Notes: generated by a model not told the origin, from the sequence alone. A stretch of DNA of 64,000 bases from Planctomycetota bacterium (GCA_014584395.1 JACTMY010000004.1:124001-188000); one strand, 5' to 3'; counted from the stretch's first letter, positions 1-64,000 are shown. Program-made: numbers and translations.

Positions 1-2454
1 GCCATCAGCGAAACGGCTGCCGTTCGTGAAACCGCTCGGCGGTATCTTTGGGAACACGCCAAATGGCGGATCGAACGTGCCGCGTCGTTGCCCGAAGGGC
101 AGGGCCTCGAGTTCAAGGACTATTTCAACTTCAGCGATTCCATCCGCCACATCGCCCCGCATCGGGTCTTCACCATCCTTCGCGGAGAAAAATCCGGCGC
201 CTTGACCATCCATTTGGACTTCTCCTGGGAACAACTCGAACCGTTGCTTTTGGAAAAGCTTCATCTGGCCGATCACCCGCATCAAGAGTTGGTGAGCGCG
301 GTGGCCGTGCAAGGTTTGCGCCAGTTCCTGATTCCAAGCCTGGAGAAGGAAATTCGCCGCGATTTGATGGATAAAGCCGAGGAATATGGGTTGCAGGTCT
401 ATGCGCGGAATTTCCGCAGGCTCTTGATGCAGCCTCCCGTCCACAAATCCGTCTTGGCCATTGATCCGGGTTATCGGAATGGCTGTCGCCTGGCAGCCCT
501 GGACGCGGAAGGCCATTTTCTGACCAGCGCCGTGATCTTTCCCATGGCCGTCATAGAGCGAGAAAAGAAAGACGGCAAAAAGGCCAAGGGCAATGCCCCG
601 CTGGCCGCCGGAGCAGCGAGCGCGGCGGCGACGGCTACGCCTGCCGCACAAGAGTCGGCTGCTTCGGCAACGGCGTCGCCCTCGCCTTTGGATGGAGTGA
701 AGCCATCGGCTGATGCACAGCCGGCTTCGACAGAAACCCCAGCGGCAGAGGAAGCCGGCGCCTTGCCCGCGATGGAAGCAGTCGTCCCCGAAGGACCGCA
801 ACCGGAGAAAACCGAAGCGGCCGCGCCAGCCCCGCCGAGCGGCTCGCCCTCCAGTCCGCCGCCTCCCGCGGGGCCAACGCCGGAGGAACAGCGTGCGGAA
901 GCCAAGCGCGTCATTGTCGAAATGGTTCGCAAACATCAACTGCAAGTGGCGGCTATTGGCAGCGGCATGGGCAGTCGGGACGTCGAGGAATTGCTCAGCG
1001 AATTGATCGCCAATGAGTTGCCCGACTTTGAATACCACGTGGTCATGGAGGCTGGGGCCAACGCTTACGCCCTGGGCAGCGTGGGCCGCGAGGAATTTCC
1101 ACATCAGGAGGTGGCCGTCCGCGCCGCCATCACGATCGGCCGCCGCTTGCAGGATCCGCTGCGTGAATTCGCCAAGCTCGATCCCGTTCACGTCAGCACG
1201 GGCTTGGCCCATTATGACTTGGCGGAAAAGCGGCTCAAGGAAGCCTTAACGGCCGTGCTCGAATCCTGCATCAATCACGTTGGTGTCCATCTCAACCGCG
1301 CCACGGTGCATGAATTGAAATACGTCGCGGGGCTGAATCCGATCCTGGCCCAAGCAATCGTGCATCATCGCCAGCAGCAAGGTCCGTTTCTGAGCCGGGA
1401 AGGGCTGAAGCAAGTTCCTGGAATGAACGACCTGGCCTATCGCCAGGCCGCGGCTTTCGTGCGCGTGCCAGATGCGGAAAACATCCTGGATCGCACTTGG
1501 GTGCATCCCGAACAGGCCGAGATCGTGCACCATTTGCTGGCGGAGCTTGGAGCGAGTCTCGAAGCCTTGACTCAAGAGGATCAGCTCGAGCGCTTAAGGC
1601 AGAAGTTCGCGGAATTAAATCTCGATGAATATGCGCGCAAATACCAGCTTAGCGCCGTGCAGTTCGATGACCTTTTGCATGCCCTGGCTCGGCCCGGCAA
1701 GGATCCGCGCATGGATCAACCAGCGCCGCTCATGAAAAAGAAGCTACTCAAGCTGGAAGACATGTATCCGGGCATGGAGCTCAAGGGCACCGTGCTCAAC
1801 GTCGTGGATTTTGGGGCTTTCGTCGACGTTGGCCTCAAAGACAGCGGTCTCGTACACATCAGCCAACTTGCCAACAAGTACATCAAGAGTCCTTACGACC
1901 ATGTTTCGGTGGGCGACGTGGCGACTGTATGGGTCATGAACGTGGACATGGATCGCAAACGCGTGTCGCTGACGATGATTCCGCCCGGCACGGATCGCAA
2001 ACCCGCCGAGCGCAAGCCCGCGCCGGCTCAACGCGAGCGGCGGGAAGCCCCCTCGGATCGGGGCCAGCGTCCGCCCAAGCCGCGCTATCCCGCACAAGTG
2101 GCTTCGCCTGGCAAGCCCTCAGCGGCCAACCAATTGCCGCCTCCGCCTCCACGGTCGGGCGGCAGGCCGCCCAGCGAATCGGGGTCGCGTGCACCGGTCC
2201 GATACACGCAGCCGCCGCGCAAGCCCAAACCGCCGCCGAAGTTGTCCGAGGAAGCCTTGAAGGGCAGCACGCCTCTTCGAACCTTCTCGGAGTTGAAAGC
2301 CCTTTATGAGGCCAAGAAGCCGGGGTCCGAACCGGCTTCGCCTCCGGCGCCGACCGATCAGATGGAAGCGCCCGCACTACCAACTACGCCTCTGAAGGAC
2401 GAAGACGCCTCGACGGCGACCGTGCCGCCAGCCACTCCCGAAGCAGGGAGCTAA
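1..2454 (+). CDS. tex: Tex-family transcription accessory protein (YqgF-like, HhH and S1 domains), 5' truncated by the window edge; low-complexity insertion in the YqgF region and a Pro-rich C-terminal tail
   Basis: Frame +1 is open from base 1 (AISETAAVRETARRYLWEHAKWRIERAA...). YqgF-like 'VLAIDPGYRNGCRLAALD', HhH-like 'AQAIVHHRQQQGPFLSREGLKQVPGM', S1 'YPGMELKGTVLNVVDFGAFVDVGLKDSGLVHISQL'. Confidence 0.93.
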   Translation, partial: AISETAAVRETARRYLWEHAKWRIERAASLPEGQGLEFKDYFNFSDSIRHIAPHRVFTILRGEKSGALTIHLDFSWEQLEPLLLEKLHLADHPHQELVSAVAVQGLRQFLIPSLEKEIRRDLMDKAEEYGLQVYARNFRRLLMQPPVHKSVLAIDPGYRNGCRLAALDAEGHFLTSAVIFPMAVIEREKKDGKKAKGNAPLAAGAASAAATATPAAQESAASATASPSPLDGVKPSADAQPASTETPAAEEAGALPAMEAVVPEGPQPEKTEAAAPAPPSGSPSSPPPPAGPTPEEQRAEAKRVIVEMVRKHQLQVAAIGSGMGSRDVEELLSELIANELPDFEYHVVMEAGANAYALGSVGREEFPHQEVAVRAAITIGRRLQDPLREFAKLDPVHVSTGLAHYDLAEKRLKEALTAVLESCINHVGVHLNRATVHELKYVAGLNPILAQAIVHHRQQQGPFLSREGLKQVPGMNDLAYRQAAAFVRVPDAENILDRTWVHPEQAEIVHHLLAELGASLEALTQEDQLERLRQKFAELNLDEYARKYQLSAVQFDDLLHALARPGKDPRMDQPAPLMKKKLLKLEDMYPGMELKGTVLNVVDFGAFVDVGLKDSGLVHISQLANKYIKSPYDHVSVGDVATVWVMNVDMDRKRVSLTMIPPGTDRKPAERKPAPAQRERREAPSDRGQRPPKPRYPAQVASPGKPSAANQLPPPPPRSGGRPPSESGSRAPVRYTQPPRKPKPPPKLSEEALKGSTPLRTFSELKALYEAKKPGSEPASPPAPTDQMEAPALPTTPLKDEDASTATVPPATPEAGS

Positions 2455-2507
2455 TCGTTGCCTCGGAAATGGCGGCAACGATCATCATGAAAGGCGGATG
2501 ACTGAAA

Positions 2508-2978
2508 TCACCGCTGGCCGGCCCGCTCTAGTGCGGGGCCGGTCAAGCGGTAGGTGATCCATTCTTCCAGCGGTTCAGCGTCAAAACGGCGATAAAAATC
2601 CAGGGCAGGCTCATTCCACCGCAGCACGGCCCATTCCATGCGGCAGCAGCCCCGGTCATGGGCCAATTTGGCGAGCGCCTGAAACAAAGCCTTGCCGAGC
2701 CCCCGGCCGCGCATGGCAGGCTCCACAAACAAGTCCTCAAGATACAATCCTGGACGCGCTTTGAACGTGGAGTAATTGTGGAAAAACAGGGCGAAGCCGG
2801 CGACGCGACCCTCCACCTCCGCGATCAAGACTTCGGCTCGAGGCTCCTTTCCGAAAAGATGCTCATGCAATCGGGATTCATCCAACGCCAAGGCATCGGT
2901 CAATTTTTCATATTCCGCCAAGGCTCGAATAAGCCGGGCAATATCGGGAATATCCGCGGGAAGGGCCGTTCGGATCAT
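2508..2978 (-). CDS. GNAT-family N-acetyltransferase
   Basis: MIRTALPADIPDIARLIRALAEYEKL... 'LYLEDLFVEPAMRGRGLGKALFQALAKLA' acetyl-CoA binding motif. Confidence 0.92.
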   Translation of the reverse strand: MIRTALPADIPDIARLIRALAEYEKLTDALALDESRLHEHLFGKEPRAEVLIAEVEGRVAGFALFFHNYSTFKARPGLYLEDLFVEPAMRGRGLGKALFQALAKLAHDRGCCRMEWAVLRWNEPALDFYRRFDAEPLEEWITYRLTGPALERAGQR

Positions 2979-3124
2979 GGGGGAATCTCGGCTTTCTGGA
3001 TTGATCCATTCGGAACTCGAGTTATAATAGCAACGCTGCCGGGAAACGAAAGCCTCACCGCGTCCCTTCCAGAGGATGCACGTTTCCCATGAGAGTTTCC
3101 TCCCTCCCTCTAAGGAGCTGATTC

Positions 3125-4474
3125 ATGCTCACCCTCTTCGGTCGTGCCTCCCGTTTATGTGATGGCCTGTCGAGACGAAGTTTTCTCCACATTGGCGGGT
3201 TGGCGTTGGGAGCCAAGATGCTTACCCTCTCCGACGTCCTTCGTGCCGAAGCGTCGACGCCGGCCTCGCCCCAGCGCCGCCATAAGGCGATCATTAATAT
3301 TTTTCTCGGGGGCGGCCCGCCGCATTTGGACATGTGGGATCCCAAGCCTGACGCTCCCAAGGAAATCCGCGGCGAATTCAAAGCTATCAACACCCAGGTG
3401 CCGGGGATACAAGTGACCGAGTGCTTCCCTCGGATCGCCGGTTTGATGAACCATTGTGCGATCATTCGCTCCATCGTCGGCTCTTTTGGCCACCATTGGT
3501 CGTATCAATGCATGACCGGCTGGGATGAACGCTCGCTGGCGCCGATCGGGGGACGACCGAGCATCGGTTCCGCCTTGGCTCGGCTGCAAGGGCCGGTCGA
3601 TGCGTCCGTGCCTCCCTTCGTGGGCCTGGCCGCGCGGACGTCCCATCAACCCTGGTCCGACCCTGGTACGCCGGGCTTCCTGGGCAAGCCGTATGCTGCC
3701 TTCAAGCCCGATGGTCCGGGGCTGGCGAACATGAAGCTGCGCAACGTCACCTTGGAACAGCTCGCAGATCGCAAGCATTTACAGCATCAATTTGATGGAT
3801 TGAAGCAGGAAGCGGATGCCACGGGTTTATTGGCGGGAGCCGATGCCGCATCGGCCCGTGCCTTTGACGTGCTCACTTCCAGCCGCCTGGTGGACGCCCT
3901 CGATCTCAGCAAGGAAGACCCCCGAGTTCGTGAACGGTATGGCGATGGCAAGCCCTACAAGTATCAATACGACGGCGCCCCCACGGCCAACGAGCAGTTG
4001 TTAATGGCGCGAAGGTTGATCGAGGCGGGCGTGCGGTGCGTGACGCTGTCTTATGGGCGCTGGGACAGCCACGGCGCCAATTTCGACCTGGTTCGCGACC
4101 ATGGCGGCAAGCTGGATCAATGCCTTAGCGCTCTCATCGAGGATCTGCACGTTCGCGGCATGCTCGATGACGTCTGCATCATCGCCTGGGGCGAATTCGG
4201 CCGGACGCCGCGCGTCAACAAGGATGCGGGCCGCGATCATTGGCCGCAAGTCAACAGCGCGATTCTTGCCGGGGGCGGCCTCCGAACCGGGCAAGTCATT
4301 GGGGCCACGAATCGGTTGGGGGAATACGCCAAAGAGAGGCCGGTTCACTTCCAGGAAGTCGTGGCCACGCTGTATCACGCTTTGGGCGTGGATACCACAC
4401 AGACCACTCTCACCGATCCCACGGGGCGTCCGCAATATTTGGTCGATGAAAAACCGATGCGGGAATTGGTCTAG
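3125..4474 (+). CDS. DUF1501 domain-containing protein with a twin-arginine N-terminus
   Basis: 'LSRRSFLHIGGLALGA' Tat-like motif; 'IINIFLGGGPPHLDMWDPKPDAP', 'IIAWGEFGRTPRVN...GRDHWP' typical of DUF1501. Confidence 0.93.
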   Translation: MLTLFGRASRLCDGLSRRSFLHIGGLALGAKMLTLSDVLRAEASTPASPQRRHKAIINIFLGGGPPHLDMWDPKPDAPKEIRGEFKAINTQVPGIQVTECFPRIAGLMNHCAIIRSIVGSFGHHWSYQCMTGWDERSLAPIGGRPSIGSALARLQGPVDASVPPFVGLAARTSHQPWSDPGTPGFLGKPYAAFKPDGPGLANMKLRNVTLEQLADRKHLQHQFDGLKQEADATGLLAGADAASARAFDVLTSSRLVDALDLSKEDPRVRERYGDGKPYKYQYDGAPTANEQLLMARRLIEAGVRCVTLSYGRWDSHGANFDLVRDHGGKLDQCLSALIEDLHVRGMLDDVCIIAWGEFGRTPRVNKDAGRDHWPQVNSAILAGGGLRTGQVIGATNRLGEYAKERPVHFQEVVATLYHALGVDTTQTTLTDPTGRPQYLVDEKPMRELV

Positions 4475-4500
4475 TTCGTAAGCAGATCATCGTTAACTAG

Positions 4501-4539
4501 ACAGTCCGGGTGCGCAGCGCCGCCCGGGCTGTGGCTTTT
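4501..4539. terminator. Rho-independent-type hairpin between convergent genes
   Basis: acagtccggg-(12 nt)-cccgggctgt, 10-bp stem with one G-U pair, followed by ggctttt. Confidence 0.6.
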
Positions 4540-4544
4540 CCCTG

Positions 4545-5117
4545 CTATGGCTCCACGGCTTTCTGGAATGCGGCCAAGACGCGCGGCCAGGCGGCCCCCA
4601 AGTAGACGCGCGTGCCCTTCCATTCCTCAAGATCATCGGGCGCTTCCGCTGCCCGTTCGGCAAAGCCTCGCTGCGTCAGCCGGAGGCGCGTTTTGCCGCC
4701 TGGAAGGGCCTCGAAGCGCAACACGACAAAGGTCGTCTTGGCGCGGGCCTTCGGATACTTGGGCGGGGCGTTCCACTCGAACGCCAACATTTCTTGTGGC
4801 AGATATGCCAACACTTTTAAGCCTTCGGCGCCTCTTTGTCCCGCTGGGGCATCGGGGGCGAACCAGACTTCCAAACGGCCTTCGGGCTTCAGTTCGATGA
4901 CGGCCTTCGAGGCCAAGAAAGACTGTAATCCCTCGTTGGTGGTCCACAACTTCCAGGCGCGGTCGAGCGGCGCCTGCACTTCCACGCTCAGGTCGATGGG
5001 CTTTAAAGCTTCATCGTCGGCATGGCACGGGTGGGCCATGGAGATCAGTGATATCCCAACCAGTGCAGCTATTCTTATCCGCATGATCATGGTTCCTTTG
5101 ATGGTCGAAGCAGTCAT
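4545..5117 (-). CDS. SRPBCC (AHSA1/START-like) domain protein with N-terminal signal peptide
   Basis: Signal-like 'MRIRIAALVGISLISMAHPCHA', then 'IDLSVEVQAPLDRAWKLWTTNEGLQSFLA'. Confidence 0.82.
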   Translation of the reverse strand: MTASTIKGTMIMRIRIAALVGISLISMAHPCHADDEALKPIDLSVEVQAPLDRAWKLWTTNEGLQSFLASKAVIELKPEGRLEVWFAPDAPAGQRGAEGLKVLAYLPQEMLAFEWNAPPKYPKARAKTTFVVLRFEALPGGKTRLRLTQRGFAERAAEAPDDLEEWKGTRVYLGAAWPRVLAAFQKAVEP

Positions 5118-5119
5118 GT

Positions 5120-5689
5120 TTACGAAGCTTCATACGCTTGTTTGAGCCAGCCCACCAACACATCGTCGACGTCCGCTGCCTTTTCCACGCGCACACGGTG
5201 GGACACCATGGCGTTGAAACTCCCCGAAGCCTCCAAACGAGCCGTTGGCTTGACGCCCTTGAGTTGAATGCCCACGTCCAGCCGCGTGGCGGTTGAGGGC
5301 TGGATGAGAGCAAACTGCTTGTTGCGCCGCAAGCTGACATAGGTCTTCTTGGGAGCGATTTCGACGTCGCCGCCAAATAGCTGAACGCGCTTGATCAAGG
5401 CATCATACCAGGGTTTCAGCGCCGCCTTGGCTCCCGCATATTGGCCAGCCACCAAGTCCTCGCCTGCATCCATGGCATGCGATGAGGAAGATGGCAGCGC
5501 CTCATGAGCCGCCAGATTGGCATAGCCATGCCCCATGCCAAATTCCGACTTCAACCATTTGACCATCTCCCCGTGCTTCATGGGCAGCTTGGCTTGCACC
5601 AGTTTGAGCCATTCGGGGAGTGCTTTCCCGGTTTTTTCCTTGAAGTTGGCGATCATCGTCGCCAGGGAGGCATCAGGCGAAGCGGGCAT
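5120..5689 (-). CDS. DUF4287/DUF5655-type domain protein
   Basis: 'MIANFKEKTGKALPEWLKLVQAKLPMKHGEMVKWLKSEFGMGHGYANLAAH' plus C-terminal 'VEIAPKKTYVSLRRNKQFALIQPSTATRLDVGIQLKG'. Confidence 0.8.
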   Translation of the reverse strand: MPASPDASLATMIANFKEKTGKALPEWLKLVQAKLPMKHGEMVKWLKSEFGMGHGYANLAAHEALPSSSSHAMDAGEDLVAGQYAGAKAALKPWYDALIKRVQLFGGDVEIAPKKTYVSLRRNKQFALIQPSTATRLDVGIQLKGVKPTARLEASGSFNAMVSHRVRVEKAADVDDVLVGWLKQAYEAS

Positions 5690-5704
5690 TTCGAACTCCT
5701 TCGT

Positions 5705-6235
5705 TTAACGATCAGGGTTTTCCAGTGGCCAGTATTCGACGCGGGTTTTCTTCGGCGACATGAGGGGTTCGAACCACCCCAGCATGCGATACAGAACGCG
5801 AACGCCGAAGCTCGGCCGTCCCGTTTCCACCACGGATTTCAGCGTGCCGATGATCCATGTTCCACCTTGCTGCATTTGCTTGGTTGTCTTCGTTCCCTTG
5901 GTCATTTGATCCAGGATCATGGTGAACTCCACGCCATTGGTCACCGGTTTCAGTTCATAAGTCACCACGCAAGGGGGATCATCATGCTGAGTAAAGCGAA
6001 AGGTATGGGAGTAGCGATGCGGCGGATCGAATTCGAGCACTTCGCCGACGGCGCCAACGAAACGATTGCTTTTGGTGCGCATCTGTATGGATTGCCCCGG
6101 CTTCAGACCTGGCGTGTGCAACTGCATGTTGAAGAAACAAGCCTGCGGCTCGTCCGTTTTCGTGATCTCGCGCCAGACTTGCTCGATCGAACCGCGAATA
6201 AAAATCTTGAATACCGATCGTTCTGTTTCAGCCAT
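5705..6235 (-). CDS. SRPBCC (AHSA1-like) domain protein
   Basis: 'VFKIFIRGSIEQVWREITKTDEPQACFFNMQLHTPGLKPGQSIQMRT'; 8-nt overlap with the ArsR-like gene. Confidence 0.85.
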   Translation of the reverse strand: MAETERSVFKIFIRGSIEQVWREITKTDEPQACFFNMQLHTPGLKPGQSIQMRTKSNRFVGAVGEVLEFDPPHRYSHTFRFTQHDDPPCVVTYELKPVTNGVEFTMILDQMTKGTKTTKQMQQGGTWIIGTLKSVVETGRPSFGVRVLYRMLGWFEPLMSPKKTRVEYWPLENPDR

Positions 6236-6584
6236 GTTTCTGCTTTCTCTTGGATGGCGTGGAGGTCGTTTCCACCTGGTATTTGAGCCGCGTCAGCTTG
6301 CCCGCCCAGAGGCTGCTGAAGTCGGTGGTCCAGCGTTCGTGAATCAATTGCAACGGCACGACATTGAGATACAGCCTTCGCTGCCGGCCCTGTTTTTCCG
6401 AATGAAGCAACTGCGCCCGCTCCAGGACCCGGAGATGCTTGAGCAAGGCGATTCGGCTAAATGGAAACTGATCCTCCAAATCGCGCGGGCAGCACCCCGG
6501 ATGCGCCCGTACCAGATCCAGCATCCGACGGCGATCGCGATGGCCCAGGGCCAGGAAGACAGCATCCATATCGTCGGGCAGCAT
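6228..6584 (-). CDS. ArsR-family winged-helix transcriptional regulator
   Basis: 'VFLALGHRDRRRMLDLVRAHPGCCPRDLEDQFPFSRIALLKHLRVLERAQLLHSEKQGRQRRLYLN'. Confidence 0.88.
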   Translation of the reverse strand: MLPDDMDAVFLALGHRDRRRMLDLVRAHPGCCPRDLEDQFPFSRIALLKHLRVLERAQLLHSEKQGRQRRLYLNVVPLQLIHERWTTDFSSLWAGKLTRLKYQVETTSTPSKRKQKHG

Positions 6585-6688
6585 AAGTAACTAAAAGGTT
6601 ACCTATTTAAGGCACGTTGTCAATTGAAAAAAGAAAGGAAGACTGAATTCGTGACGAATGGACCGGGAGGGGATCGCTCAGGCCGCGG

Positions 6689-7519
6689 CTAGGGCTGCTT
6701 GAACGCGGCCAGGCTGAAACAACCCAGGAAGATCACCAAGAGGGCGGCCCAAGCCACGCGCCGCCGCCAGGATTGGCCAAAGTCGCGTTCGAGTTGCGGC
6801 GGGTTAAAGGCCAAGAGCCAACGAGCGATGAGGAAGACTAGTAAGCCCACGAGGGCCACGCAGGACATGAGTTTCCAAGGCATGAGCGGACGCGCTGCAT
6901 CGGGGGAGCCAAAATCCAACCAGACCCACCCGCCTTGCGGCACGCTGATCATGATTGCGAGCACGGGAAGAAGGGACAGCATGATCACCGCCGATAAATC
7001 CATCCACCACTCGATGGACCAGGTCATCATCTCCCTGAAACCAGGCCTGAGTCGGCCAAGGGCCTCCTTGGCGGCTGAACCCAACTGCGGATGGTTTTGC
7101 AAGGCGTTGAGCAGCGGCCAGGCGGCGCCGGCGTCGCTGCCCATTTGCCCCAAGAGTTGGATGAGCGTGAGCCGATAGGCCGCGTCCTCGGGCAGAGTGG
7201 TTCGCAATGAAATGAGCATGCCCGGCACCGCCCGGCTGCGCCAGACGAGGAGAACTTGCTTGGCCGCTTGCTGCGCATCGGGATCGGGATCCTTGAGCGC
7301 GCTCAGGACCGTGTCGAACACCTCATGTTCAGATGGCATGGCCATTTGGCCAAGCATGCGAATCACATAGGCGCGAGTCTGGCCCGAGGGGTGCTGCGCG
7401 GCCCATTGACACAATTGGGCCAAGATCTCCGCCGGCGAGGCAGCGGGGTTCAATTCCAGGGGCGACGCTTCCGAGCAAGCGGGAGCTTCTTGCAGCAAGC
7501 GAAGCGTCTCAAGCTGCAT
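6689..7519 (-). CDS. HEAT-repeat-like protein with C-terminal transmembrane helices
   Basis: Helical repeats 'YVIRMLGQMAMPSEHEVFDTVLSALKDPDPDAQQAAKQVLLVW', then hydrophobic segments 'AVIMLSLLPVLAIMISV' and 'VALVGLLVFLIARWLLAF'. Confidence 0.7.
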   Translation of the reverse strand: MQLETLRLLQEAPACSEASPLELNPAASPAEILAQLCQWAAQHPSGQTRAYVIRMLGQMAMPSEHEVFDTVLSALKDPDPDAQQAAKQVLLVWRSRAVPGMLISLRTTLPEDAAYRLTLIQLLGQMGSDAGAAWPLLNALQNHPQLGSAAKEALGRLRPGFREMMTWSIEWWMDLSAVIMLSLLPVLAIMISVPQGGWVWLDFGSPDAARPLMPWKLMSCVALVGLLVFLIARWLLAFNPPQLERDFGQSWRRRVAWAALLVIFLGCFSLAAFKQP

Positions 7520-7667
7520 GCGTGGAACTCCTCAAGATCAACGAAGCGTCAGGGCGAGGTCGATACGGTGCCCCGCGGGGCAAGGCCGAACGGTCCGCTG
7601 CCAAGTCTCCCTTCAACCGCTGACGAAACAAAGTCGCAACGGAAAAAGGCTTCCCGTCGCAATAACA

Positions 7668-9308
7668 TCACTCTTTGGTGGCTTTCCACGTCCACTTGTG
7701 ATTCTTGATATTGCTAGCGGTGCCTTCGATGGTGTTGCCCATCAAGGTGCCGCGATATTCCGAAAAGCGGTTGTTCATCTCCATGTAAATCTGGTTGCCG
7801 GTCTGTTTCCACGTGGCCGTGGTGGAGGTTTTACCGGTGGTGATGGATGTAAATTCCAAGGTGCCGTCCGGTCGGAAATGGAAAGTGTATTCATCGCCAT
7901 CGGAGTCGCGGCTCTTCCATTTGGTTCCCGCAAGGCTGGCGGCCTTGGCATCGACGCGCTTGAGTTTCCAAGTCCAGGATTTGTTGTTGCGGTTCGTGGC
8001 CGAGCCTTCCATGGTGTCCGCAGTTATAGTGCCGCGGTATTCGGAGAATTGGTTGTTGATCTCAATGTAAATGTCCGAGCCGGTCAGCTTCCAGGTCGCG
8101 TTTTTATTGCGGACTTCGCGGTCTTGTTTGGCATCATAGCGCGTGACCTCCAAGCTGCCGTCGGCGAAGAATTGGAAGGAAAACTCGTCGCCATCCGAGT
8201 CCTCTCCTTTCCAGGTGCTGCCGGCCAAGGAGGGGGCCGGAACGGACTCTTCCTTGAAGATCGAGGGGCCCGCGGTTTTCCGCAATTTCCACGTCCACTT
8301 CAAGCCGCGCACGTTGGAAGCGCTGCCTTCCATTTGTTCGCCGCTGATTTTGCCGACGTAGGTGGAGAAGCGGTTGCCAATCTCGACCGTGACCGTGTCG
8401 CCCTTGATCGTGAACGTGCCCGTCTTGGTTTCCTTGTTAGGTCTCAGGGCATCCACCTTGCCGTCGTCCCCGAAGCGGAAGCTGAATTCTTCGCCATCGG
8501 AATCGCTGCCGGACCAGGTGGTGCCGGCGAGATGAATCGTGCGGGATGGCTGTGTGATCGGCGTCTTTGGGCCATCGCTCGTCTTGGGTTTGTCGGCGGG
8601 TGTGGTTTTGAACTGAAAAGCGTCCGGTTTTTGCGTCAGCTTCCAGGTCCATTTCAAGTTGTTCTTGTTCGATGCGGAACCCTCCATGACCAGTCCCTTG
8701 ATGGTACCCTTGTATTCGGAGAACTGGTTATTGATTTCGACGTAGATTTCTTCATCCTCTTGGTTCCAGGTGCCCACCTTGGCAGCGGAGTTGGGTCGAA
8801 TCAGCTCGACGACGCGGCGCACGCCATCATCCGCGGGTTCCAGCTTGAAACGGAACGCGAAAGCATCGCCATCCGAATCGGTCCCCTCCCATAGGGTGTT
8901 GCTCAAATTGGGGATCGGACCGACGTCCTCCAGCACCCCGGACTTTTTCACGCTCCATGTCCAGGTTAATTGATTCACATTTTTAGCGTTGCCCTTGATC
9001 TCCGTGCCGTCCAGGACGCCTTCATAGATGGCGTATCCCAGGTTGGTTTGATAGTAGACTTTATTCCCTTCCTGCAGCCAGGTGGCGTTGCGAAAGGTGC
9101 CGGTGGGAGTGGTGTAGCTCAGGATCCCGCCCTTGATGAAGCGCAGGGTCAGTTCACGCTCGCCATCGGTTCCTTGCCAAATGGTTCCTTCGACTTTTTC
9201 CGCCATCGAGCCCAGCGCGGCGCGCCCCGTTGCGTGGCCGATGGGCGCTAAGACCAGAAGCGACAATCCAAGCCCAAGCCATCCAAACCCGAAACGCATG
9301 GTCTTCAT
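7668..9308 (-). CDS. Exported protein made of five tandem ~85-aa repeats with a DSDGD-type motif
   Basis: ATG at 9308 with signal-like 'MKTMRFGFGWLGLGLSLLVLAPIGHA'. Repeats 'LAGTTWSGSDSDGEEFSFRF...NRFSTYVGKISGEQMEGSASNVRGLKWTWKL' occur five times. The ORF extension to 9830 is not supported. Confidence 0.85.
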   Translation of the reverse strand: MKTMRFGFGWLGLGLSLLVLAPIGHATGRAALGSMAEKVEGTIWQGTDGERELTLRFIKGGILSYTTPTGTFRNATWLQEGNKVYYQTNLGYAIYEGVLDGTEIKGNAKNVNQLTWTWSVKKSGVLEDVGPIPNLSNTLWEGTDSDGDAFAFRFKLEPADDGVRRVVELIRPNSAAKVGTWNQEDEEIYVEINNQFSEYKGTIKGLVMEGSASNKNNLKWTWKLTQKPDAFQFKTTPADKPKTSDGPKTPITQPSRTIHLAGTTWSGSDSDGEEFSFRFGDDGKVDALRPNKETKTGTFTIKGDTVTVEIGNRFSTYVGKISGEQMEGSASNVRGLKWTWKLRKTAGPSIFKEESVPAPSLAGSTWKGEDSDGDEFSFQFFADGSLEVTRYDAKQDREVRNKNATWKLTGSDIYIEINNQFSEYRGTITADTMEGSATNRNNKSWTWKLKRVDAKAASLAGTKWKSRDSDGDEYTFHFRPDGTLEFTSITTGKTSTTATWKQTGNQIYMEMNNRFSEYRGTLMGNTIEGTASNIKNHKWTWKATKE

Positions 9309-9416
9309 CTCCAAATCAAGATCAGCGAGGGGACTTCGAACCTCCGAATGACTATCTTGAAGAGAAACAGCCCCGGACGCAACGATTTTGTCGCCAACCT
9401 TCGATAGAAAGCCCGC

Positions 9417-10781
9417 ATGTTTCAAGATCGCTCCGAGCTGATTCAGGAGAACGACCCGCGGCTCCACTATGGCGTGGCCGTCAGCGACGTGGACGGCGAT
9501 GGAGCGTTCGAGTGGGTGGTCGCCGGTTATGGCGATCCCAATCGCGTCCTGAAATGGAACGGCGCGGTGCTGCTCGACGCCACTCCCCGCGAGCTTCGGG
9601 ACGAGCAGCGGCAAGCCATCGGCGTGGCGGCGGGCGACTTGGATGGCTCGGGCCGTGAAGCGCTTTACTTTCTCAATACCGACGCCTTCGCCGGCCCCAA
9701 GCAGACCAGCGATCGGCTCTACGTTCATCGCAATGGGCGGTGGCTCGATTTCTTCGAGACGCCGGCCGGTCGAGGCGTGGCCAACCCCACGGCCGGTCGA
9801 TCGGTCGTGGCCATCGATCGCCTGGGGCAAGGCCGCTATGGCTTTTTCGTGGCCAATTATGGCGGCCCCTATCGACTGTATGAATGGCAGAAGGGTTCCT
9901 TAAGGGAGGTTGCGGCGGATGCGGGTTTGGCCGCGACCACGGGAGGGCGCGGCGTCGTGGTGGTTCCCCTTTTCGAGGCCAAGTCGGATCTCTTCGCGGT
10001 CAATGAAGGGGGACCGAATCTCTATTTTCGCAACGTGGGTGAAGGCTGCTTTGTCGAGATAGCCGAGCAATTAAAGCTGCACGATCCACAGGAGCATGCC
10101 CGCGGGGTGGCCGTGTTGGATCATCCCGAAGTCGAACCGTTTGCTTTCGTTGTGGGCAATTGGGAAGGTTTGCATCGTCTCTACGTCGATCCGCACGGCA
10201 ACTCCTTTCAGAATCAAGCCACCGCTGCGATGGCTATGCCCTCGCGCATTCGGACGGTCCTCGTGGCGGATTTCGACAACGATGGTTTCCAGGAAATTTT
10301 CTTCCACAACCATGGCGAGCCGAATCGATTGTTTGGCTACCGCGGCCAGCGCTGGACGCCCATCGACCTGGGAGAAGCGCTCGAACCGGATGGCTTGGGA
10401 ACGGGTGGGGCCGTGGCGGACGTGGACGGTGATGGCCGATTGGAATTGCTGCTGGCGCGCGGCGAGGCCGCCGCGCAGCCCTTGTCGCTCTACCACGCTC
10501 CCGCCAACGGGCATCACTGGCTGCGGATTCTACCGCAGACGCATGCCGGGGCGCCGGCCCGGGGAGCAAAGGTCACGCTTCAATGCGCGGGCCGCACTCA
10601 GAAGCGCGTGATCGATGGCGGCAGCGGCTATCTTTGTCAGATGGAGCCGGTGGCTCATTTTGGCTTGGGGAATCAATCAGCCGTGGATCAGGTCACGGTG
10701 CAGTGGCCGGGTAAAGAAAAAATACAATTTACGCCCAAGGGCGTCGATCAGTTGATTCGCGTTCCCTTTCCAACAAAATAG
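9417..10781 (+). CDS. CRTAC1-like FG-GAP/VCBS repeat protein with C-terminal ASPIC/UnbV domain
   Basis: 'GVAVSDVDGDGAFEWVVAGYGDPNRV', 'VLVADFDNDGFQEIFFHNHGEPNRLF', 'GAKVTLQCAGRTQKRVIDGGSGYLCQMEPVAHFGLG'. Confidence 0.92.
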   Translation: MFQDRSELIQENDPRLHYGVAVSDVDGDGAFEWVVAGYGDPNRVLKWNGAVLLDATPRELRDEQRQAIGVAAGDLDGSGREALYFLNTDAFAGPKQTSDRLYVHRNGRWLDFFETPAGRGVANPTAGRSVVAIDRLGQGRYGFFVANYGGPYRLYEWQKGSLREVAADAGLAATTGGRGVVVVPLFEAKSDLFAVNEGGPNLYFRNVGEGCFVEIAEQLKLHDPQEHARGVAVLDHPEVEPFAFVVGNWEGLHRLYVDPHGNSFQNQATAAMAMPSRIRTVLVADFDNDGFQEIFFHNHGEPNRLFGYRGQRWTPIDLGEALEPDGLGTGGAVADVDGDGRLELLLARGEAAAQPLSLYHAPANGHHWLRILPQTHAGAPARGAKVTLQCAGRTQKRVIDGGSGYLCQMEPVAHFGLGNQSAVDQVTVQWPGKEKIQFTPKGVDQLIRVPFPTK

Positions 10782-10851
10782 GCATCGTTCATCTATGGTT
10801 TGCGCTCGTTGAGTTGGCTGTGTGGGCTTGATGCGTAGGGGGGATGGATTC

Positions 10852-11970
10852 ATGGCCGAAACAGGAATCGTGGCTGCCATGGTCGGCGTTCGGCAGCCGT
10901 TTCAAATACAGCGTTGGCCCGTGCCCGAACCTGAGCCGGGAGCCGTGCTGGTCAAGGTTCGACTGGCCAACATCTGCGGCAGCGACTTGCACCTATGGAA
11001 GGGCCATTACATCCCCGCCGATCCGGGTACGCCGAAGCTGCGCAGCGTCGGCCATGAGATGTGCGGCAGCGTGGCCAAGCTGGGCGAGGGCGTCACCCAC
11101 GACAGCGCGGGACAGCCGCTGAAGGAAGGGGATCGGGTTGTTTACTGCTATTTCGTGCCCTGCCGGCATTGCCGAGTTTGCTTGAAACAGCAGACGCCGC
11201 ATTGCCCGCATGGCATGCGTTTCCGTTTGCCTCCGGACCGCTGGCCCCATTTCAACGCCGCTTATGGCCAGTATTATTACCTGCGGCCCGGACAGGCCCT
11301 TTTCAAAATTCCCGACAACGTCAGTGACGATTTGGCCGCTCCCGCGAATTGTGCCTTGGCCCAAGTGATCGATGGACTGGAAGAGGCCAACGCGGGGTTC
11401 GGCGATTCCGTGGTCATTCAAGGCGCGGGCGGCTTGGGCGTGGCAGCGGCAGCCGTGGCTCGGGAGCGGGGCGTCCGACAAACCATTGTCATCGACCGCG
11501 TCGATGATCGGCTCCAAATGGCCCTCGCCTTCGGCGCGGATCACGTCATCGACATGAAAATCTTCACCTCGCCGGAACAGCGCATCGCACAGGTCAAGAA
11601 ACTGACCGATGGCTGGGGAGCGGACGTCGTCTTGGAAGTCACCGGCCGGGCGGAAGCGGTGCCCGAAGGGATCGAAATGCTCGGCGGCGGCGGAGTCTAC
11701 GCCGAGATCGGCTGCATCTGCGAAAAAGAAATGTGCACCATCGACCCTTCAGCCCTCGTTCTCGGCGGCAAGAAAGTCCTCGGCCTGATGTGGTATAAAA
11801 CGGAAAGCCTGCTCAAGGCCATGCACTTCCTCGCCGCGCATCAGGGGACCTATCCCTTCAACCAACTGATCGCCAAGCGTTATCCCCTGACGGCGATCAA
11901 CGAGGCCATGGCCGCTCAGGATGCTGGGAAGGTGCATCGTTCTTCGTTGGACCCCTGGCTGGAAGTGTAA
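10852..11970 (+). CDS. Zinc-dependent medium-chain alcohol dehydrogenase family protein
   Basis: 'GSDLHLWKGHYIP', 'GHEMCGSVAKLGEGVT', 'VVIQGAGGLGVAAAAVARERG'. The ORF opens at 10822; ATG at 10852 is preferred. Confidence 0.9.
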   Translation: MAETGIVAAMVGVRQPFQIQRWPVPEPEPGAVLVKVRLANICGSDLHLWKGHYIPADPGTPKLRSVGHEMCGSVAKLGEGVTHDSAGQPLKEGDRVVYCYFVPCRHCRVCLKQQTPHCPHGMRFRLPPDRWPHFNAAYGQYYYLRPGQALFKIPDNVSDDLAAPANCALAQVIDGLEEANAGFGDSVVIQGAGGLGVAAAAVARERGVRQTIVIDRVDDRLQMALAFGADHVIDMKIFTSPEQRIAQVKKLTDGWGADVVLEVTGRAEAVPEGIEMLGGGGVYAEIGCICEKEMCTIDPSALVLGGKKVLGLMWYKTESLLKAMHFLAAHQGTYPFNQLIAKRYPLTAINEAMAAQDAGKVHRSSLDPWLEV

Positions 11971-11976
11971 GCACGG

Positions 11977-12645
11977 TTACCGCGCTCGCAGAGGGTCGCA
12001 TTCCATCTCGCTGGCCCAAACGGTCAGCGCGGGGAAAGCGTCTTGCAACCGCTTAGCCAGGATCTCCATTCCGGGACGCTCCGTGGCATAATGGCCAGGC
12101 AGTACGACGGCCATCCGTTTCGCCTTGGCGGCAAGCAGATCGTGAAACCGCATCTCGCCCGTGAAAAAAAGGTCCGCCCCGGCCTGGACTGCTGCCGGGA
12201 ATAGACTGCCTCCGGCGCCGCACACAATGGCCACCTTCCGAATCATCTGTTGCGGTTCTCCCGCAAAGGTGAGGGCCGAGAATTGAAACGCCTCGCGCCA
12301 GCGATCAATCAAGGCTTGCAGTGGAACGGGTTGGTCCAAAGCTCCGACCCTGCCGATGCCCGGGCCGTGGGAGATGGCGTGCAAGGGATAAACGTCGATG
12401 GCGGGTTCCTCATAGGAATGGGCTTGTCGCAACGCGGCAAGGACAGCCGCGAGCTTGGCCTGAGGACATACGACTTCTAGCCGCCATTCCTGCACTTCTT
12501 CGTGCTGACCCTTCGTGCCGAGGGTGGGTTGGCTCTGGTCGTTGCCCCGGAAGGTGCCAATGCCGGCCAGTCGGAAACTGCATTCGTCATAGTTGCCAAT
12601 CCGGCCTGCCCCCGCCGTGAACAGGGCGCTGCTGACCTGGTTCAA
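11977..12645 (-). pseudogene. C-terminal part of a Nif3-like dinuclear metal centre protein, separated from its N-terminal part by an apparent deletion/frameshift
   Basis: 'SALFTAGAGRIGNYDECSFRLAGIGTFRGNDQSQPTLGTKGQHEEVQEWRLEVVCP' and 'VLPGHYATERPGMEILAKRL' are Nif3/YqfO signatures. The ORF opens with TTG overlapping the stop of the upstream Nif3 fragment. Confidence 0.72.
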
Positions 12646-12962
12646 GCGTTGTCATAGGCGGTATGGGCGCTGTACACCGCGATTCCATGCCGCAAGAGGG
12701 GCAGCAGGCACTGGCCAGCTTCATCATCCAGGGTCAAGCGTTGCACGGGCTTGAAGAGCACGGGATGATGACTGACGATCAGGTTGGCCTGACGCTCGAC
12801 CGCTTCCCTCACGGTCGCGGGCGTCACGGTCAGGCACGTCATGATTCGTTCGATGGCCGACGCAGCATCTCCCAAGAGCAGCCCCACGTTATCCCATGGC
12901 TCCGCCAAGGCCAGCGGTGCGATGCGCTGAAGTTGTTCCACGATTGTTGATAGAGGCGGCAT
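12642..12962 (-). pseudogene. N-terminal part of a Nif3-like dinuclear metal centre protein
   Basis: 'LAEPWDNVGLLLGD', 'NLIVSHHPVLFKP', 'HGIAVYSAHTAYDNA*' ends abruptly after the AHTxxD metal motif. Confidence 0.75.
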
Positions 12963-13085
12963 GCGTGAAACCTCCCACGGATTCGGAGTTCGTGTTGAAT
13001 GTGCTGTTAGAACAGGCGTAATTCATATCGGGAGTGTATAGCCACACTCTTTTCAAGCAAAGCAAGATCATCTACACTCAGCCAC

Positions 13086-14816
13086 ATGGATGCACATGAG
13101 ATCGCCAAGGTGTTGTCCGAGATGGGGACCTTGCTCGAGCTGCAAGGTGAAAACGCCTTTCGCTGCAACGCCTACCACAACGCCGCTCGTGCTTTGGAGC
13201 AATTCACAGGCAACTTCGCCGAATGGGTCGAACAGCATCGCCTGGCGGAAATTCCCGGCATCGGCAAAACGCTTCAGGAGAAGATCACCACGCTGGCCAA
13301 GACCGGCCGCTTGCAGGAATTCGAGGAATTGAAGGCTACGATTCCCGAAGGCCTCTTGCAAATGCTCCGCATCCCAGGCTTGGGGCCAAAGAAAGTCAAA
13401 GCCCTGTTCGACACGCTGCACGTCGACTCGCTGGACAAGTTGAAAGCCGCTTGTGAAAAAGATCAGATTGCCAAGCTCAAAGGTTTTGGCGTCAAAACGC
13501 AGCAAAAGATACTCGAGGGGCTGGCCTTCATCGAAACCGTGGGCCAGCGTTATCTCATCTCCGAAGCGGAGGAGATGGGCCAGCAGTTGGTGGACGCCTT
13601 CGCCCATTTCCCCGGCGTGCAGCGGCTCAGCCTGTGCGGGTCGCTGCGCCGCCGCAAGGAAACCGTTGGCGATCTCGACCTCCTGGTGAGTTCGTCCGAC
13701 CCCGGCCCGCTCTTCAAGGCCTTTACCGAACATCCCAAGGTAGCCAAGGTGTTGGCTCATGGAGAAACCAGAGCCAGCGTGGTTTTGCACAACGGGCTGC
13801 AAGCGGACCTGCGCGTCGTGAGCGATGAGCAATATCCATTCGCCTTGCACTACTTCACTGGCAGCAAGGAACACAATATCCAGATGCGCGCCCGCGCCCA
13901 GGCTCATGGACTCAAGCTCAACGAATATGGCCTGGTCGGTGCAAACAAAAGCGTGGCCTGCCGGGAAGAGGCGGACATCTTCAAGGCCCTGGGACTGGAC
14001 GACATCCCCCCCGAACTCCGCGAAGGCACCGGGGAAATGGAAGCGGCTGAACGGCATGAACTCCCCAAGCTGATCTGCACCCAAGACCTCCATGGCGTGT
14101 TCCATTGTCACACTGATTGGAGCGATGGCATCGACACCCTCGAAGCCATGGTCCTGGGGGCCAAGGCCATGGGTTGGCAGTACTTTGGCATCGGCGACCA
14201 TTCCCCATCCCTCAAAGTGGCCAACGGACTGTCCCCGGAACGGGTGCAAGAACAGTGGCGGCAGATCGATGCGTTGAATCAGCGACTCAAGCCGTTTCAC
14301 GTCTTCAAGGGCACGGAATGCGACATCCTGCCCGACGGCAGCCTGGATTACGACGACGAATGGCTTGAACAGTTCGATTACGTCGTGGCCAGCGTGCACA
14401 CCCACATGACGCAGAAAAAAGAGGAAATGACCCGGCGCATCCTGCGGGCCTTGGAGCATCCGCGCGTGACTATGCTCGGCCATCCGACGGGGCGGCTATT
14501 GCTCAAGCGCGACAGTTATGCCCTGGACCTCGAAGCGGTTTTGGAAGCCGCCGTTCGACACCGGACACTGATCGAAATCAACGCCCATCCGGCCCGGCTC
14601 GATTTGGATTGGGTGCACGTGAAAAAGGCCAAGCAGATGGGGGCCCGGTTTGTCATCAACCCTGACGCCCATGCGGTGGCGGAACTTAAATTGACCCGCT
14701 TCGGCGTGGACGTGGCCCGGCGCGGTTGGCTGACCGCCGAGGACGTCCTCAACACAAAGTCCCTGCATGGGCTGCAATCAGCGATGAAAAAGGGCAAGGG
14801 CAAGATTTGGTGGTGA
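13086..14816 (+). CDS. polX: DNA polymerase X family protein with PHP domain (PolX)
   Basis: HhH 'LAEIPGIGKTLQEKITTL', pol-X 'LCGSLRRRKETVGDLDLLVSS', PHP 'GVFHCHTDWSDGIDTLEAM', 'EINAHPARLDLDW', 'FVINPDAHAVAEL'. Confidence 0.96.
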   Translation: MDAHEIAKVLSEMGTLLELQGENAFRCNAYHNAARALEQFTGNFAEWVEQHRLAEIPGIGKTLQEKITTLAKTGRLQEFEELKATIPEGLLQMLRIPGLGPKKVKALFDTLHVDSLDKLKAACEKDQIAKLKGFGVKTQQKILEGLAFIETVGQRYLISEAEEMGQQLVDAFAHFPGVQRLSLCGSLRRRKETVGDLDLLVSSSDPGPLFKAFTEHPKVAKVLAHGETRASVVLHNGLQADLRVVSDEQYPFALHYFTGSKEHNIQMRARAQAHGLKLNEYGLVGANKSVACREEADIFKALGLDDIPPELREGTGEMEAAERHELPKLICTQDLHGVFHCHTDWSDGIDTLEAMVLGAKAMGWQYFGIGDHSPSLKVANGLSPERVQEQWRQIDALNQRLKPFHVFKGTECDILPDGSLDYDDEWLEQFDYVVASVHTHMTQKKEEMTRRILRALEHPRVTMLGHPTGRLLLKRDSYALDLEAVLEAAVRHRTLIEINAHPARLDLDWVHVKKAKQMGARFVINPDAHAVAELKLTRFGVDVARRGWLTAEDVLNTKSLHGLQSAMKKGKGKIWW

Positions 14817-14826
14817 TCGTGACGGT

Positions 14827-15438
14827 TCACCATTGCATTTGCTGATTGACGCGCTCGATGGCCCGGTCGATTTTTTTCCGCAGCGCCTCAGGGCTGGTTC
14901 CTAATTCCGCGGCGAGCGTGGCCCAATCCACTCCATGCGTCCGTTTTTCGACGACCCAACGCTCTTCTTCGGTCAAGTATTTCAGCACCTCAGCAACCAA
15001 TTCGCGTTTGCCGACGATGCTGCTGGGCGTCGAAATGTCGGCGGGCAAGGCGCGCAGGCAATCCTCGCCGTCCGGGATCATTTTTTGCTGGCTGCGCCGG
15101 GCTGCCATGTAGCGGCGGCTTTCATCCGTGACTTTGTTTTTCGCCATGGTCAGCAGCAATTGCCGCACTTGCTGCGGTTCGCGCAGCTCGTAGGGGCCGC
15201 CCACCACGCGCTCGAAAAAACTGGCGAACACGGTCTGGCAAATGTCCATCGGATCGATAATGGTTTGCAAACCCAGACCGATTAGCGGCAGCCGGACTTG
15301 CCGGTAGATTTCAGTTTGAAACATGGCGACCAGCTGCGTGCAGGCTTCTTGATCCTTGGCCTTGACCTTGCGCATGAGTCGGCGGAATTGTTTGCGAGCG
15401 GCGCGTTGGGGATCGTCGGAAGGAGTCGTTTCGGGCAT
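14827..15438 (-). CDS. ECF-type RNA polymerase sigma factor
   Basis: 'DPMDICQTVFASFFERV', 'VRQLLLTMAKNKVTDESRRY', C-terminal 'LTEEERWVVEKRTHGVDWATLAAELGTSPEALRKKIDRAIERV'. Confidence 0.88.
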   Translation of the reverse strand: MPETTPSDDPQRAARKQFRRLMRKVKAKDQEACTQLVAMFQTEIYRQVRLPLIGLGLQTIIDPMDICQTVFASFFERVVGGPYELREPQQVRQLLLTMAKNKVTDESRRYMAARRSQQKMIPDGEDCLRALPADISTPSSIVGKRELVAEVLKYLTEEERWVVEKRTHGVDWATLAAELGTSPEALRKKIDRAIERVNQQMQW

Positions 15439-15657
15439 AATGATGCCAGCGCCTGGAGCGGTCGATCGTGTCTAAAAGGTTTCTGGAGTGGATCGACCAT
15501 AAAGAGGAACCATGATCGCAGCCTAATCCGTCTGGGCGGGAATCGCAAGGAAAAACTGGGAGAGAGCCATCCGCAAATTGAGCCATGATGTTGGTTTTGA
15601 TGCGCAAATCTTGAACCAACAATGAAGGATCAAACTTCCATCATGGGCGCTTTCTAG

Positions 15658-16041
15658 TCACTGAGTCACAAAGTGTCGGAGATTTGGTATCAAATCGAAA
15701 TGTGGATCGATGGAATAGACTTGAAGGTCGCGAGACAAGGCAACGGCTGCAACCATTAAATCACTGATCGGCAGCGAATGACCTTTCGCCATCAAATCGC
15801 GTCCTAGCCGTGCTGCTTCACGACATTCCTTCAAACTGACATCATGCCAGCGCAGCCCCTTCATCAAAGATACAACTCAATCGGCGTGATGATGATTGCG
15901 AAAGCCAAGGAGAACTTCAACGAGGATTGGGCATATCAAGACGACATGATCATCATCAAGCAATCTATCTACAATCCTTTTATCATTTGATTGTGGAGGA
16001 TTAAAAAATTGCACCCAGATACATGTGTCAATCAACACCAT
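15658..16041 (-). pseudogene. vapC: VapC-type PIN-domain toxin interrupted by an in-frame TGA at 15877-15879
   Basis: Manual translation from ATG at 16041: MVLIDTCIWVQFFNPPQSNDKRIVDRLLDDDHVVLICPILVEVLLGFRNHHHAD*VVSLMKGLRWHDVSLKECREAARLGRDLMAKGHSLPISDLMVAAVALSRDLQVYSIDPHFDLIPNLRHFVTQ. PIN motifs lie on both sides of the stop, in one frame. Confidence 0.8.
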
Positions 16042-16261
16042 GGTCAGACCTAACATTGAGATGGTTCACCTTGTTGTCCTCGAGTTGTTTCCAATTGTCC
16101 TCCATCGTCACTTGACCCGAAAGTTTCTTGAGCTGGAGCCTGCGGGCAAGTCTTAAATATTCAAACATGGCCATGCGAATGGCGGCTTCAGGATTGGCTT
16201 CCTTGGTGAAAGCTTTTAATTCAGATAATTCCTCGTCGGTGAGTTCAACGTTCGTCGACAT
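16028..16261 (-). CDS. vapB: VapB-type antitoxin (DUF2191-like)
   Basis: 'MSTNVELTDEELSELKAFTKEANPEAAIRMAMFEYLRLARRLQLKKLSGQVTMEDNW'; overlaps the vapC start by 14 nt, the usual TA arrangement. Confidence 0.8.
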   Translation of the reverse strand: MSTNVELTDEELSELKAFTKEANPEAAIRMAMFEYLRLARRLQLKKLSGQVTMEDNWKQLEDNKVNHLNVRSDHGVD

Positions 16262-16352
16262 TTGTTTTCCTCCTCGGTCTGTATTACCTTTTATTGCATT
16301 ATTGTTTGCCGACGATCGTAGTTGAATTACCAATAACCATCGTTTTCATGGT

Positions 16353-17510
16353 TTACTTCATCAAAGCATCCAATTCGTTTAATCGTAACCGAACACTGAC
16401 AATGTAGGGCGGCTCGCCTGGGGACCAATGGCCGTAAGTCGTGGCGACAAAGGTGCCGTCGGGCAGCAACTCCAGTCCGGGATAGGCACAGTCCCAGGCA
16501 TGATGATTGTCCATGAGGCGTAGGCGATACTGGCCAGGCTTTCCGGAATGAAGGTCCTGATAACGGCCGACCCAGGCGATCCAATCCCCCCGCGTGGGTG
16601 AATCCTTGGCCATGTCCCGAAAGGTGATGAACAAGCGACCGTCTGGAGCATAGCGAGCGACGTGGCGATCGCCCGTCAGGGCCAGGGGTAGTTCGCGCGG
16701 CGGCGTCCAACTTTTCCCTTCATCCGAGGAGAAGATGACATGGGCATTTTTCTTCCGGGAGTTTTCGCGGAGGAGGACAGCGATCTCCTTGCCATCGGGC
16801 GACCGGACCGCGCCGGGTTCGCAGAGGTGTACTTCCTGGCTCGCATGGATCGCTTGCGGGGTAGACCAGGTGAGTCCGCCGTCGGTCGATAAGGTTTGAT
16901 AGAGCGTGAACGTAACCGGGCGCGTGGGCGTGGCGGGTCTTTGAAAATAACGGCCATCGTCGTGGAAGAGGGCCAGATAATGGCCTTGGCCGGTCTTCAA
17001 TGCCACCAGCGAACTCATGGCCACGATGCCGCCAAAGGGGCCGATCGGTTCCAAGGCCGACCAGGTGGTTCCTAAATCCTCCGACACGCTCATGCGGATG
17101 GGGTAGAGGCCTGAGAAAAGAAGCAGCCGATATTTGCCTTGGGCGTCCACCACGGGATAAATCGTCGGTGTCTCTTGCGACGTCGTCCAATTCGGCGGCG
17201 TGGGAAGCCGATCGGACCAGGTTTTGCCGCCGTCGGTGCTGCGCTTCATCAGGATCGATCCCTTGCCGTGCCCCTTGGGGTAGACGATGAGGATCGTTTT
17301 TTGATCGGGCAGCAAGACCGTGGTCGGGTGGCCCAAGTATTGACCGGGTTCGCGATCCACGATGACCTGTCGTTCGGTTTGCGATGCCAAATCGATCCAA
17401 GGAATGCCAAAGGGAAGGTGGCTGTTGTTCTGTTGCTGAGGGGCGATCAGAAACAATAGGCACAAAGAGAGATTCAATAAAACAATCTTCATGGGCTGCC
17501 TCGTGTTCAA
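16353..17510 (-). CDS. Exported sialidase-like (BNR repeat) protein
   Basis: Signal-like 'MKIVLLNLSLCLLFLIAP'; BNR Asp-box-like 'MKRSTDGGKTWSDRLP', 'STDGGLTWSTPQAI', 'FSSDEGKSWTPPREL'. Confidence 0.88.
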   Translation of the reverse strand: MNTRQPMKIVLLNLSLCLLFLIAPQQQNNSHLPFGIPWIDLASQTERQVIVDREPGQYLGHPTTVLLPDQKTILIVYPKGHGKGSILMKRSTDGGKTWSDRLPTPPNWTTSQETPTIYPVVDAQGKYRLLLFSGLYPIRMSVSEDLGTTWSALEPIGPFGGIVAMSSLVALKTGQGHYLALFHDDGRYFQRPATPTRPVTFTLYQTLSTDGGLTWSTPQAIHASQEVHLCEPGAVRSPDGKEIAVLLRENSRKKNAHVIFSSDEGKSWTPPRELPLALTGDRHVARYAPDGRLFITFRDMAKDSPTRGDWIAWVGRYQDLHSGKPGQYRLRLMDNHHAWDCAYPGLELLPDGTFVATTYGHWSPGEPPYIVSVRLRLNELDALMK

Positions 17511-17523
17511 CCAAGGATGCAGT

Positions 17524-18249
17524 TTAACGGATAGCAGAGAGGATCAAGTCCTTCATTTCCCGGACAGCTCGTTCCAAACCCACAAGAACGGCGCGGGAAA
17601 CGATGCTATGGCCGATGTTCAGTTCTTCAACGTGTGGAATCCGGGCGACGTCCTGCACGTTTAGGTAATTCAAGCCATGGCCCATGTGCACGTGCAGCTT
17701 GGCCTCATGGGCCAACTCGGCGGCGGTGGTCAATTCGCGGAGCCGTTCCTGACGATCGGTATGAGAGCGGGCTTCAGCATACTGACCGGTATGAAACTCC
17801 ACGGCCGCCACCTTCAGGTCATGGGCTTCGCGGATTTGCCGCGGATCGGGGTCGATGAACAGGGACACTGCGATGCCAGCTTGATGCAACTGTTCGACGG
17901 CCTGATTTACGGCGTGAACGTGCTTGACCACGTCGAGACCGCCCTCGGTGGTGATTTCCTGCCTTCGTTCAGGAACGAGCGTGACCACGTCAGGCTTGGC
18001 CTGACAAGCGATCCGGACGATCTCGGGAACGGTTGCCATCTCCAGATTGAGCCGTCCGGGAACGGTGGGCCGCAACCGCAAGAGATCGCTGTCTTGAATG
18101 TGCCGACGGTCTTCCCGGAGATGCAGGGTGATGCCGTCGGCGCCGCCAAGCTGGGCGAGCACGGCGGCCCAGATGGGATCCGGTTCGGTGCCCCGGCGAG
18201 CTTGCCGGAGCGTGGCCACGTGATCGATGTTGACGCCCAGTCGCACCAT
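17524..18249 (-). CDS. pdxJ: Pyridoxine 5'-phosphate synthase
   Basis: '[56 protein letters not shown]', '[19 protein letters not shown]', '[27 protein letters not shown]'. The ORF opens at 18354; ATG at 18249 is preferred. Confidence 0.96.
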
Positions 18250-18381
18250 GTTCCACCTCAAAGGGGTGAGTTTGAAGACGATGATCGTTGACTGGCAACA
18301 GCCCTCCCCCATGCTTCGTTTCAATCCTTGGATGAAAGGAAGTTGAGGGATCATCAGTGGCGATTTTATTCGAGAGAGAGA

Positions 18382-19122
18382 TCAGGAACGATAGCGCAAA
18401 CAAAATTCGTAATAACGGCGGATTTCCCGGTCGACGATTTTGTAGCTGACGTAAAGAAGGATAAGATCCACCACGATGCTGAAAATGCCAAGCTGAACGG
18501 CCGGGAGCATCCAGCCGATGAAGGGGCTGAGTTTGGGCCAAACCAGAACGAGAAAGAGGCTCAAAAGGGGCACAATGCGGAAGGTCCAGGTGGTGACATA
18601 GCCCGGATCACGCAGCAAACGGGTGAGCATCCTCATGTCCCACAGGATGTCGCGCAAGAGCGAGCTTTCGGGCACCACGGCGCCGATGAGCCGCATCGCC
18701 GGGCCTGACTTGGAGGTCAGGCTGGGGGGCGTCGGTTTCGGGGCGATCGGCGGGAGTTGAAATTCCGCAAGCGTGGCCACCGGAGGAGAGGAGGGCCGCT
18801 CCACCCGCGCACTTCGAGTTTCCATCAAGGGAGGAGCCTCAACCTGGTCGACGATCGCGCGTTTGGGCAAGCTCTCCACGGGTGGCAGCAGGATATCCGT
18901 TTGCGTCATCCGCGTCGTGACTTGTTGAACGATCCGCTCCTCGAGTTGCTTGGTGTCGCAGAGGATGGCCACCACGTCCTCCAAACGCTGTAGACGGTCC
19001 GCGACCTCTTCTTCCGGTTGAGGAGTCGGAAGTTGATCGGGGTTCTGTGGTTTGGAGGTGAAGCTGTTCACGGTCGACTCCTGTTCGGGGCGCAACCTCA
19101 GCGACTGAGAGCGCTCCCTCAT
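18382..19122 (-). CDS. Hypothetical protein with C-terminal transmembrane segments
   Basis: Polar N-terminus; hydrophobic 'WTFRIVPLLSLFLVLVWPKLSPFIGWMLPAVQLGIFSIVVDLILLYVSYKIV'. Confidence 0.6.
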   Translation of the reverse strand: MRERSQSLRLRPEQESTVNSFTSKPQNPDQLPTPQPEEEVADRLQRLEDVVAILCDTKQLEERIVQQVTTRMTQTDILLPPVESLPKRAIVDQVEAPPLMETRSARVERPSSPPVATLAEFQLPPIAPKPTPPSLTSKSGPAMRLIGAVVPESSLLRDILWDMRMLTRLLRDPGYVTTWTFRIVPLLSLFLVLVWPKLSPFIGWMLPAVQLGIFSIVVDLILLYVSYKIVDREIRRYYEFCLRYRS

Positions 19123-19418
19123 CTTATTCGTCTACTATCTCCCGCCATCGTCATGAAATCAACGATATCTTTGATGCCGCATTGAAAGGACATAAATGGA
19201 CGCTAAACGGTGACCTCTTTTCAGCTTCTAGGTCTCAGGAAAGATGGGGGATTTGGCTGACTCGGACGGTCCTTCGTTCATGATGCGCTGCACCGCATGG
19301 AAAGGGATGAAGTCGTTGGCCTTTGGGAGTAGCCGTTTATCTTTTTCGACCTTCGGCGTATGATGATGGAAGAAAGGGATGTGGTCAGCGGCATCGCAAT
19401 TGCAGGGCAAGAGGAGCT

Positions 19419-20609
19419 ATGAAAACGTCATTCCGCTGGTTAGGGTTGGCCGTCATGCTCGGACTGGCCTGGACGTGCTGGGCCGGGGCAGGCGAGTCGT
19501 TTCGATACCCGGAAAGCAAACAAGGCCAGGGCGAGCTGCGCTGGATCAACGATCTGCCCATCTTGATCGTGGCAGGTGAAAACGAAGCGATCGGGCAGCA
19601 AATCGGCGCTTTGGCTCTCCGGCACGCCCAACGCCTGCCCCATTATCCTAAGGACTTGCTGCGTGCGTTCAAAATGGACTGGAGTTGGCCCACGCTGCTC
19701 GGCATGGGGAAACGCATGCTCCCGCAAATCCCCGAAGCGTATCGCAAGGAAATGCAGGCTCTGGCCGAGGCCTCGGGCGTCGATCATGATCTCCTCATCG
19801 CCGGCAACACGTTCTTCGACATCAAGAAAATGTTCGCCTGTTCGGCCATTCTTGTGGAGCCAGATCGAAGCCAAACGGGCCAGGTGCTGTTTGGCCGCAA
19901 TCTGGATTTTCCCTCCATGGGTTATCTGCATCATTACAGCCTCGTGACCGTGTACCGACCCGGCGGCAAGCTGGCTCACGTTTCCGTGGGCTTTCCCGGC
20001 ATGGTGGGTTGTCTGACCGGGATGAATGAAAAGGGCTTGTGCCTGGCCATCAACGAAGTGTACAGCGGCGGCGACCGTTCGCCGACTTTTGACGCCAAGG
20101 GGATTCCTTATGCCATTTGCCTGCGGCAGATGCTCGAGGAGTGTTCATCGGTGTCGGAAGCGATCGCGTTTTTATCCAAGCAGCCGCGGACGACGTGCTA
20201 CAACCTCTCCATTGCGGATCGAGAGCAAGTGGGCGTGCTGGAGGTCACGACGAAGCACGTGGTCTTTCGACCGGCCCAAGCGGGCATCTGCACCGCGACG
20301 AACCATTTTCTCTCGCGGGAACTGGCCTTGCCGCAGCAAAACAACATCTACGACACCCTCGAACGCTTGTCCAAATTGGACGGTTTTCGGAGCCATGGCA
20401 AATTGGGTTTAAAGGACGTCGCCCAGGCATTGCATGAAGCGAATCTGGCCCATCATACGTTGCAAACGATCGTGTTCGAACCCTCTCGCTTGACCATGCA
20501 CGTCGCTTTTGGGCAAACGCCCAGTTCCGCGATGCCCCTTAAGGCCATCGATTGCAAGCCGCTTTTTCAACCCCAACCGCAAGAAGTCACCCCGAAAAAG
20601 AAGGGTTGA
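19419..20609 (+). CDS. C45-family autoproteolytic acyltransferase/hydrolase-like protein, exported
   Basis: Signal-like 'MKTSFRWLGLAVMLGLAWTCWAGA'; 'CSAILVEPDRSQTGQVLFGRNLDFPSMGYLHHYSLVTVY', 'GMNEKGLCLAINEVYSGG'. Confidence 0.8.
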   Translation: MKTSFRWLGLAVMLGLAWTCWAGAGESFRYPESKQGQGELRWINDLPILIVAGENEAIGQQIGALALRHAQRLPHYPKDLLRAFKMDWSWPTLLGMGKRMLPQIPEAYRKEMQALAEASGVDHDLLIAGNTFFDIKKMFACSAILVEPDRSQTGQVLFGRNLDFPSMGYLHHYSLVTVYRPGGKLAHVSVGFPGMVGCLTGMNEKGLCLAINEVYSGGDRSPTFDAKGIPYAICLRQMLEECSSVSEAIAFLSKQPRTTCYNLSIADREQVGVLEVTTKHVVFRPAQAGICTATNHFLSRELALPQQNNIYDTLERLSKLDGFRSHGKLGLKDVAQALHEANLAHHTLQTIVFEPSRLTMHVAFGQTPSSAMPLKAIDCKPLFQPQPQEVTPKKKG

Positions 20610-20785
20610 TATTCACCATCTCCGAGGCCCGCAGGGTTAGTGTGCATTCATGCCCTCCATGAATATGGCTCATTGAGAGGTGGCACTTTTCGACTCATCG
20701 TGGTAAACTATTTCTTCATCAGGCTTTAATGCCATTTCGAGCGTGAAAGTTCGCATTGAACTTTTCTCGAGTCCTATGGCCTTAG

Positions 20786-21217
20786 ATGAAGCGAATGAAC
20801 ATGGCGATGAACAACGTTACCCAGGAAGACTTGCAAGGCTACTTGGATGAAGCCCTTAGCGAAGCCGATTTGGCCCGCGTGGAACAGGCGCTGCGCGATT
20901 CGCCGTCCTTGCAACAGATTTTAAAGCGTCTTTTGCAAGAGCGGGATCGAGGCGAACATAGTTTGGGAGCCATCTGGCGGCGTGCTCGGCTCAGTTGCCC
21001 GACGCGGGATCAATGGGGCAGTTACCTATTGGGCGTCTTGGACGAGGATTTGGCGGATTACATGCAGTTTCATTTAGAGATGATTCATTGTCCCTACTGC
21101 CAAGCCAACCTCTTGGACCTGCAAAGCCGGCGGCGCGAATCCCCCAAGCAAGTGGATCAAAGGCGGCACAAGTTGTTCACTTCGAGCGTGGGGACCTTTC
21201 GCTCCGTCCACAAATGA
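20786..21217 (+). CDS. Small protein with zinc-finger-like HxxxxHCxxC motif, possibly anti-sigma-like
   Basis: 'FHLEMIHCPYCQANLLDLQ' near the C-terminus; helical N-terminus 'DLQGYLDEALSEADLARVEQALRDSPSLQQILKRLLQERDRG'. Confidence 0.6.
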   Translation: MKRMNMAMNNVTQEDLQGYLDEALSEADLARVEQALRDSPSLQQILKRLLQERDRGEHSLGAIWRRARLSCPTRDQWGSYLLGVLDEDLADYMQFHLEMIHCPYCQANLLDLQSRRRESPKQVDQRRHKLFTSSVGTFRSVHK

Positions 21218-21318
21218 CGGTCAAGGCTCCGTGGCCTTAGTTTCAACTGGACTCCCATTGGAAAATCACTTAGGCTGATGGTTTAACCTTTCTCGGACAA
21301 GGCTGCGAGACTCCACGC

Positions 21319-24075
21319 ATGAGTCGAGGTCCATCCGGTCAATCGTCACCCCAAGACGGGGCCGCTTCCACGGTTCGGGAACCGGGAGCCTCCCCCTTGC
21401 CTGGCTATCGCTTGCTGGAGCCGTTGGGCCGAGGCGGGTTTGGCGAAGTCTGGAAGTGCGAAGCGCCCGGCGGCATCCTCAAAGCCATCAAGTTCATCAA
21501 AGGCAGCGTTAGCAGCGCCACGACCGGCGTGCAGGCGGCCCAGGAATACAACGCTCTCAAGAAAATCGTCGGCATTCGCCATCCCTTTTTGCTGTCCATG
21601 GATCGCATCGAGGAGGTGGAACACGAACTGCTGATCGTCATGGAACTGGCCGATCAGACCCTTTTCGATTTGTTCGAAGCCTATCGCCGAGCGGGCTACG
21701 CGGGCATTCCCCGGGATGAATTGATCGGCTACATCAGCGAGGCTGCCGAAGCCCTCGATCTGATGAACGGGCAGTACAATTTACAGCACCTGGACATCAA
21801 GCCCGGGAACTTGTTCCTGGTGGCCAATCACGTGAAAGTGGCCGATTTTGGCCTCGTGGGCGACCTGGGCCAATTGTCCACCTCGGAAGCCGATGGCGTC
21901 ATCGAGCCGATCGGGATCACGCCCCTGTACGTGGCCCCGGAAGTGCTTCATGGCAAGCCCAGCGCCTTTAGCGATCAATACAGCCTGGCCATCGTCTATC
22001 AGGAATTGCTCACCGGCACGCTGCCCTTCATGGGTAAAAACAGCCGCTCGCTGGCCATGCAGCACGTCATGGCCGATCCTGCCTTGGAGGCCTTGCCCGT
22101 CAAGGATGCGCCGATCATTGGCCGGGCCTTGAGCAAAGAACCAACCAAGCGGTTTCCCTCATGCCTGGCCTTTGTGCAAGCGCTCATCACTGGCGAAGTC
22201 AGCCCGTCGGCCGCGAAGGGCAGCATGACCCGCAGCATGTCGATCATCCGCGTCCCCGGCATGGAAACCAAGGGCGAGATCAATCTCCTGTCCGAGGAAA
22301 CCAAGCCCAGCGGCGCGATCACGACGCCAGTGTCGGGTCAACTGCACCGCACGACTGAGCGGTTCCAGGACGTCCCGCGCAACACCGCTTTGAATCCTCC
22401 CTCGTCGCTGCTCGGCGAGGAAGAAGTGCTGCCCGGCTATCAATACCTGGACCTGGTCGGCCGCAGCCCCTTGGGCGAATTATGGAAGGTCAAAGCACCC
22501 GACCAGAAGAAGAAGTTGGCCAAGATCGTCACCGGGTTCGAAGGGCAGGACACGAAAGAGGAAGCCCGCGCCGTGGCCATGCTCGGTTCCATCCGGCATC
22601 AAGGCATCATGCCCCATGAAGTGTCCTACAAAGGGCCTGGCCGCTTGGCGTTGATTTACGAAGTGGTCGAGGAAACCCTGTGGGATCGTTTCCAGTCCTA
22701 TCGCTCCCAACGCTTGCAAGGCATTCCGCGGCACGAGTTGATCAACTACATCAAGGAAGCAGCGGAGACTCTGGACGATCTGCGCGAACGGCTCGAATTG
22801 CTGCACTTGGCGCTCAATCCGCGGACCATGATGCTGCCGGAGAACGATGCGCTGCGCTTGGCCGATTTTGGCCTGGCCCATTTGCTCTGGTTTCAGGCGG
22901 GGCAGCCGGTCGCTCCCCTCAATCAGCGCTACGCCGCGCCGGAACTGGCGGAGAACCAGATCGCGCGCAGCACCGATCAGTACAGTCTGGCGGTGATCTA
23001 TCAGGAGCTACTGACGGGCGTCCACCCGTTCAAGAAGTATCTCTCGGTTCGACCCGGCGGCATGACCCGCGGCAACCGCGGCCCCGCCAAGGTGATCCAG
23101 CCCGAATTGGACCCCTTGCCCGCGCCGGATCGGCCGATAATCATGCAAGCTCTGCATCCCGACCCCGAACAGCGGTTCCAAAGCTGCCTCGAATTCGTCG
23201 AGCTGCTCGAAATGCAAGACGCCGCGATGGAGGATCAGCGCCGGACGCGCATGTCCCTCTCGCAGATGGAGGTTTCCAGCGCTACCTGGTTTGATCTGCC
23301 CCAGGAAGGCGAAACCGACACGCAAGCCGCGATTCGCGTGGTGAACGACCTGGTGCAGTCGCTGGCGGCCCATTGGCCCATCGAAACGCACGGAGGCATG
23401 CGCTACATCCACCGGGCTGGGGAAACGATCATCCACCGCTGCGGCGCCATGCTTCCCGCGGGGTTGGCGCAGGCCAAATTGGAAGGTTTTCGGCAATCCT
23501 GCGGCGCCCAACTGGTCCGAGGGGATGATCAATTTTACGTCTTCAAGATCAACAAGCCGCGCAGCTTCTGGCAAACCGTTCGCGGCGTCCAGCCCGGCTT
23601 GGAAGTCAGCTTGCGTCTGCTCCATCCCACCTCCAAGGCCGCCATGCTCACGGAAGTCACGGTGCAGATCACGCCGATCAACTGCGAACCGGAAGAAGGG
23701 GCGGAACTGCTCAAGAACCTGGGGCCGAAAATCATTGAACAAGTGCGCACCTATTTACAAGCCACTCAGGAGCGGCACAACAACGAACGCTACGACTACA
23801 GCCTGCCTTTCGCCATTCAGCCCGTCTACCCTCGAGGCGAGATGGGTGAACTGATCCAATGCCAGGGCAAGGACATTTCCGTGGGCGGCATGAGCTTTTA
23901 CTCGCCGATCGAACTGCCCACGCCGCAGATGGTGATCCACCTTATGGGACTGCAATCCCAGGTCAGCACTCCTGTGCCGGCTTGCGTCGTGCGCACCTCG
24001 CCGTGCCAGGACAGCGGTTGGTATGAAGTGGGCATCAAGTTCTTGTTCGATGGCGTGGTGGGCCATTACGAATAA
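21319..24075 (+). CDS. Serine/threonine kinase with a second degenerate (pseudo)kinase domain and a C-terminal PilZ-like domain
   Basis: Domain 1: 'LGRGGFGEVWKCEA', 'HLDIKPGNLFLV', 'VADFGLVGDL'. Domain 2: 'VGRSPLGELWKVKA', 'HLALNPRTMML' (catalytic Asp replaced by Ala), 'LADFGLAHLL'. C-terminal 'KDISVGGMSFYSPIELP' is PilZ-like. Confidence 0.88.
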   Translation: MSRGPSGQSSPQDGAASTVREPGASPLPGYRLLEPLGRGGFGEVWKCEAPGGILKAIKFIKGSVSSATTGVQAAQEYNALKKIVGIRHPFLLSMDRIEEVEHELLIVMELADQTLFDLFEAYRRAGYAGIPRDELIGYISEAAEALDLMNGQYNLQHLDIKPGNLFLVANHVKVADFGLVGDLGQLSTSEADGVIEPIGITPLYVAPEVLHGKPSAFSDQYSLAIVYQELLTGTLPFMGKNSRSLAMQHVMADPALEALPVKDAPIIGRALSKEPTKRFPSCLAFVQALITGEVSPSAAKGSMTRSMSIIRVPGMETKGEINLLSEETKPSGAITTPVSGQLHRTTERFQDVPRNTALNPPSSLLGEEEVLPGYQYLDLVGRSPLGELWKVKAPDQKKKLAKIVTGFEGQDTKEEARAVAMLGSIRHQGIMPHEVSYKGPGRLALIYEVVEETLWDRFQSYRSQRLQGIPRHELINYIKEAAETLDDLRERLELLHLALNPRTMMLPENDALRLADFGLAHLLWFQAGQPVAPLNQRYAAPELAENQIARSTDQYSLAVIYQELLTGVHPFKKYLSVRPGGMTRGNRGPAKVIQPELDPLPAPDRPIIMQALHPDPEQRFQSCLEFVELLEMQDAAMEDQRRTRMSLSQMEVSSATWFDLPQEGETDTQAAIRVVNDLVQSLAAHWPIETHGGMRYIHRAGETIIHRCGAMLPAGLAQAKLEGFRQSCGAQLVRGDDQFYVFKINKPRSFWQTVRGVQPGLEVSLRLLHPTSKAAMLTEVTVQITPINCEPEEGAELLKNLGPKIIEQVRTYLQATQERHNNERYDYSLPFAIQPVYPRGEMGELIQCQGKDISVGGMSFYSPIELPTPQMVIHLMGLQSQVSTPVPACVVRTSPCQDSGWYEVGIKFLFDGVVGHYE

Positions 24076-24168
24076 CCCTTGGACCGGAGCGGGAACTCAG
24101 CTTCCGGGGTCCGAAAAACCATCTTCCTTCCGATGCAATTCAATCCAAAAAACAAGGGCGGACAGGCC

Positions 24169-24993
24169 ATGAACGCCGAATGGAAAGACCGATATATGCG
24201 GGGGCTGGATGCCGCCCATGAAGCCGGCCGCAAGGCCTTGGAGTTTTTTGATCGCCCGCTCACCGTGGAATGGAAGGCAAACGAAAGCCCGGTGACTGTC
24301 GCGGATCGCGAAGCGGAACAAGTGCTCAAAACCAAGCTGCTCAACCGCTTCCCGGAAGATGGCTTCATCGGCGAGGAATTCGGCACGACCGAGGGCCGAT
24401 CCGATTACACCTGGATCGTCGATCCCGTCGATGGCACGAGGAGTTTCGTCCGCGGGATTCCGTTCTGGGGCACGCTCGTGGGACTGCTCTACCGCGGCGA
24501 GCCGATCGCCGGCATCTGCTACATTCCTCCCCTCAACATCACCTATCGGGCCTTGCGCGGCGACGGCGCTTACCGCGACCATCGCAAGCTGTCCGTCTCC
24601 TCGGTGGAACGCTGGCCCGAGAGCCAGGTCTTCTTCTCCAATCTGACGCTGTTCATGGTCGATTCCGCGCGCGAGGGGTTCTTGGCGGTTCTCAACCAGG
24701 CGCAGCGAACGCGGGGGTATGGAGATTTCTACGGCTTCATGCTCGTCGCCCAGGGATCGGGCGAAGTCATGTTGGAATATGGCGTTAGTCCCTGGGATGT
24801 GGCGGCCTTGGTTCCCATCGTCGAGGAAGCGGGGGGGACCTTCTCGGATTGGGATGGTCAGCCCACGATTTACCGGCCCGACGTCCTGGCCACCAACGGC
24901 AAGATGCATCAACCAGCCTTGGAACTCTTGCAAAAGCATCGCGGCCCCGACTGGCGGCAAGCCTTGCAAAAACACCAGGCTAAAATCGTCTAG
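24169..24993 (+). CDS. Inositol monophosphatase / histidinol-phosphatase-like protein
   Basis: 'DGFIGEEFGTTEGRSDYTWIVDPVDGTRSFVRGIPFWGTLVGLLYRGEPIAG', 'VSPWDVAALVPIVEEAGGTFSDWDG'. Confidence 0.92.
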   Translation: MNAEWKDRYMRGLDAAHEAGRKALEFFDRPLTVEWKANESPVTVADREAEQVLKTKLLNRFPEDGFIGEEFGTTEGRSDYTWIVDPVDGTRSFVRGIPFWGTLVGLLYRGEPIAGICYIPPLNITYRALRGDGAYRDHRKLSVSSVERWPESQVFFSNLTLFMVDSAREGFLAVLNQAQRTRGYGDFYGFMLVAQGSGEVMLEYGVSPWDVAALVPIVEEAGGTFSDWDGQPTIYRPDVLATNGKMHQPALELLQKHRGPDWRQALQKHQAKIV

Positions 24994-25105
24994 GGTGAAT
25001 AGACAGACCTTTCCCCGCACATGGGACCGATTCACTCCAGTTCAGTTGATCGGAGAACCGATATTGAATAAGATGAGGTAGACGTGTTACCATGAGAACG
25101 TGACG

Positions 25106-25543
25106 ATGTTCATGCGATCCATCCATGCCTTGATACTCATAGCGGGCAGCCTGCTTTTGCTGCCAGGGGGATGGTGCTGCACATGGTTTACTTGCTGCGG
25201 AACTTCTTCCTCCTGCAACCTCCGTTGCGAAAAGTCAGCATCTTGCTGCGAACCTCTTGCTGATGAAGCAACTTCGACGACGTGCCCCTGCTGCCCATCG
25301 CAAGAGGAGCCTGGTCAGCCCGCTCCACCTAAATCTCCCGAACCATGCCAGTGTTGTGCGCCTCGTCCCGTGACGACCCCGTCCAATGCGCAGCCGTTTA
25401 AAATGGTCATCGATGGGCCGCTGGTCGAAATTTTGACCTTTGATTCATTGTGCATTACGCCCGTCTTAGCCCACTGGCAAGAAAATAGTTGGAACGGACG
25501 ACCACCGCCGCTCTATCTCATCCTGCAATTCTTCCGCTGTTAA
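25106..25543 (+). CDS. Cys-rich exported hypothetical protein
   Basis: Signal-like 'RSIHALILIAGSLLLLPGGW', then CC/CxC motifs ('CCTWFTCCGTSSSCNLRCEKSASCCEP...CPCCPS...CQCCAP'); 16 Cys by hand count. Confidence 0.6.
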   Translation: MFMRSIHALILIAGSLLLLPGGWCCTWFTCCGTSSSCNLRCEKSASCCEPLADEATSTTCPCCPSQEEPGQPAPPKSPEPCQCCAPRPVTTPSNAQPFKMVIDGPLVEILTFDSLCITPVLAHWQENSWNGRPPPLYLILQFFRC

Positions 25544-25572
25544 TCGCTTCGGCTTACGCTATTTCACATTCC

Positions 25573-25590
25573 TGACCATGATCATGGTCA
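25573..25590. promoter_or_regulatory. Perfect 18-nt palindrome TGACCATGATCATGGTCA, candidate operator upstream of the metallothionein-like gene
   Basis: The sequence equals its own reverse complement over 18 nt; lies ~95 nt upstream of the ATG at 25686. Confidence 0.35.
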
Positions 25591-25685
25591 TGAACGAACC
25601 TCCGTCCTTGGAGCGGAACATCACGATCCGTTGCTTGGACCTTTCCCTGACCTTTTGTCACGTTAAAAAATGAAGGAGAAAATCC

Positions 25686-26108
25686 ATGATGGCGAAAGTT
25701 TTCGTTGGCTTAATGATGGCCGTGGGCTTGATCGGCTTGACCTCGGTCACCGAGGGCGAGAAAACCGCTACCCAGCCGGCCGGCTGCTGTGCTTGCTGTG
25801 AACCTGGCTGTTTCTGCTGCGTGGATGGTCAATGCGGCTGCGCCAACTGTTGCTGCTGCGACGCCCAATGCTGCGATGCCGCGGCTTCAGCTGACAAAAA
25901 AGAAACGGTGAAGCCGACCTTGGCCGCGGATAGCTGCTGTGCTTGTTGCGAAGCTGGCTGCTTCTGCTGCTTCGATGGCGTTTGCGGATGTGCAGAATGC
26001 TGCTGCGTTTGCGACGGCGCGGGCTGCTGCGCGGCGAAGGCCGCCCAGGCTCCGGCCAAAGCGCCGGCCAAGGCCAAGAAGTGCTGCGCGGGCGGCTGCG
26101 GCAAGTAA
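25686..26108 (+). CDS. Exported metallothionein-like Cys-rich protein with two internal repeats
   Basis: Signal-like 'MMAKVFVGLMMAVGLIGLTSVTEG'; repeats 'GCCACCEPGCFCCVDGQCGCANCCCCDAQCCD' and 'SCCACCEAGCFCCFDGVCGCAECCCVCDGAGCC'; SD-like 'aaggagaaaatcc' before the ATG. Confidence 0.78.
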   Translation: MMAKVFVGLMMAVGLIGLTSVTEGEKTATQPAGCCACCEPGCFCCVDGQCGCANCCCCDAQCCDAAASADKKETVKPTLAADSCCACCEAGCFCCFDGVCGCAECCCVCDGAGCCAAKAAQAPAKAPAKAKKCCAGGCGK

Positions 26109-26152
26109 CGCCGACAAACTGTCCCATTTCTCTGACCCTTAAAAACGAACTG

Positions 26153-26188
26153 CGGCCATTTGGAGATTCCAAGTGGCCGTTTTTTTTT
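26153..26188 (+). terminator. Rho-independent terminator
   Basis: cggccatttgg-agatt-ccaagtggccg (11-bp stem with one G-U pair) followed by T9. Confidence 0.85.
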
Positions 26189-26261
26189 AGGTTTGCGATT
26201 CTCTTTAACTTGAACTATCATTGATTCATTCAACTTAAGCCCAATTTTCAGGTGTCAACTT

Positions 26262-26960
26262 ATGCCGTTGGCTTTCATAGGTTCGCTTGCCGCCGATCAG
26301 TCGGCGGCGTTGATCTTCTTGTGCGTGGTGCTGATCATCGAGGCGTGGATTGATCTCACGCAATTGCGCGTGCCCAACCGGATCACCTATCCCATGATCC
26401 TTGCGGGGTGGGCGTATGCGTTTGGCCGGGCCTTCGTGGTGGCGCCGAGCGATGGACCGCCGATAGAAATGTACCTTTGGCCGTTCGGTCCGGAATTCAC
26501 GCTGAGCCAAACTCCATTGGCCGAGGGATTGCTTGGCTTGTGGTATTCCTTCAAGCTCACGGTGCTGGGCTTCCTACTGCTGATCTTCATGTACGCCATC
26601 GGCGGCATGGGGGCAGGGGACGTGAAGATGCAGATGGGATTCGGCGCTTGGGTGGCGCCGATCTTCGGCTATAGCCATGGCCTCATGATCGTGTTCTGGG
26701 GATGGATTTTTGCCGTGCTCATTGGCGGCGTGATCTCCGCCATCATGATCTGGTGGCGGGGCGACTTCCGACAAAATCGCCAAAATGTCAAGGACATCGT
26801 CGGCGATCTCGTGTCGGGCAAGTCCGTCGGGCAGATCGCGGACCGCGCCGCGGAGCGCAAGCCCAGAATGCACTTGCTGCCCTATGGCGTGCCGCTGTGC
26901 CTGGGCTTTATCGGTTACATTGTGCTCGATCATTTGCAGATGTGGCCCAAGCTATGGTAA
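26262..26960 (+). CDS. A24-family prepilin peptidase (CpaA/TadV-like)
   Basis: 'EAWIDLTQLRVPNRITYPMILAGW', 'AIGGMGAGDVKMQMGFGAWVAP' (GxGDxK), multiple TM helices. Confidence 0.9.
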   Translation: MPLAFIGSLAADQSAALIFLCVVLIIEAWIDLTQLRVPNRITYPMILAGWAYAFGRAFVVAPSDGPPIEMYLWPFGPEFTLSQTPLAEGLLGLWYSFKLTVLGFLLLIFMYAIGGMGAGDVKMQMGFGAWVAPIFGYSHGLMIVFWGWIFAVLIGGVISAIMIWWRGDFRQNRQNVKDIVGDLVSGKSVGQIADRAAERKPRMHLLPYGVPLCLGFIGYIVLDHLQMWPKLW

Positions 26961-27293
26961 TCTGGAACAGATTGGATGGCGGGGAGGGCTGTTAGGCAGA
27001 TTCTCCAAGCTTCCTGAAAGCACCAGGTTCGCTCATTTGCGGCAAGATTGGAAAATCACATACAAAGCAAATATTCCTCATAGGCGCAAAAGTTGAAGTA
27101 GGCAGCACTATTTAGTCGAAATAAGCGGCAAGGGATGGTAGTCGTAATGGATCGGATCAGGTTACACTGAGTCGTTTGTGTGTCTTGAACCAGTGCAAGC
27201 CGCGTGAGGCTTGCTTGCGGAATTGAATCATGAAGTCTTCAGCGATCGCCCCCGGATACACCCTGAATCACATCTCTTAGTGGAGGACAAACC

Positions 27294-28292
27294 ATGCAAT
27301 CGCGGACGTTAACGTTAATGGTCATCGCTCTTGCCTGCGGGTTGGGGGCGGCTTATCTCGCATGGAAATACGCGGGCGGCGGTGCGGATAAAAACGTCGT
27401 CATGAAGAAGGTCCTGGTGCCCAAGGAAGACATCAAGGGTCTAACTCGGCTGAACATCCAGGAATTGTTCCACGAAAAGGAAGTCAAGGAATCGAGTCTG
27501 CGCGATGTTAACGACGTCGTCACCACCTTTGACGAAGTCAAGGACATGCGCAACAAGGATTTCACCTTGTCCAAGGAAATGCCCATCTACAAGAGCGATC
27601 TGGTGAAGTACAGGGAATCGAGCATCATTTCGCGATTGAAGGAAGGGGAACGGGCCGTGACCGTGCCCGTTGACGCGGCCATGGCGGGCAGCGGCCACAT
27701 CGAGATCGGCTCGCGCGTGGATATCATCACGCAAATTCCCACCACCGGGGCGGATCAAAAAGTGCGCTTCAAGGTCGTGTTCCAAAACATTGAAGTCCTG
27801 GGCGTCAACACGGATTCAGCTCCTTCACCGGATGGACAACCCAAGCCAGCCAATACGCTGACGCTGCGCATGAAGAACGAAGATGCCCCGGCCATGACCG
27901 CTTATCGGACGCGCGGTCAGATCTTCCACGTGGTTCTGCGGAATCCCGGCGATGACAAAATCTACGACTATAAGGAATTCGTGCTGGGCGATGAAAAGAC
28001 GGGCGCGGGCGAAAGCGATCAACCCAAGGAAGTCGCCATCACCGACCCTCCGGTACAAGCACCGCCTCCGGCTCCGGTGGTTCAACCATCGGTTCCCACG
28101 CCCGTGGAAACCAAGCCGGAAGTGACACCGGTGGAAACGAAGCCCGCCGTCGTGGAAATCGACAATGAACCGAAGTGGATCACGACGCGCATCGTTGGCG
28201 ACGGCCCCACGGTGAAGACGATCAAGACTGAGATCAAGAAGGAAGAAAAGAAGCCAGAAAAGAGCGAGGAACCCGCGGGTTCATCGCACTAA
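27294..28292 (+). CDS. cpaB: Flp pilus assembly protein CpaB/RcpC-like
   Basis: N-terminal TM 'MQSRTLTLMVIALACGLGAAYLAWKY'; SAF-like 'VLVPKEDIKGLTRLNIQELF', 'RAVTVPVDAAMAGSGHIEIGSRVDIITQIP'. Confidence 0.88.
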   Translation: MQSRTLTLMVIALACGLGAAYLAWKYAGGGADKNVVMKKVLVPKEDIKGLTRLNIQELFHEKEVKESSLRDVNDVVTTFDEVKDMRNKDFTLSKEMPIYKSDLVKYRESSIISRLKEGERAVTVPVDAAMAGSGHIEIGSRVDIITQIPTTGADQKVRFKVVFQNIEVLGVNTDSAPSPDGQPKPANTLTLRMKNEDAPAMTAYRTRGQIFHVVLRNPGDDKIYDYKEFVLGDEKTGAGESDQPKEVAITDPPVQAPPPAPVVQPSVPTPVETKPEVTPVETKPAVVEIDNEPKWITTRIVGDGPTVKTIKTEIKKEEKKPEKSEEPAGSSH

Positions 28293-28560
28293 CGTCCAGG
28301 CCCGCGCAAGGAAAAGACAGAGCGAGCGGATCGCTGTCGTCTCGCTCTGTCGTCGAGGTTCGAGTGTTCGTCGATGGCTTAAGTTTGGGTGGATCTTCGT
28401 AAACAAAAGCCGCGTGTCCGCGCACTTTGGGGGAAACGGGTTGTTCAAAATCGCGGCGCATCATGGTCGATGCCGCCGCGATGGAACAGACGACTCGTGC
28501 GGTTACGGCAGCACCCCGGGACCAACCCGTCGGACCGTCATTTGAAGAAGAGGTGAAAGG

Positions 28561-30525
28561 ATGCACGCTCTCAGGACATGGATGAAAGGCAAGCACCGGC
28601 TGATGGGCGCCGGTCTCGTGACCGCGCTTTTGTCTTGCCCTGTCGCCTGGACGCAGCCGCCGGACATGGCGGGGGGGCCGCCGCAAGCCACCGATACGGG
28701 CGGCGCCACGGGACAGGCCTTGCGGGCTGATATCTCGTGCCAAATCAACGAAACGATCACCCTGCGCCACAGCACGGGATTGCCTCTTAAGGAAATCCTC
28801 GTCTCGCGCGAGGGCGTCATCGGGGACATCGTCAAAGTCCAACCGGACGATGCCAGCCTGTGGAAAGCCACGGGCAAGACCGTCGGCGTGACCCAGGTCA
28901 CCCTGGTCACCACGGATGGGCAAAGCGAAATCAAGCTCATCCGCGTCGACCCCGACTTGAACTATATCCGCTCCTTGCTGGCCAAGAACTTCCCCACCGC
29001 CAATTTAACGTTGATTCCAGGCGGCCAACAAGGCTCCCTGATCGTCGGCGGCTGGTTGGAATCTCCCGAAGACGTTCAGCCCATCCTGACCTATCTTCGC
29101 GGCTTCGTGCCCGGCAATAACCCAAATCTGATCACCAATGCTATGCGGGTTTCGGGCGTGCAGCAAGTGAAGCTGGAAGTCTGCGTGGCTCGCGTGCAAC
29201 GCACTGATTTCCGCAACATGGGCTTCAGCTTCTTCCGCCTTGATCAAGAAAAAGCGTTGCTTAGCTCCATTGGTGGAACGCCGCTCTCGCTGCAAGAAGG
29301 CATCCTGCGTCCGCCTGGCGTTCTGGCCACCAATCCGAGCAGCGTGATTCAATTCGTGCTGACGGAACCGAATTCCGCGTTTGTCGGCTTCCTGCAAGCC
29401 TTGAAGCAAGAAGGCGTGGGCAAAATCTTGGCCCAGCCCTCGATCACGACCATGTCCGGCCGCGAAGCGGCCTTCCTGGTCGGTGGTGAAGTGCCTGCCG
29501 TGGTCGCTGGCGGCGGCGCTCAGGGCGGTCAAGGCGGCGTGGGCGGCGGCGGCGGCGCGATTCAATTCCGCCCCTTCGGCACCCGCGTCAGCTTCCTGCC
29601 CGTCGTGCTGGGCGATGGCCGCATCCGCTTGCAAGTGCAGGCCGAAGTGAGCCAGGTTGCGGGCACCGTGACGCAAGCCTTCTTCACGGCCCCCTCCTTC
29701 GTCATCAGCCAGGTGCAGAGCACCATCGAGATGGAAAACAAGCAGAGCTTCATCCTCGGCGGCTTGCTGCAGACGGAACTCAACGGCACGACCAGCAAAT
29801 TGCCAGTCCTTGGCGAATTGCCCTTCGTCGGCGCTGCATTCCGATCCGTGGAACTGCGCGAGATCGAAACCGAGCTCGTCGTGATGGTCACGGTGTCTTT
29901 GGTGGATGCCTTGGATAGCCATCAGAAGCCATGCATGTTGCCCGGCCAGGAAACCCGCAAGGCCACGGACTTTGAACTGTTCCTCGAAGGCATCATGGAA
30001 GCACCGCGCGGGCCTCGTGAACTGTTCCCGAATAACAAGTACGTGCCTGCTCATAAGTTGGCTCCTCCTTACGGCGTGCCGATGGGGGATGGCTGCAACG
30101 GCAATGGTTGGGGTTCGAGTTGCGGCAAAGTCGGCTGCACGACGGGCTGCACCAGTTGCACACCGTGCGGCAGCGCTCCTGTGCAAACGGCTCCCGCGCC
30201 GATGCCCGCTCCGCAGCAAAGCGTGAGCCGAGCCGCGGCCAAGGATGACCCCATGATGACGCCCATAGTCAAGGATGTGAAGCCGATGCCGATGAACCGG
30301 GCGGAAACAAAACCCATGCCGGTGCGGCAGCCGGAAGTCAAGCCGCCGGTCATGCCGGCCAGCAGCGAGGCCATGGTGATCGTTGAAGCGCCCAAGGCTC
30401 CCGTGGTGCCTGCCGCGGCGCCGCCGGCCCCAACGGCTCCGAGTTTGCCGCCGCTCCCGGCCGACGCGAAACGCGAAGGTTCCAGCACCAGCGAGGTGCC
30501 GCCTTTGCCGGAAATTCCGAAGTAA
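28561..30525 (+). CDS. Type II/III-family secretin (CpaC/RcpA-like) with a Cys-rich, Pro-rich C-terminal extension
   Basis: 'GQSEIKLIRVDPDLNYIRSLLAKNFPTANLTLIPGGQQGSLIVGGWLES', 'VQQVKLEVCVARVQRTDFRNMGFSF', 'FILGGLLQTELNGTTSKLPVLGELPFVGAAFRSVELREIETELVVMVTVSLV'. Confidence 0.93.
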   Translation: MHALRTWMKGKHRLMGAGLVTALLSCPVAWTQPPDMAGGPPQATDTGGATGQALRADISCQINETITLRHSTGLPLKEILVSREGVIGDIVKVQPDDASLWKATGKTVGVTQVTLVTTDGQSEIKLIRVDPDLNYIRSLLAKNFPTANLTLIPGGQQGSLIVGGWLESPEDVQPILTYLRGFVPGNNPNLITNAMRVSGVQQVKLEVCVARVQRTDFRNMGFSFFRLDQEKALLSSIGGTPLSLQEGILRPPGVLATNPSSVIQFVLTEPNSAFVGFLQALKQEGVGKILAQPSITTMSGREAAFLVGGEVPAVVAGGGAQGGQGGVGGGGGAIQFRPFGTRVSFLPVVLGDGRIRLQVQAEVSQVAGTVTQAFFTAPSFVISQVQSTIEMENKQSFILGGLLQTELNGTTSKLPVLGELPFVGAAFRSVELREIETELVVMVTVSLVDALDSHQKPCMLPGQETRKATDFELFLEGIMEAPRGPRELFPNNKYVPAHKLAPPYGVPMGDGCNGNGWGSSCGKVGCTTGCTSCTPCGSAPVQTAPAPMPAPQQSVSRAAAKDDPMMTPIVKDVKPMPMNRAETKPMPVRQPEVKPPVMPASSEAMVIVEAPKAPVVPAAAPPAPTAPSLPPLPADAKREGSSTSEVPPLPEIPK

Positions 30526-30573
30526 TCTTCCCCAAGCGGGGAAATCAAGGACCGAATCGTTGCCAAGGATGGG

Positions 30574-30607
30574 CCAAGCCGAGTCGTTACGATCGGCTTG
30601 GCTTTTC
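30574..30607 (+). terminator. Putative terminator after the secretin gene
   Basis: ccaagccga-gtcgttacga-tcggcttgg perfect 9-bp stem followed by cttttcc. Confidence 0.6.
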
Positions 30608-30834
30608 CATTCTGGAGGAAGAATTCTGCGACAGAGCCGTTGCTCAGACTGATGATCCTGTTCATAATGGATGGGGTTGTTCTCGCCGTTTCCCGCCATG
30701 CGGACTCGCGGGCGCGTCTGTTGGCGTGCCGGTAGCAACCGCCGCTTCAAGGGGGAAATGGAGTTTGGGAAAGTGTTCGAAGAGAGTGGGCTGATACCGA
30801 TACGACATTCATCGCAACCAACCGGTACGACATC

Positions 30835-32064
30835 ATGATAGAAGCGCGACGATTAGCCATCTGTGATCCGTCCAATGCGACGCGCGAGCCGCTGCGCAAC
30901 TTGCTCCTGGGCATGGACGGCGTATCCCTGGAAGCGGAATCCAATCGCTACGAATATTTCAGCGACGTGGTGGAACAATATCAGCCTGACACCGCGATTA
31001 TCTGCCTGGATACTGATCCGACGCGCGGCTTGCAACTGATCGCTCAATTGGCGCGCAGCGCCCCGCACATGGCGATTCTGGCCGTGAGTTCGCGCTCCGA
31101 TGGTCCGTTCATCTTGCAGACCCTGCGCACGGGAGCGCGCGAGTTTTTGCCCCAGCCGATCCAATTCGAAGAATTGCAAGCCGCCATCGACCGGGTGCGG
31201 ACGATGGTTCCCTCGCCGCCCGGCACGGAAATCAACGCCGCGGCGCCCGTGATGCCGCGGGTCTCCAGCCTGGCAACCTCGAAGATCATCGCCATCGCCG
31301 GATCGCGGGGCGGCATTGGCTGCACCAGCATCGGCGTGAACCTGGCCTGCTGCTTGGCCCAGGACAAGGAAAACCGGGTGGTCTATGTCGACCTCGATCT
31401 GGCCCTCGGCGATTCCGACGTTACGCTCGACATCATTCCCAGCTACACGCTGGCCGACATCGCCATGAACATTCAGGAGATCGACCCCAAATTCCTGAAG
31501 GGAGCGCTCAGCCGGCATGAATCGGGGCTGTATCTGCTGCCCCATCCCATGCAACTCGACGACGTCGGCCTGATCCATGAAGAACATTTGCAGCGGTTGC
31601 TGGCCTTGCTGCGCACCGGGCATACGCACATTATCGTAGATTTGAGCAAGAGTTTCCGGCCGACGGATTTCACGGCCCTGCAAATGGCCGACATCATTCT
31701 CTTGGTCGCCCAACTGGAACTCACCAGCATCCGCAACTGCGTGCGGCTGCTTCAATCCATGGGCAACGTCGAGGGGCTCTCAGAGAAAATTTATCTGCTC
31801 ATGAACCGCGTCGGCGCGGACGACCAGGACATCAGCATCCAACGCGCCGAGGAAACAATTAGCCGCAGGGTCTTTTTCGTGATTCCCAACGACAGCAAGG
31901 CGATGCTCAGTTCCCGCAACGTCGGAAAACCATTGATTCAATTTGCCCCGAAGTCGAAAGCATGCCAAGCTTTCATACAACTGGCGAACGTGTTGTCCGG
32001 GAAGGAAGAGATGCCTTCCAACGTCTATGTGAAGACCAAGAAGAAATCCGGTTGGTTTAGCTAA
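30835..32064 (+). CDS. CpaE/TadZ-like protein (receiver-like domain + MinD/ParA-type ATPase)
   Basis: 'IIAIAGSRGGIGCTSIGVNLACCLAQDKENRVVYVDLDLALGDSDVTLDI' deviant Walker A; N-terminal 'DTAIICLDTDPTRGLQLIAQLARSAPHMAILAVSS' receiver-like. Confidence 0.9.
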   Translation: MIEARRLAICDPSNATREPLRNLLLGMDGVSLEAESNRYEYFSDVVEQYQPDTAIICLDTDPTRGLQLIAQLARSAPHMAILAVSSRSDGPFILQTLRTGAREFLPQPIQFEELQAAIDRVRTMVPSPPGTEINAAAPVMPRVSSLATSKIIAIAGSRGGIGCTSIGVNLACCLAQDKENRVVYVDLDLALGDSDVTLDIIPSYTLADIAMNIQEIDPKFLKGALSRHESGLYLLPHPMQLDDVGLIHEEHLQRLLALLRTGHTHIIVDLSKSFRPTDFTALQMADIILLVAQLELTSIRNCVRLLQSMGNVEGLSEKIYLLMNRVGADDQDISIQRAEETISRRVFFVIPNDSKAMLSSRNVGKPLIQFAPKSKACQAFIQLANVLSGKEEMPSNVYVKTKKKSGWFS

Positions 32065-32146
32065 GGAAATGGCTATAGGGGCCGACTCCTTGGGGGAGCG
32101 GTTCAAGGCTTGAAACCGAGGATGCACTAGCGAAAGAAGGCCGACC

Positions 32147-33589
32147 ATGTCCAAGTTTCCATCGCGTGGAGGCATGCCTCCCAGTCATTTGCCGGGTCTG
32201 ACGTCGACCTCCTCCCCCTCCCTGCCCCCCGGGCGGACTTCGGGAGGCCTTCCCAACTTGCCCTCCCGCAGCATCAACACCAGCGGCACCTCCTTGGCCG
32301 CCGGCACCGCGAATAAAAGTTTTGACGACCTCAAACGCATCATTCACGGCAAGCTGGTCGAGAAACTCGATCTGTCCAAAGTCAGCGATTTGCAAGGCGA
32401 TGTGCTGCGCCGCGAAATCCGCCTGGTCGTTGAACGCTTGTGCGACACGGAAAATCCCTTACTTAACCGCATGGAGCGCGAGCGCCTCATCGACGAAGTG
32501 CTCGATGAAACCTTCGGCTTCGGGCCGCTCGAAATTCTGCTCAAGGACCCGACCATCAGCGATATCATGATCAACGGCCCGCATCGCATCTACGTTGAGC
32601 GCCGCGGCAAGACCGAGAAGACCGACGTCAAGTTCCGCGACAATCAACACCTGTTGCAAATCATCGACCGCATCGTCTCGAAGGTGGGCCGGCGCGTCGA
32701 CGAAACCACGCCCATGGCCGACGCCCGTTTGCCCGACGGCTCGCGCGTGAACGTCATCATTCCCCCCTTGGCCCTGGACGGCCCAGCGATGTCCATTCGC
32801 CGCTTTGGCTCGGTCCCCCTTAAACTCGAGGATTTGCTCAACTTCAACGCCTTCACCAAGGAAATGGCAATCCTCATGGAAGCCGCCATCAAGGCTCGGC
32901 TCAACATCATCATCAGCGGCGGCACCGGCAGCGGTAAGACGACTCTGCTCAACACCCTCTCCAGCTTCATCCCCGGCCACGAGCGCATCATCACCATCGA
33001 GGACGCCGCGGAACTGCAGCTACAGCAGGAGCACGTGGTCCGGCTCGAAACGCGGCCGCCCAACATCGAGGGCAAAGGGCAAATCACCTGCCGCGACCTG
33101 GTGCGCAACGCCTTGCGCATGCGGCCCGAACGCATCATCATCGGCGAATGCCGCGGCGGCGAAGCGCTCGACATGCTCCAGGCCATGAACACCGGCCACG
33201 AAGGCTCGATGACCACGCTGCACGCCAATAGCCCCCGCGACGCCTTGGCCCGCTTGGAAACCATGGTCATGATGGCGGGGTTCGAAATGCCGGTGAAAGC
33301 CATGCGGCAGCAAATCTCCTCGGCGGTGGACTTGATCATTCAAACCAATCGCCTCCAGGGAGGGCCGCGCAAAATCACCAGTGTGTCGGAAATCGTTGGC
33401 ATGGAACAGGAAATCATCGTCATGCAGGAAGTCTTCCGCTTCAAGCAAATGGGCATTGATCAAAACGGCCGCGCCTTCGGCCAGTTCGAATGCAGCGGCG
33501 TTCGACCCACGTTCTTGCCCAAGCTGGAAGCTGCGGGAATTAAGTTGCCATCGAATTTGTTCCAGGAGCGCATTCTACTTCGCGATTAA
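32147..33589 (+). CDS. cpaF: CpaF/TadA-type secretion ATPase
   Basis: '[33 protein letters not shown]', '[53 protein letters not shown]', '[43 protein letters not shown]'. Confidence 0.97.
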
Positions 33590-33681
33590 AACACCACGAA
33601 GAGGCGCGACGCCGCGGCTGCGGGAACCAGGACCGGCCAGCGTCGGCCACGCGATCCGCCTCGGACCCCAGGGGAGCCATC

Positions 33682-34668
33682 ATGCTCAATCTCCAAACAT
33701 TGACCGACCCGTTGATTTTGATTCCCTTCCTTGCCTTTGCCTCGGCCGTGGCGTTGGTCTTGGCCGTGGGCTTCATCGCCAAGGGCAGGGTAAGCAGCGC
33801 CGAGAGCCGGCTCGAGATCTTCGCGCGCAAAAGCAGCAAGAATACCTCCTCCAGCCAATCCATCGAAATCTGGAAAGATGCGATGGAGCTCAACAAGAAG
33901 TCGCTGGTGGAGCAGATCGCCCCGAACATTCCCTCGCTGGACCGCATCTTCGAGCAAGCGGAGGTGAACATCCGGCCGAGCGCCGTGATGGGCTTGTCCG
34001 CCTTGCTGTTCCTCGTGGCTTCTATCGCCAGCTACGCCGTGGGCGCGCCCGTGGCCGTGGCCTTGATCCCGGGCTTGATCTTCGGCATCGCTCCCTGGTG
34101 GTGGGTGTTTTACATGCGCAAGAAGCGGCTGGATAAATTCCAGGCGCAAATGCCCGACGCGATGGAATTGCTGGCCCGCGCCTTGCGCGCCGGTCAAAGC
34201 TTCCAGGCAGGCTTGCACATCATTGCCGAGGAAATGCCGCCGCCCATCGCCACGGAATTTGGCCGCGCTTATGAAGAGCAAAACTTGGGCGTTACCGTTG
34301 AAGACGCCCTTAAGGCCATGTGCGAACGCGTGCCCAACCTCGATCTGAAATTCTTCGTCACCAGCGTGCTCATTCAGCGTCAAACCGGCGGCGACTTGTC
34401 GGAAATTCTCGACAAGATCGGCTACGTCATCCGCGAACGGTTCAAGATTCTCGGCATGGTCCAAGCCCTTACCGGCGAAGGTCGTTTGAGCGGCAACGTT
34501 TTGATCGCATTGCCCTTCGTGATGTTGCTCGCGGTCATGCACATCAATTACGACTACGTCAAGGTGCTCTGGACCACGGAAACGGGCCAGCGGTGGTGCG
34601 TGTACGGTCTCATCATGCAGCTCATGGGAGCCTACGTCATTCGCCGTATCGTGAACATCAAGGTGTAA
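33682..34668 (+). CDS. tadB: Type II secretion F-family protein TadB
   Basis: 'MPDAMELLARALRAGQSFQAGLHIIAEEMPPPIATEFGRAYEEQNLGVTVEDALKAMCERVPNLDLKFFVTSVLIQRQTGGDLSEILDKI'. Confidence 0.94.
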   Translation: MLNLQTLTDPLILIPFLAFASAVALVLAVGFIAKGRVSSAESRLEIFARKSSKNTSSSQSIEIWKDAMELNKKSLVEQIAPNIPSLDRIFEQAEVNIRPSAVMGLSALLFLVASIASYAVGAPVAVALIPGLIFGIAPWWWVFYMRKKRLDKFQAQMPDAMELLARALRAGQSFQAGLHIIAEEMPPPIATEFGRAYEEQNLGVTVEDALKAMCERVPNLDLKFFVTSVLIQRQTGGDLSEILDKIGYVIRERFKILGMVQALTGEGRLSGNVLIALPFVMLLAVMHINYDYVKVLWTTETGQRWCVYGLIMQLMGAYVIRRIVNIKV

Positions 34669-34775
34669 CCACCAGGCAACATCGAATGGGTCGTCGTCGG
34701 CCCAATCCCATGGAAGGAAAAACGTCAGCTCGCAGGCCCAAGGAAACACATCAAAGTAGATCAAGTTGAGGAGCC

Positions 34776-35759
34776 TTGCTCATGGATACATCGCTATTTA
34801 GTGACCTGTTACCCGTGGTGGTGGCCTTTGTCTTGCCCCTCGGGCTGCTCTTTTTGGTCCTGACCCTCTTCTCGAAGCGGAATACTCAGGCGGAAGAACG
34901 GTTGGCCCGCTTGAATCGGCCCGTTTCAATGATGGATATCGAACCGCCTTCGTCTGGTGGATTGGACCACAAGATGAAGGACATCATCGACCGCTTTTCA
35001 GGTCTGGCCAAACCTCTGCAACCAAAATCGGAATTTGAAGTTTCCCAGCTTCGCCAAAGACTCGCCAATGGAGGGTTCCGCTCGGAAAAGGCTGTCCAGG
35101 TCTATTTGGGCATTCGTTTTGCCTCGATGTTGCTGGGCTTTGCCGTGCTGGCCTCCCTGATCCCGGTCTATTGGACGGGGAACGTCATGGACCTTTTCCA
35201 AGGGGGAGCTGGAATCATCCTGTCCGTAACCCTGGCTTTGGGGTTGTTCGCCCCGGAATGGATTCTCAGTTACATCATCTCCAAGCGAAAAGAAGCGATT
35301 TTTTTGGCTTTGCCCGATGTTCTTGATCTGATGGTGGTTTGCGTCGAATCTGGGCTAGGTTTGGACGCCGCCATGCGGAAAGTTTGCGAAGAAATGAAGG
35401 ACCATCACCCCGTAATTACCGAAGAAATAAATATAGCGAACTTCCAGCTTCAGATGGGGCGTCCCAAACGGGATGTATTGCATGACTTGGGGGTTCGCAC
35501 CGGCGTGGATGACATGAGAAGCTTGGCAGCCGTGTTAATTCAGGCCGACCGTTTTGGGTCAAGCGTGGCTCAGGCGTTGCGCGTGCAATCCGATTCTTTG
35601 CGAACTCGGCGCCGCCAAATTGCCGAAGAAAAAGCAGCCAAGACGGCGGTCAAACTGATTTTCCCGCTCGTGTTGTTCATCTTCCCGGGTATTTTCATCG
35701 TGTTAGCGGGACCCGCGGCGATCCAAATCCAGGAACAGCTCCTGGGGACGCCCATGTAA
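34776..35759 (+). CDS. tadC: Type II secretion F-family protein TadC
   Basis: 'LPDVLDLMVVCVESGLGLDAAMRKVCEEMKDHHPVITEEINIANFQLQMGRPKRDVLHDLGVRTGVDDMRSLAAVLIQADRFGSSVAQALRVQSDSLRTRRRQIAEEKAAK'. Confidence 0.94.
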   Translation: MLMDTSLFSDLLPVVVAFVLPLGLLFLVLTLFSKRNTQAEERLARLNRPVSMMDIEPPSSGGLDHKMKDIIDRFSGLAKPLQPKSEFEVSQLRQRLANGGFRSEKAVQVYLGIRFASMLLGFAVLASLIPVYWTGNVMDLFQGGAGIILSVTLALGLFAPEWILSYIISKRKEAIFLALPDVLDLMVVCVESGLGLDAAMRKVCEEMKDHHPVITEEINIANFQLQMGRPKRDVLHDLGVRTGVDDMRSLAAVLIQADRFGSSVAQALRVQSDSLRTRRRQIAEEKAAKTAVKLIFPLVLFIFPGIFIVLAGPAAIQIQEQLLGTPM

Positions 35760-35905
35760 GCGGTTGATCAGGAGATCAGCCCGATATAGTCCGCGACGCT
35801 CCGACGGACGCGGTGCCATGTGAACTCAAGCACACTCCGCCAGTTGGGGCAAACATGAGGTTTGCCCGGCGGTCAGTGGGAGACAATCAAGGAGGATTGG
35901 TGATC

Positions 35906-36541
35906 ATGACCCTCAAGTCCAAGAATGCCATCCTGGCGGGCGTGTTGGCGACCGGGATGGTCTCCTTAACCGGTTGCGTGGGAACCTACAGCGACATCGT
36001 CGATCCCTGCTATCCGGATCGATACAACTGCATGGCCCGGGAAACGGTCATTGTGCCGCAAACCACCATGGCCGAGAATGGCACGGCCTTGGAACAAACC
36101 GTTTACAATTACCACTTCCGTGAAGGCAGCGATGAATTGCTGCCTGGCGGGAAATCGCTGCTGATTCGCCTGGCGCGCCGCCGTCCCCAACCGGACACGC
36201 GCATCTATGTGCAAGCGACCAATGATGAATCTGTGCTGGGGAATCGCAATCTAGAAGAAATCGGCGCTAAGCGAAAGGAACTCAACGAAAAGCGGGTTGC
36301 CGCAGTGGCCGAGTTCCTCAAGGCCATTCGTCCCGACGTGGGCTTCACGATCGCCGTGCATGACCCGAGCAAGATCGGCATCTTCTCTGAAGAAGCTCGC
36401 TCCGCCATTAGCGACATGCACAGTTCCGCGACCGGCAACATGCAGCTTCAAGGGCCTGGAGGTGTTGCCGCGGGCGGCGGTGGCGGCGGCGAACAGGGCG
36501 GTGGCGGACAAGGCGGCGGTGGTGGTGGAGCGCCTCGCTAA
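35906..36541 (+). CDS. Lipoprotein with Gly-rich C-terminal tail (Tad-locus associated)
   Basis: Lipobox 'GMVSLTGC'; tail '[27 protein letters not shown]'. Confidence 0.75.
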   Translation: MTLKSKNAILAGVLATGMVSLTGCVGTYSDIVDPCYPDRYNCMARETVIVPQTTMAENGTALEQTVYNYHFREGSDELLPGGKSLLIRLARRRPQPDTRIYVQATNDESVLGNRNLEEIGAKRKELNEKRVAAVAEFLKAIRPDVGFTIAVHDPSKIGIFSEEARSAISDMHSSATGNMQLQGPGGVAAGGGGGGEQGGGGQGGGGGGAPR

Positions 36542-36578
36542 AAGCCAAGGACTTTTACGTCAATCAAAATATTCCTAT

Positions 36579-36616
36579 GCCCCGTGCGGAAATTTCGCGC
36601 GGGGCTGTGTTTTTTT
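36579..36616 (+). terminator. Rho-independent terminator
   Basis: gccccgtgcg-gaaattt-cgcgcggggc (10-bp stem, one G-U pair) followed by tgtgttttttt. Confidence 0.8.
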
Positions 36617-36663
36617 CAAAATATGTTATGATGGTGAGGTAGGATGTTAATGGGGAGTTCCAC

Positions 36664-36957
36664 ATGAAGATAAAGCAGTTATGGTTTGGTTGGCTGGTCC
36701 TTGGCTTGCTATTACTAGCGCCGCCACGCTGGCCAGCCGCCGAACTCATCGCTTCTCATCGGTCCTCTTCCTCGTCGGTGACGATGAACCCTGTAGCCGT
36801 CATGAGTCTTTATGGAGGCTTTTGGGATTGGTGGGATGACACCAAACAGTGGTTCTCTCAACAAGCTTCGAATCGCACCCGCGTCGTCCAATTTGGATTG
36901 GCGGGAATGGTGATTGCGCTTTTTATCCTTTGGAGTGCCAGTCAGCGGAAGCGATAA
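36664..36957 (+). CDS. Small Trp-rich membrane protein
   Basis: Signal-like N-terminus 'MKIKQLWFGWLVLGLLLLAPPRWPAA', 'YGGFWDWWDDTKQWF', TM 'VVQFGLAGMVIALFILWSASQRKR'. Confidence 0.6.
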   Translation: MKIKQLWFGWLVLGLLLLAPPRWPAAELIASHRSSSSSVTMNPVAVMSLYGGFWDWWDDTKQWFSQQASNRTRVVQFGLAGMVIALFILWSASQRKR

Positions 36958-37058
36958 TCCTAATCGCGGAAGAATGATCCGAGCAGTGATCCTTCAACGC
37001 GCCTAGTCCTGGGCCTTTTGACGATACCCGCAGCAGCAACTTTAGATGGGCCGATGTC

Positions 37059-38447
37059 ATGTCACAATTCAATTCCCGCAACGCCGTTTCCCTGGCCGCA
37101 CTCGCTAACAAAAACGCCATGATGGATTGGGATACCTCCGACATGCCGGAGGCGCCATCCACGCCGGAAACCCTGAAAGAGGCGGGCCTCACTCTCAGCT
37201 TTCTCAATGACATGTTGTTGCGGTCGCTGCTTATTCGCGGCACCATGCTGGGAATCGACCTGTGCAAACTGTTGTGCTTACCCTTCCGCGTTCTGCAAGA
37301 TTCGCTTGAATTTCTGAAGGCCGAAAAGTGCATCGAAGTGACGGGCGGCGACTTGATCGGCCAGGTCTCCTATCGGTTCACGCTCACAGATTTGGGCCGC
37401 ACGCGCGCCCAGGCAGCGTTCAAAATGTGCAGTTACATCGGCCCCGCGCCGGTGCCGCTCGAAGATTACGTCGAGCAGGCCTACCGCCAGGCGGTCACGG
37501 GCATCCATTGCACCCCGGAAACTCTGCGCATCAGTTTCACTCACTTGGTTGTGCCCGACGACCTGTTCATGGCCATTGGTCCCGCCGTCGTCAGCGGCAA
37601 GTCCATCTTCATCTATGGCCCGCCCGGCAACGGCAAAACGGCCATGGCCACGGCCATCGGCGACTTCATGAACCGCAGCGGCGGGTCGATCTACGTCCCC
37701 TATTCCTTCCATGCCGACGGCGGCATCGTCACCGTCTACGATCCCACCATTCACCAACTCGCCGATGACCCGGCCAATGAGCGAATCGACGACAACGAAG
37801 CCACGATTCGCCGCCTGCTCAACACCAACACGGTTGATGCGCGCTGGGTCCGCATTCGCCGGCCGGTCGTGATCACGGGTGGTGAATTGAACCTGGACAT
37901 GCTCGACTTGCGCTACAATACCGACGCCAACTTCTACCAGGCGCCGCTGCACGTCAAAGCCAATGGCGGCGTCTTCCTCATCGACGATTTCGGCCGGCAA
38001 TTGGTCAGCCCCAAGGAGTTGCTCAATCGTTGGATTCTGCCCCTGGAAAACCGCCACGATTACCTGACCCTGGCCACAGGCAAGAAGATCGAAGTCCCCT
38101 TTGAACAGCTCATCATCTTCTCCACGAATTTGGATCCCAAGGACCTGGTCGATGACGCCTTCTTGCGGCGTATTCGCCACAAAGTGGCCATCAACGCTCC
38201 CGCCCGGGAAGTCTATACCAAAATCTTTGAGATGAACTGCAAGCGGCTGGGCATGAACTCCAGTCCCGAGGCCATCGATTACCTCTATGACCGGTATTAC
38301 GACCGGGGTCGGTCGCCGCGTGCCAGCGATTGTCGAGATTTATTGGAGATTGTGCAGGCGATTTGCCGATATAGAAAACAGCCTGTGCGCCTGACGCCGC
38401 AACTCGTTGCGGAAGCCGCTGGACAGTTCATCGCCGAATTTCAATAA
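37059..38447 (+). CDS. AAA+ ATPase with winged-helix-like N-terminus
   Basis: Walker A 'SIFIYGPPGNGKTAMATAIGDFM', Walker B 'NGGVFLIDDFGRQ', 'LIIFSTNLDPKDLVDDAFLRRIRHKV'. Confidence 0.88.
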   Translation: MSQFNSRNAVSLAALANKNAMMDWDTSDMPEAPSTPETLKEAGLTLSFLNDMLLRSLLIRGTMLGIDLCKLLCLPFRVLQDSLEFLKAEKCIEVTGGDLIGQVSYRFTLTDLGRTRAQAAFKMCSYIGPAPVPLEDYVEQAYRQAVTGIHCTPETLRISFTHLVVPDDLFMAIGPAVVSGKSIFIYGPPGNGKTAMATAIGDFMNRSGGSIYVPYSFHADGGIVTVYDPTIHQLADDPANERIDDNEATIRRLLNTNTVDARWVRIRRPVVITGGELNLDMLDLRYNTDANFYQAPLHVKANGGVFLIDDFGRQLVSPKELLNRWILPLENRHDYLTLATGKKIEVPFEQLIIFSTNLDPKDLVDDAFLRRIRHKVAINAPAREVYTKIFEMNCKRLGMNSSPEAIDYLYDRYYDRGRSPRASDCRDLLEIVQAICRYRKQPVRLTPQLVAEAAGQFIAEFQ

Positions 38448-38669
38448 AGCTCGGTGGACTGGGGCAATGGGGGAAGCCAGCCCGGCGGCGAACCTTGGTG
38501 AAACGCATTACTCCTTCCACAAACGGTGTGGACCGCATTTACCAGTCGCGCCAGGCCACGGCTGGACCGTGGGATCGCGCGGCAGCGATGAGGTTACTCA
38601 AGTCCAAGCGCAGCGCCCTACCACGATCCACGAGACCAGTCGATCAGCCATGCAATAGGCCAAACGGCC

Positions 38670-39536
38670 ATGGGGGCAAGGATGCGCCGGCAATGGGTGG
38701 GAATGGTGTTATTGAGCGGCTTGGCCTTCTCCCTGGGGTGCACCCGGCATCAAACGCTCGTGCCCCCGAATATGAATCTCGGGCCGGAGTATCAGTCCAG
38801 CACAACTAACACGGCCACCTCCGTCATTCCCGATCTGCCCGGCAAGCCCAAGACGCCCCAGGCCAGCACTTGCATCGCGTTCGGCGACTGGATGATCACC
38901 GCTGGCGACAACGCCCGCAATCACGCCCACAAGGCGGCCTCCGACGAACAACGGCAGCAATTCCTCGATCAGTCCAGCCGCTGTTACGAAAACGCCAAGC
39001 AGCTATATCATCAGGCCCTCAAGCTCGACGCCAAGGATATGCGCGCTTATCTTGGATTGGCCAAGCTAGCCCAGTATGAAAAGCGTTTTGACCAGGCCAA
39101 TGAGCACTATCAACGCGTGCTCAAGGAATACCCCAAGGACGCTTCTATTTGGTTCGAATACGGGCTGTGTCTGGCCAAGCAGAAACAGTGGAATGAGTCT
39201 TTGGAATGCATGCAAAAGGCGTGTCAACTGGACGGCAAGAACACGAATTATACCTCGCAATATGCTTGGGCCTTGGCTCGCGTCGGACGCTTCGAGGAAA
39301 GTTGGAACCTATTCCGCGGCCTCTACGGCGATGGCCCGGCTTACCTCCGAGTCGCCCAGATGGCCATGCACCTCGGTCAATGGGATAAGAGCAAACACTT
39401 TGCTCAATTAGCGCTTCAAATCGATCCTGAATTGGCGCAGGCTCGCGAATTGCTCATTCATTTGAACAATCCGGCCGCGCAAGCCGAAGCGCAGTCCGCC
39501 ATTCAGCAGATTCAATACGTTCCACCACCCCATTAA
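38670..39536 (+). CDS. TPR-repeat lipoprotein (TadD-like)
   Basis: Lipobox 'GLAFSLGC'; TPR-like 'YLGLAKLAQYEKRFDQANEHYQRVLKEYPKDASIWFEYGLCLAKQKQWNESLECMQKACQLD'. Confidence 0.8.
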   Translation: MGARMRRQWVGMVLLSGLAFSLGCTRHQTLVPPNMNLGPEYQSSTTNTATSVIPDLPGKPKTPQASTCIAFGDWMITAGDNARNHAHKAASDEQRQQFLDQSSRCYENAKQLYHQALKLDAKDMRAYLGLAKLAQYEKRFDQANEHYQRVLKEYPKDASIWFEYGLCLAKQKQWNESLECMQKACQLDGKNTNYTSQYAWALARVGRFEESWNLFRGLYGDGPAYLRVAQMAMHLGQWDKSKHFAQLALQIDPELAQARELLIHLNNPAAQAEAQSAIQQIQYVPPPH

Positions 39537-39544
39537 TGCCGGGG

Positions 39545-40591
39545 CTAGGTCGGTTGGGGGACTTCTTGGTCCGGCGTCCATTGAGCAGATTCGAAGTTGA
39601 CGCCGCCGCGCCAAGCAGGCTCCTCATGCGTTTCCCGGACCAAGCGTGCCATTCCCTGAATCCAGCGTGGATCGTCGTTCAAGCAGGGACAGCGATGCAG
39701 CCATCCGCCTCCGGCTTCGGCGAAGACGACGGCGGCCTCGTGCCCGATTTCATCGATGGTCTCGAGGCAATCGGTCGTGAAGCCTGGCGTCGCCACGAAG
39801 ACGCGGCGGCGACCCTGCCGCGCCAGTTCCTTCAGTTTCTCTTCCGTGTAGGGGCCTAGCCACTTGTCTCGGCCAAAGAGGCTTTGATAGGTTCTGGACC
39901 ATGCACCCTTAGGCCAACCCGCGTCGGCGACGAGGGCCTGCGTGGTGCGCTCCACGTGCGTGGCGTAGGGATCGCCTTTCTGGGCGTAACGCCGAGGGAT
40001 GCCGTGATACGAAAGCAAGTAATAATCGGGAAGATCGGGGCATTGGCTCAGGGATTCTCGCAAGAGGGCAGCCATCGGGCCGAGGAAGGCGGGGTGGTCG
40101 TAATACGGCGGCACTACTTTGATCGCGGGGATGCGCCGCTCTTTCATCAATGCCAGGAACAAGCCATCGAGGGCTGAGGCGGTCGTTGTCGCCGAATACT
40201 GCGGATACATGGGCAGCGCCACGATGGTCTCCACACCGTCGCGCACCAACTCCGGAACGACCTCCCGGAGGTTGGGTTGACCGTATCGCATGCCCAGGCG
40301 AACCAGCCAATCGGACCCTAAGGCTTGCTGCAACAGGTCGACTTGCCGCTGCGAATAATGCAGCAAGGGCATGCCCGTTTCCGGCGACCAAATGCGGCGG
40401 TACTTGGCGGCCGACTGCGCAGGCCGCGTGCGCAAAATGACGCCATGCAGCAGCAGCCACCATAAGAAGCGATTGGCTTCGATAATGCGGCGATCAGACA
40501 AAAATTCCGCCAGATAGCGGCGCACGGCCGGAACGGAGGCGTCGTCGGGCGTGCCAAGCTGCAGGATAAGAACGGCTTTGCGTGGTTTCAT
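39545..40591 (-). CDS. hemH: Ferrochelatase
   Basis: 'KAVLILQLGTPDDASVPAVRRYLAEFLSDRRI', 'MRYGQPNLREVVPEL', 'YLLSYHGIPRRYAQKGDPY', 'FVATPGFTTDCLETIDEIGHEA'. Confidence 0.94.
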   Translation of the reverse strand: MKPRKAVLILQLGTPDDASVPAVRRYLAEFLSDRRIIEANRFLWWLLLHGVILRTRPAQSAAKYRRIWSPETGMPLLHYSQRQVDLLQQALGSDWLVRLGMRYGQPNLREVVPELVRDGVETIVALPMYPQYSATTTASALDGLFLALMKERRIPAIKVVPPYYDHPAFLGPMAALLRESLSQCPDLPDYYLLSYHGIPRRYAQKGDPYATHVERTTQALVADAGWPKGAWSRTYQSLFGRDKWLGPYTEEKLKELARQGRRRVFVATPGFTTDCLETIDEIGHEAAVVFAEAGGGWLHRCPCLNDDPRWIQGMARLVRETHEEPAWRGGVNFESAQWTPDQEVPQPT

Positions 40592-40702
40592 GCTGATCGT
40601 CTTGGTCCCGTGATGCAGGGGAAGCTTATCGGACCGATCCATCTCAGGGGGTTCAACCATTATACAACCGGCGACCCTGGATGCGGACAACCTTCCCGCG
40701 AA

Positions 40703-41749
40703 TCAACCCAAGGCGGGTTGCTGCATCGTCATGCAATGGAGCGTGCCCAAGCCCCAGACTAAATCCAGGGCGTGAATGCCCACGATGCGCCGCTCCGGAA
40801 ACGCTTCGGCTAATAGGTTCAGCACGCGCCGATCGTTCGGGTCATTGAACGTGGGAACCAACACGAGGCCATTGGCGATATAAAAATTGGCATAGCTGGC
40901 TGGCAGCCGCTGCCCATCGAAATAGACTGGTTTGGGCATGGGCAGGGAAATGACGCGCAGCGGTTCGCCATCGGCATTGGTTTGTCCTTGCAAACGCTCC
41001 AAATTCTCGCGGAGGGGTTCATAATTTTCATCCGCGGGGTCATCTTCCACGGCCAGGAGAACGGTTTGCCGATCAACAAACCGGGCCAAGTCGTCCACGT
41101 GGCCGTGTGTGTCGTCGCCGACGATGCCGCGCTGGAGCCAGATCACCTTGCGAATGCCCATGGCCTGGGCCAGGACCGATTCGTAATCCTCGCGGGTCAT
41201 GCCCGGGTTGCGGCATTGGACGGAGCTAAGCAGGCACTCTTCCGAGGTCAGCACGGTGCCTGCGCCATTGCCGTCGATGCTGCCCCCTTCCAGAACGACG
41301 GGCTGTCCCTTGAACTGCGGCGACTCAACCCCCGCATCGGTCCAATCCGCCATGGCTCGTCCTGCTTCCTCGTCCTGCTCCCAGTTTTCATATTTGGCCC
41401 ATGCGTTGAACCGCCATTTGACGGCCAACGCTTGTCCGGCCTGGTCGATCCAAAGGGGACCGAAATCACGCGTCCACACCCGATCCGTGGGCAAGGGGAC
41501 GAACTCGATGCTAGCGCCATCGGCCTCCATCCCGCAGCGGCGCAGGGCGCTGACCGCCGCCAGATGGCTATGCTCGCTGACCAGCACTTTGACCTTTTCA
41601 TGCTGGCGAAGGTGCCCGATGATCGATGCGTAGACCCAAGGAATGGGTTCGAACTTATCGGGCCAATCCGCCTCATTGTGCGGCCAGGCGAGCCACGTGG
41701 CGGCATGAGGTTCCCATTCCGCAGGCCAGCGTCGCTTGTGGGTGGGCAT
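40703..41749 (-). CDS. aguA: Agmatine deiminase family protein
   Basis: 'PAEWEPHAATWLAWPHNEADWPDKFEPIPWVYASI', 'RVWTRDFGPLWI', 'VVLEGGSIDGNGAGTVLTSEECLLS', 'GDDTHGHVDDLARFVD'. Confidence 0.93.
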   Translation of the reverse strand: MPTHKRRWPAEWEPHAATWLAWPHNEADWPDKFEPIPWVYASIIGHLRQHEKVKVLVSEHSHLAAVSALRRCGMEADGASIEFVPLPTDRVWTRDFGPLWIDQAGQALAVKWRFNAWAKYENWEQDEEAGRAMADWTDAGVESPQFKGQPVVLEGGSIDGNGAGTVLTSEECLLSSVQCRNPGMTREDYESVLAQAMGIRKVIWLQRGIVGDDTHGHVDDLARFVDRQTVLLAVEDDPADENYEPLRENLERLQGQTNADGEPLRVISLPMPKPVYFDGQRLPASYANFYIANGLVLVPTFNDPNDRRVLNLLAEAFPERRIVGIHALDLVWGLGTLHCMTMQQPALG

Positions 41750-41784
41750 CAGGGGTTGTCTCCAATCGGATCGTCGGCGAAAGA

Positions 41785-42666
41785 TCAGGAAGGATCGATA
41801 AACCGTTGCGTCAAAGAATGGAAGGCATCAACGCGGCGATCGCGCAGGAAAGGCCAATGACGACGCGTCTCTTCCTGCCGGCTCAGGTCGCATTCGACCA
41901 GGATGACTTCTTCCCGATCATGGCTGGCCCGATACAGCAATCGTCCGAAGGGGTCGTAAACAAAAGAGGCGCCCCAAAACTCCAAACCGCCGTCGGGGGG
42001 GCCTTCATGACCGACGCGATTGACCGTGGCGACAAAAACGCCGTTGGCGATGGCGTGGCCGCGCTGGATCGCCTCCCAGGCTTGATGTTGATCAACGCCA
42101 AACGCCGCTTTCTCCTTTGGATGCCAGCCGATGGCCGTGGGGTAGAAGATGATCTGCGCGCCGGTGAGCGCAGTCAGCCGGGCCGCTTCGGGATACCATT
42201 GATCCCAGCAGATGAGTGTGCCTACCTGGGCTGCGGCCGTCTGGAACGAGCGGAATCCCAAGTCGCCGGGGGTGAAATAGTATTTTTCATAATAGAGCGG
42301 GTCGTCGGGGATGTGCATCTTGCGATAAAGACCCAGCGATTGGCCGTTCTGATCCAGGACCACGACGGTGTTGTGATACAGCCCGGCCTGCCGGCGTTCA
42401 AACAGGGAACCGACGATGACCATGCGCGTCTGCCGAGCGATCGCGCTCAATCGCTGGCTCGTGGGACCGGGGATCGGCTCGGCCAGATCGAACAGGGCAG
42501 GGTCTTCCCTTTGACAAAAATAAGGGGTGCGAAACAGCTCAGGCAGGCAAGCGATCTTGGCGCCCTTGGCGGCCGCTTCGCGCAGCATGGCTTCTGCCTT
42601 GTCGACGTTGGCCTCGGCTTCCGGGCCGCAACGCATCTGGATGAGGGCAATGGGCACGAGGTCCAT
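41785..42666 (-). CDS. aguB: Carbon-nitrogen hydrolase, probable N-carbamoylputrescine amidase
   Basis: 'IALIQMRCGPEAEANVDKAEAMLREAAAKGAKIACLPELFRTPYFCQREDP', 'GTLICWDQWYPEAARLTALTGAQIIFYPTAIGWHP'. Confidence 0.92.
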   Translation of the reverse strand: MDLVPIALIQMRCGPEAEANVDKAEAMLREAAAKGAKIACLPELFRTPYFCQREDPALFDLAEPIPGPTSQRLSAIARQTRMVIVGSLFERRQAGLYHNTVVVLDQNGQSLGLYRKMHIPDDPLYYEKYYFTPGDLGFRSFQTAAAQVGTLICWDQWYPEAARLTALTGAQIIFYPTAIGWHPKEKAAFGVDQHQAWEAIQRGHAIANGVFVATVNRVGHEGPPDGGLEFWGASFVYDPFGRLLYRASHDREEVILVECDLSRQEETRRHWPFLRDRRVDAFHSLTQRFIDPS

Positions 42667-42706
42667 GATGATTCACTCGATGAATAAATAGCCGCTGGGA
42701 ACGCTC

Positions 42707-43336
42707 TCAGCCGGCCCCTGTCGGTTGAGTTGCCTTTAAGCCCATGTGTTCGATGAACTTGGGCCGCATGGCTGAAATGGCTCGAGACCGGTGACTGAGA
42801 ACGCGCTTGACCAGAGGACTCAGTTCGCCAAACGACCGATGATATTCCGGAATGAGGAACAACGGATCGTAACCGAAACCGGCTTGGCCGCGCCGTTCGT
42901 GGAGGAGCTGGCCATGGCATCGCCCTTCGGTCAAGGCCACGACGTCTCCCTTGGGGTTGGCCAAGGCCGCTACACAAACATAATAGGCTTGCCTTTGGTT
43001 GTCGGGGACGATGGCCATTTTTTTCAACAATTTATCGTTGTTCGCTTCGTCGTCGCCATGCGTTCCCGCATAAAGGGCGGAATGCACGCCGGGTTCGCCC
43101 CCCAAGGCAGGGACGACCAGGCCGCTGTCTTCCGCCAAAGTCCATTGCTGACTCTGCCGAGCGACCTCGCTGGCCTTTTTGCGCGCATTTTCCTCGAACG
43201 TCCTGCCATCCTCGTGCACTTCCTTGACCTCGGGATAGTCCGACACGGTTTGCAACAGCAGCGGCAGATCGGCCAACAGGGGCCGCATTTCCTCGACTTT
43301 CTTGCGATTGCGGGTTCCGAGCACCAGCGGGGTCAT
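42707..43336 (-). CDS. rdgB: XTP/dITP diphosphatase (HAM1/RdgB)
   Basis: 'LVLGTRNRKKVEEMRPLLADL', 'RTFEENARKKASEVARQSQQWTLAEDSGLVVPALGGEPGVHSALYAG', 'GFGYDPLFLIPEYHRSFGEL'. Confidence 0.95.
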   Translation of the reverse strand: MTPLVLGTRNRKKVEEMRPLLADLPLLLQTVSDYPEVKEVHEDGRTFEENARKKASEVARQSQQWTLAEDSGLVVPALGGEPGVHSALYAGTHGDDEANNDKLLKKMAIVPDNQRQAYYVCVAALANPKGDVVALTEGRCHGQLLHERRGQAGFGYDPLFLIPEYHRSFGELSPLVKRVLSHRSRAISAMRPKFIEHMGLKATQPTGAG

Positions 43337-45117
43337 GAACTGGCATCCCTCGTGGGTTCGATTAGACGAATGTGACTCCTATCCGCCGATGGCGCCCTTA
43401 TCTCCCCTGGGATGTCAACGGCGCCGTCGGCCATGGCCATTGTCTGGCGGGGTTTTTCGAATGCCGCGGCCAGGCAGGTCCAGAGCCACAACAGTAGCAT
43501 CGCAAAGGTCTCGAAAGGCAGTCGAACAATCCCGCGGGGATACATCATATCCTGATTGCACAGGGCCATGAAACCAAGGATGACGAGTAGAAACAGCCGG
43601 TTGGGCCAGCGCAGGTTCGGCCAATCAGCTAACAGAAGGCATATGGGTAACACGAAAATGAGCAAGTCGTAGTGCATGAAATGGAAGCAGGTCAAGCCGC
43701 CAGTAATCAGGAGCAGGGCCGCTCGGCGAGTCGTCGCAGGGTTGATGGACGGGTTCTCCGGGCCATGCCATAGACGCCGGATCGCCAAGGCTAACACCGC
43801 GGCCGCGGCCAATCCCGCGAGCAGGGCCTTGCCGATCAGCCCAGGCCCTTCGCCCTTGTTAATCCGCTGCAATTCATCGAGAACGTAGTCGTCCAAGGTC
43901 ACTTCGTCGCTGCCATAACCGGCGATGTCCACGCCCTTGACGTAGCGTTGGTAAAGGTAATGGCCATGTTCCTTAATTGAATTTCGTTGCCAGATGTCCC
44001 GCCGGGGCAGGCCGGTGACGTCGCGGCTCATCCAGATCCAGTTGCGGTCGTAGTCGTACATCATCGCCGCGTGTTTGCCGACGATGAGCCAGCGCTCCCA
44101 GGGATTGGTTTGGTGCACGTTGTAGAAAGTGATGGCGGGTTTGTCCCGGAAGGGGATCAATCGCTCCAAGCCCGTCACGCCGACCCAGGGCAGCGTCGCC
44201 AAGACAAACCATCCGCCGCTCAGGATATAGCCCATCGTCATCCGCAGCGAGGGCAAGAGGATCGGCACAAGCATCATCGAGACGGCAAAAACCGGTTTGT
44301 ACGCCAGTAAACCCCAAACCAGCCCCGCCAGGAAGGGCCGGCGATGGAATAGGCACCACCAGCCCAGGACGAGGATCGTGAGGGTCAACATGCTGTTTTG
44401 ACCCAGGAGCTGCGCCTGGAAGAAATTGGGGAAGGTGATCATGATCAGTGCGGCCTCGCCCCATTGGATGCGCCGCGACGTGATCACGCTGATGAGATAA
44501 CCATTCAGTATAAGGAAGATGAAGTAGAGCAGGGTGATGGTCATGTGGGCGGCCTTGGGCGGCAGCCACATGATCGGAGCGAAGAGCAGGCCCGCCGTGG
44601 GCGGATACAGTGCGCCCTCGATGAGAGGATCGCTGAGGTGGAACTTGCCTGATTCCACCAGGCGGACGATCTCCAAGGGCGAAAATAACATCGGCCATGC
44701 CATGAGCGAGGGCGTGGGCGGCAGCCACGCCTGATCGCGCAGGACATCCGAGGTGGCATAGTAGCCTTTGCGGAGAATGTCATTGGTCATGGATTGATGT
44801 TCTTTGGGCGCCGGATACCCATAAACAAAAACCTTCTTCTGCGGCTGGACCAGATACAGGTCCTTGGCGGAAAAGGCGGGATCGACGAACATCCGGCCCA
44901 TCAGCCATTGCCCGGCGAAGTCGCAGGTGACGTGCCCATCGACTTCCCACGCATTCCACCAAAAATGATGGGCGATTCCCAATGTAATCCACCAGGCGAT
45001 GACGTGCCGGGCGATGCGCCAAAACTTCGGACTGGTGAACAGCCCATAAATCGTGTCGAGCCACCAATCCTCCGAGAAGGGGTTGAACTGATCCGACCTA
45101 AGGGACCATCTGGACAT
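43333..45117 (-). CDS. Glycosyltransferase 87 (DUF2029)-like polytopic membrane protein
   Basis: Many TM segments; 'LYPPTAGLLFAPIMWLPPKAAHMTITLLYFIFLILNGYL', 'FLAGLVWGLLAYKPVFAVSMMLVPIL'. Confidence 0.75.
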   Translation of the reverse strand: MSRWSLRSDQFNPFSEDWWLDTIYGLFTSPKFWRIARHVIAWWITLGIAHHFWWNAWEVDGHVTCDFAGQWLMGRMFVDPAFSAKDLYLVQPQKKVFVYGYPAPKEHQSMTNDILRKGYYATSDVLRDQAWLPPTPSLMAWPMLFSPLEIVRLVESGKFHLSDPLIEGALYPPTAGLLFAPIMWLPPKAAHMTITLLYFIFLILNGYLISVITSRRIQWGEAALIMITFPNFFQAQLLGQNSMLTLTILVLGWWCLFHRRPFLAGLVWGLLAYKPVFAVSMMLVPILLPSLRMTMGYILSGGWFVLATLPWVGVTGLERLIPFRDKPAITFYNVHQTNPWERWLIVGKHAAMMYDYDRNWIWMSRDVTGLPRRDIWQRNSIKEHGHYLYQRYVKGVDIAGYGSDEVTLDDYVLDELQRINKGEGPGLIGKALLAGLAAAAVLALAIRRLWHGPENPSINPATTRRAALLLITGGLTCFHFMHYDLLIFVLPICLLLADWPNLRWPNRLFLLVILGFMALCNQDMMYPRGIVRLPFETFAMLLLWLWTCLAAAFEKPRQTMAMADGAVDIPGEIRAPSADRSHIRLIEPTRDASS

Positions 45118-45253
45118 GAATGAGACGCCTGGACCTGAGAGTGAAGGGCTTCAATCCAAGTTTATTCGAAGCGTTCAGAGCCGTCACGGGGCATCTTGCC
45201 GCCGTCGAGGATGGCCAATGCCGTGAGAGGACTCCGAGGCCGGGTAAGGTCTG

Positions 45254-45856
45254 TCAAACATCGATGCGGTCTTTCTCCGTGGTCGGTTCCTTTTGCACCA
45301 TGGGCGGCGGCTCACGCTTGGCCAGCCATGCGGCCAAGCCCAATGCCGCGATCACGGCCAGGCCGATCAAAATTTTGATCCACAACGTGTCAAAATATTC
45401 CTGGCGCGTCGGCCCCTCGCTCACGATTTGACTCGTGGCTATGGGGTCGGCGGCGTCTTGGCTGGGCCTGGCCATGCTGGCCGTGGAGGTATGCGGGGTG
45501 CCGCGCGGGCCGGCGCCGAAGGGTGGTTGGTTCAGCGCGACTTCCATCGCCGCAGGGATCACGACTTTTTTTGAAGCCTTGTGGCCAAGACCCGCGTTGA
45601 CGCTGACCTGATACGTCCCCGATTCGGGCCGCGGCGTTCGCCACGTGCCGCGCTGATCCGTCTTGCCTTGGGCCAGGATTTCTCCGCTGGGCTTTTCCAG
45701 CCGAGCCTCGGCGTCCACGGCCGGCGTGTCGTCATCAAAATAGGCCTCCACGATCAAATGCGCTTTGTCAACACGCACGTCGATCAGCAGTCCATGCCAA
45801 CCGGCCATGCCCATCATTGAGCCGCTGAGGCACGTCCATAGCAGCCATTTAATCAT
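45254..45856 (-). CDS. Exported protein with Ig-like/carboxypeptidase-regulatory-like domain and C-terminal TM
   Basis: 'LIDVRVDKAHLIVEAYFDDDTPAVDAEARLEKPSGEILAQGKTDQRGTWRTPRPESGTYQVSVNAGLGHKASKKV', TM 'ILIGLAVIAALGLAAWLA'. Confidence 0.6.
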   Translation of the reverse strand: MIKWLLWTCLSGSMMGMAGWHGLLIDVRVDKAHLIVEAYFDDDTPAVDAEARLEKPSGEILAQGKTDQRGTWRTPRPESGTYQVSVNAGLGHKASKKVVIPAAMEVALNQPPFGAGPRGTPHTSTASMARPSQDAADPIATSQIVSEGPTRQEYFDTLWIKILIGLAVIAALGLAAWLAKREPPPMVQKEPTTEKDRIDV

Positions 45857-47195
45857 CCCGCGGTCCTCGCTGTTCCAGCCACGCTGAACCGGGTTGTCCA
45901 AAGCCGCTTTGCCGAATCCACGGCTCCAGCTCGGTCCCCTTATGCAGCCAAAGCAGGATTGGCGTGGTCATGATCGTGGTTATCAAGGCCATAAAAACCA
46001 ACATGGTGAAGACGGATTGTTCAATCACTCCCAAGTCAAAACCGACGTTGATGACGATCAATTCCATCAAGGCGCGGGTATTCATCAGGATACCAATGCA
46101 ACTCGCCTCGCGCCAGGAAAAACCGGCCCAGCGGGCGGCCAAGGCGCAGCCACCCCATTTCCCGCTGATGGCCATGAGCAAGACCATTCCTGCCATGAAC
46201 CAGGCCACCCCGCCATGAAGCGTGCCGACGTCGGTGCGCATTCCGGTGAAGGTGAAAAAGATTGGCAGGAAAAAGGCCCCCACGAAATAGTGGAACGGCC
46301 CCGACAGAGTCTCGCGCAGCCGGGTTTCATCCGACAGCAAGGCGCCGAGGAGAAAAGCCCCAAATATGGCGAAGATGCCGATCAGGTGCGTCGCCAAGGA
46401 TGCAAGGAACAGCAGGATCAAGAGCACGGCCATGCCGTTGATCTCCAGCCTGCCATCCGTCTTTTGCAAATACCAGGCGATCGACCGCTTTAGACCAGGC
46501 CGAATGATAAACCGCATGCCGATGAAAAACAGGATGGTCAGGAGCAGCATGCGCAGCGTAAGCCAGGGATCGAACCCGACCCGAACCGCTCCCGCTACCG
46601 TGGCCAGTATGATCCAGGCTGAAGCGTCGTCGATGGCCGCGGCGGTGATCGTCACCACGCCCAGATGGGTGCGGGTCACGTTCAGTTCGATCATCATGCG
46701 GCCCAGGATGGGCAAGGCTGTGATGGACATGGCCGTTCCTAGGAAGAGCCAAAAACCGGTGGGATCGACCTTCAACTCCAGCGCATGATGCATCCAGGGG
46801 GCGAGCAGGGCGCCCATGGAGAAGGGAAGCACAATGCCCGACAGGGAAATGGCCAGCGCCGCCTTGCCCATTTGCCGTAGATGTTGAAAATCAAATTCCA
46901 GCCCGACGATGAACAGCAACAGAATCAAGCCAATTTCCTTCATGACGCCGAAGATGGGGCTGGCGTCGTGGATGATCCCCTGCCAATCTTGCCACAGCCA
47001 GGTCAACCCTAGCCCAGCGGCCAGCGGTTGAAAGACAGAAGGACCAAGGACTAATCCGCCCGCGATTTCACCGACCACGGCCGGTTGCCGCAGCCGTCGA
47101 AAGAGCCAAGCGAACAAGCGGGCGATCGTGATGATGACGATGAGCTGAATGATGACACTCTTCAGGACGTGTTCCGTATCCATCCATTCTTCCAA
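45849..47195 (-). CDS. Cation:proton antiporter (CPA2/Kef-type)
   Basis: 'VVGEIAGGLVLGPSVFQPL', 'EIGLILLLFIVGLEFDFQHLRQMGKAALAIS', 'AIDDASAWIILATVAGAV', 'NTRALMELIVINVGFDLGVI'. Confidence 0.92.
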   Translation of the reverse strand: MEEWMDTEHVLKSVIIQLIVIITIARLFAWLFRRLRQPAVVGEIAGGLVLGPSVFQPLAAGLGLTWLWQDWQGIIHDASPIFGVMKEIGLILLLFIVGLEFDFQHLRQMGKAALAISLSGIVLPFSMGALLAPWMHHALELKVDPTGFWLFLGTAMSITALPILGRMMIELNVTRTHLGVVTITAAAIDDASAWIILATVAGAVRVGFDPWLTLRMLLLTILFFIGMRFIIRPGLKRSIAWYLQKTDGRLEINGMAVLLILLFLASLATHLIGIFAIFGAFLLGALLSDETRLRETLSGPFHYFVGAFFLPIFFTFTGMRTDVGTLHGGVAWFMAGMVLLMAISGKWGGCALAARWAGFSWREASCIGILMNTRALMELIVINVGFDLGVIEQSVFTMLVFMALITTIMTTPILLWLHKGTELEPWIRQSGFGQPGSAWLEQRGPRDD

Positions 47196-47485
47196 TGTGT
47201 CATGGTTCTGTGCAAGGCCATTCGCAGCGGGTGAAACAAACTGGCGAGCGGTTCTTTAATCAAATCTCTTATCTGTTTTAGCGATCTTGCCATACCCTGT
47301 CTGCTTAACGTCAACGGCTGTCTTTTCGCCATAAACCGCACAAGTTCCCGGCGCGGGATAACCGATACTAGCTGCAAGGATGACTGCGCGTCGGATTCGG
47401 TCTCGCATTGGAGACCAGGCAGCTTTCCCCCCGGGTGGCTGCGATCAGGGAAAACGAGGCGTCGAACTGTCAAGGGGCCAGCACG

Positions 47486-49408
47486 ATGCGATCAGCGACG
47501 TCGGTAAGGAACGCTAAGCCCATGTCGAGTCGGTCCAGTCGCTTACAGGCCTGGAAAGATCGATGGATGGGACTGTGCATGGCGGGTGTCATGGTCATTC
47601 AGCCATCCCCCAGCGAAGCGCAAACGCTCCCCAAGCTATCGGCGCCGATTCAGAAGAACAGCCAGGCCGAACCACCCCGCTTTCCCGAACGCGTGCCGCC
47701 GATTCCAAACCTGCCCAAGGACCCGGCTGACAAGCTGGGGGGAAGCAGCGAAGCGGCGCGAACGCCGCCCGCAGAGGTTCCTTTTCAAAATCAACGCCGC
47801 TTGCCGGAATTGGGCGTGCCCAAGCTCGGCACGCCGCCCAAGATGACCCCCGAGATCCTGCAAAAGTACAATCAGTTCGTCGGCTCCATCGTCGATCCCG
47901 ACAATACGTTGAACCTGGTCGTGGGCCGGCCGCGATTGCTGCAACTCAAGACGCAGCCTCGCCGCGTGCAGATCGCGGATGAAGCCGTGGCCGAATATGG
48001 CTTCATCACGGACAAACAGGTCTCCATTCAAGGCCGCCAGGTCGGCACGACCGTGCTCAATCTGTGGTTTGCCGATCCCGCGAATCCCAATGAGGAAGTG
48101 ATCCTCAGCTATTTGCTGCACATCCTGCCCGATACCCAGGCCAAGGAACGGCTTGAAAACGTTTACAAAGCGCTTGAGGAAGAGATCAATCGCGCCTTTC
48201 CGGACAGCAGCATCTGCTTGGGGCTGGTGGGTGATAAAATCGCCGTCTCCGGGCAAGCCAAGGACATCGCCGAGGCCACGGCCATACTCCGCATCGTTCG
48301 GGCCAACGCTCCTGGCGGCAATGACGGGCCCGACGCCGCCCAGATTCCGGTGCAAAATATCTCCCTCAACGTCAACGCGGACATGAACCCGCAAGACCCC
48401 GCCGCGCCGCCCGCCCTCAGGGATTTCCTGCTGGCAGGCGGCCCGAATGTCATCAATCTCATCCGCGTGCCCGGTGAACAGCAAGTGATGTTGAAGGTGA
48501 CCGTTGCGGAAGTGAACCGCGCCGCGGCGCGCAGCATTGGCCTGAATTTCACCCTGGTCAACAACAATGGCGTGCCCATCTTCAGCCAGCTCACGGGCGG
48601 CATCCTGGGCGCCGGTCCGCAAGTCAACAACATGCCCGTGTTCCTCGATTCCGGACAAGTCGCCTTGGCCATCAATGCCTTGCGAACCTTGCAGTTCGCT
48701 CGGACTTACGCCGAACCGATGCTGACGACCATGAACGGCCGACCCGCTTCCTTCCAGGCGGGGGGACAATTTCCCGTGCCCGTCGTCACCGGCTTCACCA
48801 ACGCCGGGCTGCAGGGCGTCCAGTTCGTGCCCTTCGGCGTGCAGCTTTCCTTCACGCCTTTTATCACGGACAAGGATCGCATTCGCCTGGTCATCAATGC
48901 CGAAGTCAGCGCCAGGGATTTGCAATCGGGACAAACCAACATCGGCGGCGCCCAAGTCCCCAGCCTGACGACGCGGAACTTCAGCACCACGGTCGAGCTG
49001 CGCGAAGGCCAGACCTTCGCCGTGGCAGGGTTGATCCAAACCAATTACGGCGCGAATGCCGACCGCGTCCCCTATTTTGGGGATCTGCCGTTTGTCGGCC
49101 GGGCGTTCGCCTTCGATCGCACGACGTCGGGCGAGCAGGAATTGGTCATCCTGATCACGCCGCAACTGGTGCATCCATTGGAATGCAAGGACGTGCCGCC
49201 GCTGCCCGGCTCCGACGTCTTTGAACCGGGCGACATCGAATTCTACCTCCGAGGCTTGCTCGAGAGCCGGCGGGCGACCGATTATCGAGCCTCGACCCGG
49301 ACCGACATCGAACGGATGCGCAGCTACCGCCGCTGCGAGAACATCTTCATCGTCGGACCGCATGGGTTCGTGGATCAGGCGCTGCCGCCGGCGACGGGGA
49401 ATCGATAA
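47486..49408 (+). CDS. Second type II/III-family secretin (CpaC/RcpA-like)
   Basis: 'NLVVGRPRLLQLKTQPRRVQIADEAVAEYGFITDKQVSIQGRQVGTTVLNLWFAD', 'VPGEQQVMLKVTVAEVNRAAARSIGLNFTLV', 'FAVAGLIQTNYGANADRVPYFGDLPFVGRAFAFDRTTSGEQELVILITPQLV'. Confidence 0.93.
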   Translation: MRSATSVRNAKPMSSRSSRLQAWKDRWMGLCMAGVMVIQPSPSEAQTLPKLSAPIQKNSQAEPPRFPERVPPIPNLPKDPADKLGGSSEAARTPPAEVPFQNQRRLPELGVPKLGTPPKMTPEILQKYNQFVGSIVDPDNTLNLVVGRPRLLQLKTQPRRVQIADEAVAEYGFITDKQVSIQGRQVGTTVLNLWFADPANPNEEVILSYLLHILPDTQAKERLENVYKALEEEINRAFPDSSICLGLVGDKIAVSGQAKDIAEATAILRIVRANAPGGNDGPDAAQIPVQNISLNVNADMNPQDPAAPPALRDFLLAGGPNVINLIRVPGEQQVMLKVTVAEVNRAAARSIGLNFTLVNNNGVPIFSQLTGGILGAGPQVNNMPVFLDSGQVALAINALRTLQFARTYAEPMLTTMNGRPASFQAGGQFPVPVVTGFTNAGLQGVQFVPFGVQLSFTPFITDKDRIRLVINAEVSARDLQSGQTNIGGAQVPSLTTRNFSTTVELREGQTFAVAGLIQTNYGANADRVPYFGDLPFVGRAFAFDRTTSGEQELVILITPQLVHPLECKDVPPLPGSDVFEPGDIEFYLRGLLESRRATDYRASTRTDIERMRSYRRCENIFIVGPHGFVDQALPPATGNR

Positions 49409-49519
49409 TTGGCCGCGATGGCTCGCGCCGCGGCTGCATGCACCGGCGGACCGTCGTGTGGAAGAAAACATGCACTCCGTTCACATGGACGGAACCTTGA
49501 GTCTCATAGGAACGGCCCC

Positions 49520-50137
49520 ATGAAACAAAAATCATCCGCGAACTCGTGGTGGTTAGCCTCCCTGGCGATTGCACTGCCCGGGCTGCTCAATGGATGCGCC
49601 ACGGAAGCCAACTGGGATCGTTGTGCCACCATTCCGCCCGGCGCCATGCCGGCTCCTGTGGGGACGAACGTCAATCGCATCGTCGATGCCCAGGCGGCGC
49701 GCGCCGAGGCCGATGATTTCGTCATCTACCACCATGAATGGTATCTGGGCGGCGTGACCCTCGGACCTTATGGACAGTATCACGTGCAGCAAATCGCCCA
49801 ACGTCTGCCCACCGTGCCGTTCAACGTCACCATCCAAGCCACGCCCGATCAGCAACTGAACGAAACCCGCCGAAAAGTTGTCGTCAGCGCCTTGACCGCC
49901 GCTGGCTTGACCGACGTGGACATCCGTGTGGCCGTGGGGTATCCCGAAGCCGAAGGCCTATACGGCGAAGAAGCGGAACGGGCTTACCAGTTCATGCAGC
50001 AAGGGGGGGGCAACAACTTTGGCGGCTTCGGCATGGGCGGCATGGGCGGCTTTGGCCGCGGCTTCGGCAACTTCTTTGGCGGCGGGCGCAACTTCTTCCG
50101 CGGCAACCTGGGGTTGGGCAGCGGTCCGTTCTTTTAA
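49520..50137 (+). CDS. Lipoprotein with Gly/Phe-rich C-terminal tail, paralog of the 35906-36541 product
   Basis: Lipobox 'ALPGLLNGC'; 'IQATPDQQLNETRRKVVVSALTAAGLTDVDIRVAVGYPEAEGLYGEEA'; tail 'GGGNNFGGFGMGGMGGFGRGFGNFFGGGRNFFRGN'. Confidence 0.78.
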   Translation: MKQKSSANSWWLASLAIALPGLLNGCATEANWDRCATIPPGAMPAPVGTNVNRIVDAQAARAEADDFVIYHHEWYLGGVTLGPYGQYHVQQIAQRLPTVPFNVTIQATPDQQLNETRRKVVVSALTAAGLTDVDIRVAVGYPEAEGLYGEEAERAYQFMQQGGGNNFGGFGMGGMGGFGRGFGNFFGGGRNFFRGNLGLGSGPFF

Positions 50138-50199
50138 TCGCATCGGCCATGTGGCGCAGGAAACGAGTGGTTCCCAAGGTAGCTGAGGAGTCTCACGCC

Positions 50200-51222
50200 A
50201 TGATCAAGCCCATCGATCGCTCATGGCGTGGCGGACTGAAGTTCCGGCTCTGGGTCAAGCCCCTCAGTTTGATCCTGCTTGGCGTCATGACCAGCGGCTG
50301 CCAATCGTTCGGTTCCGTCTCCATGCCATGGTCCTCGACTGACTCCGCCGCGACCACTCGCGCCGACGTGCCGCCATTGGGCATTCAGCCCGAAAGCAAA
50401 CCCGTTGCATTGCCCAAAGATAAGGCTGCCCAGGCTTGCTTGCTCGTGGCCGAGAGCCTGGAAGCCAACGAACATTTCCGAGAAGCCATTCTGCAGTACG
50501 AACTGGCTCGGCAATATCAACCTCAGTTGCCTGGACTGGACCGCAAGCTGGGCCGGCTCTATGAGCAGGCCGGCGACTACGACAAGGCCCTTGCGGAATA
50601 TGAAAAAGTCCTCAAGGCCAGCCCTCAGAACGCGGAATTGATGAACGACGTCGGCTACATCCATTGGCGGAAGGGCAACGGCGGCGAAGCGGAAAAGTGG
50701 TTTCGGCAAGCCTTGGCCTTGCAGCCCAGCCTGAAGCGGGCACAGATCAACTTGGGTCTGGCCTTGGGGCAGCAGGGGAAGTTCGATGAAAGCCTGGCGG
50801 CGTTTCGGGTGGTCTTGCCCGAAGCGGAGAGCCGCTGCAATTTGGCATTTATCCATCTGCAGCAAGGGCGGGTGGCCGAGGCTCGTCAGGAATACCGCAT
50901 GGCTCTAGCGCTCAACCCGCAACTGCAACTGGCCAAGGATCGCCTGGCAGACCTGGAGCGCGTGGAGATGAAGATCATGCAATCGTCGTTGGCCAAGAGT
51001 GAGCCGGCCCGGTTGCCTCAATCGCCAATGACCTCGACCTCTGCGCCCTCGCGCTTGAATGAAACCAAGCCCCCAGTCGCCGCGAACGTGGATTATCCTC
51101 CTGCGCCGATCATGCAAGTCGACTGGCGGCCGGCCGGTGCGCCTGTTCCTGCCCCTTCCGAATCAACCCTGCCAACAGCCTCTCCTCGCATCAGGCTCGG
51201 CCTGCCGCAACAGATGAAATGA
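50200..51222 (+). CDS. TPR-repeat lipoprotein (TadD-like)
   Basis: Lipobox 'LLGVMTSGC' in MIKPIDRSWRGGLKFRLWVKPLSLILLGVMTSGCQSF; TPR 'RLYEQAGDYDKALAEYEKVLKASPQNAELMNDVGYIHWRKGNGGEAEKWFRQALALQP'. Confidence 0.82.
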   Translation: MIKPIDRSWRGGLKFRLWVKPLSLILLGVMTSGCQSFGSVSMPWSSTDSAATTRADVPPLGIQPESKPVALPKDKAAQACLLVAESLEANEHFREAILQYELARQYQPQLPGLDRKLGRLYEQAGDYDKALAEYEKVLKASPQNAELMNDVGYIHWRKGNGGEAEKWFRQALALQPSLKRAQINLGLALGQQGKFDESLAAFRVVLPEAESRCNLAFIHLQQGRVAEARQEYRMALALNPQLQLAKDRLADLERVEMKIMQSSLAKSEPARLPQSPMTSTSAPSRLNETKPPVAANVDYPPAPIMQVDWRPAGAPVPAPSESTLPTASPRIRLGLPQQMK

Positions 51223-51238
51223 GACTAGGCCGCATGGC

Positions 51239-51982
51239 TCAGGGTTTGCGGAATTCCTTGTCATCAATCTTGTCGAGAAACTCCACATTCACGACCTGGC
51301 TGACCAGATAGCGATTGCCTTCGTGGTAGATCACCGTCTGATGGGGATAGGCCACGCCCTGGACTTCGCGATAATCCGATACGAATACTTCCTGTTGGAC
51401 CCATCGACCAAAATTGGCGTCCTTGATGCGATATTCGTACTTGACGGGCAAGAACGTGGCGGCGTCGCAATACAGGATGAAATCGGGCCGATCCTTGGCG
51501 GTGATTTTGACGCCAAGAGCCATCTGGCCATCGATCCGCCGCGGGGGAAGAGCATGAAGCTCGTGGCCCCCATCGCGAATCTCGAGCAGATGGATCAGCC
51601 GCGTGATGTACAAATCCTGCTTGCGCGCGGCCAATTCATCCGGCGACAAGTCCCGCGGCGGCTGGTCTTGATCCTGCTCCCAGCCCTGATCGCCATCGAT
51701 GACGCAGAGCGAACGGTCTTCGCCTCTTAGCGACGGTTGGAGATAGGTCATCTTCATGCGGTGGGGAAGATGAATGAGGGTTTCGATTTGAAACGTGGTC
51801 TCCTTCAATCCCAGACGCAGGGTGCCCTTTTGCGTTTCTCTCATGAGCATCAGTTTTTTGAGCACCGCGGCGCCGCCCCGCGCCTCGATCGCCCGGGCCA
51901 AAATCTCCTGGGGCGCGGGCGGTTCGAGCCGCATCGGATCAGGGCACCAGGGAATCAACAAGACCATCAAGAGCGTCGTCAT
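51239..51982 (-). CDS. LolA/outer-membrane lipoprotein-sorting-like hypothetical protein
   Basis: 'ILARAIEARGGAAVLKKLMLMRETQKGTLRLG', 'LYCDAATFLPVKYEYRIKDANFGRWVQQEVFVSDYREVQGVAYPHQTVIY'. Confidence 0.6.
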   Translation of the reverse strand: MTTLLMVLLIPWCPDPMRLEPPAPQEILARAIEARGGAAVLKKLMLMRETQKGTLRLGLKETTFQIETLIHLPHRMKMTYLQPSLRGEDRSLCVIDGDQGWEQDQDQPPRDLSPDELAARKQDLYITRLIHLLEIRDGGHELHALPPRRIDGQMALGVKITAKDRPDFILYCDAATFLPVKYEYRIKDANFGRWVQQEVFVSDYREVQGVAYPHQTVIYHEGNRYLVSQVVNVEFLDKIDDKEFRKP

Positions 51983-52509
51983 GGCAGTTCGTCCCTTCCT
52001 TGCTTACGTAGGCGGTCCCAGTACAGCAGCGCGAACAGCGTTTTGCCATCCTGAATTGTCCCATCCATGACCCAAGCGATGGCTTCGTCCCAGGGAACGA
52101 GCAGCGATTCCAGTTCTTCACCCTCGGCCAATTGGGCTGGCCCCGGGACCAAATCCTCGGCCAGATACAAGTGTATGACTTCGCTCAGCAGTCCCGGCGA
52201 GGGGAAAAAACGCCGCACCAGGGTCAACTTGCGAACCAGGTAGCCGGTTTCCTCTTGGAGCTCGCGCTGGGCCGTCGCCTCTGGCGGCTCCTCAGGTTCG
52301 AGCGTCCCGGCGGGCAGTTCCAGCAGCCATTGGCCCACGGCCCGACGATGATTGCGGACCATGCAAATCGTCTTGGCGTCGACGAAAGGCAGCAGCAGCA
52401 CCGCCCCGGGATGGCGCAGAAAGACGCGCTGATGGGGTTGTCCATTGGCGGTCATCACGGTTTGTTGAACCAGTTGGCACTTGCGTCCTGCATAGAGGAT
52501 TTTTTCCAT
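51979..52509 (-). CDS. NUDIX hydrolase (ADP-ribose pyrophosphatase-like)
   Basis: 'ELPAGTLEPEEPPEATAQRELQEETGYLVRKLTLVRRFFPSPGLLSEVIHLYLAEDL' Nudix box. Confidence 0.93.
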   Translation of the reverse strand: MEKILYAGRKCQLVQQTVMTANGQPHQRVFLRHPGAVLLLPFVDAKTICMVRNHRRAVGQWLLELPAGTLEPEEPPEATAQRELQEETGYLVRKLTLVRRFFPSPGLLSEVIHLYLAEDLVPGPAQLAEGEELESLLVPWDEAIAWVMDGTIQDGKTLFALLYWDRLRKQGRDELP

Positions 52510-52615
52510 GGTCGGGACAGCCGGGGTGGAGGTGCTATTTGCGTCTTTGCCTCTTGGATGATAAAATGACGGGCGTTAGGATGCAATCGAACCTCGACTG
52601 TGTGATGAAATCCAC

Positions 52616-53683
52616 ATGAACGATGCGCTAAGCTGGTCGCTTCCCATTGGCCGTTATTTCGGGATAAACGTCCGGGTTCACCTGACGTTCTTCCTGATCT
52701 CGATCCCCGCTATTTTGCGGGTATACGCCAAGGCGCCGGGCTATGTCCTTGATGCCATTGCGATTCAGCTTCTCTTTTTCGTCTCGGTCCTGCTGCATGA
52801 ATTCGGCCATTGCTTTGCCGCGCGCTACGTGGATGGCGACGCCGATGAAATCCTGATGTGGCCCCTGGGCGGGTTGGCTTCCTGCCAGATCCCCAATACA
52901 CCCCGGGCCAATTTCATCACCACGGCGGGTGGACCGGCCGTCAACGTGATCCTGTGCCTCTTGAGCGCGGGCGGGCTGGCCATTTTCGGCCTGATCCCGC
53001 CTCTCAACCCCCTGTGGCATCCCATCCCCGTGGCTCGCGAGGATGCCCTGTACCAATTCGCTTCTGGACAATGGGTCAACGATCTTTCCTGGGTCGCCCT
53101 CCTCTTCGCTCGGCTCTTCTACGTCAATTGGCTCCTCTTCTGGTTCAACATTGTGCTGATCGGCTTCCCCCTGGATGGCGGCCGACTGGTCCAAGCCTTC
53201 TTGTGGCCCCGGGTGGGGTTCGCCTCCGCCACACGCTTCGTCATCTTCACGGGCAATGTGATCGCCGTGGCCATCGTGCTCCTCGTCTTGATCTTCGCTG
53301 AGAAACAGCCGGTCAACGGGCTGATCATGTTTTCCCTGGCCATCTTTATCTACATCTCATGCCGGCAGCAATCGATCATGCTGGAAACGGGCGGTCTGGT
53401 GGACGACACCTTCATGGGCTACGATTTCTCCCAGGGGTACACCAGCCTCGAACGCACCAGCGGCAAGGCGAGTCCGCCCCGGCAGCCCTTCTGGAAACGC
53501 TGGCTGGAACGCCGGGCCGAGGCCAAACGGCAGCGCGAACAGCAGCAATTCGAGGCCGATCAATCGCGCGTCGATGATTTGCTTGCCAAGGTCAAGGAGT
53601 TCGGCATGCAGTCCTTGACGACCGAAGAGCAACGCTTTCTCAAACGCTTCTCGGCCAAGCTCAAAGATAAAAACCGCTCGTAG
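52616..53683 (+). CDS. M50-family (site-2-protease-like) membrane metalloprotease
   Basis: 'FFVSVLLHEFGHCFAARYVDGDADEILMWPLGGLA' HExxH motif; 'NIVLIGFPLDGGRLVQAF' second metal motif. Confidence 0.92.
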   Translation: MNDALSWSLPIGRYFGINVRVHLTFFLISIPAILRVYAKAPGYVLDAIAIQLLFFVSVLLHEFGHCFAARYVDGDADEILMWPLGGLASCQIPNTPRANFITTAGGPAVNVILCLLSAGGLAIFGLIPPLNPLWHPIPVAREDALYQFASGQWVNDLSWVALLFARLFYVNWLLFWFNIVLIGFPLDGGRLVQAFLWPRVGFASATRFVIFTGNVIAVAIVLLVLIFAEKQPVNGLIMFSLAIFIYISCRQQSIMLETGGLVDDTFMGYDFSQGYTSLERTSGKASPPRQPFWKRWLERRAEAKRQREQQQFEADQSRVDDLLAKVKEFGMQSLTTEEQRFLKRFSAKLKDKNRS

Positions 53684-53843
53684 ATCACTTCAACGGCTGC
53701 CCATTGCCAAAGCGGCAGAGCAAGCGTAAGCAGATAGACAGACCCCTGGTCAGAGCGATGAGCCGCAGAGTGGCCGTCAAAGGCTGCACCAGGCGGCGTC
53801 CTGAGGGGTGGACATCGATATTTCATTAAGGCGAGAGAATCCC

Positions 53844-55172
53844 TTGGCAGACAAACTCATCGAGCCGCGCACTTTGAAGGGCTTTCGTGATTACGTGCCC
53901 ACGCTGATGATTCCCCGCGAGCAGCTCATGGAAACCGCCCGCCGGGTTTACCGCTCCTTTGGGTTCGTACCCATCGATACTCCGGCCCTCGAATACACGG
54001 AGATTCTGTTGGGCAAGGGCAGCGAGGAAACCGACAAGCAGCTTTACCGCTTCCGTGATCATGGCGACCGGGACGTGGCTTTGCGGTTCGATCTGACGGT
54101 GCCCTTCGCCCGGTTCGCCGCCGAGCATATCGGCCAGTTGGGAGTGCCCTTCAAGCGGTATCACATCGCCCCGGTTTGGCGCGGCGAGAACACGCAGCGC
54201 GGCAGGTATCGCGAATTCGTACAGTGCGACTTTGACACCATCGGCACAACTAGCAACGCCGCGGACATCGAAGTGGCCCTGGTCATTCACGACCTGATGG
54301 CCGCCCTGGGGTTTGAACGGTTCGTGATCCACATCAACAATCGCATGATCCTCAACGGTTTGTTGGAGGAGATGCAGCTCACGCCGCAGACGCCGCTGCT
54401 CCTGCGCGCCCTGGATAAATTGCCCAAGATCGGCAAGGAGGCCGTGGTGGCTGAGATGAAGGAACGGACCGGGGTCAGCGCGGAGCAGGCACTCAAGATC
54501 ATCCATTTGGCCGAACTTTCCGGGCAAAACGAAGCGATCCTGGATCAACTCACTCGTGACTTTGGCCAAAACCCCAAGGCGGCGGAGGGCATCGCGCGGC
54601 TGCGGGAACTGGTCCAGGTGGTGCACGCGGCGGGGGTGCCCGATGAACGCATCCAAATCGATGTCTCGATTGCCCGGGGTTTGGATTACTACACGGGGAC
54701 GGTCTTCGAGACCTTCCTGACCGATCTGCCCAACATCGGCAGCGTCTGTTCGGGCGGCAGGTACGATAACCTGGCCAGCCTGTACACCAAGCAGGTTCTG
54801 CCCGGCGTGGGCGCTTCCTTGGGGCTGGACCGCTTGTTAGCGGCCATGGAGGAGTTAAAGCTGCTGTCCCGTGAAGCCACCGCGGCGCCGATCTTCATGG
54901 TGCAGTTCGCCAAGGAATATCTTGGACGCTATGAGCAGATGGCGCGGCACCTCCGCCAGGCTGGAATGGGGGTGGAGGTTTTCCCCGAAGCCAAGAAGCT
55001 GGGGCAGCAGCTTTCCTATGCGGACAAGCGCGGCTTCCGCGTGGCCCTGATCGCTGGGCCGGATGATTTCGCCAAAGCCGTCTGGCAGGTGAAAGACCTC
55101 CGGGCCAACGCGAGCCAGACGGTCGCGGAGGCGGAGCTGATCGACCACTTGCGTCTGCACCTTGAAAAATAG
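53844..55172 (+). CDS. hisS: Histidyl-tRNA synthetase (probable TTG start)
   Basis: 'IEPRTLKGFRDYVPTLMIPREQLMETARRVYRSFGFVPIDTPALEYTEILLGKGSEETDKQLYRF', 'IDVSIARGLDYYTGTVFETF', 'GSVCSGGRYDNLASLY'. Confidence 0.95.
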   Translation: MADKLIEPRTLKGFRDYVPTLMIPREQLMETARRVYRSFGFVPIDTPALEYTEILLGKGSEETDKQLYRFRDHGDRDVALRFDLTVPFARFAAEHIGQLGVPFKRYHIAPVWRGENTQRGRYREFVQCDFDTIGTTSNAADIEVALVIHDLMAALGFERFVIHINNRMILNGLLEEMQLTPQTPLLLRALDKLPKIGKEAVVAEMKERTGVSAEQALKIIHLAELSGQNEAILDQLTRDFGQNPKAAEGIARLRELVQVVHAAGVPDERIQIDVSIARGLDYYTGTVFETFLTDLPNIGSVCSGGRYDNLASLYTKQVLPGVGASLGLDRLLAAMEELKLLSREATAAPIFMVQFAKEYLGRYEQMARHLRQAGMGVEVFPEAKKLGQQLSYADKRGFRVALIAGPDDFAKAVWQVKDLRANASQTVAEAELIDHLRLHLEK

Positions 55173-55257
55173 GCGAACCCATGGCGATGCGGCCCGGTGG
55201 ATGGTAAAGTGGCGTGCACGATCAACCATCCCTGGGCCAGGCGCGCTAGGAGTCGTC

Positions 55258-56307
55258 ATGTCCGCGGAAGCATTCCCTTCGACCCCTTCCAACATCCCGT
55301 CTTTTGACGTGCATCCCTATCAACCCGACGGCGGGTACAGCAGTTTGGGTTCGGCGCTGTGCATCGTCATGGCGTTGATTGCCGCGGCCATCATGGGCTT
55401 CGTCACGAGCTGGATCGGACAGCATTTTTATCTGATTATTCTTTTCCCAATCGGGGTTGGCGTCGTCGTCGGCTTCACCCTGAACTTTGCCATCCGCTTG
55501 GGCAAAGTCCGCAGTCCATGGCTGGGCGGCGTGGCGGGCTTGATGGGCGGAGCGCTCTCCACGGTCATGATGCTGTTCTTCGATTATCAGCGGCAATTAA
55601 GCCAGGTGGCTCAGGTCGATCCCCAAGTATGGGATCGAGTTGAGTTGTTCGAGAAGCTGGGCATGGACAAACAAAAACCGAGGGACATGGAGCAAGCCGA
55701 ATGGAACGAGTGGAAGCTGCTCATCAAGGTAAGGAAAGTGGATACCTTTCTGAAATACATCGACTACGCGGCGGAAGAAGGCGTGTCGATTGGCCGGGGG
55801 AGCAGCAAGGGCTTCAACCTTGGCTATTATGGCACGTTGATCTATTACGGCGTGGAGATGCTGATCATCGGTTTCGTCGCGTTCGCCATCGGCAGGTCGG
55901 CAGCGGCGGAGCCTTATTGCACGGCATGCAACCAATGGAAAGTTTCAAAACAACTAAGCGATTTCGTGGTCCGTGCCGATCGGGTCAATGAATGGCTGGA
56001 TGCGATCCGACTAGGAACGCCATTGCCCCGCAAGGATTTCGATGTGTTTAATGCGGAGGGGGCACGTTACGTGACGACTCTTTATCGATGCCCTGCTTGT
56101 GGCAACAGCAATCCCGTGGACGTGAAAGTGGAAGAAGTCACCATCGGCAACAAAGGACAAGAGCAAAAGGCCGAAAAGGTCTTTGTGACTTATCCCGGTG
56201 AGGCGGAGCCAGTACTAGAAGCCCTTATGGAAGAGCCGACCGTCGTCGAACCGGACGCGCCGCCGCCACCACCGCCGCCCGCTGCGTCCGCTGAACAGGT
56301 CGAGTGA
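55258..56307 (+). CDS. Hypothetical polytopic membrane protein with CxxC motifs
   Basis: TM 'SALCIVMALIAAAIMGFVTSWIGQHFYLIILFPIGVGVVVGFTLNFAI'; 'YCTACNQWK' and 'YRCPACGNSN'. Confidence 0.65.
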   Translation: MSAEAFPSTPSNIPSFDVHPYQPDGGYSSLGSALCIVMALIAAAIMGFVTSWIGQHFYLIILFPIGVGVVVGFTLNFAIRLGKVRSPWLGGVAGLMGGALSTVMMLFFDYQRQLSQVAQVDPQVWDRVELFEKLGMDKQKPRDMEQAEWNEWKLLIKVRKVDTFLKYIDYAAEEGVSIGRGSSKGFNLGYYGTLIYYGVEMLIIGFVAFAIGRSAAAEPYCTACNQWKVSKQLSDFVVRADRVNEWLDAIRLGTPLPRKDFDVFNAEGARYVTTLYRCPACGNSNPVDVKVEEVTIGNKGQEQKAEKVFVTYPGEAEPVLEALMEEPTVVEPDAPPPPPPPAASAEQVE

Positions 56308-56323
56308 CGCCTTACTCCCCGTC

Positions 56324-57382
56324 TTAGGGCTTGCGCGGCCGCTTGACCATGCGTCGAGGGTGCGGTGCGGTCTGGAATAAAGGTTCGGCATCCAAATCCA
56401 AGGGAGCGCTGTCGCCGCGCCGCCATTTCTCGACGGCCAAGGCGGCCATGGCAGCGTTGTCGGTGCACATCGACAAGGGGGGGATGATGAGTTGCCCTCC
56501 TTGCTTGGCCATCATTTTTTCCAGTGCAGCGCGGAAGCATTGATTGGCCGTGACGCCTCCCCCGACGGCCAAGGTCGTCAATCCGGTCTGCTTTAGGGCT
56601 TGTCGGCACTTGGCGACCAGGACCTCCACTACGGCCTGCTGGAAACTCGCGGCGACGTCGGCTTTAAGCCGCGCGGTCGGCTCCTTGCCTTCGTCGAGCA
56701 GATCACGCCACTTGTAACGCACGGCCGTTTTGAGGCCGCTAAAGCTAAAGTCCAACCGTTCCTCATGCAGGAAGGAGCGGGGGAATGGGAACGCCTTGGC
56801 ATTTCCTCCCTTGGCGCATTGTTCAATGGCGGGACCGCCTGGGAACCCGAGATCGAGGATTGCCGCGACCTTGTCGAACGCCTCTCCAGCGGCATCATCG
56901 ATGGTGCCGCCGAGCCATTCGAAGCGCAAGGCGTCATGGCAATGAAACAGGCTCGTGTGCCCGCCGCTGACGACGAGGCCAACGCATGGGAAAATGTCGC
57001 GCTGCGCCGTCATGCGGCAAGCGTAGATATGGGCTTCGAGATGATTGACGGCAAACAAGGGGATATCCAAGGTGACGGCCAGCATCTTGGCCGCGCTGAC
57101 GCCGACGAGGAGTGCCCCGACCAGGCCAGGCTGGTTCATGACCGCCACCGCGCTCAGGTCCTTGAGGGCAACCTGAGCGTCGGTCAGTGCTTGTTCCATG
57201 ACTGGTAATAGCTGAGTCAGATGAGCACGAGCCGCGATCTCGGGGACCACGCCGCCGAAGCGTTCATGTTGCTTGAGTTGAGAGGCCACCACGCTCGAGC
57301 GCACATGGAGTTGGTCGTCAAAAACGGCCGCGGCGGTTTCGTCGCAGGAAGTCTCCAAGGCTAGGAAAAGCGTTCGGCTCAT
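56324..57382 (-). CDS. tsaD: tRNA N6-adenosine threonylcarbamoyltransferase TsaD
   Basis: 'FLALETSCDETAAAVFDD', 'FAVNHLEAHIYACRM', 'LVVSGGHTSLFHCHD', 'VGGGVTANQCFRAAL'. Confidence 0.96.
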   Translation of the reverse strand: MSRTLFLALETSCDETAAAVFDDQLHVRSSVVASQLKQHERFGGVVPEIAARAHLTQLLPVMEQALTDAQVALKDLSAVAVMNQPGLVGALLVGVSAAKMLAVTLDIPLFAVNHLEAHIYACRMTAQRDIFPCVGLVVSGGHTSLFHCHDALRFEWLGGTIDDAAGEAFDKVAAILDLGFPGGPAIEQCAKGGNAKAFPFPRSFLHEERLDFSFSGLKTAVRYKWRDLLDEGKEPTARLKADVAASFQQAVVEVLVAKCRQALKQTGLTTLAVGGGVTANQCFRAALEKMMAKQGGQLIIPPLSMCTDNAAMAALAVEKWRRGDSAPLDLDAEPLFQTAPHPRRMVKRPRKP

Positions 57383-57436
57383 GCCCATGATGGTTAAAGA
57401 GTGATGACGGCCTTGGACCCGCTGGCGGGGCCAGCC

Positions 57437-58936
57437 TTACCCTTGCTTGACGGCGTTGCTTGTTTGTTGCTGTTGACGCCGGAGATATTCCAGAGCTTTG
57501 TCGAGAACCCGGTCTTGGCCATGGGTCTTGGGGGCGGGCAGCGGCTCACAAGCCTGGATCAACGAATAAAGATTCCATGTCATTCCGGAGGGGCTGGGGT
57601 GGACCCATAGACTGGCCCATGGTCGAATGACGTCCGCCAGGATTTCCCCTTGTTCTTGCGGCGACAATGGAACGCGGATCACATCCCGGTCTCTTCGACT
57701 CAGCCAGTAGGCCAACTCTTCTTGCGGCGACAGTTTGACTTCCGCGTCCGGCCGAACACCCCAGTCTTCGTCATCCTTGCTGTTGGGAAACCGGTGAATG
57801 TTCTTGCCATTGGGCCGCAGGTATTTGGCAATGGTCAATTTCAGCGCCGTGGTGCCGCCTTCCATTTGAATCAAGCTTTGCACGCTGCCCTTGCCGTAAG
57901 TGCGTTCGCCAACGACATAGGCCCGCTCCCAGTCCTGCAGGGCCGCCGCGACGATTTCACTGGCGCTGGCGCTGCCTTCATTGACCAGCAGCACCATGGG
58001 ATGCTGATCGCGGTTCTTGAACAGGGCCAGTTCGGGGATGGCGTCGTAATATTCGGGGTTATGCGTGCGGCCCTCGACGCTGACAATGCGGCCTCGGTCC
58101 AAAAACAGGCGGGCCACGTCCACGGCCGCCGTCAGCGAACCGCCGGGGTTGCCCCGCAGATCGAGGATCAGGCCGCGCACTTGCTGTTCTTGCAAGTGCA
58201 GGAGGGCTTTTTTCAACTCCTCCCCCGTCTTGCGGCCGAACACGGTGATGCGCACGTAACCGATGCGATGTTCCTTGTCGATCATGTAGTCCCATTGCTG
58301 CTGGTGGTCCCGGCGATCGCCCATTACGCTTTCGACCTCGATGATCTCGCGGATCAACTTGACGTCGCGGGTCCGAAACGCGCCGCGCGAGCGGATGGAC
58401 AGAACGACCGCTTCGCCTGGCGGACCTTGGATTTTGTCGACGGCTTCATCGCTGGTCATCCCTTTCGTGCTCACGCCATTGATCTTGTCGATCTCATCCC
58501 CGGGCTTGATGCCCGCTCGATAAGCGGGAGAGCCGGCAATGGGACTGACGACGGTGAGCTTTTTCGTGTCGCGCGCCACGTTCAAACTGATGCCGACGCC
58601 GCCAAAGCTCCCTTCGGTGGTCTTAGCGAAGGTCCGATATTCCCGGGCGTTCATGAAGCCGGAGTGTTCATCCAAACCCTGCAGGCCCGATTGAATGGCG
58701 GCTTCGACGAACTTGCGGCGCTCTTCCTTGCTCAATTCGTGGACATATTGGGCTTCCACGTGTTGGAGGACGTCGATGAACAGGCTCACATTTTCATAAT
58801 CTTGAAAATGGCCGGGCATGCCTTTCAGATAGCGCAAGGGTCCGTGCGGACCCGCCAAAGAACCTTGCGCGATGAACCAACCGAAGGCGCAGAGTGTCAA
58901 GCATCCAAGTAACCAGCGCAAGTTTTGCCGCGGCAT
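57437..58936 (-). CDS. S41-family C-terminal processing peptidase with PDZ domain
   Basis: PDZ 'GVGISLNVARDTKKLTVVSPIAGSPAYRAGIKPGDEIDKINGVSTKGMTSDEAV', 'VRGLILDLRGNPGGSLTAAVDVA', 'LVNEGSASASEIVAAALQDWERAYVVGERTYGKGSVQ'. SD-like aaggag upstream of ATG 58936. Confidence 0.94.
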   Translation of the reverse strand: MPRQNLRWLLGCLTLCAFGWFIAQGSLAGPHGPLRYLKGMPGHFQDYENVSLFIDVLQHVEAQYVHELSKEERRKFVEAAIQSGLQGLDEHSGFMNAREYRTFAKTTEGSFGGVGISLNVARDTKKLTVVSPIAGSPAYRAGIKPGDEIDKINGVSTKGMTSDEAVDKIQGPPGEAVVLSIRSRGAFRTRDVKLIREIIEVESVMGDRRDHQQQWDYMIDKEHRIGYVRITVFGRKTGEELKKALLHLQEQQVRGLILDLRGNPGGSLTAAVDVARLFLDRGRIVSVEGRTHNPEYYDAIPELALFKNRDQHPMVLLVNEGSASASEIVAAALQDWERAYVVGERTYGKGSVQSLIQMEGGTTALKLTIAKYLRPNGKNIHRFPNSKDDEDWGVRPDAEVKLSPQEELAYWLSRRDRDVIRVPLSPQEQGEILADVIRPWASLWVHPSPSGMTWNLYSLIQACEPLPAPKTHGQDRVLDKALEYLRRQQQQTSNAVKQG

Positions 58937-59182
58937 GAGCCAAACTCCTTGTGAGGGTTCCATCCCAGGGGGCATTGCCATGTGAAATTATAAATGGAAG
59001 GCCAAAAAGGAACAATCCGAGCCAGGCGTGTTTCGATGCAACAGGCATGTTTATGGTGAGGGGCCAAGTCAGCGGCAACCCTCTAATCGGTTTGAGAGGG
59101 CCATCTTGGAGCATTTGAAATCATAGAGGCCCTCTTGCTCCCCTTGGGGGGACGTGTATAATTCCGGTTGCCAGCAAATGGT

Positions 59183-59254
<72 letters not shown>

Positions 59255-59368
59255 CTTGTAGGAATTCGGTCCTGCCAACCCGAATTCCGGGGTTAGGACG
59301 AGGCCGGTTCGGCCAAGCGTAATGGCCGGCCCGGCTCTTTTCGTCTTTCAACGCCAGAGGATGTCAAC

Positions 59369-60874
59369 ATGACGGATGAGCTTAAAGACACAGGCAGCTC
59401 CACTCTCGATGACGTGAACGCCAAAACCGAGGCCGACGACCAGACGGTGGAGCCGTCAGGTGAAGAAAAAAAAGAGCGGCTCAACCAAAACGTCCTCATC
59501 CACGATGTCGGCCCATGCCGCAAGCGCATCAACGTAATCATCAACCGCGGCGACATCGATAAGCGGCTGAACGAGAAGTTCAAGGAAATTGCCCCCGAAG
59601 CGCAAATTCCCGGATATCGACCGGGCAAAGTGCCCCGCAAACTGTTGCAAAAGCACTATTTCAAGGAAGTCAGCGATCAAATCAAGGCGGAACTGGTTCT
59701 GCAAAGCCTCGAACAATTGGCGGAAGATCACAAGCTGACGCCGATCGCCCAACCCAACATCGATCCCTTCAAGATTCAATTGCCGGACGCGGGGGATTTG
59801 ACTTACGAATTTGAAGTGGAAGTGGCGCCGGAATTCGAGCTGCCGCAGTACAAGGGGTTAACGCTCAAGCGGCCCGTGAAGGACATCACCGATGCCGACG
59901 TCGATGACGCTTTCAAGAAGTTTTTGCGCCGGATGGGAACGCTGATTCCCAAGGACGGACCGGTGGAATTGGAAGATTACATCGAATGCGACATGACGAT
60001 CCGGCATGAAGACAAAGTGATCAATGAGTTCAAGGACTTGGTGCTGAGGGTGGAACCCCAATTAGCATTCAAGGATGGCATGGCCGAGGCATTTGGCGAG
60101 AAAATCAAGGGGGCCAAGGCTGGAGACGAACGCGACATCAGCGTGCAGCTTTCTCCCTCCTTGATGGATGATGCCCTGCGTGGGAAGTTAGTCCAAGGCC
60201 GCGTTCTCGTTAAAAATGTCAAGCAAATTCAACTTCCCGAACTCAATAGCGACTTGTTCAGCATGATGGGCGTGGAAGCTGAAGAGGAGCTGCGAGATCG
60301 CGTTCGCAGCGCCTTGGAGCAGCAGTTGGAGCATGCTCAGCGGCAGAGCGCTCGTGAACAAGTCTTGGGGCACATCGCGGAGGTTTCCACCTGGGATCTA
60401 CCCCATGATCTGCTGCATCGGCAGGCGCGCCGCACCCTGCAGCGCCGCGTGTTCGAGCTGCGCAACGCCGGCTACAGCGAAGAGGACGTGCGCAAACAGA
60501 TCACCATTCTACAACAAGACTCTCTAGCCACGACGGCCAAGGCGCTCAAGGAGCATTTCGTCCTGCAGAAGATCGCCGAAGTGGAGAACATCGACGTGAA
60601 CGATGACGATATTCAAGAGGAAATCGAGAGCATCGCCGAACGATCCGATGAATCGCCGCGCAAGGTGCGGGCCCGCTTGGAGCGCGAGGACATGATGGAA
60701 AGTTTGGTCATGGAAATCTTGGAGCGGAAAGCCCTGGATCTGGTCCTGGAACACGCCACCTATGAAGATGTTCCCATGGCCTCGGCGGGGCCAAAGCTGG
60801 AAGCCATTGAAGCCTCCGCCAGCGGCGTGGAAGAAACACCGCCGCCTCCGGTGACGCCGCCGACGGAAGAGTAA
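59369..60874 (+). CDS. tig: Trigger factor
   Basis: 'VGPCRKRINVIINRGDIDKRLNEKFKEIAPEAQIPGYRPGKVPRKLLQKHYFKEVSDQIKAELVLQSLEQL' ribosome-binding domain; length and acidic N-terminus consistent. Confidence 0.93.
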   Translation: MTDELKDTGSSTLDDVNAKTEADDQTVEPSGEEKKERLNQNVLIHDVGPCRKRINVIINRGDIDKRLNEKFKEIAPEAQIPGYRPGKVPRKLLQKHYFKEVSDQIKAELVLQSLEQLAEDHKLTPIAQPNIDPFKIQLPDAGDLTYEFEVEVAPEFELPQYKGLTLKRPVKDITDADVDDAFKKFLRRMGTLIPKDGPVELEDYIECDMTIRHEDKVINEFKDLVLRVEPQLAFKDGMAEAFGEKIKGAKAGDERDISVQLSPSLMDDALRGKLVQGRVLVKNVKQIQLPELNSDLFSMMGVEAEEELRDRVRSALEQQLEHAQRQSAREQVLGHIAEVSTWDLPHDLLHRQARRTLQRRVFELRNAGYSEEDVRKQITILQQDSLATTAKALKEHFVLQKIAEVENIDVNDDDIQEEIESIAERSDESPRKVRARLEREDMMESLVMEILERKALDLVLEHATYEDVPMASAGPKLEAIEASASGVEETPPPPVTPPTEE

Positions 60875-60897
60875 TCGTCAAATTACAAGGAATCAGT

Positions 60898-60932
60898 AGA
60901 CCCGAGGGTGACCTCTCGGGTCTTTATTTTTT
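60898..60932 (+). terminator. Rho-independent terminator of tig
   Basis: agacccgag-ggtgacct-ctcgggtct perfect 9-bp stem followed by ttatttttt. Confidence 0.85.
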
Positions 60933-60939
60933 CAGCGGA

Positions 60940-62607
60940 TCAGGCGGATTCTTGCTCCCAGGTGGCTTTCAAATCCTGCATCCTTAACCGCAGGATTTCG
61001 ACCTGTTCCATGATCACGGCGCGGTTCTTGGTCATGGATTTAATGATCTTGTCCGAGTTGTTGTGGATCGTGGTGGCCCAGGTGTGGATTTCTTCCAATT
61101 TTTCGCTGCGCTGTTCTATTTCGTTGATGGCCTTCTCCATTCCGGTGAAGTCGGCCGTGCAGGCTTCCAGATGCTTCGCCTTGCGGGTGCACAAGGCGCG
61201 GGCGACCATGAGCGCGGCTTGCAGATATAAATCCGTGCGCGCATCCTCGCTGTCCCACACCACGAATAGGTCATCCCCCTGCCGTTGAAACGGCTCGATG
61301 CCGGCCGGCGCGGTTTTGGCCGAGAAGACGAATACGCCCACGCCGGCATCGCGATTCTTGCGCGCTTCGACGATTTCCAATCGAGCCTTGTCCAAGCGAT
61401 AGCTCGCATCTTCTTTGGCTTCGAACACGATCCTGGCGCCGGCCGCCGCGGCATCCGCTCCTAGCTCGATGACAATATCTCCCACCTTGGCCTTGGCGAT
61501 CAAACCCGCTTCATGGCCGACGAAGCTGGCCACTTCACCGTGGGCTTGGGCTTCTTGCTGGAGCAGGGCGTAGACGCTTTGCTCGAACGAGCGGCCATGC
61601 AGGGTCGAACGCTCCGAGACTTCCTTGGCCTTGCGCATCTCGGCCAAGGCCACCTTGACTTCCTCCTGGAACTTTTGCGCCGTTTCATGGTGTTTGTACA
61701 GCATTTCGGTCAGTTCGCGCTTCAGCCGCGCAAGGGCCGAGGTTTCCTTGTCGAGGGTCAGGTGATCATCGATTTTCTCGGAAGCGGAGGCGAGCTGCAT
61801 TTGCATCCGCGACATGGCCGAGTCGGGATTATCGAGCGAAAATTGGTGGTGAATGCTGTCCTTGGCCTTCGTGACTTCCTCCACGAGTCGGCTCAGGGCG
61901 GAGTCCTTTTTGTCGAGGGAAAATTCCTTGACCACGTCATCGATGCGGGACTGCAAGTTTTTGGTCAGGCCGGCGTTGTTTTCCGTCAAATGTTGGATCA
62001 AGCGGCTGAGCGCGCTCTCTTTGTTGTCGAGTGAAAATTCCGTCAGTACTTTCGCCCGCTGATCCATCAAGGCGTTGCTGATCGTGTCGTTGAGCAGACG
62101 CAGCAACCCTTCCGACTCTTTGGGACTTAACATTTTCATCAAGGGGCTTTCGTGGCCGAAGTGGTTGAGCAGCGTCTTGTGCAGCTCCGAATCGTTTTGG
62201 CCGATTTGCCGCCGCAGGACCTCCTCCAACTCGCCGTCCTTGCGAATCAGCCGCGTAATGCGTTCTTGCAGCCGGCCGCTTTCCGGATCGAAATACTCCT
62301 TGAGAGAACTGGCGAGTTGCTGGGTCAAACCATGCGCATGGTGTTGCAATCGGCTATCCAATTCTTGAAGCAGTCGATCGCCGGCGCGCTGCACGCTTTC
62401 GGCATCGATTTGACCGCGTGCTTGTTGCAACGCCAGAAGGCCAATTTTAAGGGCGCGAACCGCGTACTCCTCTCTCGCTCGGCCTTCGGGATGAGCCGTT
62501 AATTCGCGTATCATCTCCGCATCTTGAAGGACCAGTTCGAGATGCAACGCCAGGGGCAAATGGCCATCCGGGGTTGCCGGTGACGCGTCGATCGTCGGTG
62601 TGGACAT
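60940..62607 (-). CDS. Coiled-coil protein with tandem FSLDxxxSALSRL repeats and a possible PD-(D/E)xK-like C-terminal domain
   Basis: Repeats 'EFSLDNKESALSRLIQHL', 'EFSLDKKDSALSRLVEEV', 'QFSLDNPDSAMSRMQMQL', 'HLTLDKETSALARLKREL'; 'KVGDIVIELGADAAAAGARIVFEAKEDASYRLDKARLEIVEARKNRDAGVGVFVFS'. Confidence 0.72.
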   Translation of the reverse strand: MSTPTIDASPATPDGHLPLALHLELVLQDAEMIRELTAHPEGRAREEYAVRALKIGLLALQQARGQIDAESVQRAGDRLLQELDSRLQHHAHGLTQQLASSLKEYFDPESGRLQERITRLIRKDGELEEVLRRQIGQNDSELHKTLLNHFGHESPLMKMLSPKESEGLLRLLNDTISNALMDQRAKVLTEFSLDNKESALSRLIQHLTENNAGLTKNLQSRIDDVVKEFSLDKKDSALSRLVEEVTKAKDSIHHQFSLDNPDSAMSRMQMQLASASEKIDDHLTLDKETSALARLKRELTEMLYKHHETAQKFQEEVKVALAEMRKAKEVSERSTLHGRSFEQSVYALLQQEAQAHGEVASFVGHEAGLIAKAKVGDIVIELGADAAAAGARIVFEAKEDASYRLDKARLEIVEARKNRDAGVGVFVFSAKTAPAGIEPFQRQGDDLFVVWDSEDARTDLYLQAALMVARALCTRKAKHLEACTADFTGMEKAINEIEQRSEKLEEIHTWATTIHNNSDKIIKSMTKNRAVIMEQVEILRLRMQDLKATWEQESA

Positions 62608-62740
62608 CTTCCATGCCTTTTCATTGATGGATGAGAGTGATGGCAATATCTCGGTGCATGCCGATTAGTCTTTGATCTTCCATCATACGCCCTGAGCAGA
62701 CCAAATAACAGCGACTCTCCAAGAGCGGTCGATGGAGGCA

Positions 62741-64000
62741 TTATCGGCGGGCTTGGATTAAGCCGAGCAGTTCGCGATTGAAGGCGTCGAGCATCAAAGA
62801 CTTGGAAAAATGTTGATGATACACTTCGAAACAATGCTGCTGCATTTGACGGAGCGCGGCAGGCTCCTTGCTCAGCTTTAGAAGGATGTCCGCCAGGCTT
62901 TCTTCCTGGCCTACTTCCAGATGCCATCCCACCTGGTATTCCCGAATCCAGCGAGCAATACTGGCATGCGCGTCACCCGCAAACAGCACGGGGCGCCCCG
63001 CGGCCAAGGAGCCAAAGAATTTGGACGGCACCACGATCCCCGTCCATTGGGGTCTCAGACTGGCGAGGTGAATGTCAGCCGCGGCGAGATGCTGGGCGAG
63101 TTCGGCTTCCTCGGCAAAGGGAGCCAAGCGGATGTTCGTATCGTCCGGCGTGATCGCGGCCCGGAGTTCATCCACGCGGTTGCCTCTCACGGCGAACGTG
63201 AACGCCACTCCTGCGCCGCGCAGCAAACGCGCCAATTTGAGGATGGAGTCATGTGCATGAGCGCGGCCGAAATTGCCTGAGTACAACAAGGCCAGACGGG
63301 CTTGGCCAAACAGCTTATCCCGAAGCCTGGGCTCCGCTGGCTCCACTTGGGCGGGTTCCGAAATGCCCCAAGGGACCAAGGTCACCTTGCGGCACGCATG
63401 GTCATATTTTTCCAATTGCTCGCGCATGCACGGACCAAGGTCGGCGATCCAGTCGCAGGAATGATAGGCCCACCGGAGCAGGCGGGTCATCCAGCGAACG
63501 AGAAGACGGTTTGGCTTCAGCATGCCGTCGGCCAGGGGGGCTTCCGGATAGAGATCGTGCGCCCAATGAGCGATTTTCACTTGCGGACGCAGAGTCTTAA
63601 AGACGCCAGCGACCAGCACGCTCAAGACGGGATCCGTACCCATCAAGAGGACGTCGGGGAGTTGCCGACCTCGGCGGAACGCCAGCAGGGACCAGGCGCC
63701 AATCATGTAGAGGGCATTGGCGAGGCGGCCCAGGGAGGAGGACTGCTTCCAGCGCGGCCGCCAAACCCGGCGGATGCGGACGCCCTTCCATTCCTCGCGG
63801 AGCGGGTAACGTTGGCGATCATCGCGGCAGCCCCGATTGCAAGGCAGAGCTTCAACGTCCCAGCCGCGTTGCACCAGCGCTTCCGCCAGGTCGGAAAAGT
63901 TGCGCGCCGAAATGACGTCATCGGGATGAAAGTAATGATAGAGCAGGACAATATGGGGTCGACGGGGGGGCGGTGAAGAGTCGGCTCCGGCGCGGCTCAT
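62741..64000 (-). CDS. Glycosyltransferase family 4 (WbuB-like) protein; start codon coincides with the window edge
   Basis: 'PHIVLLYHYFHPDDVISARNFSDLAEALVQRGWDVEALPC', 'LALLYSGNFGRAHAHDSILKLARLLRGAGVAFTFAVRGNRVDELR', 'AAADIHLASLRPQWTGIVVPSKFFGSLAAGRPVLFAG'. Confidence 0.88.
   Translation of the reverse strand: MSRAGADSSPPPRRPHIVLLYHYFHPDDVISARNFSDLAEALVQRGWDVEALPCNRGCRDDRQRYPLREEWKGVRIRRVWRPRWKQSSSLGRLANALYMIGAWSLLAFRRGRQLPDVLLMGTDPVLSVLVAGVFKTLRPQVKIAHWAHDLYPEAPLADGMLKPNRLLVRWMTRLLRWAYHSCDWIADLGPCMREQLEKYDHACRKVTLVPWGISEPAQVEPAEPRLRDKLFGQARLALLYSGNFGRAHAHDSILKLARLLRGAGVAFTFAVRGNRVDELRAAITPDDTNIRLAPFAEEAELAQHLAAADIHLASLRPQWTGIVVPSKFFGSLAAGRPVLFAGDAHASIARWIREYQVGWHLEVGQEESLADILLKLSKEPAALRQMQQHCFEVYHQHFSKSLMLDAFNRELLGLIQARR

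Follow-up and report, generated by a model that had tools for sequence, protein, structure and literature searches.

The window analysed here is a stretch of 64,000 nucleotides from a Planctomycetota bacterium (GCA_014584395.1 JACTMY010000004.1:124001-188000), whose genome (G000) is a draft of 3.7 Mb in 20 contigs, 87% complete. Three consecutive genes in the window, referred to below as the triad, encode a secretin and two lipoproteins:

47486..49408, plus strand: SEC2, a CpaC/RcpA-type secretin with a signal peptide, a PF13629 N-domain, PF00263, and a conserved C-terminal region
49520..50137, plus strand: LIP2, an outer-membrane lipoprotein with the lipobox LLNGC, a predicted OmpA-like core, and a Gly-rich tail
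50200..51222, plus strand: TPR2, a TPR lipoprotein with the lipobox TSGC and several TPRs, a predicted TadD/PilF-type pilotin

The Pfam and lipobox evidence agrees with the three open reading frames as the first-pass annotation had placed them. SEC2 matched PF00263 (E 2.6e-40) and the pilus N-domain PF13629 (E 1.5e-12), the same pair as in alphaproteobacterial CpaC, and most members of its family carry a GPxG motif at the C terminus. We rejected SEC2 as a T2SS or T4aP secretin, since its scores of 110 bits against GspD and 97 bits against PilQ are far below the curated cut-offs of 351 and 284 bits. The lipobox and TPRs of TPR2 place it among the TadD/PilF-like TPR lipoproteins; its best NCBIfam model was PilW (E 1.7e-20, below the model's cut-off). 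The neighbours of the triad are a Na/H exchanger, a NUDIX hydrolase, and one gene without a Pfam match, and no ATPase, TadB/C, or CpaB gene adjoins it in the window. No promoter or terminator signals above chance were found in 47100-51400, and the only Rfam match was a tRNA at 59183.

About 8 kb away in the window lies a Tad locus (Tad1) with the following genes:

26262..26960, plus strand: prepilin peptidase of the TadV/CpaA type (PF01478)
27294..28292, plus strand: CpaB/RcpC (PF16976)
28561..30525, plus strand: secretin SEC1 (PF00263), in a clade separate from SEC2
30835..32064, plus strand: CpaE/TadZ, with AAA_31 and response-regulator receiver domains
32147..33589, plus strand: ATPase TadA1 (PF00437)
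33682..34668, plus strand: TadB (PF00482 at G000:C2:158162-158539)
34776..35759, plus strand: TadC (PF00482 at G000:C2:159322-159705)
35906..36541, plus strand: lipoprotein LIP1, a LIP2 paralogue by BLASTP and profile-profile homology
37059..38447, plus strand: AAA ATPase
38670..39536, plus strand: TPR lipoprotein TPR1, TadD-like, with TPRs

The secretin, lipoprotein, and TPR genes come in the same order in Tad1 as in the triad, as had been claimed, but in Tad1 they are not contiguous: CpaE, TadA, TadB, and TadC stand between SEC1 and LIP1, and the AAA ATPase stands between LIP1 and TPR1. Genes similar to this ATPase occur in the tad loci of Burkholderia and Pseudorhodobacter, as judged by reading the unaligned sequences. 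LIP1 and LIP2 share 27% identity (BLASTP, E 3e-8), and the profile-profile comparison gave a probability of 98.8% (E 7.6e-17). The two secretins are 32% identical over 310 amino acids (E 3e-37). The TPR proteins share 24%, a likeness to which little weight is given because TPRs resemble each other. The proposed homology of the lipoproteins and of the secretins was thus borne out, and by these alignments the triad is a set of paralogues of the outer-membrane parts of Tad1, with truly homologous lipoproteins. In the secretin tree, SEC2 forms a single clade with 40 relatives, apart from the Tad1 secretins.

LIP2 matched no Pfam family even at an E value of 5, and neither CpaD nor OmpA was found in that search. 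Its AlphaFold (AF2) model has a core in which 80 residues exceed a pLDDT of 90, whereas the Gly-rich tail is disordered. The top solved neighbours in Foldseek were OmpA C-terminal domains, Pal, and MotB (E 0.02 to 0.08, with probabilities of 0.84 to 0.99, mostly 0.95 to 0.99), and OmpA domains were listed, weakly, in the profile search. The structure model of LIP1 did not clearly match any fold. Each protein has an invariant arginine (R117 in LIP2, R130 in LIP1), and D107 is present in 21 of 22 LIP1 members; we read these residues as putative counterparts of the peptidoglycan-site Asp and Arg in OmpA.

The Caulobacter protein CpaD is an outer-membrane lipoprotein, encoded right after the secretin, for which an OmpA-like fold, a ring around the secretin, and peptidoglycan binding are predicted; deletion of CpaC-CpaD in Caulobacter crescentus abolishes the machines, and the TadD orthologue CpaO is dispensable (PMC13170226). 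The triad similarly has a short outer-membrane lipoprotein directly downstream of its secretin, and the predicted core of this lipoprotein may be OmpA-like. Unlike CpaC-CpaD, it has its probable engine on another contig (described below), and LIP2 lacks a Pfam family. Because no Pfam match was obtained, the likeness of LIP2 to CpaD is claimed for position and predicted fold, and by these two features LIP2 would be the CpaD counterpart. In Pseudomonas aeruginosa, RcpA has TadD as its pilotin, which binds the RcpA tail (PMC10499894). The triad resembles this pair in having a CpaC/RcpA-type secretin and a PilF-like TPR lipoprotein and is set apart from it by TPR2, which has 340 amino acids and a long proline-rich tail. 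All the parts described here have counterparts within a single alphaproteobacterial tad locus on a Pseudorhodobacter turbinis plasmid (L304), with genes for Flp, CpaB, a PF13629 secretin, an OmpA-domain protein directly downstream, CpaE, TadA-C, a TPR protein, a prepilin peptidase, and an AAA ATPase. The lipoprotein of this locus belongs clearly to the OmpA family PF00691, whereas LIP1 and LIP2 do not, and comparison of the latter two with it by hhalign (single-sequence query) was not significant. A plasmid search for true CpaD sequences returned an OmpA-type lipoprotein instead. Every part of the triad has a counterpart, in the case of LIP2 a probable one, in the published CpaC/RcpA-CpaD-TadD module (PMC13170226, PMC10499894), and the idea of an undescribed system was abandoned.

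We additionally examined the rest of the genome for Tad genes. Three secretins are present, namely, SEC2, SEC1, and a 1670-amino-acid frame on contig C8. Among the genomes looked at, a giant secretin-like frame stands beside the triad in G035 only. The contig scan of the genome returned two loci only. A second Tad engine is encoded on one strand of contig C16 (G000:C16:5334-13688):

13194-13688: TadE
11906-13231: CpaB
10500-11864: TadG
9044-10456: TadA (TadA2)
8103-9047: TadB, forming a PF00482-type pair with TadC
6987-8009: TadC
5334-6767: HEAT-repeat protein

The CpaB and TadA scores are just under the NCBIfam equivalog cut-offs. When this stretch was read gene by gene, no secretin, lipoprotein, or TPR gene was found at the engine. 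Since non-Tad genes (protein kinase, serpin, and carboxypeptidase) flank the locus on both sides, no contig edge conceals a secretin there. The first-pass annotation had stated that the triad lacks an ATPase, TadB/C, and CpaB of its own within the window; this is correct for its surroundings, but the same genome holds a second engine with TadA, TadB, TadC, and CpaB. In gene content, the triad and the C16 locus complement each other as two halves. No CpaE, prepilin peptidase, or Flp gene was found beside the C16 engine, indicating that it is incomplete alone. Two Flp-type open reading frames, one of them above the Pfam cut-off, lie together on contig C1, away from both Tad loci, and prepilin peptidase-type PF01478 genes are present on C2, C6, and C14; the missing parts are therefore probably supplied from elsewhere, perhaps from Tad1. 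CpaE, TadV, and Flp are likewise absent beside engine 2 in the fetched parts of G096 and G099. These absences could point to a second Tad system in decay, with the triad as a leftover. However, the genes of the triad and of the C16 locus are all open with their conserved residues kept, and both halves are retained in six of seven sampled genomes of the window's family, so that we regard a relic as very unlikely.

The two halves adjoin each other in several relatives. The triad of G022, G024, and G073 lies next to Flp-TadV-TadE-CpaB2-TadG-CpaE-TadA2-TadB2-TadC2 in the opposite orientation (one or two small genes of this locus are unlabelled in G022 and G024), and in G006, G045, and G075 the contig of the triad carries engine-2 genes close by. 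Engine and portal share one locus in the first three genomes and in several genomes of the class, and this arrangement is absent in G000; the papers cited here make it no requirement (PMC13170226, PMC10499894, PMC12307814). In the window's family and many other genomes, the triad and engine 2 are on different contigs. The order secretin-lipoprotein-TPR is conserved in the wider class, and the triad, a paralogous unit as had been proposed, is kept well beyond this genome. Judged from positions and 3.5-kb loci, on which the class-wide linkage is based, the triad lies within 6 kb of TadA in G306, G482, G440, G222, G428, G420, and G426, and G392, G295, and G416 have one such locus each. G420 and G426, which are in the same phylum but not in the class, each have only one TadA, at a distance of 6 kb from the triad. 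By contrast with these linked copies, 41 kb to megabases separate the triad from TadA across most of family f3, the single-contig chromosomes G170, G149, and G384 among them, and also in G268. Triads far from any TadA occur in closed chromosomes too, indicating that the split is no assembly artefact; the separation of triad and engine is real and widespread.

Many Planctomycetia triads thus stand alone, as would an engine-less outer-membrane channel with an export or uptake function of its own, a dedicated pore unit having been one of the original suggestions. However, each of the 30 triad genomes sampled has one TadA or more, linkage between the triad and a Tad engine recurs in several separate lineages, and co-occurrence and Mantel tests couple the triad to TadA2 (see below). 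We consider a stand-alone pore highly improbable. No unrelated T2SS or T4P engine was found beside secretin 2 in relatives, where the adjoining engine is of the Tad type. This engine is not always engine 2. G042 and G066 each have a secretin that falls within the SEC2 clade and adjoins a different Tad engine, indicating that portals have switched engines in evolution. A distant SEC2 relative adjoins yet another Tad engine in G013 and G025, and another is near a TadA gene in G076.

Among 102 genomes of the order, SEC2 and TadA2 occur together in 30, SEC2 without TadA2 in 6, TadA2 without SEC2 in 1 (G101), and neither in 65 (Fisher 9e-19, in a test that ignores relatedness). Another Tad engine stands beside SEC2 in two of the six SEC2-only genomes. 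In G101 engine 2 is present and the triad was not found; in its sister G100 the triad is present, at a contig end. The SEC2 clade has a support of 100 and the TadA2 clade, which is apart from TadA1, a support of 98; the TadA2 clade mixes linked and unlinked copies. Partial Mantel correlations of SEC2 with TadA2, given TadA1, were 0.72 over 25 genomes, 0.68 over the 19 unlinked ones, and 0.70 over 14 unlinked genomes taken one per genus (p 0.0005 in each set). The corresponding correlations of SEC2 with TadA1, given TadA2, were 0.08, 0.09, and -0.03 in the same three sets and not significant. LIP2 correlated with TadA2, given TadA1, at 0.89, and SEC1 with TadA1 at 0.82. Because the trees were built by a quick method and contain some long branches, individual placements are less certain than the overall correlation. 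On these tree distances, the evolution of the triad follows engine 2 and not Tad1.

This result bears on the suggestion that two portals share one engine, with SEC2-LIP2-TPR2 as an alternative exit that the nearby Tad1 engine would use for a different filament or under different conditions. The short distance between the two loci in the window and the paralogy of their parts agree with such an exit. However, SEC2 has no significant correlation with TadA1 when TadA2 is controlled for, and Tad1 already has secretin, lipoprotein, and TPR genes of its own. The triad and Tad1 share a contig in few of the fetched relatives (G039, where they are about 33 kb apart, is an example), and they are far apart on one chromosome in the closed or near-closed genomes G023, G052, G075, and G088. 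In G056-G058, the triad is accompanied by a single TadA, which is of type 2, with no Tad1 detected and no LIP1 match, two of these three genomes being 81% complete. The Mantel tests and the genomes without a detected Tad1 rule out a shared Tad1 engine as the main reading, and the one-locus arrangement of triad and engine 2 in relatives speaks the same way; we regard a Tad1 exit as quite unlikely.

We conclude that the triad very probably supplies the outer-membrane module for a second pilus machine of the Tad type (type IVc), with its inner-membrane engine at G000:C16:5334-13688. This conclusion draws on gene content, homology, co-occurrence, co-evolution, and linkage in relatives, from which the physical pairing of the halves, the roles of pilotin and anchor, and the making of a pilus are inferred. 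Since the motor is encoded on another contig, the seemingly engine-less pore would be half of a known machine type that is encoded in two places. By analogy with TadD and RcpA, TPR2 would act as a pilotin that aids the assembly of SEC2 in the outer membrane, and LIP2, as proposed for CpaD, may ring SEC2 and tie it to peptidoglycan. The RcpA N-domain is bound by RcpC/CpaB, which forms a conduit in the periplasm (PMC12307814), and the N-domain of SEC2 would dock in the same way on the conduit of the C16 CpaB. The C16 TadA, with TadB and TadC, would then push Flp/TadE-type pilins through to produce a pilus, with CpaE, prepilin peptidase, and Flp perhaps taken from Tad1. Counting against the two-locus pairing are G101, where no triad was found, the six SEC2-only genomes, the engine switches, the incompleteness of the C16 engine alone, and the 87% completeness of the assembly. 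The engine switch in G042 and G066, the incomplete C16 engine, and the lack of a detected SEC2 in G101 suggest that Tad1 and Tad2 parts may be shared both ways. A portal that is an exchangeable plug-in serving more than one Tad engine per cell is, in our estimate, unlikely, though less so than the alternatives above.

The machine type is already known; what is new is a probable two-locus Tad system and a lipoprotein family absent from Pfam. LIP1 and LIP2 represent planctomycete lipoprotein families without a Pfam match that are probable CpaD counterparts. In a Tad machine, the genes for the outer-membrane half can form a stable unit that stands apart from the motor and yet evolves in step with it, which cautions against labelling such secretins orphan pores. 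Several TadA genes occur together with one to three triads in many of the planctomycetes sampled, which makes pairing a general problem in this group, and co-evolution offers a means of pairing the dispersed halves of such machines.

Three further genes lie in the window around Tad1, the Tad pilus locus that includes a prepilin peptidase gene:

21319-24075, serine/threonine kinase carrying a PilZ domain at its C-terminus, encoded upstream of Tad1 at a distance of a few kb
25686-26108, small Cys-rich open reading frame (ORF) of 140 aa with a signal-like start, immediately preceding the prepilin peptidase gene
40703-41749, gene of the agmatine/peptidyl-arginine deiminase family (PAD_porph, E 1.5e-117)

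The kinase is possibly regulatory, and the small ORF had no Pfam match. The deiminase family gene, which sits between Tad1 and the triad of secretin (SEC2), predicted OmpA-like lipoprotein (LIP2) and TPR lipoprotein, is an ordinary neighbour.

Other genes recur near the triad or LIP2 relatives. A gene pair (~540-640 aa and ~1350 aa, the larger member TPR-like) repeatedly adjoins the triad across several genomes (loci L037, L066, L067, L072, and L073). In a deep sub-lineage (L045-L052; genomes G054, G053, G089, G023, G052, G016, G006:C2, and G019), the LIP2 relative is grouped as a trio with two unannotated genes (~310-410 and ~350-460 aa), either separate from the secretin-TPR pair or divergent to it. 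In G035, the triad is adjoined by a secretin-like frame of 1988 aa (L074:933-6899). The third secretin of the window's genome, G000 (G000:C8:6188-6709; L003), lies within a 1670-aa open frame.

Distant from both Tad loci of G000, a tandem pair of short Flp-type pilin ORFs was found at G000:C1:533842-534250 (L259:7843-8251), isolated between dapA and a phosphohistidine-phosphatase-like gene.

Secretins nested in the SEC2 clade, which stands apart from the Tad1 secretins, directly adjoin Tad engines whose TadA ATPase is not of type 2, the type that probably pairs with SEC2, in G042 (L070 and L250) and G066 (L068). These arrangements represent an apparent portal swap between Tad engines.
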